Below are positions 1-20,657 of a stretch of 20,657 nt of DNA, piece after piece. How positions within the stretch are numbered: the first letter of the stretch is position 1; every line of letters begins with the position of its first letter. The stretch lies in the IMG/VR virus record IMGVR_UViG_3300048591_000339, positions 1-20,657 of that record. One strand, 5' to 3'. This stretch comes from a virus. Below the pieces are notes generated by a model. The model worked only from the letters and a program-made list of their open reading frames with translations, was not told the origin of the DNA and did no database searches. The position numbers and the translations under genes are program-made.

Positions 1-250
1 GTCGACCTGCCAGCCCGAACACGGCCACAGCGTCGTCCTCGTCCAGCCGCTCCGTGAACCCCACCGCAAGCGGTTCCATGCCGCGCAGAATGATCCACAT
101 CAGCACCGTACGATCGCGCAACCTGTCCATCAGGTCGGCGCGGTTGATTTCCGGGGCCACCTCGAGCCCGCGCTCGACCAGTGCTTCGACGCGCACGATC
201 ACTTCCCCGCAGAGATCAGGCGGCACGCAATAGATGAGGGGTTTCGTCAT
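1..250 (-). CDS. Partial phage gene downstream of the tail fibre, possibly GNAT-like
   Basis: The ATG at 250 overlaps the stop of the preceding fibre gene (ATGA) and the frame stays open to the left edge, giving 83 codons with no stop. The protein begins MTKPLIYCVPPDLCGEV, then has an amphipathic helical stretch, then a hydrophobic strand-like piece (VLMWIILRGMEPLAVGFTER) and an acidic turn. A short protein of this style, with a central 'LW-hydrophobic-G-x-x-L-A-V' strand pair, is common beside the tail genes of podoviruses, and some are annotated as GNAT-fold proteins. The acetyl-CoA-binding loop that would decide this lies outside the window. It is co-transcribed with the structural operon, so a virion-related or internal-protein role is possible. 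The frame is well supported; the function is not. Confidence 0.6.
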   Translation of the reverse strand, partial: MTKPLIYCVPPDLCGEVIVRVEALVERGLEVAPEINRADLMDRLRDRTVLMWIILRGMEPLAVGFTERLDEDDAVAVFGLAGR

Positions 251-915
251 GCCCATGTCCCTATGCTGGTGTTGGCACCGTGCGCGCCAATCGGCGCAAT
301 GCGCATGAAAGAGTTGGCGTCCGTGGTGTAAGCCCCGCCCGGAGCCGCCGACAGGCTGTACTGAGGAATAAATGTCCCAGCCACATTGCATGAGACAATG
401 CCGCGCACGACAACGCGCACATGGTTTGATGCGACGGCCATAGCCGACGTGATCGTGGCCGTCGACGCGGACGTGAGGTTATGAATGAATGACGCCACCG
501 TGGCCCCGGGCACGACGGCCACCGAGCTATTGAGGACTGTATACGTGATGCTATTCAGCGTTGCCGTCCCGCCAAACAGCAAGCGGAACTGGTGCGATGT
601 GGTCCCGGCGCTTTTTGTGAAGCTGGCCACGATGTCGAATTGATAGACGGTTGATGCCGCCAGTGCGCAGCCCACGCCAAACATAGATTGAGCGCCCGTT
701 GCGTCTGCTCCTGCCAGTCCTGCGTGCAGCCGGAACACTTGCTCGACCGGCACGAACCCGTCGACATCGCCCGAATACGTGAGCACTCCGCCGGTAATCG
801 GAAACCGCCCCTCCAAAACCGTCGCCCGGCCTTCAAGCGCGGTTGCGCGCGTGCCAAGCTGCACGATTTCGCTATTGATGCGGGTCCGGTTGGTTTCTCC
901 GACAGCAAGGGTCAT
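247..915 (-). CDS. Putative short tail fibre or appendage protein
   Basis: This 222-residue protein probably sits on the virion surface. I chose the ATG at 915 because it overlaps the stop of the nozzle gene (TGATG). An upstream in-frame ATG at 969 would add 18 residues inside that gene. Residues about 10-42 form a short heptad-like stretch with the near-repeat RATALEG/RATVLEG, typical of trimerising fibre stems. The rest is Thr/Ser/Ala/Val-rich beta sequence with no enzyme motif and no Cys cluster. The position directly after a gp10-like nozzle is where P22-like phages carry tail needle or fibre genes. It could instead be a head fibre. The coiled coil and beta-rich body are visible; the fibre role is inferred from these and from context. 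Confidence 0.6.
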   Translation of the reverse strand: MTLAVGETNRTRINSEIVQLGTRATALEGRATVLEGRFPITGGVLTYSGDVDGFVPVEQVFRLHAGLAGADATGAQSMFGVGCALAASTVYQFDIVASFTKSAGTTSHQFRLLFGGTATLNSITYTVLNSSVAVVPGATVASFIHNLTSASTATITSAMAVASNHVRVVVRGIVSCNVAGTFIPQYSLSAAPGGAYTTDANSFMRIAPIGAHGANTSIGTWA

Positions 916-2603
916 CAGTACCTCCCCGCCTTGCGAAATTCCGGATGAATGCCCGTTGCAAACGTCCACGCAGTTCCGGAAGGAATGCGCAGCCGCGCGC
1001 GGGCGTAGCGGGTGTTTTCCAGCACAAAGGCGTTGCCGTCGTCGTCGATCGCGCTTTCCGTGCCATCGACAGGGATCTCCGAGCGCTTCCCGCGGCCGAC
1101 GATGCTGGCATACCCGGTCTCGGCATCGGTCTCAGGCCGCAGGTTGTTGACCTCGATCCGCGATCCGGAAATCTCCTGCTCCGGTGTCTCAATGCGCGCT
1201 TCCATTGAGTCGCCAGAGAGAAACCCGATCTTGTTAGCCGTGTCGCACAGCGCCAGCGCCGGCAGCGTGGCCGACGACACAGCATCCAGAGAGAATTCGA
1301 GCGCATCCAGATCACCGCCGACGATGCCGCCCGACGTGTACACACCTGCAAACGTCGATCCGTCCAGATCGAACGTCGTGCCATTAATCACCGTGATCGT
1401 CCACGTTCCATTGGCAGCCGTGACACCGCCAACCGCTGAAATGGTCTTCACATCGCCCGTCGTCAGTGTCGAGGTATCTGCGACCGTGATCCGGATTAGG
1501 CCCGACCCATTATCGGCGGCCCCGGTGATGGTCAGAGCACCCGGCGCAATGGCGTCCAGGCCCTCTAGCGTCAAGCCGGGGCGGGAGAGCGGCGCCAGGT
1601 ACTGCCCGGCAATCTCGATCGGCGCCCATCGCTGCAGAATGTAATTGTACGCCAGCAGGCGATCGAACTGACTGGCCGAGCCGGCCACATCCCGGTATGA
1701 CCACATGACAACGCCGCGTGTCGGGTCGGCTGCTGCTACGATATATTGCGGGGCGGCAAGGTCTGCGCCGTCCAGGAACGTCCGGTTGACCTTTTCCTCA
1801 CCGATTTCCGAAATCGCGCCGTCGACCGTCATGGAGATGAAGCCGCGGGTCGTGTATGCAAAAATCTGGTTATTGGCCGTTGTCACCCCGTCGGCGCCGA
1901 TTACGCCGAGCTTTTCCCCGATGCGGTCGATCGAGAACACAATGTCGCTGCCCTGGGCATAAATCATGCGGCGCATTTCGGTATCCTGCATGATGACGCC
2001 AAGCTCACCGCCCACAATGGCGCGCGGAATGCCGCCCGATGGCAAATCCTGATAGTCCGAGAAGTTTGTGCCCGCCGTCCAATTCGTGGTGTCGTTCAGC
2101 CCGCTCCAGGCAATGCGATAGGGGTTTGACAGCAGATCGCAGAGCACGAGAAAGCGGTTCACCACAGCGATGTTCCCGGCTTGTGGCGGCGATCCTGGGG
2201 CGGCGGCGAACGCCGACGAGGATGTGAGGTCAAAGCGTTGCAGCACGGCATTGCGCTGCGTGGCGAACACGTAGTTGTTGAACTGGACAAACCGCCAGTT
2301 ACGATCGTTGTCGAGGCTCGTATAGGTGCCGGCGCCCAGCGACACATCGGTCCAGGCCAGCGTGGTGTTGTCGAGCTTGTACAGCTTGGTTGCGGTGCCG
2401 GCGAAGATCGTCACGGTGGCATCGGCGTTGCGGGCAAAGAAGAACCCCCGGCAGTTAGCCGCCAGCGCATCAGTGTAGGGCTCGAACTCTTTTACCGGGC
2501 CGTAGCCGTCGGCGCGCGGCAACACGTTCTCAATCTCAGAGGTATACTCCCGATTGAGGTCTGAAACGTCCGGCCGATATTCTCCGAAGGCCAGCAGCGC
2601 CAT
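915..2603 (-). CDS. P22 gp10-like tail nozzle (packaged DNA stabilisation) protein
   Basis: This 562-residue protein is predicted to form the hub or nozzle below the gp4-like adaptor, closing the portal channel and anchoring fibres. The start at 2603 overlaps the adaptor stop (TAATG). The N-terminus (MALLAFGEYRPDVSDLN, then ENVLPRADGYGPVKEFEPYT) is characteristic of gp10-like proteins in many podoviruses. The beta-propeller-like body follows, with phrases such as RIAWSGLNDTTNW and LGVIMQDTEMRRMIY. Residues about 353-430 (nt about 1314-1547) form an Ig-like Gly/Thr-rich block with ANGTWTITVINGTTFDLDGS, resembling the E1_FCCH domain often found in phage structural proteins. It appears inserted between LEGLDAI and DLDALEFSLDA, a segment that normally reads continuously. 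The C-terminal part resumes with ETPEQEISGSRIEVNNLRP. Its place next to the adaptor agrees with P22 gene order. Confidence 0.85.
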   Translation of the reverse strand: MALLAFGEYRPDVSDLNREYTSEIENVLPRADGYGPVKEFEPYTDALAANCRGFFFARNADATVTIFAGTATKLYKLDNTTLAWTDVSLGAGTYTSLDNDRNWRFVQFNNYVFATQRNAVLQRFDLTSSSAFAAAPGSPPQAGNIAVVNRFLVLCDLLSNPYRIAWSGLNDTTNWTAGTNFSDYQDLPSGGIPRAIVGGELGVIMQDTEMRRMIYAQGSDIVFSIDRIGEKLGVIGADGVTTANNQIFAYTTRGFISMTVDGAISEIGEEKVNRTFLDGADLAAPQYIVAAADPTRGVVMWSYRDVAGSASQFDRLLAYNYILQRWAPIEIAGQYLAPLSRPGLTLEGLDAIAPGALTITGAADNGSGLIRITVADTSTLTTGDVKTISAVGGVTAANGTWTITVINGTTFDLDGSTFAGVYTSGGIVGGDLDALEFSLDAVSSATLPALALCDTANKIGFLSGDSMEARIETPEQEISGSRIEVNNLRPETDAETGYASIVGRGKRSEIPVDGTESAIDDDGNAFVLENTRYARARLRIPSGTAWTFATGIHPEFRKAGRY

Positions 2604-3244
2604 TAGAAGTCCGTAGGCGTGACCGCCCACCCTCCCGTCTGCACTTTGTTGGACGTGCGGATCTTGAGCCGCGTCAGGATCTCGTCTGCTGCACCCGAGG
2701 CGATCTGCGCGCGCTCCGTGTCGACGATGACGTGGGCGAACAGTTCAAACTGCGCCCTCATGCGAATGAGCTTTTCGGCTTCCACCATCCACGGATTGCC
2801 CGTTTCTCCGGATGTGGCAGGAGCCGCAACCTTGATCACGCCGCCCACGCGCACCGTATACACGTCGTCGGGAACGGGATAGAGCCGGAACCGCTTATCA
2901 TAGAACGTGTAATAGCGCGGCTCGCCGGTCTGGGTACCCTGCTCTGACAGTTCTTCAATGCGGGTGGGGGTTTCTTCGTACAGCTTCACGACCTGGTTGT
3001 CGTCAAGTTCAAGCTTGACGTAGTCGATCTTCTCGATCAGGCCGATGTCGGCATCGTCCGTGGCGGTGTAAAATTGCTGATCGACAACGCTGGCGAATGT
3101 CATTTCGCGGCTGACGTTGAACCAGAAGCGTTCGCCCTGATAATGGTCTATCGCGGTATAGATGGCTTCCTCGATCTGCGTGTTGATGTTGGAGCGGCGG
3201 ACTTCGCGCGCGATCCGGTCAATCATCGTGGCGAGCGTGGTCAT
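2603..3244 (-). CDS. P22 gp4-like head-tail adaptor protein
   Basis: This 213-residue protein likely forms the ring joining portal to nozzle after packaging. The ATG at 3244 gives MTTLATMIDRIAREVRRSNI, a typical opening for this adaptor family. An upstream TTG at 3304 would add an unlikely Ser/Pro/Arg-rich leader. It contains IEEAIYTAIDHYQGERFWFN, then RFRLYPVPDDVYTVRVGGVI and a helical C-terminal region (EKLIRMRAQFELFAHVIVD), the order seen in podovirus gp4-like and 'phage adaptor' proteins. The stop overlaps the nozzle start by one base. The upstream stop in another frame (TGA at 3246-3248) lies one base before this ATG, so translation could be coupled to whatever is translated there. A weak Shine-Dalgarno sequence (GGATGG) lies 6 bases before the start. 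Confidence 0.75.
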   Translation of the reverse strand: MTTLATMIDRIAREVRRSNINTQIEEAIYTAIDHYQGERFWFNVSREMTFASVVDQQFYTATDDADIGLIEKIDYVKLELDDNQVVKLYEETPTRIEELSEQGTQTGEPRYYTFYDKRFRLYPVPDDVYTVRVGGVIKVAAPATSGETGNPWMVEAEKLIRMRAQFELFAHVIVDTERAQIASGAADEILTRLKIRTSNKVQTGGWAVTPTDF

Positions 3245-3245
3245 A

Positions 3246-3359
3246 TCAGGCCATCCAGATTGCAGACGAGATGAACAGGCAGGCGGCGAGGAACTTCGTC
3301 CCAAAGCAGAGCGTGCTCAGTTCTTGGCGAGCAGCGCTAAGGCGGTCGCCCAGTCTATT
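3246..3359 (-). other. Possible -1 frameshift extension of the holin-like gene
   Basis: The minus-strand frame entered by a -1 slip on the seven-A run (3364-3358, codons AAA AAA then A) stays open for 37 more residues and ends at TGA 3248-3246, one base before the adaptor ATG. Its end (STLCFGTKFLAACLFISSA) is hydrophobic enough for a transmembrane helix. A product of about 94 residues with two membrane segments would result, against 70 residues and one segment without slippage. No ATG, GTG or TTG with a ribosome site opens this stretch independently. The heptamer is preceded by C, so it is not an ideal A-AAA-AAG type slippery site. This may be chance. Confidence 0.25.
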
Positions 3360-3529
3360 TTTTTGCCTATTGCCGCGCCGATCACTGCCAGACCCACCGC
3401 CACCATGTACCAGTCCCGCGGCGTGATCTTGCTGCTTTCCAAGTCGTCCAGGCGATCCCCGTGCGACTCGACCTTCATCTCGACCACCGTAAGACGGTGT
3501 TCGGTTTTCAAATTGTGTGATGACGGCAT
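3317..3529 (-). CDS. XhlA/holin-like small membrane protein
   Basis: This 70-residue protein has an N-terminal coiled-coil-like helix (about 6-33, RLTVVEMKVESHGDRLDDLE) and one transmembrane segment (about 40-55, WYMVAVGLAVIGAAIG) preceded by the turn KITPRDW. That is the plan of the hemolysin XhlA/holin-type proteins found beside phage structural genes. A lysis accessory role in the inner membrane is therefore plausible but unproven, and no endolysin is visible nearby. I chose ATG 3529; a GGGCGGGA Shine-Dalgarno-like tract ends 10 bases upstream. An ATG at 3536 opens a different frame of low-complexity sequence. The gene follows a strong terminator at 3566-3598, so it needs readthrough or its own promoter. 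A seven-A run near its 3' end allows a possible -1 frameshift. Confidence 0.6.
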   Translation of the reverse strand: MPSSHNLKTEHRLTVVEMKVESHGDRLDDLESSKITPRDWYMVAVGLAVIGAAIGKKIDWATALALLAKN

Positions 3530-3565
3530 TGGCCATGTGTCCCGCCCCGCTGCGTTCGGCCTTGT

Positions 3566-3598
3566 AAAAACCCAGGGGGCGATGGGGAGCCCCCTGGG
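3566..3598 (-). terminator. Strong intrinsic terminator inside the structural operon
   Basis: On the minus strand a perfect 10-bp stem (CCCAGGGGGC, 3598-3589, with GCCCCCTGGG, 3580-3571) and an 8-base loop is followed directly by five Ts (3570-3566). It sits 29 bases after the decoration-protein stop and before the holin-like gene. It should strongly lower transcription of the adaptor, nozzle and fibre genes relative to the capsid genes, unless an antitermination factor acts. The NusG-like protein encoded at 18745-19272 is a candidate. Confidence 0.9.
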
Positions 3599-3626
3599 GT
3601 CGTCTGGGCTTGGAGTGTGGGGACGC

Positions 3627-4025
3627 TTACGGAGCCAGGATGTATTCGATCCACACGCGGCCGGCGCCGGCGGTGGCCGCCGTGCCCGTGAGATCGACAG
3701 TGCAGTTGATGAGCGTATCGACCGTGACATAAGCGTCGTTGGTCGTCGCCATTTCGTCGGCCACGATCACGCCAATCGTGCCGAGCGCCAGATCCGTTGC
3801 GAAGCCGTCGTCATCGGCAACGGTGCCGATATCGAGGACGTTCGTGGACCCGGCGTTGAAGGCCGTCGTGACGACCACGCCGCCCCGGATGACCATGGCG
3901 CCGGCAGGGATGTACCCGAGAGGCACGACAAGGCCGTCGTCGGCGTAGGTGATGTTGGCAGACAGGTAGTGCACCTGATGCGTCTGGTATTCGCGCGCGT
4001 TCGTGCCCGCGGTATTGGTAGCCAT
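3627..4025 (-). CDS. Putative capsid decoration / head structural protein
   Basis: This 132-residue, beta-rich, Ala/Thr/Gly/Val-rich protein has no enzyme motif. It begins MATNTAGTNAREYQTHQVHY and contains a central LGYIPAGAMVIRGGVVVTTAF, a pattern typical of small head decoration or stabilisation proteins that lie directly after the major capsid gene. It is separated from the capsid stop by 22 bases, with a good ribosome site (GGGAG, 8 bases before the ATG). A strong terminator follows, so capsid and decoration proteins form the highly expressed end of the upstream transcript. It could alternatively be a head-fibre-like protein. The structural role is inferred from position and composition. 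Confidence 0.6.
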   Translation of the reverse strand: MATNTAGTNAREYQTHQVHYLSANITYADDGLVVPLGYIPAGAMVIRGGVVVTTAFNAGSTNVLDIGTVADDDGFATDLALGTIGVIVADEMATTNDAYVTVDTLINCTVDLTGTAATAGAGRVWIEYILAP

Positions 4026-4047
4026 GATGGTTTCTCCCGATCAGGAA

Positions 4048-5139
4048 TTAGACTGCACGAGCGGCGTAGGTGGACACAACGACGGTGCCGAAGTCCTTCG
4101 AGTCGAAGCGGCACTTCTTGAGGCCCCAGATGGTCCAGGCGCCGACTTCGAGTTCGCGTTCGTGGTCGATGAGTTCTTCTGACCAACGGTACTTCATCGG
4201 CCCCTGCGGGTTGCCGTTGCCGTAGCCGATGGCGGCCGCCTGAGCACCCAGCAGCACCGCGCGGCGCACCGTGGTGATGGCCACACCGGTGGAGCCGTTC
4301 ACGCCCTGCGTCACGTCCTGAGACTGCCGGAGGATGACGCCATTGTATTCGCCGAGCGCGCCCGAATAGATCGGGTTCTTGCTGACATCCACGCCGCTAT
4401 AGGCGTACTTGGTGATATCCTGCCAGCCGCCCGTCGACGTGGTCGTGCGCAGGCTCGTGACCTGGGCCGGGTCGAGATACATGACATATTTCGGCATCCC
4501 GCCGACCATGACCGGGCGGACCATGTTGTTGCCGATCGCGGCGACTTCCTTGGCTTTGTCGATCAAGGACACAACGAACGTGTCGCTCGATCCCAGGCCC
4601 TGGTCGTTGGTGGCCGTGCCCGCCCAAATGTGGCGGGTGGACGACGGCGCGACAACGGAGTTGAAGCCGGTGAAGCGCAGACCTGATGTGGTGGAGTCGG
4701 TGTTAGCCGGCGTGTAGCCGCAGACGTGGTTGAAGAACGAGACGCTCTTGCGGTCCTTGAACCAATCCTTCAGACCGTCCTTGGCTTCCGAGCGGATATC
4801 GAAGGGCACGCGCTGTGCGTCGATGGTATTGTCAGAGCGGCTGCGCACCGTGTTGCCGAGTTCGTTGATGAGGATGGCGTCGGAATAGATCGAGAGGCTT
4901 TCTCCGTTGCCGACGGCCTTCTGACCTTCCGTGAAGCCAGCGCCAGAAAGCCGCGTGCGCAGGCCATAGGTCACCTGGTCGCCGCGCTTTTTGGAAAAGT
5001 CCGTCTTGACGTGAATGATGCTGTCCGAGGTTTCGCCCATGAGCTTGCCGATGTCGGACGTGTCGCGCTCTGCCTGCGCCAGTTCCTTGGCCCAGAGCTT
5101 CTGAGCCATGGCGTCATTGACTGCGAATGAGGTGGTCAT
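4048..5139 (-). CDS. Major capsid protein, DUF4043/N4-gp56 type
   Basis: This 363-residue protein forms the procapsid shell around the scaffold. Recognisable parts are the N-terminal AQKLWAKELAQAERDTSDIG, the segment RGDQVTYGLRTRLSGAGFTE, the phrase ILINELGNTVRSRS, the arm HVCGYTP, the VGGMPKYVMYLDPAQVTSLR strand and the RAVLLGAQAAAIGYG region near the C-terminus. This order matches the DUF4043/N4-gp56 family of HK97-fold capsid proteins. The start at 5139 has an AGGGGG ribosome site 4 bases upstream. A 271-base gap separates it from the scaffold, unusual in this otherwise gapless operon, and may carry expression signals that raise capsid output. Confidence 0.9.
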   Translation of the reverse strand: MTTSFAVNDAMAQKLWAKELAQAERDTSDIGKLMGETSDSIIHVKTDFSKKRGDQVTYGLRTRLSGAGFTEGQKAVGNGESLSIYSDAILINELGNTVRSRSDNTIDAQRVPFDIRSEAKDGLKDWFKDRKSVSFFNHVCGYTPANTDSTTSGLRFTGFNSVVAPSSTRHIWAGTATNDQGLGSSDTFVVSLIDKAKEVAAIGNNMVRPVMVGGMPKYVMYLDPAQVTSLRTTTSTGGWQDITKYAYSGVDVSKNPIYSGALGEYNGVILRQSQDVTQGVNGSTGVAITTVRRAVLLGAQAAAIGYGNGNPQGPMKYRWSEELIDHERELEVGAWTIWGLKKCRFDSKDFGTVVVSTYAARAV

Positions 5140-5410
5140 AGTGCCCCCTGATGGTTCTGCCGATTGTGGGATTGCTCAGGTAACGCCCTAAGCGCGGCGG
5201 AACGATCTAACGTGATCGGGGACGTTGACCTATTGTGCGCGGGTCAAAGCGCGGAACAGCTTAACGGGCTGGAGCGGTCGGGCGGCTTGCTGTCGTGGAA
5301 AATCTTCTAGCTGGAGGAAAGAAGATCACACCAAGCACGCCCGACACCTTGATAACTGTGCTGATTTGCGCAGTGTGGCAAGAGCACGGCGAAATCGTGG
5401 GAGGTCTGGT
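5140..5410. other. 271-base gene-free gap between scaffold and capsid genes
   Basis: No open frame with a ribosome site was found on either strand. Three inverted repeats are visible: ATCTTCT/AGAAGAT (5302-5308 and 5320-5326, 11-base loop, followed on the minus strand by four Ts); an ACTGTGC/GCGCAGT pair with one G-U near 5356-5376; and TTGACC/GGTCAA (5225-5230 and 5242-5247). The first could be a weak attenuator after the scaffold gene. The last could be an operator. I found no convincing -35/-10 pair on the minus strand. Its most likely role is setting capsid expression apart from scaffold expression. Confidence 0.45.
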
Positions 5411-6439
5411 TTACCCTCCGATCACCTTGCGCCACGCGGCCGGGCCGTGCTTCGCAATGTACGCTTCGCGCATCCGAATGCCATCAGCTTCTGACGAGTT
5501 CAGGTATTCCTGAATGCTGAACCCTTCTGACATGCCGCCCTCTCCGGCTCCTCGCAGGGAAGCGCTGGCGCGTCGTCCGTTTTCCAGCTGCTCGATTTGC
5601 TTTGCTGCTTCTGCCAAAGCGTTTGGTGCTGCGGTGGCAGTCTTTCGGAACCCTCGTGCGGTGGCCAGCTTAAAGAGACGCTCCGCAGGAGACTTCCCGG
5701 CGCGCAGAGCTTCCGCCACGACATCGCGGGCCTCCTCTTTAAGCAGGCGATCACGTTCGGCTTTGTCGTCGATGCCAAGCGCTTCCATTTCAGCATGACG
5801 CTGCTGCACGAGGTAGGCGAATGCATCTCCAAACGCGGGCTCGGCCGCCTTGAAGCGGTTCATGTCCGCGACGAAAGCCGAGTTGGTGCGGTCCTCCTGC
5901 GTCGATCGCTGCATCTGGGCGATCATGGCCTGGGTTTTCTCGAACCGGGCCTTCATCTGCTTCGCGTAGCCAAAAATATCCTGTTCCGGGTCGATGTCGG
6001 GCCCGTCCGCAAGGTCGAGTTCGGCAGCGGCCTGCTTCGGGGGCGCGGTTGCTTCCGTCAGGATGGCCAAGCGCTCTTTCGCGGCGATCAGGCTTTCGCG
6101 ATACGTCTGCGCCTCGTTGCGTGCCGTCTTGGCCGTCTCCTTCACACGCAGGTAGGCTGACCGCGGTACGAACTTCCCCGTCTTGGGATCGCGTGCCGGG
6201 GCGTCGGCGTCACCATCGAGGTCGTCATCGTATACGCCAACGTCATCCTGCTCTTGCGCCACATTGGCGTTAATCGGGTCGTCTTGCGCCAAATTCTGGA
6301 CGGACGGCACAAGCCCATCCGTCTTTTCACCCCGGCTTTCGAAATAAGCGCGTTCGGCCGGCGTAAAGTCGTCAGAAGCCGTGACCTCGATCTGAGGCGC
6401 CGGCGTGGTCGAAACTGCTGCTTGCGTGCTCACAATCAT
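5411..6439 (-). CDS. Capsid scaffolding protein
   Basis: This 342-residue, highly charged, Ala/Glu/Lys/Arg-rich and mostly helical protein sits between portal and capsid genes, the canonical scaffold position. Residues about 60-85 are very acidic (DDVGVYDDDLDGDADAPARD), followed by the basic turn PKTGKFVPRSAYLRVKETA, which occurs in many podovirus scaffold-like proteins. Long helices follow (about 95-310), then a short C-terminal part ending YIAKHGPAAWRKVIGG. Scaffolds usually bind coat through a basic C-terminal helix-turn-helix; the final Arg/Lys-rich residues fit that loosely. The start overlaps the portal stop (ATGA at 6436-6439). It acts inside the procapsid and would leave before or during packaging. 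Identification rests on composition, position and family resemblance. Confidence 0.8.
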   Translation of the reverse strand: MIVSTQAAVSTTPAPQIEVTASDDFTPAERAYFESRGEKTDGLVPSVQNLAQDDPINANVAQEQDDVGVYDDDLDGDADAPARDPKTGKFVPRSAYLRVKETAKTARNEAQTYRESLIAAKERLAILTEATAPPKQAAAELDLADGPDIDPEQDIFGYAKQMKARFEKTQAMIAQMQRSTQEDRTNSAFVADMNRFKAAEPAFGDAFAYLVQQRHAEMEALGIDDKAERDRLLKEEARDVVAEALRAGKSPAERLFKLATARGFRKTATAAPNALAEAAKQIEQLENGRRASASLRGAGEGGMSEGFSIQEYLNSSEADGIRMREAYIAKHGPAAWRKVIGG

Positions 6440-8616
6440 GCTCCATTCATGAGGCCGCCCGGCAGTGCCAGCCCACTGGGCATAGCGCCATTACCGGCGG
6501 ATGTTTCAGGCATCGGAGCGGCCTGTGCAGGCTCTGCCCCCAACTCAGGCACTTGGCGCAAGGGGCTGGGCGCCTCTCCGCCGTTCGTTCCCATGATCGG
6601 CTGGCCGTCGTCCTCGATCAGCTGCTTTCCGGCACCAAACCCCATGGCAGCAAGCGCCGCTTCGAACGTCGCGACCTGCATGGCGTTCTGTTCGCTTGCG
6701 GCTTTGGCCAGCGACAGCACCGCGCCAGCGGCCTTGCTCTGGGCAGAGGCTTCCTTGTCCGCAACTTCCGCTTCTGCGGAGCGCTTCGAGAGGGCCTGCG
6801 CTTCCTCTTTGGCCGGATCCGGCTTGCTGGCCATCTCGCGGAAGGCCTGTACGAGCTTTGCAGGCAGCCCAGGCACGTAGTCGAGCAGCACCATAATGTG
6901 TTCCGGGCCCACCATGCCTGCCTGCATGAGCGGCGGCAGCAGGATCTGAATGGACGCCCAAATCTTTTCTTTGCTGTTCGGGCTCGTCGGAGCATCCGAG
7001 ATCACAACATCGTACTTGCCCATGACTTTGTCGCGCACGAGCGGGATAGATTCCTGCGCATCCTCACCCGCAATGCGGATCAGGCGTCCGTCGGCCAGCA
7101 CGGTCTGGATGTAGTGCAGGCGCACGCGCCCCACGCGCTCGCGGAACATCGCCATGCTGTCGAACAGGGTCGCCAGGATGGTCATCGCAGCCTGCTTGCG
7201 CTGCGTTTCGAGCACGCCTGCTTGATCGCGGTTGGCGAGCCCCATCAACTCCAAATTGATGCCCGTCACTTCAGAGAACATCTGATCGGTGATCTGGATC
7301 AGGTTGAGGACGCCAGAGGTAAAACCCTGGCCCGGCTTGGCCATCACCTTGCCCTTGGAGATCGCGCCGGGGTTGACGACGACGATCCCCTCCGGCCGGG
7401 CGTAGTTGCGCTTGGCTTCCTCGACATCTGGGAAAGCATCGCTCTCCGCAATGATGCCGCCTTTGGCCGTGGCGTTGACGATGTGCATCAACTGGGCAAA
7501 AAACTTGTTGCCCCAGGTCTGGGGATCGCGAATGTCGCGGATGAGACCGGAGAAGGTGCCGTCCTCGTTCGGCTCCCAGGTGGTGCAGTTCATCGTGAAG
7601 TTGGTCGGGCACGGGCAGTCACCGGAATGCAGCAGAACGCTCCCGAGGAAGGCCTGCTTGTAGACCTTGCGGCGCATTTTTGTGCCCGGCCACTTGCCCG
7701 TAGGGCTCAAAGCGCCATAGGACTTCTGCGCCTTGGCATAGTCGGCTTCCGACATGTCGATAATGCGCTGCGCCTGCGGATTGCGGATCGCGTCCGGGTT
7801 TGCCGCGCGGTAATACGGTTCGAACTCCCACCATTGCACCTGCACGAGCGTCACGGTACGCTTGGGGTCGTTGTCGATATGATGTTCTTCGCGCAGTTCC
7901 TTCTGCTCTTGCGTGCGCGGCTCGTTGGCGGGTGCCGTCACGTCAGAGGCCCAGGAGGCATCGAGATCGAAATCGCTGAACTTTTTGTTTGTCAGGCCTC
8001 CGATGATATTGCGGGCATCGGCCACACGCATCTTGCGCACGCGCGCAACGCGCTTGGCGTCCAGGATGTTCTGGTCGCGCGCTTCCCGGTCCCACACCAT
8101 TTCACACGGGTGAATTCGGCACTCTTCATAAAGGCCCTGGGGATCGTCGTCGTAACTGATGATCGCTTCCGTCCAGCCCATGCCGCAGATCGTGGCATCG
8201 CGAAATGCCCGGCTCTGGTGGCGCGTGGCGAAGCAGCTATCTTCCATCCACTGCGAGGCTGCGGACAACAACTCGTTGGCCTTCACTTCCCCTGGGCTGT
8301 CGAGCTCACGGGGAAGATAGGCCGTTTCCATGCGATTATTCGTCTCGATCCCGCAGATGGCGCGCACGTATTTGTTGGTCTTATTGAACGTGACAACGGG
8401 CCGGCTTTCGTCCTGAAGTTTCTTGCGGTCGGCTTCGTCCCACTGGCCTGGACCTTGGGAAAACTTGAAATCATTCGACGCCTGCCGGCGCCACGCCGAC
8501 GTGTGGTCGATGTCATCGGACACGCAGGCTTTGAGCGAGGCAAACAGCTCCTCGTCCTTCATGCGCGCGGAGCCGCGGTCGTCCTTGTCGTATGTCGTCC
8601 CGGCGTCCGTTTCCAT
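6436..8616 (-). CDS. P22-type portal protein (portal B)
   Basis: This 726-residue protein matches the P22 gp1-like portal family in length and order. It has a clip/stem entry with RPVVTFNKTNKYVRAICGIE (about 72-91), the wing region, and the crown signature FSEVTGINLELMGLANRDQAG (about 447-467), followed by the long helix QRKQAAMTILATLFDSMAMF and a barrel-like Ala/Glu-rich C-terminal tail (about 600-726, ending in a Pro/Gly-rich segment). Portals form the dodecameric ring through which DNA enters and leaves. It is followed by scaffold and capsid genes, the standard order. The start at 8616 has GGAG 10 bases upstream; Met19 is a possible alternative. The oddity is that a second portal-like protein is encoded after the terminase at 11090-13186. 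Confidence 0.85.
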   Translation of the reverse strand: METDAGTTYDKDDRGSARMKDEELFASLKACVSDDIDHTSAWRRQASNDFKFSQGPGQWDEADRKKLQDESRPVVTFNKTNKYVRAICGIETNNRMETAYLPRELDSPGEVKANELLSAASQWMEDSCFATRHQSRAFRDATICGMGWTEAIISYDDDPQGLYEECRIHPCEMVWDREARDQNILDAKRVARVRKMRVADARNIIGGLTNKKFSDFDLDASWASDVTAPANEPRTQEQKELREEHHIDNDPKRTVTLVQVQWWEFEPYYRAANPDAIRNPQAQRIIDMSEADYAKAQKSYGALSPTGKWPGTKMRRKVYKQAFLGSVLLHSGDCPCPTNFTMNCTTWEPNEDGTFSGLIRDIRDPQTWGNKFFAQLMHIVNATAKGGIIAESDAFPDVEEAKRNYARPEGIVVVNPGAISKGKVMAKPGQGFTSGVLNLIQITDQMFSEVTGINLELMGLANRDQAGVLETQRKQAAMTILATLFDSMAMFRERVGRVRLHYIQTVLADGRLIRIAGEDAQESIPLVRDKVMGKYDVVISDAPTSPNSKEKIWASIQILLPPLMQAGMVGPEHIMVLLDYVPGLPAKLVQAFREMASKPDPAKEEAQALSKRSAEAEVADKEASAQSKAAGAVLSLAKAASEQNAMQVATFEAALAAMGFGAGKQLIEDDGQPIMGTNGGEAPSPLRQVPELGAEPAQAAPMPETSAGNGAMPSGLALPGGLMNGA

Positions 8617-8620
8617 GGTC

Positions 8621-8911
8621 TTAAATCTCCGCCTTGATGTTGTGGAGTGTGCCGGAGCCGGACTTCACCGCGGCCTTGGTGAGCACGACAGCCAAGTGAT
8701 CGCGATAGCCGGCCATCTTCTGCGCCACGTCGCGCAGTATCATGGATACTGGCGCTACGTGAGGCCCGACCATGCCGGCCTGATCCTCAAGTTCTTGGAT
8801 CCACTTGTCGTGGGCTTCTTTCATGCCGAGCAGCACAAGCTGATCGCGGGTGAGCTTGCGCTGATCGAGTTCGACGAAAGCGCCGTCGGGCGCGTGCGCG
8901 GTGTCTGTCAT
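8621..8911 (-). CDS. Unknown 96-residue protein upstream of portal B
   Basis: I do not recognise this protein. It is mixed helical, with LDQRKLTRDQLVLLGMKEAH and an N-terminal extended acidic part, a Met/Val-rich middle (GMVGPHVAPVSMILRDVAQK) and an LHNIKAEI end. There is no signal peptide, transmembrane helix or metal-binding motif. Its start overlaps the stop of the preceding gene (ATGA at 8908-8911) and only 4 bases separate it from the portal start, so it is translated with the portal. A small head-assembly or chaperone-like role for portal B is a guess from position alone. The real-gene call rests on the tight overlaps at both ends. Confidence 0.7.
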   Translation of the reverse strand: MTDTAHAPDGAFVELDQRKLTRDQLVLLGMKEAHDKWIQELEDQAGMVGPHVAPVSMILRDVAQKMAGYRDHLAVVLTKAAVKSGSGTLHNIKAEI

Positions 8912-9312
8912 TGTTTCACCAGATTAGGGGATGCAATCAACGCCGGATCATACAGACGCACGCCTGTAGGCGTTTCATATCCAGGAGGCTCACCGTCAGT
9001 CCCGACAAATGCAGCCCACTCCATGGCGATGCCAGTGCGAGCGTCGATCATGTCGAGGAGATTGGTACGCTCGAAGAGGTCGGCTTCAGGTGGCCAGCCG
9101 CCTTCTGGCGTGGGCTTCGTCAGGGTGTCTGCGCTCGATGAGTGATACCAGAAGTTCCAAAGCGAGCGTGTGCCCGAATGCGGGACTTCCGCGATATGCA
9201 CGTGCACGAGAGGGACAGGCTCACCGCTAGACACATCTGCAATGCCTAGCGCTGCCATGGTCGCAAGGGCTGTTGCTCTATCAGGGGCGGAAGCATTGAC
9301 GAGGATTTCCAT
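8908..9312 (-). CDS. Unknown 134-residue phage protein
   Basis: I do not recognise this protein. It starts MEILVNASAPDRATALATMA, a strand followed by a helix. A middle containing VPLVHVHIAEVPHSGTRSLWNFWYH and a later segment ERTNLLDMIDARTGIAMEWAAF suggest a compact alpha/beta fold. No membrane segment or catalytic signature is visible. It has the strongest ribosome site in this part of the operon (AGGGGAGGAA, 4 bases before the ATG), overlapping the stop of the fibre gene. It lies between the lectin-like fibre and the portal B cluster, so it could serve the fibre (chaperone or cap) or be an accessory gene. Confidence 0.7.
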   Translation of the reverse strand: MEILVNASAPDRATALATMAALGIADVSSGEPVPLVHVHIAEVPHSGTRSLWNFWYHSSSADTLTKPTPEGGWPPEADLFERTNLLDMIDARTGIAMEWAAFVGTDGEPPGYETPTGVRLYDPALIASPNLVKQ

Positions 9313-9324
9313 TTTGTTCCTCCC

Positions 9325-10857
9325 CTATGCCGTTGTCATGGTTTGAAGGGTGGCGTCGGCTTTTCGCTCAGGGAAGTAAGCCAATACGGACAGCAGGAAG
9401 GGAGACGAACCTCCATAGGAGCCGTTCCCGGAGCCTAGTGTCAGTAGATTGACAGTGCCCGGCATTGTAACACTTGTCGTATCCGCGATTGACAGGGTGC
9501 CATCAACCGCCCCGCGCGCATTGTTGACCTCAGCCGCCATTGCGTACTTGTGTGCGCCGACAACTGGAGACAGATAACTTCCTTCCGCAAAAGACACTGA
9601 CCCCCCATTGCGCACAATCGGTATAATGGAGCTAGGTGTGAAGTAGAACCCAAAAATCTCAGCTATGCCGCTGGTCGGTTTTAGTTTTGCAATGTCGGTT
9701 ATTCCAGTACTAAGCAACGTGAATCCCGAATACAGCGTCTCCGCTGTAGTGCTTAGAGGGAACAGCGTCGTTGCTATGGCGATATTATCCGCCGCCCTCG
9801 TGACTGCCGCTGCATAGGTGATGATGGGGCTCGTGACGACCGTTCCCGTCTCATGCTGGAGACACCAGACATCAACTTCATCGCCGCTTGTGACAATGCG
9901 GATGCCAACGGTCGGATTGGTGGATGTGACAGCCGCAAGCGAGACCCGCGTCCACGAGCTTGTGACTGTCTGCGTCGTCCACGTTGACCCGTTATCCTGC
10001 GTCAGATCGATGTTGCCTGAGCCCGTGCGCCGCTTGATGTAGACGCTCGTTACGCGAGACGACGAAGCCGACGTGATGGCTTGCAGCGCCGTGGCGTTCC
10101 CAGCCGTCGCTGTCAGCGTACTAGCGCTGTTGGCGACGTTATCAGGACCCGTCGCTGTCAGCGCCGCTGTCAGATTGGATTTGGTCCACGAGGCGTTCGT
10201 GAAATCGTTAGAACGCAGGCACAAATTCGTGGCCGCAGGTTCCACCAGTATCCCCGTCCTCACTCCCCCGCTGAAGACATAAGGGAGATCGTAGACGGCT
10301 GCCGATGTCGTTGCGACGTAGGTAGAGACGGAAGGCGTGCGGCGGACGTGCACCGTGCCGCTGCCCGAGGTAGACCCGCATGTCAGCGTGCCCGAAGCCG
10401 CCGTGAATGTCGTCGTGCCTGCAGTGACTGTGCCCGTCGCGGCGCCTGATAGCGTAATGGAGACGCTGCCCGTGATGGTGATCGCATACGTTGCGCCACT
10501 GATAACGGTAATGGATTGATTGGCCGGGGTTGCGCTGTTGAGATACAGATTGTGCGCCTGCCCGGCGATGAAGCCGTCTGCCTGCTCCGTGAACTTGAGC
10601 GAGGGCGCAGTATACGTCAGCTTACTCCCAGGTCCTAGCAGTGCTCCTGTAGTGGCAGAGACTGTGCCCTGGGAGGAGTAGTCGAGAACGTCGGTTTCAT
10701 CGTTGATCGAGATACTGGCATCGGTGAAATCCATCACCATGCCGTAGGGGCCGTAATTCGATAAGAACGTGCTGGACAGCAGCCCGCCGTCAGCAGCGTC
10801 TGAAACGCCGCCCGTGAATCCCACGTCAATCGTGCCAACCCCAAAGCCGAGCCGCAT
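9325..10857 (-). CDS. Lectin-like phage fibre / surface appendage protein
   Basis: This 510-residue Ser/Thr/Ala/Gly-rich beta protein is likely a receptor-binding or surface fibre. The start at 10857 overlaps the preceding stop (TAATG); the longer frame from 10932 lies inside the upstream gene. The N-terminal part (about 1-100) is an attachment-like domain, and residues about 115-170 form Thr/Gly-rich Ig-like repeats. Residues about 202-228 contain GILVEPAATNLCLRSNDFTN, a phrase seen at the entry of carbohydrate-binding jelly-roll domains in many phage tail proteins. The C-terminal third resembles a concanavalin/LamG-like sandwich, ending LLSVLAYFPERKADATLQTM. It sits between the two portal genes, an unusual position, and may have arrived as a module. 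Confidence 0.7.
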   Translation of the reverse strand: MRLGFGVGTIDVGFTGGVSDAADGGLLSSTFLSNYGPYGMVMDFTDASISINDETDVLDYSSQGTVSATTGALLGPGSKLTYTAPSLKFTEQADGFIAGQAHNLYLNSATPANQSITVISGATYAITITGSVSITLSGAATGTVTAGTTTFTAASGTLTCGSTSGSGTVHVRRTPSVSTYVATTSAAVYDLPYVFSGGVRTGILVEPAATNLCLRSNDFTNASWTKSNLTAALTATGPDNVANSASTLTATAGNATALQAITSASSSRVTSVYIKRRTGSGNIDLTQDNGSTWTTQTVTSSWTRVSLAAVTSTNPTVGIRIVTSGDEVDVWCLQHETGTVVTSPIITYAAAVTRAADNIAIATTLFPLSTTAETLYSGFTLLSTGITDIAKLKPTSGIAEIFGFYFTPSSIIPIVRNGGSVSFAEGSYLSPVVGAHKYAMAAEVNNARGAVDGTLSIADTTSVTMPGTVNLLTLGSGNGSYGGSSPFLLSVLAYFPERKADATLQTMTTA

Positions 10858-11093
10858 TAGTACCCCGCGTGCACAACAAGGCTGGACGTGGTGCCGGTCA
10901 ACCAAACCCGCGTAACCCGGATCGGATGCCAACCTGCCGTGAGGTCAATCGTGCGGGCGTTGCCGTTCTTCGTCGTCACCTTGACGGTGCCGGCAACTGG
11001 CAAATACAGCGCGCGGCTGCCTGCTGCGATGTCTGCGCTATCGCTCAAAGTCACAGGGATCACATCCTCAACAGGATCACTCAAATAGCTCAT
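10857..11093 (-). CDS. Small phage structural protein of unknown role
   Basis: This 78-residue all-beta protein contains ALYLPVAGTVKVTTKNGNAR, then a Gly-Trp turn and IRVTRVWLTGTTSSLVVHAG. The pattern 'y-v-x-x-a-G-x-v-k-v-x-x-x-d-G ... P-v-r-v-x-r-v-x-a-T-G-T-t' is widespread among small uncharacterised phage proteins located near head and fibre genes. A spike- or fibre-base role is plausible. The start overlaps the portal A stop (ATGA at 11090-11093) and its stop overlaps the fibre start, so it is coupled to both. No membrane segment or Cys is present. Confidence 0.75.
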   Translation of the reverse strand: MSYLSDPVEDVIPVTLSDSADIAAGSRALYLPVAGTVKVTTKNGNARTIDLTAGWHPIRVTRVWLTGTTSSLVVHAGY

Positions 11094-13186
11094 GCGCGTG
11101 CTTCTCCGTTCTGAGGCTTGGCCTTCATCGCGGCCTGCTTTTTCATACCGTCCAGCTTAATGCTGTTGGCTTCCTGCTCATGCTGGCGCTGATCAAAGCG
11201 GTCTTGACGATCAAGCTCCGCGCCTTCGCGCTGCATCTGTATGTCCATGGTCTTGGCTTGCATATCCATTTCCATGGCCTGCTGCTTCAAGCTGAGTTCT
11301 GCCTGTTTAAGCTGCAGTTCCGCCTGCTTGATCTGCAGATCCATGGCGGCGCTCTGTTCCTTGATCTGCGCCATGCGCTCTTCGTGCGCGGCCTTCTGCT
11401 GTAGGCTCTGCGCTTCAAGCTGGACCTTCTGCTGATTGGCTTCCATGTCAGCTTTGGCCTTGACCGCTTCAGGATTCTCCTGCGGCGGCGCTTGGGCTGC
11501 TTCCTGGGCCTTTTCCTGTAGGCTCTCAAGCGCGTCTTCAGCTTGCTTGCCAAGCTTGAAGTGCCTGGCGAACTGGGAGAACACCTCCACCATGACCGGC
11601 AGCGCGGGCTGGGCCACCTGCGGAGCGCCTTGGACAAATCCTGCAATGGCGCTTGAGAATTGCGCTGTGCCCTGCAAGAAAAGGTTCATCTGCTCCTGCT
11701 TGCGGCCCAAATCCGCGCGCACGGTCGAGTCAGATTCAATGTCGATGCGATACGAGCGCACGTCCTGCTTGAGCATCTGCAGGGCAGCCTGGAACTTCTG
11801 CGCCTCCATCTGATCCTTTTCGGGATCTCCGGTCTGCGCCGGCAGGCTGGTCATCAGGGCGATATTTTGCGCGGTGAAATGGCGAATGATCACAGCCGCT
11901 TTAAGCCGGAAGATGTCGCGAGCAAACCGGGCCACGGCGCTCTGCATATCCTTGACACGCAGCGAGCCCCATTCCTGCTTGATGTTCTGGGCCGTTGCGG
12001 TCTCGTTGGGGTTGGAAGACCCGCGCAGAATGTCAGATAGGCCAGTCACCTCATAGATGGTCTGCTTGATCTGATCGCGCTGGACGTAGAGCTGCTGCAG
12101 GGCGCCCACAATCTCTTTCAGCGGCCAATGGGCGATAGCTTTCTCTAGGCCGCCGCCGCCCGTCGCAAACTGTGTCGCATCCTTGGCTTGGACATATTCC
12201 CCGTCTTCGCAATTGCGAAGCAGTTCGAAGTCCGGCATGAGCTTACTGTCAACAAGGCCGCGCACTCGAAGCTGACTGACCAGCTTACTGATCCGCTTCG
12301 TGACCTTGTCCAGCTCATCAAGCAGCGGCTTATAGATGTCGTACGGGCAGAGAGGAACCAGCGTCTTGACACGGGACAGAAGCTGCAGCGGCTGGGGCAC
12401 TGGGAAGAAGCCCGGCAGGTCCAGCGGGTCGTCTTCAACCTTCAGCGGCTCGTCTTTGTCCTTTGGCGTGATGAAGATGACCTTGCGGGTTGCCTTGTCC
12501 CAGATCTCGTGCACCTTCACGGTCTTGACGATGCCGCGTTCGCCTTCGCAGTCGTCGTCTTTCTCGTCAAAGCCGTAAGACTTAATGCGGGTTTCCGCTG
12601 TTTCCGGGGCGCCAATCAGTTCGGCAATCTGTTCCTTGGTGAGATCGTGGTCAAACCAGATGAACGGGACGTCTTCCCAGTAGAAGCCAGGTCCACGGCC
12701 CCACTTGTCCCAGCCGACGGGTTCGCAGGAGACTTCCTGATAGCCGACTTCCTCACCGTTGAATGAGGGCGTATAGCGCACCCGCGCCGTGCCACGTCCA
12801 GGCACAGCCGCAGCGCGCACAGCAGACGTGATCACCGTGTCATAGGGGTATTGATCGCAGGCGTAGGACACCGCGCGCTCGATGATATCAGCGCCCATCT
12901 TCGCAATCGGGTCTTTATCCCCAAAGCGGCGGCGCACATCCGGAATCGGTGTGGTGTTGTAAAGAGCGGGAACAAGCGTTTCGACGTTGGAGTGATAGAG
13001 GTTGAACGAAGTGTTGCTGTCCTTATGGGCCTCATAGACCTTAACAGCTTCCTCGCCGCGCTTGCGCCAATCCTCTTCATCCTTGCGCGCAGCCTCTATC
13101 CGCTTCAGCCAGATTTCCACCGGCTTGAGGCCAGCAGCTAAGGCGTCTTTGACTGAATCGATCTGCTGTCCGTCTTGCTCAGCCAT
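11090..13186 (-). CDS. Portal-like protein following the large terminase (portal A)
   Basis: This 698-residue protein directly follows the large terminase, the canonical portal position. Residues about 61-110 read like a portal wing entry (FNLYHSNVETLVPALYNTTP). A crown signature follows at about 376-400 (IYEVTGLSDILRGSSNPNET), with the run AQNIKQEWGSLRVKDMQSAV and a helix RDIFRLKAAVIIRHF. Residues about 575-680 form a long Gln/Lys/Glu-rich coiled coil with repeated KQAELQLKQAEL-type heptads. The EVTG-x(5-6)-G-x(5-7)-ET layout is shared with portal B at 6436-8616, but the surrounding sequences are otherwise unlike. It overlaps the terminase stop by 8 bases. It could be the active portal, a second portal or a portal-derived internal virion protein. 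Confidence 0.75.
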   Translation of the reverse strand: MAEQDGQQIDSVKDALAAGLKPVEIWLKRIEAARKDEEDWRKRGEEAVKVYEAHKDSNTSFNLYHSNVETLVPALYNTTPIPDVRRRFGDKDPIAKMGADIIERAVSYACDQYPYDTVITSAVRAAAVPGRGTARVRYTPSFNGEEVGYQEVSCEPVGWDKWGRGPGFYWEDVPFIWFDHDLTKEQIAELIGAPETAETRIKSYGFDEKDDDCEGERGIVKTVKVHEIWDKATRKVIFITPKDKDEPLKVEDDPLDLPGFFPVPQPLQLLSRVKTLVPLCPYDIYKPLLDELDKVTKRISKLVSQLRVRGLVDSKLMPDFELLRNCEDGEYVQAKDATQFATGGGGLEKAIAHWPLKEIVGALQQLYVQRDQIKQTIYEVTGLSDILRGSSNPNETATAQNIKQEWGSLRVKDMQSAVARFARDIFRLKAAVIIRHFTAQNIALMTSLPAQTGDPEKDQMEAQKFQAALQMLKQDVRSYRIDIESDSTVRADLGRKQEQMNLFLQGTAQFSSAIAGFVQGAPQVAQPALPVMVEVFSQFARHFKLGKQAEDALESLQEKAQEAAQAPPQENPEAVKAKADMEANQQKVQLEAQSLQQKAAHEERMAQIKEQSAAMDLQIKQAELQLKQAELSLKQQAMEMDMQAKTMDIQMQREGAELDRQDRFDQRQHEQEANSIKLDGMKKQAAMKAKPQNGEARA

Positions 13187-14549
13187 CGCGTTCGCGCTTG
13201 CGCTTTCTCATCTCGACAATCTCACGGACTGTCATGTTGGGCCGGATCTGGCCGTTATCGTCGGCGGTGTAGATAAGCTCGTCTTTATTGACGTGCGGCT
13301 TTGGCGGCTCAATCTTCATCTCTTTCCAGGCCATGGCCATGTATCGGAAAGCGTCCGCCGTGTGGCTTGTCCAATCGTGCTTTGGTGTCTTCTTGAAAGC
13401 CTTGGACTTCTCGTCGTACTCCGTCCGGTATTGGCGCAGCGCCTCAAGCCCGAACTTGCATTTGTAGGCATCGAACCAGCACTGCTTGAGCGTCATCCGG
13501 CCTGCGTTAATGCCGTCCTCAACCGTGTGATTGTCTACGATGCGAAAATCGTCGCCCTTCAGCAGATCTTGAAGCTGTTCCACACGCGTGCGCTTCATTC
13601 CAAGAATGACGGCTCTAGCGTCGTGGGGAAGGTAGTGGGTGCCGTACTTGTAGCCCCTGGACTGCAACTCTGCGGCGTAGTGGTCGAGTTCTTGCCCAAT
13701 ATTTGAATAGTGATCCAAGACGCGAAGGCCGTTTGGAGACACTTGAAAGAACCAGATTGCAGTGCTGTCTTGCCCTTTGCCCAAGTCCCAAGCCGTGTGC
13801 ACTGGGATGGCTTTGTCTTCCGGCAAATCACAGATGCGGCATTCGCGTTCGGCGTCCGCAATGCCTTTACCGTAGTAGGCGCCCATAATCGCAGCATCAA
13901 ACGAGCATTCGTATTCCTGCTCATACTGCTCAGGCGTCATGCTCTTGCGAGCGTCTTCAAGCTCTTCAAAGTCGACAAGGCCCGTACTGGACGCCTTAAG
14001 CATGGCCCGAAACCATGCGTCGTCTTTGCCGGCTAGGTCCCAGACTTCCCAGAAAGCGTTACGGCCTTTCGGGGTGCCAATGAATGTGGCCCAACCCTTG
14101 CGGTCAGATAGAGCCGGGCGGATGACCTCAGGCCATGCCCTTGGGTCCATGTCGGCAGGCTCGTCAAGCACCACCCCGTCGAGATAGAGACCGCGCATGC
14201 GGTCGTAATTGTCTGCGCCGTACAAGCGAATGCGCGCGCCGTTCGGGAAATCAACGCGAAGCTCGCTTTCGTTGTTCTCAACCCCAGGGATGACGCTTGA
14301 GAACTTCTTGAGATAGTTCCAGGCTACGTCTTTGGCCTGTGTGTAGTACGGCGCTAGATAAGCAAACCTGGGGTCAGGCTTCTGGCACGTTAGAGCCGCT
14401 TTGATCAGTTCGTTAATACACGCAACCGTCTTGCCAGCGCGACGATGGGCAACGATGCAGGCCCATCTCTCTTTGCGCAAATGAAAGTCGACAAACTCGG
14501 CGCGCGGGGTGTACGGGATCGTGACCCGTACTACTTCATGCCGGCCCAT
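13179..14549 (-). CDS. terL: Terminase large subunit (packaging ATPase-nuclease)
   Basis: This 456-residue protein is the DNA-packaging motor. The ATPase half has a Walker A-type loop at 35-42 (HRRAGKTV, Lys40), a Walker B at 126-131 (VVLDEP, Asp129 and Glu130) and a coupling-type motif at 156-162 (FIGTPKG). The RNase H-like nuclease half has the expected acidic residues in HTAWDLGKGQDSTA (Asp255), YLPHDAR (Asp310) and SHTADAFRYM (Asp399). Length and order are normal for phage TerL. It overlaps the small-subunit-like gene by 19 bases and the portal-like gene by 8. The Lys/Arg-rich end (MRKRKRERDG) is a common tail. All catalytic residues appear intact, so the motor should be functional. Confidence 0.95.
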   Translation of the reverse strand: MGRHEVVRVTIPYTPRAEFVDFHLRKERWACIVAHRRAGKTVACINELIKAALTCQKPDPRFAYLAPYYTQAKDVAWNYLKKFSSVIPGVENNESELRVDFPNGARIRLYGADNYDRMRGLYLDGVVLDEPADMDPRAWPEVIRPALSDRKGWATFIGTPKGRNAFWEVWDLAGKDDAWFRAMLKASSTGLVDFEELEDARKSMTPEQYEQEYECSFDAAIMGAYYGKGIADAERECRICDLPEDKAIPVHTAWDLGKGQDSTAIWFFQVSPNGLRVLDHYSNIGQELDHYAAELQSRGYKYGTHYLPHDARAVILGMKRTRVEQLQDLLKGDDFRIVDNHTVEDGINAGRMTLKQCWFDAYKCKFGLEALRQYRTEYDEKSKAFKKTPKHDWTSHTADAFRYMAMAWKEMKIEPPKPHVNKDELIYTADDNGQIRPNMTVREIVEMRKRKRERDG

Positions 14550-14779
14550 TCGACCGTAATTGTTGTCTTCAGCGGCGCATCAGGGTCGCCTGCAACCGTC
14601 ATAGGCAATACCTTGCCAACGAGGGTGAGAAACGCATTCGGGTTAGCATCGGCTTGCTGCATGAGGTAATTGACGCCGCCCTTCTTATCGAGCGCGGTCA
14701 GAATCATTTCCTTGAGATCACCCGTCACCTTGTTGGGCGTTCCCTTGGTTCTGCCGCCGGTCTTAATACCCTTTGCCAT
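14531..14779 (-). CDS. Probable terminase small subunit / DNA-recognition protein
   Basis: This 82-residue protein starts MAKGIKTGGRTKGTPNKVTG. The Lys/Gly/Thr-rich leader 'GRxKGTPNK' is seen in many small phage proteins encoded just before TerL, and is followed by a helical region (LKEMILTALDKKGGVNYLMQ) and the phrase FLTLVGKVLPMTVAGD. Such proteins are usually annotated as small terminase-like. They are shorter than classical TerS proteins but would supply DNA binding before packaging. Its 3' end overlaps the large-subunit gene by 19 bases, indicating joint translation. The upstream leader has two competing hairpins around the ribosome site. The TerS assignment is by position and family resemblance, not by proven function. 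Confidence 0.7.
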   Translation of the reverse strand: MAKGIKTGGRTKGTPNKVTGDLKEMILTALDKKGGVNYLMQQADANPNAFLTLVGKVLPMTVAGDPDAPLKTTITVEWAGMK

Positions 14780-14816
14780 TGTGTTGTCTAAACACCTCTA
14801 CTTTAGATAGCAGAGG
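14780..14816 (-). promoter_or_regulatory. Leader with two competing hairpins before the small terminase gene
   Basis: On the minus strand the only ribosome-site candidate is AGAGG (14799-14795), 15 bases before the ATG at 14779, which is too far for normal use. GTGTT (14795-14791) pairs with AACAC (14785-14781) around a 5-base loop, which would bring the site closer to the ATG. Alternatively AGAGG pairs with CCTCT (14816-14812) and is hidden. The two stems share one base and exclude each other. This could tune terminase translation, or the palindrome may be a protein-binding site. Confidence 0.35.
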
Positions 14817-14850
14817 GCCTTTCCTTCTATTACGCCGGACTAGGTTGCAG

Positions 14851-15093
14851 TTACGACTTGAGCTTATCTAGCGTCTCTTGGCTCGGGATGTTCTCAGCCT
14901 TCACAGCATACAATTGCCGGATGCGGATCCTGATCTCATCAGGGGCAAGCTTGTGCTCTAAAATCGTTGCCACCCTGTCACCGTCTCCATTGCGGAAGGC
15001 AACGAGGGTGCCGTTGTGATAGGTGACGATCTTAGGAGCTGCCGGGGTTAGTTCTTCGACAACGGACTGGATGAAGGCTTGGCGCTCACTCAT
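14851..15093 (-). CDS. Unknown 80-residue protein
   Basis: I do not recognise this protein. The ATG at 15093 overlaps the upstream stop (ATGA), and the longer in-frame extension to 15231 is Cys/Arg-rich shadow sequence of the upstream gene. It starts MSERQAFIQSVVEELTPAAP, continues with two predicted strands (IVTYHNGTLVAFRNGDGDRV) and a charged helix (LAPDEIRIRIRQLYAVKAEN). No transmembrane segment is present. It is the last gene of the membrane-protein trio 15305-16441, 15090-15305 and itself, before a 71-base gap and the terminase genes. A soluble partner of those membrane proteins is possible but unproven. Confidence 0.7.
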   Translation of the reverse strand: MSERQAFIQSVVEELTPAAPKIVTYHNGTLVAFRNGDGDRVATILEHKLAPDEIRIRIRQLYAVKAENIPSQETLDKLKS

Positions 15094-15305
15094 TTGCTCA
15101 GCCAATACCCGCCTGCAATCCATGCGAACGTCTGAGGGTCCGGGGCCATGATCCACGGCACATCGAAGTTGTACAGACGCTCTGCAATAAGCGCAACGGC
15201 AGCGAGTGCTAGACCTAGCCCCGCTGCCCAACGTAGCCAGCCTATTACCCAGTCAATCCAGTTTCGGATGTAGCTCGGCAGGGCCTTGGTGTCGATTTGA
15301 GCCAT
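15090..15305 (-). CDS. Small membrane protein, 71 residues
   Basis: The start at 15305 overlaps the stop of the large membrane protein (TAATG); the extra 12 residues upstream lie inside that gene. It has an amphipathic Trp-rich N-terminal helix (YIRNWIDWVIGWLRW) followed by one clear transmembrane helix (about 24-41, AAGLGLALAAVALIAERL) and a second weakly hydrophobic end (FAWIAGGYWLSK). Size and topology would suit a holin or a membrane partner of the protein encoded upstream, with which it is translationally coupled. I do not recognise a family. There is no lysis gene next to it, which weakens the holin idea. Confidence 0.65.
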   Translation of the reverse strand: MAQIDTKALPSYIRNWIDWVIGWLRWAAGLGLALAAVALIAERLYNFDVPWIMAPDPQTFAWIAGGYWLSK

Positions 15306-16441
15306 TAGGCAACCTTCTGCATCAGGGCACGGGCGGCCCACTGTTCGATGCTGCCCACCTTCTGGCGAACGTCATCGGCAGGGTCGCCGTTGATATAGAT
15401 GTTCGGGGCACCCATAGCAGTTGCGGCATTGCGCTCAGCCTGACGTTCCCAAATACCCATAGGCTCTTCACCATGGCCAGCCCAAGCGTCAACAATACCA
15501 GCTCGGCGGTTGAGGCCAGCCGCCAAGTAGAACAGCGGGGCAAGCAGCAGGAAGGCGATAGAGCTAAGGCCCATGACGCCCGTGTTGGTAGCTTCGCGTT
15601 CCGTCATGCTGACCACTTCGCGGAAGTCACCGGAGAAGGCGAGGCTAGCAGCCTTAAACAGCGTGTCGTTGTGGTTGGCAGCGGCGCTGGATTTGAACTC
15701 AGTCGAGACTGCTGCCGTGCGCTTGCCGTCAATGATACGCTGCGTGGCTTCGATGCGCTTGGACAGATCGTCCACCTTTTCAGCCGTGGCAATCTTGTCT
15801 TCAAGAGCGGCCTTTTCTTCCATCAATTTGAGGCACTTAGACTTGCAGCCGCCGCGCTTGCCCTCAAGCTCTACTTTCTTGTCAGCCGTAGCAAGCTGCG
15901 CGCGAAGGCCTTCAGCGGTCACGGTTGCGGTCCAGGCGTTCTGGTCCTTCAAGTCCGCAAGCTGCTTGCGCCACATCTCAAGATTGGACTTCTCTTCAGC
16001 GACGGCGTCCTGCCGCGTCTTCCAAGCGGCGTTCTGGACATCGGTCTGCTGCATGTCGCCAACGCGGATACTGGCCGAATATCCGACGTGGGTCATAAAG
16101 GCCACGAAGCCGAGCGGGACGCAGGCGACAGCAAACCAGCCGGCAGCGGTGCGGTTCCCCTTGCGCCATTCGAGGCTGGCCACGTCAGGCAGAATGCAAA
16201 AGGCCAGCGCCACAAGGGCAAAGCCGCCAGCGTGCAAGAGGCTAAGCGTGCTGCCGAACTCGTAGGAGATCCCAGCGTCAATGGCCATGGCGAACAAAGC
16301 CAGGAGCCAGAGAAACTGGCCCATCTGGTTGTACTGGCGCCACTGGGTCGAGAGGAAGTTGCCAACGCCCACGATGAGCGATGCGATGGCGCGGGGGATG
16401 GCCTTGAATAGCTGCCACAAGCTTGCATCTGCATGAGTCAT
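15305..16441 (-). CDS. Membrane protein with extracytoplasmic coiled coil and CxxxC motif
   Basis: This 378-residue protein has three N-terminal transmembrane helices (about 43-59, 66-84, 100-119), a long charged coiled coil (about 130-245) carrying CKSKC at 199-203, a fourth transmembrane helix (about 289-310) and a soluble C-terminus of about 68 residues. The same plan and the same centrally placed CxxxC occur in the plus-strand protein at 17720-18658, although overall sequence similarity looks low. With four membrane crossings, both termini would lie on one side and the coiled coil on the other, probably the periplasm. The two Cys could form a disulfide or bind a ligand. GGAG lies 10 bases before the ATG. 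The family is unknown to me; a phage membrane sensor, exclusion factor or adsorption-related protein is possible. Confidence 0.75.
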   Translation of the reverse strand: MTHADASLWQLFKAIPRAIASLIVGVGNFLSTQWRQYNQMGQFLWLLALFAMAIDAGISYEFGSTLSLLHAGGFALVALAFCILPDVASLEWRKGNRTAAGWFAVACVPLGFVAFMTHVGYSASIRVGDMQQTDVQNAAWKTRQDAVAEEKSNLEMWRKQLADLKDQNAWTATVTAEGLRAQLATADKKVELEGKRGGCKSKCLKLMEEKAALEDKIATAEKVDDLSKRIEATQRIIDGKRTAAVSTEFKSSAAANHNDTLFKAASLAFSGDFREVVSMTEREATNTGVMGLSSIAFLLLAPLFYLAAGLNRRAGIVDAWAGHGEEPMGIWERQAERNAATAMGAPNIYINGDPADDVRQKVGSIEQWAARALMQKVA

Positions 16442-16750
16442 GGGGTTCAGGCTCCGTTCATGGGGGAATGCTACGGATGTGGAATGAGAGGCCCAAGCTG
16501 CGGTTGCTGTTGCGGGGATTGGCAGCGCAGAGCGTTACCGGGCGTGGGGTCCCGGGTTGTCGTGCGGCTGCTCTGGGCTAAATGCAGCTTGGGCTTTGGG
16601 AAATTTCAGGTAAGCGGCAGCACTCCCTCAAGAAAATGGGGAGTGATACACCGAGCCGAACGTTACGCTGGGACGTTGCTCAAGGCCGGACAGACGCATT
16701 ACGGGATTGATTATCTCGCGTTATACTGATTTGCCGGGAAATACCAGAGG
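16442..16750. other. 309-base gene-free control region
   Basis: I see no convincing gene here. A plus-strand frame (16433-16729) is Cys-rich only at its start and has no ribosome site. The stretch holds the nested inverted repeats described separately (16491-16594), a 7-bp stem CACTCCC/GGGAGTG (16621-16627 and 16639-16645, 11-base loop, no T-run) and a minus-strand TATAAC (16725-16720) that could be a -10 box, although its -35 position (TCTGGT, 17-base spacing) is poor. The promoter of the long structural operon is expected here or upstream of it. It may need a phage activator. Confidence 0.4.
16491..16594. ncRNA. Candidate structured RNA with three nested inverted repeats
   Basis: An 11-bp perfect inverted repeat, GCCCAAGCTGC (16491-16501) with GCAGCTTGGGC (16584-16594), encloses a 6-bp pair CAGAGC/GCTCTG (16528-16533, 16570-16575) and a 5-bp GC-rich pair CCGGG/CCCGG (16538-16542, 16551-16555). 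These nest like a long three-tier hairpin, in the gene-free region upstream of the membrane protein and structural operon. It could be a leader RNA element, a small RNA or an antitermination site. There is no T-run at either end, so it is not a simple terminator. GC-rich DNA forms short pairs by chance; only the 11-bp pair is notable by itself. Confidence 0.35.
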
Positions 16751-17023
16751 CTAGCTGTTTTTATCTGAAGTGTTGCGCCCGCGACTCATTTCTTCGCGAA
16801 CGGTTAGGTACATGCGAACGGCGGAGCGCGCCTCTTCGTCAGTTCCTGCCAGCTTGTCGAGTTCTGCTTTGGCGATGATCAAATCATAGCGGGCTTGAGA
16901 AAACCTAACAGCTTGGGCCTTCCGCTGTTCCTGTGAAAGCCCATAGGCATTACTCATCTCTAGTGCCTGATAGATGGCTGCCTTGCTCACATATTCCGCT
17001 GCTGCCTTTGCTATGTCGCTCAT
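16751..17023 (-). CDS. Unknown helical protein in RHH operon
   Basis: This 90-residue protein is almost entirely helical and charged (MSDIAKAAAEYVSKAAIYQA, then QEQRKAQAVRFSQARYDLII and KLAGTDEEARSAVRMYLTVR). It has no membrane segment, Cys or catalytic signature. Its ATG overlaps the stop of the RHH regulator gene (ATGA at 17020-17023), so the two are made together. The pair resembles a toxin-antitoxin layout (RHH antitoxin first), but the second protein shows no feature of RelE, MazF, PIN or other common toxins. A co-regulator or anti-host factor is equally possible. I do not recognise a family. Confidence 0.65.
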   Translation of the reverse strand: MSDIAKAAAEYVSKAAIYQALEMSNAYGLSQEQRKAQAVRFSQARYDLIIAKAELDKLAGTDEEARSAVRMYLTVREEMSRGRNTSDKNS

Positions 17024-17193
17024 GTCCTTTTCCTTTTCCGTGCTGCTGCGTCCGCATCCACAATAAGCCGCCGCACCATCTCAGCCCGCGACGGTAGATC
17101 GTCCTCGCCCTTGCGGAGCCTGTCCAATGCCGCCAAATCGCTGGCGGACATGCGCATTTCAAAGCGCTCTGTTCTGTTATCTGTGTCTATCAT
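17020..17193 (-). CDS. Ribbon-helix-helix (CopG/Arc-type) regulator
   Basis: This 57-residue protein has a strand followed by two helices: RFEMRMS (strand), SASDLAALDRLRKGED (helix A), SRAEMVRRLIVDADAAAR (helix B), then a basic tail KRKRT. This is the RHH plan, in which dimers insert paired strands into the DNA major groove. I chose the ATG at 17193; a TTG at 17253 would add a leader that crosses the promoter. Only one base separates GAGG from the ATG, so the message may be leaderless if transcription starts at the ATG. It faces the plus-strand gene at 17298 across a 104-base region with two 13-bp repeats over the two -10 sites. It most likely represses itself and the divergent operon. Confidence 0.8.
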   Translation of the reverse strand: MIDTDNRTERFEMRMSASDLAALDRLRKGEDDLPSRAEMVRRLIVDADAAARKRKRT

Positions 17194-17200
17194 GCCTCTA

Positions 17201-17229
17201 TACGTACAATCCGTAAAAAAGATTGTCAA
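17201..17229 (-). promoter_or_regulatory. Promoter candidate for the RHH operon
   Basis: On the minus strand a perfect -35 box TTGACA lies at 17229-17224. With 17-base spacing the -10 position is TACGTA (17206-17201), a poor match. The better TATAGA (17202-17197) needs a 21-base spacer. With the 17-base choice, transcription would start at or beside the ATG at 17193, giving a leaderless message. The -10 position overlaps the first 13-bp repeat (17203-17215), as expected for autoregulation. Confidence 0.5.
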
Positions 17230-17259
17230 GAGGCTTGACTTGTGTCCGTACAATCCGTA
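17203..17259. repeat. Two copies of a 13-bp operator-like direct repeat
   Basis: The sequence CGTACAATCCGTA occurs at 17203-17215 and again at 17247-17259, 44 bases apart (about four helical turns). Each copy contains CGTA twice, and the first is embedded in TACG-7-CGTA dyad symmetry. The first copy covers the -10 position of the minus-strand RHH promoter, and the second covers the spacer and first bases of the plus-strand -10 box. This is the expected layout for operators of the RHH protein encoded next door. Confidence 0.7.
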
Positions 17260-17263
17260 TAAC
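17235..17263 (+). promoter_or_regulatory. Sigma-70-like promoter of the plus-strand operon
   Basis: TTGACT (17235-17240) and TATAAC (17258-17263) are separated by exactly 17 bases, a near-consensus promoter. The start of transcription would be about 17270, leaving a leader of about 28 bases with a GGGAG ribosome site before the ATG at 17298. Repeat copy 2 (17247-17259) lies between and over the boxes, so bound repressor would block polymerase. It is the best promoter I found in the window. Confidence 0.75.
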
Positions 17264-17297
17264 AGGGACAGTTAAATGAGAACACGGGAGAACGTAA

Positions 17298-17540
17298 ATG
17301 AAAATCACGGCAGAACAGTACAAGGACGCCACTGCTCGCGGATTCAAGGCCTACTGGCACAAGCTGACCGGCTTTGCAGAGGCCTGCTTCGATACGAAAG
17401 TTTACGACGATTTGAAGGACTACAGAACCACCAAGCCCGATGCTGCCGACATGGCGGCCTGGAAGATAGACGCAGACGAGTGGCGCGATGCACAGGCCAA
17501 GGCCATTGAAATGGCCATGGCGCACTTTGAAGACCAGTAA
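17298..17540 (+). CDS. Unknown 80-residue protein, first gene of plus-strand operon
   Basis: This is an acidic, Trp/Tyr-containing helical protein: MKITAEQYKDATARGFKAYW at the start, then KVYDDLKDYRTTKPDAADMA and a final amphipathic helix DEWRDAQAKAIEMAMAHFED. No membrane segment or known motif is present. It follows a near-consensus promoter and has a good ribosome site (GGGAG, 7 bases before the ATG). A 13-bp-stem hairpin comes 6 bases after its stop. It is probably an early or constitutively controlled product under the divergent RHH switch. The frame from 17276 is a shadow. I do not recognise a family. Confidence 0.75.
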   Translation: MKITAEQYKDATARGFKAYWHKLTGFAEACFDTKVYDDLKDYRTTKPDAADMAAWKIDADEWRDAQAKAIEMAMAHFEDQ

Positions 17541-17546
17541 CGAGTA

Positions 17547-17579
17547 AGCCCCCGGGAAGTTCTGACCTTCCCGGGGGCT
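17547..17579 (+). terminator. 13-bp perfect hairpin after the 80-residue gene
   Basis: AGCCCCCGGGAAG (17547-17559) pairs perfectly with CTTCCCGGGGGCT (17567-17579) around a 7-base loop, just after the stop at 17540. It is followed by ATTGCC rather than a T-run, so it is an incomplete intrinsic terminator on the plus strand; on the minus strand it is followed by TTACT. It may act as an attenuator, an RNA-processing or stability element, or a terminator in a host that tolerates weak T-tracts. The next two genes have no obvious promoter of their own and so may depend on readthrough. Confidence 0.5.
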
Positions 17580-17618
17580 ATTGCCTCAAACCCAACCAAC
17601 CACGGAAGGATTCTTAGC

Positions 17619-17723
17619 ATGGGCACTATCGCACTCTTTGCTTTCCTTGTCATCGCCGCGCCGGTTCTTGTGCTCGGCTTTTTCTGCCTCGTTGTGGATG
17701 CTATCGAGGGGATCAACCAATGA
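17619..17723 (+). CDS. 34-residue single-TM membrane microprotein
   Basis: The ATG at 17619 is preceded, with 8-base spacing, by the excellent ribosome site GGAAGGA (17604-17610). The product starts MGTIALFAFLVIAAPVLVLG and is a single transmembrane helix (about 4-26) with a short acidic tail (VVDAIEGINQ). Its stop overlaps the start of the 312-residue membrane protein (ATGA at 17720-17723), so the two are translationally coupled. Such tiny membrane proteins often bind and adjust a larger membrane partner, and that is the simplest guess here. Coding support comes from the ribosome site, the overlap and the hydrophobic composition; homology cannot be judged at this length. Confidence 0.7.
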   Translation: MGTIALFAFLVIAAPVLVLGFFCLVVDAIEGINQ

Positions 17724-18658
17724 ACCACGGTAGGATCTTGGCAGCCCTTTCAGGTGCTGCTTTTCTCGGCGGGTCTCTCACCATAATTATGGGATCAGCC
17801 CTTCTGCAACCTTGGTCTTGGGGGCAAGCCCAAGTCCTTACGGTGCTGATGATACTCGGCACCATCGCCGCTGGTCATCTGGCAAAGGTCGCTTTCAAGA
17901 CTCGTTCCGTCTCCTGCGTAGGCTTCGCTGTCCTGTTCGTCGCTGGTAGTGCTTTGGTCGTCTACAATAGCGTAGGCAGGCAGGCCGAACAGCACGACAC
18001 CGTCGCGCTCGAAAGGGCAACAGCAAACGCGCTCATCGAGGACAAGGTTCGCGACATTGAAGCTGCCCGCGAACGCTTGGCCAATGCTGAGCGGAACGCT
18101 GACCGCGAACGTGGTTCCAAGTGCGGCCAGAAGTGCAAGGGCTGGGAAGCTGCGGCGGCTGATGCGCGTAACGTGATCCGAGTGTTGGAGTCTGAAGTTC
18201 GCGCCCTTGGAGCGCCTAAGCCGGTCGATGCTAAGGCGAATAAGGCAGGCGAGTTGGCGGCGGTGTTCGGCTTTAATCGTCAGAAGGCAAGCGCCCTTGC
18301 TGCTCTGATAGAGCCGTTCCTGTGGACGATCTTCTTTGAGATCGGGACGATCGTTTCCCTGGGTTTCGCGTTCCACTCGACAGTTTCCAAAGTTTCCAAG
18401 CCTGTTTCGGATAGCGGAAACTCTGGCGGGGGAAAGGCGGAGCGGGCGCAGATCCGGCTTGTTGAAGATCACGAGGTTGCCGCCCTCAAGAAAGCGCTTC
18501 AAGGCCGTGGGGCGCTGACCAATGACGAGCTTGCGGCCGCAATGTCCTGTGCCAAAGGCGAAAGCTCGAAGCGCGTCACGCGGGCGGAAACTCTTGGGCT
18601 TGTTCGTCGGGAGCGTGTCGGGAAGCATGTTGCAATCTCTCTGATGCACGCGCACTGA
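17720..18658 (+). CDS. Membrane protein with CxxxC coiled coil and winged-helix-like C-terminus
   Basis: This 312-residue protein has three N-terminal transmembrane helices (about 7-26, 36-56, 64-82), a charged coiled coil (about 95-165) with CGQKC at 135-139, a fourth transmembrane helix (about 196-218), a Ser/Gly-rich linker (about 222-240) and a C-terminal domain of about 65 residues (244-310). That domain reads as helices with a turn and a basic wing: LKKALQGRGALTNDELAAAM, SKRVTRAETLGLVRRERVGK. It resembles a small winged helix-turn-helix, which would face the cytoplasm. The plan matches the protein at 15305-16441. A membrane-anchored one-component regulator sensing the periplasm is the leading idea. 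GAGGGG lies 8 bases before the ATG. It is coupled to the 34-residue microprotein and is followed by a good terminator. Confidence 0.75.
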   Translation: MNHGRILAALSGAAFLGGSLTIIMGSALLQPWSWGQAQVLTVLMILGTIAAGHLAKVAFKTRSVSCVGFAVLFVAGSALVVYNSVGRQAEQHDTVALERATANALIEDKVRDIEAARERLANAERNADRERGSKCGQKCKGWEAAAADARNVIRVLESEVRALGAPKPVDAKANKAGELAAVFGFNRQKASALAALIEPFLWTIFFEIGTIVSLGFAFHSTVSKVSKPVSDSGNSGGGKAERAQIRLVEDHEVAALKKALQGRGALTNDELAAAMSCAKGESSKRVTRAETLGLVRRERVGKHVAISLMHAH

Positions 18659-18683
18659 GGAAACTTCAGAAACTCACTCATAG

Positions 18684-18710
18684 GGGCGGTCTTCAATGGC
18701 CGCCCTTTTT
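18684..18710 (+). terminator. Intrinsic terminator of the plus-strand operon
   Basis: GGGCGGTC (18684-18691) pairs with GGCCGCCC (18698-18705; one G-U pair) around a 6-base loop and is followed by five Ts (18706-18710). It ends the operon 25 bases after the stop of the 312-residue protein. On the minus strand the hairpin lacks a T-run, so transcripts from the convergent NusG-like operon are probably not stopped here. Confidence 0.9.
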
Positions 18711-18744
18711 GCGTCTGCGCATATGCCCTCAGTCCATTCTGCCA

Positions 18745-19272
18745 TCATGCAGCCTCCAGCGCTGAAGCGGGAACCTCTACCACCCGCATTGATCCAAATA
18801 GCTGAGCCTCAAGAAGCGCTCGCGCTTTGTTAATCCATTGAACTGTCCAAACACGATCAGCGAGCGGCCCTGAGCCGTTCTTGAGCCTGACCTTGGCGCC
18901 AGCGCGAATCCGCTTTGTAGCGGCTCTGGCTTCCAGCCTGAAAATTAGATCCTCTATTGAATTTGCCAGCTTAGCCCGGTCTGCATCAGATACTAACGCT
19001 GCCTTGTCTTCTACTTGGAGAAGCCCTCTAACATCCCGTGTTGATGTCACGTCGTACAGCCATAGGTCTAGGACGTGCTCAGATGGGGCCTGGACAAGGA
19101 TGTAGCTCATCAGCGGCGTGATGGTGCGGCGCCTCTTGAGCTTGCCGCCCTTGGCCACAGCACGCACGCGAGCGATGGCGGGGAGATAGGCCTGATACCC
19201 CTTGCGGCGCAATCGACGGCGGACCTTGCGGATCTTGGCCGGGTCTGCGGTGATGACGATCCAACTGCTCAA
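18745..19272 (-). CDS. NusG/RfaH-like transcription elongation factor
   Basis: This 175-residue protein has the two-domain NusG plan. The N-terminal (NGN) part, about 3-112, has WIVITADPAKIRKVRRRLRR, the YQAYLPAIARVR strand, a basic loop (KGGKLKRRR), the TPLMSYILVQ strand matching the family's 'F-x-GY-x-x-V', and the DVRGLLQVEDKAALVSDADR region. The C-terminal KOW-like domain, about 121-172, has IRAGAKVRLKNGSGPLADR, then ARALLEAQLFG and RVVEVPASALE. NusG binds RNA polymerase at the clamp, while the KOW domain contacts Rho, NusE or RNA. A phage copy likely alters termination. It starts with TTG at 19272 behind AGGAGG (7-base spacing) and overlaps the methyltransferase stop (TTGA). The paralogue lacks the host's typical conserved stretches, so specialisation is likely. 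Confidence 0.85.
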   Translation of the reverse strand: MSSWIVITADPAKIRKVRRRLRRKGYQAYLPAIARVRAVAKGGKLKRRRTITPLMSYILVQAPSEHVLDLWLYDVTSTRDVRGLLQVEDKAALVSDADRAKLANSIEDLIFRLEARAATKRIRAGAKVRLKNGSGPLADRVWTVQWINKARALLEAQLFGSMRVVEVPASALEAA

Positions 19273-19964
19273 AGCAGTGCCTCCTGTTTTGGCGATGGCG
19301 CCTTCTCTTGTTCGATGAACATATCGGGCTGTGCGTAAGCGGCTTCGATGCGCTTGCAGGCCGTCTCAAAATATCCGGGGTCTATCTCAATTCCGATGAA
19401 CTTCCGGCCAAGCTTCACAGCAGCAACGCCAGTCGTGCCAGAGCCCATGAAAGGGTCTAGGATGGTGCGGGCTGCAGGCAAGAAACCTATGCACCATTCC
19501 ATCACAGCCACGGGCTTTTGCGTTGGGTGCTGGCGGAACACTGGTGCACGTACCTTGTCCATTTCGCCTTTGCGGATAAAGCCGTTCCATTGCCAGCGGA
19601 AAATGCGCATTGCACCCGGATCGCTGCACCAAGCCATTTCGCCATCGGCAAAATCGCCGCTGTTTTCCTTGTCCCAAACAAGCCAACGCGGCGCTGGTCC
19701 AAGATCGAAGTAGTTGCCGCCCCAAACGATCCACGGGCACGCAGGAAGCACTGCAAGGTCGGGCCGTTCCCGATCCCAGTCAAATCCGCCGTAGTCTCGC
19801 GGCGGAGCCAAACCGCCCCGGGTTGCGTTCTTGCGCCCGCTTTCCCCAATCCCATACGGCGGGTCTGTCACGACAGCATCTACTTTAGGCAGTAGGGGTA
19901 GGACCTCCCTGCAATCGCCAAGCAGCAAACGGCAGTCGCCAATGATCACTTCACGCTTCCACAT
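19269..19964 (-). CDS. DNA methyltransferase (DPPY type)
   Basis: This 231-residue protein is a class-beta amino methyltransferase: the catalytic motif IV (DPPYGIG, 34-40) comes first and the SAM-binding motif I last (DPFMGSGTTG, 170-179, with GIEID at 191-195). HPTQKP at 146-151 is also typical of this family. DPPY suggests N6-adenine (or N4-cytosine) methylation. The likely role is protecting phage DNA from host restriction or marking it. No obvious restriction partner is present, but the neighbour upstream is a GIY-YIG nuclease whose 3' end overlaps this gene by 14 bases. AGAGGT precedes the ATG at 5-base spacing. The short region between motifs IV and I makes it a compact enzyme. Confidence 0.9.
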   Translation of the reverse strand: MWKREVIIGDCRLLLGDCREVLPLLPKVDAVVTDPPYGIGESGRKNATRGGLAPPRDYGGFDWDRERPDLAVLPACPWIVWGGNYFDLGPAPRWLVWDKENSGDFADGEMAWCSDPGAMRIFRWQWNGFIRKGEMDKVRAPVFRQHPTQKPVAVMEWCIGFLPAARTILDPFMGSGTTGVAAVKLGRKFIGIEIDPGYFETACKRIEAAYAQPDMFIEQEKAPSPKQEALL

Positions 19965-20559
19965 GAGAAACCTCTTTGTGTCTAGCGTTTGAGCAGACGC
20001 GCGAGCAGAACTTATTTTGCCCTTTCAAAATTGCGTTTCGTCGGCGCCAAAACCTTTCACCGCAACGCTCACAATGAAAATGCCCACCAGTCTTGCCTGC
20101 CTCACCTATGCGCTTTGCATGGGCGCTTCCTGCAAACTTGTGGCCTGACATGCCAGGGCCGCCATCCGTCACGTTCAGAAGCGTGTTCTTGTGTATGACC
20201 ACCCAATGACGCTCGCGCGATACCCTGTCGCGCTCGTCAACCTGCTCAAGAACAACAGCTTCAAAACCATCGAAGTTTTCGAGTACCCACACATGGAAAG
20301 GCAAGTCACTACCCGACTTAGCCTCGCCAACATGAGCCCTTATTCGATCTCTCATGCTTCGCGATGTGCTGCCTATGTAAACAAAAGCACACTGCCAATT
20401 TTTCCGAATCCCGTAGATCAGGACTCTCTTTGGCTCGTTGATGATTTTTACACGCGCGCCAGCGCAATCTATCGGCGGCTCGCTTTCCAGCTTCTTCCGG
20501 CATTCCTCGATGGCAAGGGCGTAAGACTTCGCGGAGTTGTCGGCTGCGTCGTAGCTCAA
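19951..20559 (-). CDS. GIY-YIG nuclease with C-terminal zinc finger
   Basis: This 202-residue protein has the GIY-YIG core: YGI at 49-51, YIG at 61-63 in AFVYIGSTSRSMRDRIRAHV, a basic RDRIRAH, and a Glu in RERHWVVIH (Glu116) followed by NVTDGGPGMSGHKF. The C-terminal end has two Cys pairs (163/166 and 185/189) in CERCGERFW and FCSRVCS, a zinc-finger layout typical of homing-endonuclease-like proteins. It likely cuts or nicks DNA at a site chosen by the finger. It starts with TTG at 20559 behind AGGAG (6-base spacing), overlapping the upstream stop (TTGA), and overlaps the methyltransferase gene. It could be a freestanding homing nuclease, an anti-host nuclease or part of a nuclease-methyltransferase pair. 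Confidence 0.85.
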   Translation of the reverse strand: MSYDAADNSAKSYALAIEECRKKLESEPPIDCAGARVKIINEPKRVLIYGIRKNWQCAFVYIGSTSRSMRDRIRAHVGEAKSGSDLPFHVWVLENFDGFEAVVLEQVDERDRVSRERHWVVIHKNTLLNVTDGGPGMSGHKFAGSAHAKRIGEAGKTGGHFHCERCGERFWRRRNAILKGQNKFCSRVCSNARHKEVSHVEA

Positions 20560-20657
20560 GGCGTTCTCCTGACAACCTTCGTCTTGGTGCTTTTCTTGGC
20601 TCGAATAGCCGCCGATGCGTCGTGATAGACGGGCTTAACCTTGACCTTGCCGCCCTT
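20556..20657 (-). CDS. Partial gene with Lys-rich C-terminus
   Basis: The frame is open from the right edge to TGA at 20558-20556, where it overlaps the TTG start of the GIY-YIG gene. The visible 33 residues are strongly basic (KGGKVKVKPVYHDASAAIRA at the edge, then several Lys/Arg). The tail and tight junction suggest it is the preceding gene of the same operon, possibly a nucleic-acid-binding protein, but too little is present to name it. Confidence 0.55.
   Translation of the reverse strand, partial: KGGKVKVKPVYHDASAAIRAKKSTKTKVVRRTP

Follow-up and report, generated by a model that had tools for sequence, protein, structure and literature searches.

The stretch of viral DNA analysed here (the window; 20,657 nt, positions 1 to 20,657 of IMG/VR record IMGVR_UViG_3300048591_000339) encodes two different portal-like proteins, of 698 and 726 residues, which raises the question of whether a single phage carries, and perhaps uses, two portals. 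The window is a phage structural region on the minus strand, in which the large terminase gene is followed by genes for the 698-aa protein (portal A), for a three-protein cassette (78, 535 and 134 aa), for a 96-aa protein and for the 726-aa protein (portal B), and then by scaffold, capsid, head, adaptor and neck genes (Table 1). An earlier reading, made from the sequence alone, had placed the gene of portal A directly after the large terminase and that of portal B directly before scaffold and capsid, and this arrangement was confirmed, both genes being complete minus-strand open reading frames.

Table 1. Features of the window. A and B denote the two types of phage to which the two sides of position 8908 are related; L002 and L176 are viral contigs from two other samples.
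Feature	Position	Strand	Evidence and relatives
571-aa virion structural protein B	915..2630	-	PHROG 3287 (6.9e-57); relatives mainly in B phages
SU10-type adaptor B	2603..3304	-	PF24175 (4e-11); relatives in B phages
132-aa head protein B	3627..4025	-	55% identity to RHph_Y1_10 homologue
Major capsid protein B	4048..5139	-	Phage_capsid_3 (7e-90); PHROG 334 (1.3e-84); nearest B phage RHph_Y1_10
Scaffold-like protein B	5411..6439	-	Related genes confined to B-type loci, where they lie between portal B and capsid B
Portal B, 726 aa, P22_portal/PHROG 156 type	6436..8616	-	PF16510, PHROG 156, Foldseek
96-aa gene, first on the phage-B side	8621..8911	-	No relatives detected; codon usage weakly B-like
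Fusion seam at ATGA stop/start overlap	8905..8911	-	Window equals L002/L176 up to 8908 and is unrelated beyond; codon-usage sign change
134-aa gene, last on the phage-A side	8908..9312	-	Identical in L002; 3' end also in L176; A-like codon usage
Spike-like 535-aa tail protein, in an extra cassette behind portal A	9325..10932	-	PHROG 5939 tail protein (2.3e-20)
78-aa tail-fibre-associated protein, in the cassette of the 535-aa tail protein	10857..11093	-	PHROG 12296 tail fiber (5.4e-16)
Portal A, 698 aa, Mx8/PHROG 12082 type	11090..13186	-	PHROG profile, predicted fold, identical copy in L002
Large terminase, phage-A side	13179..14549	-	PHROG 2 (1.4e-42); Terminase_6C; present in L002
Small gene before large terminase	14531..14779	-	Relatives in A and B phages

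Family profiles, a remote profile alignment and predicted folds bore out the portal-like character of both proteins. In the profile search, portal A matched PHROG 12082, annotated as portal protein, over residues 16–474 (1e-141), and gave a weak match to Pfam P22_portal (5.6e-05). Its AlphaFold model (pLDDT 76) has a portal fold, for which the best Foldseek hit was the solved Pan3 portal (E 1.2e-14), and VIA aligned the model with the N4 portal at a Z score of 25.4 (4.3 Å over 402 residues). The portals of N4, P22, Pam1 and T7 aligned with the predicted fold over 300–450 residues with Z scores of 21–25, and Z scores against solved portals reached 28.5. This fold search was used in place of a comparison by sequence, in which the portal A profile matched none of the solved structures. 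Portal B scored above the curated cut-off of PF16510 (P22_portal; 1e-98, 331.8 bits against 26.1) and matched the PHROG 156 portal family (3.4e-93); its AlphaFold model (pLDDT 72) also has a portal fold, with a Foldseek E value of 7.6e-24 to the Pan3 portal and with the P22 and Sf6 portals among the top matches. The fold comparison that the earlier reading had proposed as a check thus placed both proteins with solved portals (Foldseek, VIA).

If the 698-aa protein were instead an internal core or other virion protein, as the earlier reading had considered for one of the two, the window would encode a single portal. Its long, helical C-terminal tail and the weak direct Pfam match could be taken in this sense, but the strength of the PHROG portal family match, the alignment of the predicted fold with the N4, P22, Pam1 and T7 portals, and the fact that this type of protein fills the portal position in phages such as Mx8 and BUCT555, where no portal B was seen, make such a role extremely improbable. 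An internal-core function was accordingly ruled out on fold and family, and it is further contradicted by portal A being the sole portal found in Mx8-like phages.

Portals A and B share no similarity detectable by BLASTP, in agreement with the observation that outside one motif they have little in common, and their homology is a remote one that emerged only when their profiles were aligned with hhalign (probability 95%, E 2.4e-8, 563 columns, nearly end to end). The motif in question, EVTG, had been described as crown-type and as present in both proteins. The two copies do lie in register in the profile–profile alignment, but the letters vary inside both portal families, and no link of the motif specifically to the crown was found. 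Taken together, family profile, remote profile alignment and predicted fold identify portals A and B as genuine P22-superfamily portals with one fold. Tandem duplication of one portal was considered and excluded, given the absence of BLASTP similarity, the remoteness of the homology and the separate sets of relatives.

Among named phages, portal A has relatives in Mx8, Mx9, BUCT555, ppBjS10J-1, RHph_I3_18, Ruegeria 45A6, Mwe-JY13 and one environmental phage, and portal B in phages that include RHph_Y1_10, Mae-JY35, KLEP18-1 and another environmental phage; no named phage record was common to the two lists. The named-phage regions examined each contain a single portal along with a terminase and with a scaffold and capsid of their own, the Mwe-JY13 record starting at its portal. 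In ppBjS10J-1 (L007, 13938–16210) portal A is split across two overlapping reading frames, as it also is in a prophage (L239, 9809–11931), which may reflect a frameshift or a sequencing error in either case.

To assess the pairing of portals with capsids, profiles of both portals and both capsids (types A and B) were run on loci of named phages, on 80 viral contigs of each type and on 80 loci from prophages or genomes. For these scans, the portal A profile was built from a four-sequence alignment, since the full alignment of eight sequences was too divergent. Portal A occurred with capsid A in 130 loci and portal B with capsid B in 71, and neither a mixed portal/capsid pairing nor a second portal was found in any of the approximately 250 other loci, leaving the window as the only one with both. 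Many loci were of sufficient length for this comparison: among the viral and named-phage ones, 6.8 kb or more precede portal B in 45 of the B type, and 6.8 kb or more follow portal A in 46 of the A type. Every related phage, prophage and contig examined thus had a single portal type, which is the outcome that the earlier reading had named as refuting its proposal. An A-like terminase was present in 19 of the loci with portal B and capsid B.

Comparison with viral contigs from other samples located the point at which the window changes character. Contig L002 is 100% identical to window positions 8908–18003 (9,096 bp, no mismatches) and departs from it completely beyond 8908, continuing with a 113-aa gene, a scaffold (366 aa), a capsid (321 aa), an adaptor and a neck protein. 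This continuation matches A-type (Mx8-type) rather than B-type phages, and no second portal was found in L002. A third contig from yet another sample, L176, agrees across the seam with L002 and not with the window (99.98% over 6,150 bp). To the left of the seam, the window matches B-type phages almost exclusively, and contig L004, which starts inside portal B, is 99.99% identical to window positions 1–7141. The phage A side is therefore seen separately with a different continuation (L002, L176), and the phage B side is seen in L004 from 7141 leftwards only. The first 14 nt of L004 repeat, folded back as the reverse complement, a sequence lying about 60 nt further downstream, which is likely a contig-end artefact. 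Searches of viral contigs did not return the A–B junction of the window a second time, and queries with portal B, with the bases immediately past the seam and with the 96-aa gene, meant to recover what natively lies upstream in phage B, returned only L004. The seam itself falls exactly on a gene boundary with all reading frames intact, at a 4-nt ATGA in which the stop of the 134-aa gene overlaps the start of the 96-aa gene. No 15-mer shared between the L002 continuation and the window was found, and local repeats around the seam were limited to 12–13 nt matches, which is chance level. The two portal genes lie on opposite sides of this seam, and the earlier description of a single structural operon does not hold.

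Sequence composition was not uniform across the region either and switched at the same position. Codon-usage references came exclusively from sequence not covered by the window (A: L002 and L176; B: L257, the longer copy of L004), and with them the likelihood favoured B for all eight genes left of 8908 and A for all ten to its right (18 genes tested). The signals of single genes were mostly weak, several with z below 2, and it is the consistent sign with a switch at the seam that constitutes the result. Tetranucleotide patterns agreed with codon usage for the B side, the signature of positions 1–8907 correlating at 0.66 with the remainder of L004 and at 0.18–0.29 with A segments. The two portals belong to two unrelated phage lineages.

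How these lineages came to be joined can be explained in more than one way. The window is probably an assembly chimera of two co-occurring phages, joined at 8908. Positions 8908–20657 would then derive from a phage similar to Mx8, with L002 and L176 showing the head genes that belong to it (113 aa, scaffold of 366 aa, capsid of 321 aa and more), and positions 1–8907 from another phage, akin to RHph_Y1_10, that has a portal, a scaffold and a capsid of its own. The mis-join would have occurred at a short stretch that is the same in both genomes and ends with the start codon of whichever gene follows the 134-aa gene; we infer that the join arose in silico and that phage B carries the matching stretch upstream of its 96-aa gene. 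Three points favour an assembly error: the junction finds no support elsewhere, the A side shows no difference over 9 kb from a parent with a single portal, and chimeras are a known minority among virome contigs, usually amounting to less than 5% of those of at least 10 kb (PMC5610896). The chimeric contigs described there, in which one contig combines two genomes and each half matches a different one, resemble the present case, for which chimerism is most likely, not proved. Against it stand the exact gene boundary with every frame intact and the fact that, for graph assembly to produce a chimera, the two genomes must have one k-mer or more in common, whereas the L002 continuation and the window showed no common 15-mer.

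The same seam would be produced by real recombination, and the window may, with lower probability, represent a very recent recombinant. In it, illegitimate recombination at the ATGA overlap would have transferred the entire head module, from portal B through scaffold B and capsid B to the genes beyond, from a relative of RHph_Y1_10 to a phage of the Mx8 type. Portal A would then be an unused leftover, because the scaffold and capsid fit portal B. Such an origin would agree with the 4-nt overlap at the gene boundary, with the near-identical sequences of these phages in other samples and with the crossing of terminase types between portal types in the 19 loci mentioned above; what keeps it under consideration is the gene-boundary seam with intact frames, together with the lack of a visible shared stretch for a graph chimera. 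The junction lacks a second occurrence, however, and no comparable double-portal intermediate was found in about 250 loci. The absence of any difference from the parental A sequence over 9,096 bp and the unblurred codon usage also speak against it, and would make the event, if real, an extremely recent one. The earlier suggestion of a mosaic genome with a redundant portal came close to the best reading, but from the letters alone it could not be seen that the contig itself is a fusion at 8908. We consider it very unlikely that the contig is faithful and stems from a living phage with two complete, expressed portal genes, whether as a snapshot of a head-module swap in which the old portal had yet to disappear or with both in use for assembly. 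That a stable phage builds two kinds of portal complex, or places both portals in one virion, as had also been proposed, is scarcely credible: both genes are complete and encode portal-fold proteins, but the two portals co-occur in no other locus, each having been seen exclusively with the capsid of its own type, the same A arm has a single portal in L002 with the L002 version of the seam repeated in L176, and an A-type scaffold and capsid for portal A are absent from the window. Literature searches for two-portal phages, assessed by title and abstract, yielded nothing relevant.

The closest known systems differ between the two sides of the window. On the A side, in Myxococcus phage Mx8 (p44 terminase, p45 portal, p46, p47, p48 capsid) and Stenotrophomonas phage BUCT555, the terminase is followed by portal A, as in window positions 11090–14549, and the continuation of L002 resembles Mx8 in its small gene, scaffold, capsid and adaptor. 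Mx8 differs from the window in lacking both portal B and a cassette of tail-protein genes behind its portal. In A-type phages, additional genes often stand between the portal and the small gene next to it, and the cassette of L002 is therefore in a usual place. On the B side, Rhizobium phage RHph_Y1_10, Microcystis phage Mae-JY35 and Paracoccus phage vB_PmaP_KLEP18-1 have portal B, scaffold, a Phage_capsid_3-type capsid and adaptor in the order of window positions 8616–915; unlike in the window, their portal lies at or soon after their own terminase, and portal A is absent.

Several other genes of the window deserve mention. The small gene preceding the large terminase is possibly the small terminase, judging by its position. 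The 571-aa structural protein has one 153-residue match in the A phage ppBjS10J-1, and contains at window positions 1320–1487 (residues ~382–437) a weak match to the FCCH domain of ubiquitin-activating enzyme (5e-05, below the curated cut-off), which is perhaps a small beta domain insertion. Positions 18745–19272 encode a NusG-like transcription antiterminator (PF02357, 1.3e-07; PHROG 6386), adjoined by a DNA methylase at 19269–19964. Two long open reading frames, at 15305–16441 on the minus strand and 17720–18658 on the plus strand, have translations that look alike by eye only (a Cys-containing stretch, then a coiled coil), and the former has no clear family match.

With either a chimera or a recombinant, the natural reading is one working portal per phage, B acting with scaffold B and capsid B and A with partners of its own. 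Each phage would most likely use its single portal in the ordinary way, as a ring at a single vertex, where it nucleates assembly together with the scaffold of that phage and serves for docking of the terminase. Since the contig joins two phages, it is not evidence of a phage with two portals, and the eye-catching idea of a two-portal virion proves misleading. Should reads turn out to back the seam, the window would instead offer a rare view of a head-module swap under way. For this group of phages, the strict pairing of portal and capsid types provides a simple check: wherever a contig departs from this pairing, a fusion should be suspected.

Follow-up and report, generated by a model that had tools for sequence, protein, structure and literature searches.

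What are two look-alike membrane proteins doing on opposite strands of a phage genome, one on each side of a small RHH gene, and does either of them regulate transcription? The question arises from positions 1 to 20,657 of the IMG/VR virus record IMGVR_UViG_3300048591_000339 (the window, 20,657 nucleotides), for which a first-pass annotation made from the letters alone had proposed a membrane-anchored one-component sensor. We call the two proteins P0001 and P0002, and the proteins of their respective types fam1 and fam2. Both ORFs were located where the annotation had placed them, and the RHH gene does lie between them (Table 1).

Table 1. Features of the P0001/P0002 locus, in positions of the window
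Feature	Position	Strand	Remarks
Large terminase subunit	13179..14549	minus	downstream on fam1 strand; locus anchor
P0001 (fam1)	15305..16441	minus	378 aa; N-terminal helix, TM1-3, coil hairpin, TM4, tail
RHH (CopG/Arc-like) protein	17020..17193	minus	57 aa; RHH_1 E 0.014, sub-threshold
CGTACAATCCGTA copy 1, candidate RHH operator	17203..17215	plus	repeat search
Candidate sigma-70-like promoter of fam2 operon, TTGACT-17-TATAAC	17235..17263	plus	10/12 matches, by eye
CGTACAATCCGTA copy 2, candidate RHH operator	17247..17259	plus	within spacer and -10 of candidate promoter
First ORF of fam2 operon	17298..17540	plus	80 aa; no useful database match
GC-rich hairpin	17547..17579	plus	16-bp, no T-run; upstream of 34-aa ORF and fam2
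Micro-ORF	17619..17723	plus	34 aa, single TM; stop overlaps fam2 start (ATGA)
P0002 (fam2)	17720..18658	plus	312 aa; TM1-3, coil hairpin, TM4, linker, winged helix
NusG/RfaH-like antiterminator	18745..19272	minus	convergent neighbour of fam2 in 9/10 two-family records

The two proteins follow a common plan: three TM helices come first, then a coiled-coil hairpin tipped by a pair of cysteines, and a fourth TM helix leads into a tail predicted to be cytoplasmic. Hydropathy places the TM helices at residues 40-58, 66-84, 98-116 and 289-307 of P0001 and at 6-24, 39-57, 63-81 and about 200-218 of P0002; together with the AlphaFold2 models (mean pLDDT 85.4 for P0001 and 74.8 for P0002) this agrees with the layout read in the first-pass annotation, whose residue numbers for the CxxxC in the coil (C199/C203 in P0001, C135/C139 in P0002) were also correct. 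The cysteines sit on or beside a short turn that joins long helices in both models, at 196-200 between helices H97-167/H176-195 and H201-246 of P0001, and at 131-136 between H65-130 and H137-163 of P0002. P0001 has an extra helix at its N-terminus (17-35) and, after TM4, a tail of about 70 residues with no recognised domain, the last residues being -VA, while P0002 has a predicted periplasmic hairpin of ~110 residues and a flexible cytoplasmic linker (223-247). In all 13 aligned fam2 proteins the TM2-TM3 loop contains K/R and no D/E, and the TM1-TM2 loop lacks K/R. Together with the pairing of the cysteines, this distribution of charges assigns the coil to the periplasm, and the predicted topology is hence that of the original proposal, with the C-terminus in the cytoplasm.

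A BLASTP comparison of P0001 with P0002 gave no signal, and their relationship is visible with family profiles only: the fam1 and fam2 profiles align with hhalign (97.6%, E 3.9e-12) along a stretch of 213 columns in which the Cys tips coincide, which indicates that the resemblance is due to homology and not to chance. In line with this, the P0001 and P0002 models both retrieve the unnamed BFVD viral structures A0A6J5KYT9, A0A6J5LJZ8, A0A6J5RZR7 and A0A248SJG0 (Foldseek E 4e-5 to 5e-3), with TM-scores of only 0.3-0.5. As judged from these profiles, the two are distant homologues (paralogues), P0001 being the one without a recognisable DNA-binding domain. Proteins of the two types, a search for which had been suggested, turned up on phage contigs, 27 distinct ones in fam1 and 13 in fam2. 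The two families occur together on ten contigs, always on opposite strands (10/10); the pair is carried by about ten other phages found here. Apart from one assembled phage genome, these relatives come from metagenomic contigs; an integrase is present in 7/24 records, the complete MW202785 among them, and some of these phages are therefore temperate. Searches against phages gave no matches for P0002 (tblastn) or for the fam2 proteins of L017, L050 and L040, and the single match of P0002 among plasmids (tblastn, Rhizobium, E 0.6) is by sequence an Lrp/AsnC-like HTH protein. Scans of genome contigs with P0002 and alignment A2 retrieved no relatives; since these scans demand near-exact peptide patterns, bacterial chromosomes may still hold some.

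The C-terminus of P0002, which had been read as winged-helix-like, does have that fold in the structure model, where residues 239-308 run helix-helix-helix-strand-strand at a pLDDT of about 70-79. Its alignments to MarR and Z-alpha winged helices score Z about 10, the tightest rows having an rmsd of 1.4-2.0 A over 61-67 residues, and many MarR chains match residues 240-312 (VIA Z 9-10). This is the fold of MarR/ArsR-type regulators, but P0002 differs from them in its membrane anchor and in its scores under the Pfam cut-offs (MarR_2, 19.9 bits against 27; MarR, 12.3 bits against 24.6). Where the MarR family has N- and C-terminal dimerisation helices, the model shows one long helix (239-260) before the HTH and no helix after the wing. 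The tails of the 13 aligned fam2 proteins read as HTH of three types. The first, clear by fold, is the MarR-like wHTH of P0002, to which L052 can be added by alignment; the second is HTH_36/HTH_28, for which L049 reaches or passes the Pfam cut-off and has three near-identical relatives; the remaining proteins have a short LexA/IclR-like HTH that is weak by HMM (L027, E 2.4e-4), with a convincing Pfam HTH family in only one of the eight short LexA-like tails scanned.

From the architecture, homology, predicted topology, fold of the modelled tail and conservation of the locus, all computed here, we consider with moderate confidence that P0002 is a transcription regulator encoded by the phage and anchored in the membrane, with a disulfide-capped periplasmic hairpin and a C-terminal winged helix. 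The four TM helices would hold the hairpin in the periplasm while the cytoplasmic linker bears the winged helix, and P0002 dimers, formed via the coil or the TM helices, would bind phage DNA at the membrane. If the hairpin then changed, through the state of the envelope or through pairing with late-made P0001, DNA binding would alter; the DNA target, the signal, the pairing with P0001 and the sign of regulation are the parts of this mechanism that we infer. P0002 would resemble ToxR, TcpP and CadC in joining a cytoplasmic winged helix to a periplasmic input region, and CadC offers a precedent for the tuning of a membrane regulator by a periplasmic disulfide (PMC3096576). However, ToxR-like regulators have an N-terminal DNA-binding domain, one TM and a C-terminal periplasmic domain (PMC5936718), whereas P0002 has four TMs, a coil hairpin between TM3 and TM4 and its DNA-binding domain at the C-terminus, and it is phage-encoded with a paralogous partner that lacks the HTH. 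The topology of P0002 would be inverted relative to that of ToxR. The literature searched yielded no description of a membrane-anchored transcription factor encoded by a phage, an absence that is weak evidence.

The inputs of known phage decision circuits are mostly cytoplasmic (DNA damage, peptides, autoinducers, infection number). A conserved inner-membrane phage regulator with a disulfide-tipped periplasmic arm would, if true, provide direct input from the envelope, and P0002 looks like an undescribed phage gene switch wired to it. The idea can be tested, given a defined pair of paralogues, HTH tails that are swapped and a locus that is conserved, and annotators gain a recognisable family in fam1 plus fam2, for neither of which Pfam, PHROG or NCBIfam has a useful name.

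The conserved gene order is NusG-like, fam2 (on the opposite strand), small repressor, outer-membrane barrel, fam1 and terminase, with fam1 heading the terminase/structural operon on the strand opposite to fam2. The small repressor gene is divergent from fam2 both in the window and in L006. In the window its start is likely the ATG at 17193 rather than position 17253, and the RHH protein likely represses itself and the fam2 operon. The candidate operator CGTACAATCCGTA has four matches in the window at up to 2 mismatches, a number reached in 0/100 shuffles. The candidate promoter was not listed by a promoter scan that demanded T at position 6. No shared words (candidate operator) were found upstream of the fam2 genes of five relatives, nor any Rfam family within the window. 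The fam2 operon would be under the control of the RHH protein, and late transcription across the locus on the other strand would turn fam2 off.

The main rivals of the regulator reading are a self-regulating envelope effector and a DNA tether. For the former, P0001 and P0002 would act in the membrane, in superinfection exclusion or envelope remodelling alongside the phage's outer-membrane barrel, while the P0002 HTH would do no more than autoregulate its own operon. Nine records have a barrel gene directly before fam1 and two more have one no further than 2 kb away, the more widespread family is the one without a recognisable HTH, and fam2 behaves as if inserted between NusG and the late operon with transcription of its own. 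However, the window itself has no barrel gene, and the DNA-binding tail is kept though its type changes, which suggests a role beyond local feedback; we regard this account as somewhat unlikely. Barrel, fam1 and fam2 might also form a trans-envelope signalling chain, in which coil-coil contacts relay the state of the outer membrane or periplasm to a phage transcription factor bound to the membrane, which would set a lysis-lysogeny or late-gene decision, with C-terminal -AA degrons making the membrane proteins short-lived, but this scheme is unlikely.

It is also unlikely that P0002 is a tether that serves replication or segregation by fixing phage or prophage DNA to the inner membrane, with the HTH used for positioning. 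Its several membrane spans, disordered linker and DNA-binding-type tail would suit that task, and there is a precedent in p16.7 of phi29, an integral membrane protein that organises replication and binds terminal protein and ssDNA (PMC4974454). P0002 would be like p16.7 in being a phage-encoded integral membrane protein with a DNA-binding-type domain, but p16.7 acts in replication, whereas P0002 combines four TMs and the periplasmic hairpin with a winged helix of MarR-like type, as is usual for binding double-stranded operators. Moreover, fam2 forms a separate cassette on the opposite strand, with a repressor gene divergent from it, and is not part of a replication operon, and a tether has no obvious need for such a hairpin with conserved cysteines.

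Exactly two coil cysteines are found in 13/13 aligned fam2 proteins and two in 20/23 fam1 proteins, and CadC likewise has a periplasmic pair (C208-C272) whose disulfide tunes a membrane regulator, being absent at low pH and affecting CadC activity (PMC3096576); nevertheless, a switch of P0002 and its winged helix by periplasmic oxidation is very unlikely, since fam1 coils have two cysteines or zero but never one, L004, L008, L009 and L036 having a Gly/Lys-rich tip in place of the whole pair, and fam2 spacing shifts between CxxxC and Cx7C, all of which fits a structural cap better. The sequences thus indicate that the tip pair is a structural disulfide cap rather than a redox switch, and of the sensor first proposed, the membrane-anchored regulator stands as the best reading while its redox part does not.

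Other resemblances were discarded. DUF4407 (PF14362) stays below its cut-off of 31.3 bits (E 2.7e-4 at best, for one member of fam1), and in L050 its 17.1 bits fall on residues 103-177, within the coil. Rz-type spanins pair an inner-membrane protein of a single TM with an outer-membrane lipoprotein; both proteins here have four TMs, and the PHROG match is at chance level (E 0.76). With VIA-align the P0001 coil matches p85 iSH2, Smc and Vipp1 at Z 8-10, a resemblance generic to long helices.

The P0001 and P0002 genes lie at the positions and on the strands that the first-pass annotation gave them (see table). P0002 is best read as a membrane-anchored one-component regulator with inverted topology and a predicted DNA-binding tail, and P0001 as its paralogue devoid of the HTH. 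Hydropathy bears out the three TM helices, long charged segment, and fourth TM helix described for each, and AlphaFold2 models computed from the family alignments concur. The P0001 model (mean pLDDT, 85) has TM helices at residues 39-64 and 68-93, a helix (97-167) extending beyond the membrane, and a hairpin with its turn at 196-200 and return helix at 201-246. The P0002 model (mean pLDDT, 75) has helices at 3-29, 36-60, 65-130, 137-163, and 187-217, with a turn at 131-136. The Cys pairs had also been placed correctly, C199/C203 in P0001 and C135/C139 in P0002, both at hairpin tips.

Scanning viral contigs with an alignment of P0001-type proteins (fam1) gave 29 loci, and one annotated phage, MW202785, whose circular 40-kb genome encodes an integrase, carries a P0001 relative with 37% identity. 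Relatives of P0002 (fam2) first surfaced as unexpected opposite-strand ORFs in fam1 loci, and an alignment of these retrieved further members. Altogether, the families number 27 fam1 and 13 fam2 proteins by distinct C-termini. An hhalign comparison matches the two profiles across 213 columns (97.6%; E value, 3.9e-12) and keeps their Cys tips aligned, and searches with either model return the same unnamed viral structures. Most simply, the families would be paralogues, with a score possibly inflated by the bias of their common membrane and coil segments.

Loop charges in fam2 (K/R in the TM2-TM3 loop of 13/13 proteins, with no acidic residues, and K/R absent from the TM1-TM2 loop in 13/13) predict the N terminus inside, the coil outside, and the tail inside, in agreement with the periplasmic coil and cytoplasmic tail proposed earlier; fam1 charges give the same orientation with a weaker signal. 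The coil has exactly two Cys in 13/13 fam2 and 20/23 fam1 proteins, none in 3/23 fam1 proteins and the protein P0003, and a single one in no protein. Since the Cys are lost as a pair, they point to a disulfide, which requires the periplasm and would therefore place the coil there. The fam1 tips lacking Cys carry a Gly/Lys-rich replacement (RKAGKGKEF and similar), so redox chemistry would be dispensable at the tip; a salt bridge can take the place of the disulfide in CadC (PMC3096576). The Cys behave as a structural cap, which speaks against the proposed redox sensing. The membrane anchor, winged-helix model, and predicted periplasmic coil support the one-component reading. Membership in the ToxR-like regulators is opposed by the C-terminal position of the predicted P0002 DNA-binding domain and its four TMs. 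A p16.7-like DNA tether and an autoregulated envelope effector are less probable alternatives.

The winged helix suspected in P0002 is supported by the model, in which residues 239-308 form three helices and two strands (pLDDT is <50 at 223-247) with Z scores of ~10 to Z-alpha and MarR domains in VIA-align. The tightest rows have an rmsd of 1.4 to 2.0 A over 61 to 67 residues; the list consists of Foldseek's own candidates realigned, and its winged-helix rows are mutually consistent. Residues 262-302 match Pfam MarR_2 under the cut-off (E value, 8e-4). By alignment, the fam2 protein of L052 shares this tail. That of L049, also present in L047, L048, and L050, is at or over Pfam cut-offs (HTH_36, 26.1 versus 25; HTH_28, 25 versus 25). 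The remaining fam2 proteins end in a short segment, 'HGR.P...E...F....TTa.RR..AA', with weak matches to LexA and IclR HTH (L027; E values, 2-5e-4) and, as a profile against PDB, to LexA (E value, 0.02). The tails of L006 and L046 are almost the same although the membrane parts that carry them have diverged, which suggests that tails are swapped between fam2 proteins.

Coordinates of the two proteins and associated genes
Feature	Record	Position	Strand	Remark
P0001	window	15305-16441	minus	378 aa
P0002	window	17720-18658	plus	312 aa
Single-TM ORF	window	17619-17723	plus	34 aa; overlaps fam2 start
NusG/RfaH-like antiterminator	window	18745-19272		convergent neighbor of fam2, conserved in these phages
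OMP_b-brl-type barrel	L004	6822-7376	same as fam1	upstream of fam1
OMP_b-brl-type barrel	L027	7378-7971	same as fam1	upstream of fam1
OMP_b-brl-type barrel	L028	3970-4605	same as fam1	upstream of fam1
OMP_b-brl-type barrel	L033	7459-8034	same as fam1	upstream of fam1
OMP_b-brl-type barrel	L040	6094-6717	same as fam1	upstream of fam1
OMP_b-brl-type barrel	L044	5675-6355	same as fam1	upstream of fam1

With fam1 drawn rightward, the gene order is NusG-like, fam2 (opposite strand), small regulator, outer-membrane (OMP) barrel, fam1, and terminase. Both families occur in ten records (the window, L006, L017, L027, L028, L033, L040, L044, L046, and L052), on opposite strands in 10/10; the NusG-like gene is the convergent neighbor of fam2 in 9/10 (not seen in L052), and in L006 and L046 fam1 is found beyond NusG. 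fam2 resembles an inserted cassette, since seven loci (L004, L007, L008, L009, L019, L020, and L031) run from NusG to fam1 with no fam2 detected. Records L047 to L051 have fam2 and no detectable fam1. A barrel gene immediately precedes fam1 in L004, L019, L020, L027, L028, L033, L036, L040, and L044 and is within ~2 kb in L008 and L009; seven of these pass the OMP_b-brl cut-off. The window has no OMP gene, and ~300 bp upstream of its fam1 lack an obvious minus-strand ORF. In L007, an apparent intein-like insertion, read by eye, interrupts the large-terminase ORF (5839-8499).

The regulator divergent from fam2 is an RHH (CopG/Arc-like) candidate repressor in the window and L006 and, read by eye, XRE-like in L017 and L052. 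For the window RHH, the ATG at 17193 is the most likely start. The interval separating this gene from the plus operon (80-aa ORF, 16-bp hairpin, 34-aa ORF, and fam2) contains two copies of CGTACAATCCGTA, at 17203 and 17247, the second inside a candidate promoter read by eye (TTGACT-17-TATAAC, 17235-17263); we infer that RHH controls this operon. Late transcription, presumably NusG driven, would oppose fam2 because fam2 is antisense to it, and P0001, made with the late genes, could pair with P0002. A GC-rich hairpin lies shortly upstream of the 34-aa leader ORF in the window (17547-17579) and of fam2 in L006, L027, L028, L033, L040, L044, L046 to L050, and L052; these hairpins average -27 kcal/mol, and randomly chosen windows of 73 nt average -22 kcal/mol (P = 4e-4, kinship uncorrected). 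L027, L028, and L040 share the element GCAGCAACTAG-stem-TCCG/TTCG-stem-CTTTTCCTGC, ~80 to 200 nt upstream of fam2, whose 6-bp stem differs among them on both sides.

Ala ends 38/40 fam1/fam2 proteins versus 67/280 other ORFs of these loci (Fisher, 9e-19), and Ala-Ala ends 26/40 versus 24/280 (8.6%; Fisher, 7e-15), in tests that ignore relatedness and a background that includes mechanical ORFs; P0002 ends in HAH. Altering the C-terminal alanines of Caulobacter CtrA stabilizes it against proteolysis (PMC4433202), and a ClpXP degron is a possible lead. The window NusG-like protein ends in -EAA. Also in the window are a 90-aa protein (16751-17023) with a weak BrxA match below the cut-off (E value, 0.0023) and, at 19269-20559, a DNA N6/N4 methyltransferase adjoining a protein that weakly matches GIY-YIG and HNH homing endonucleases.
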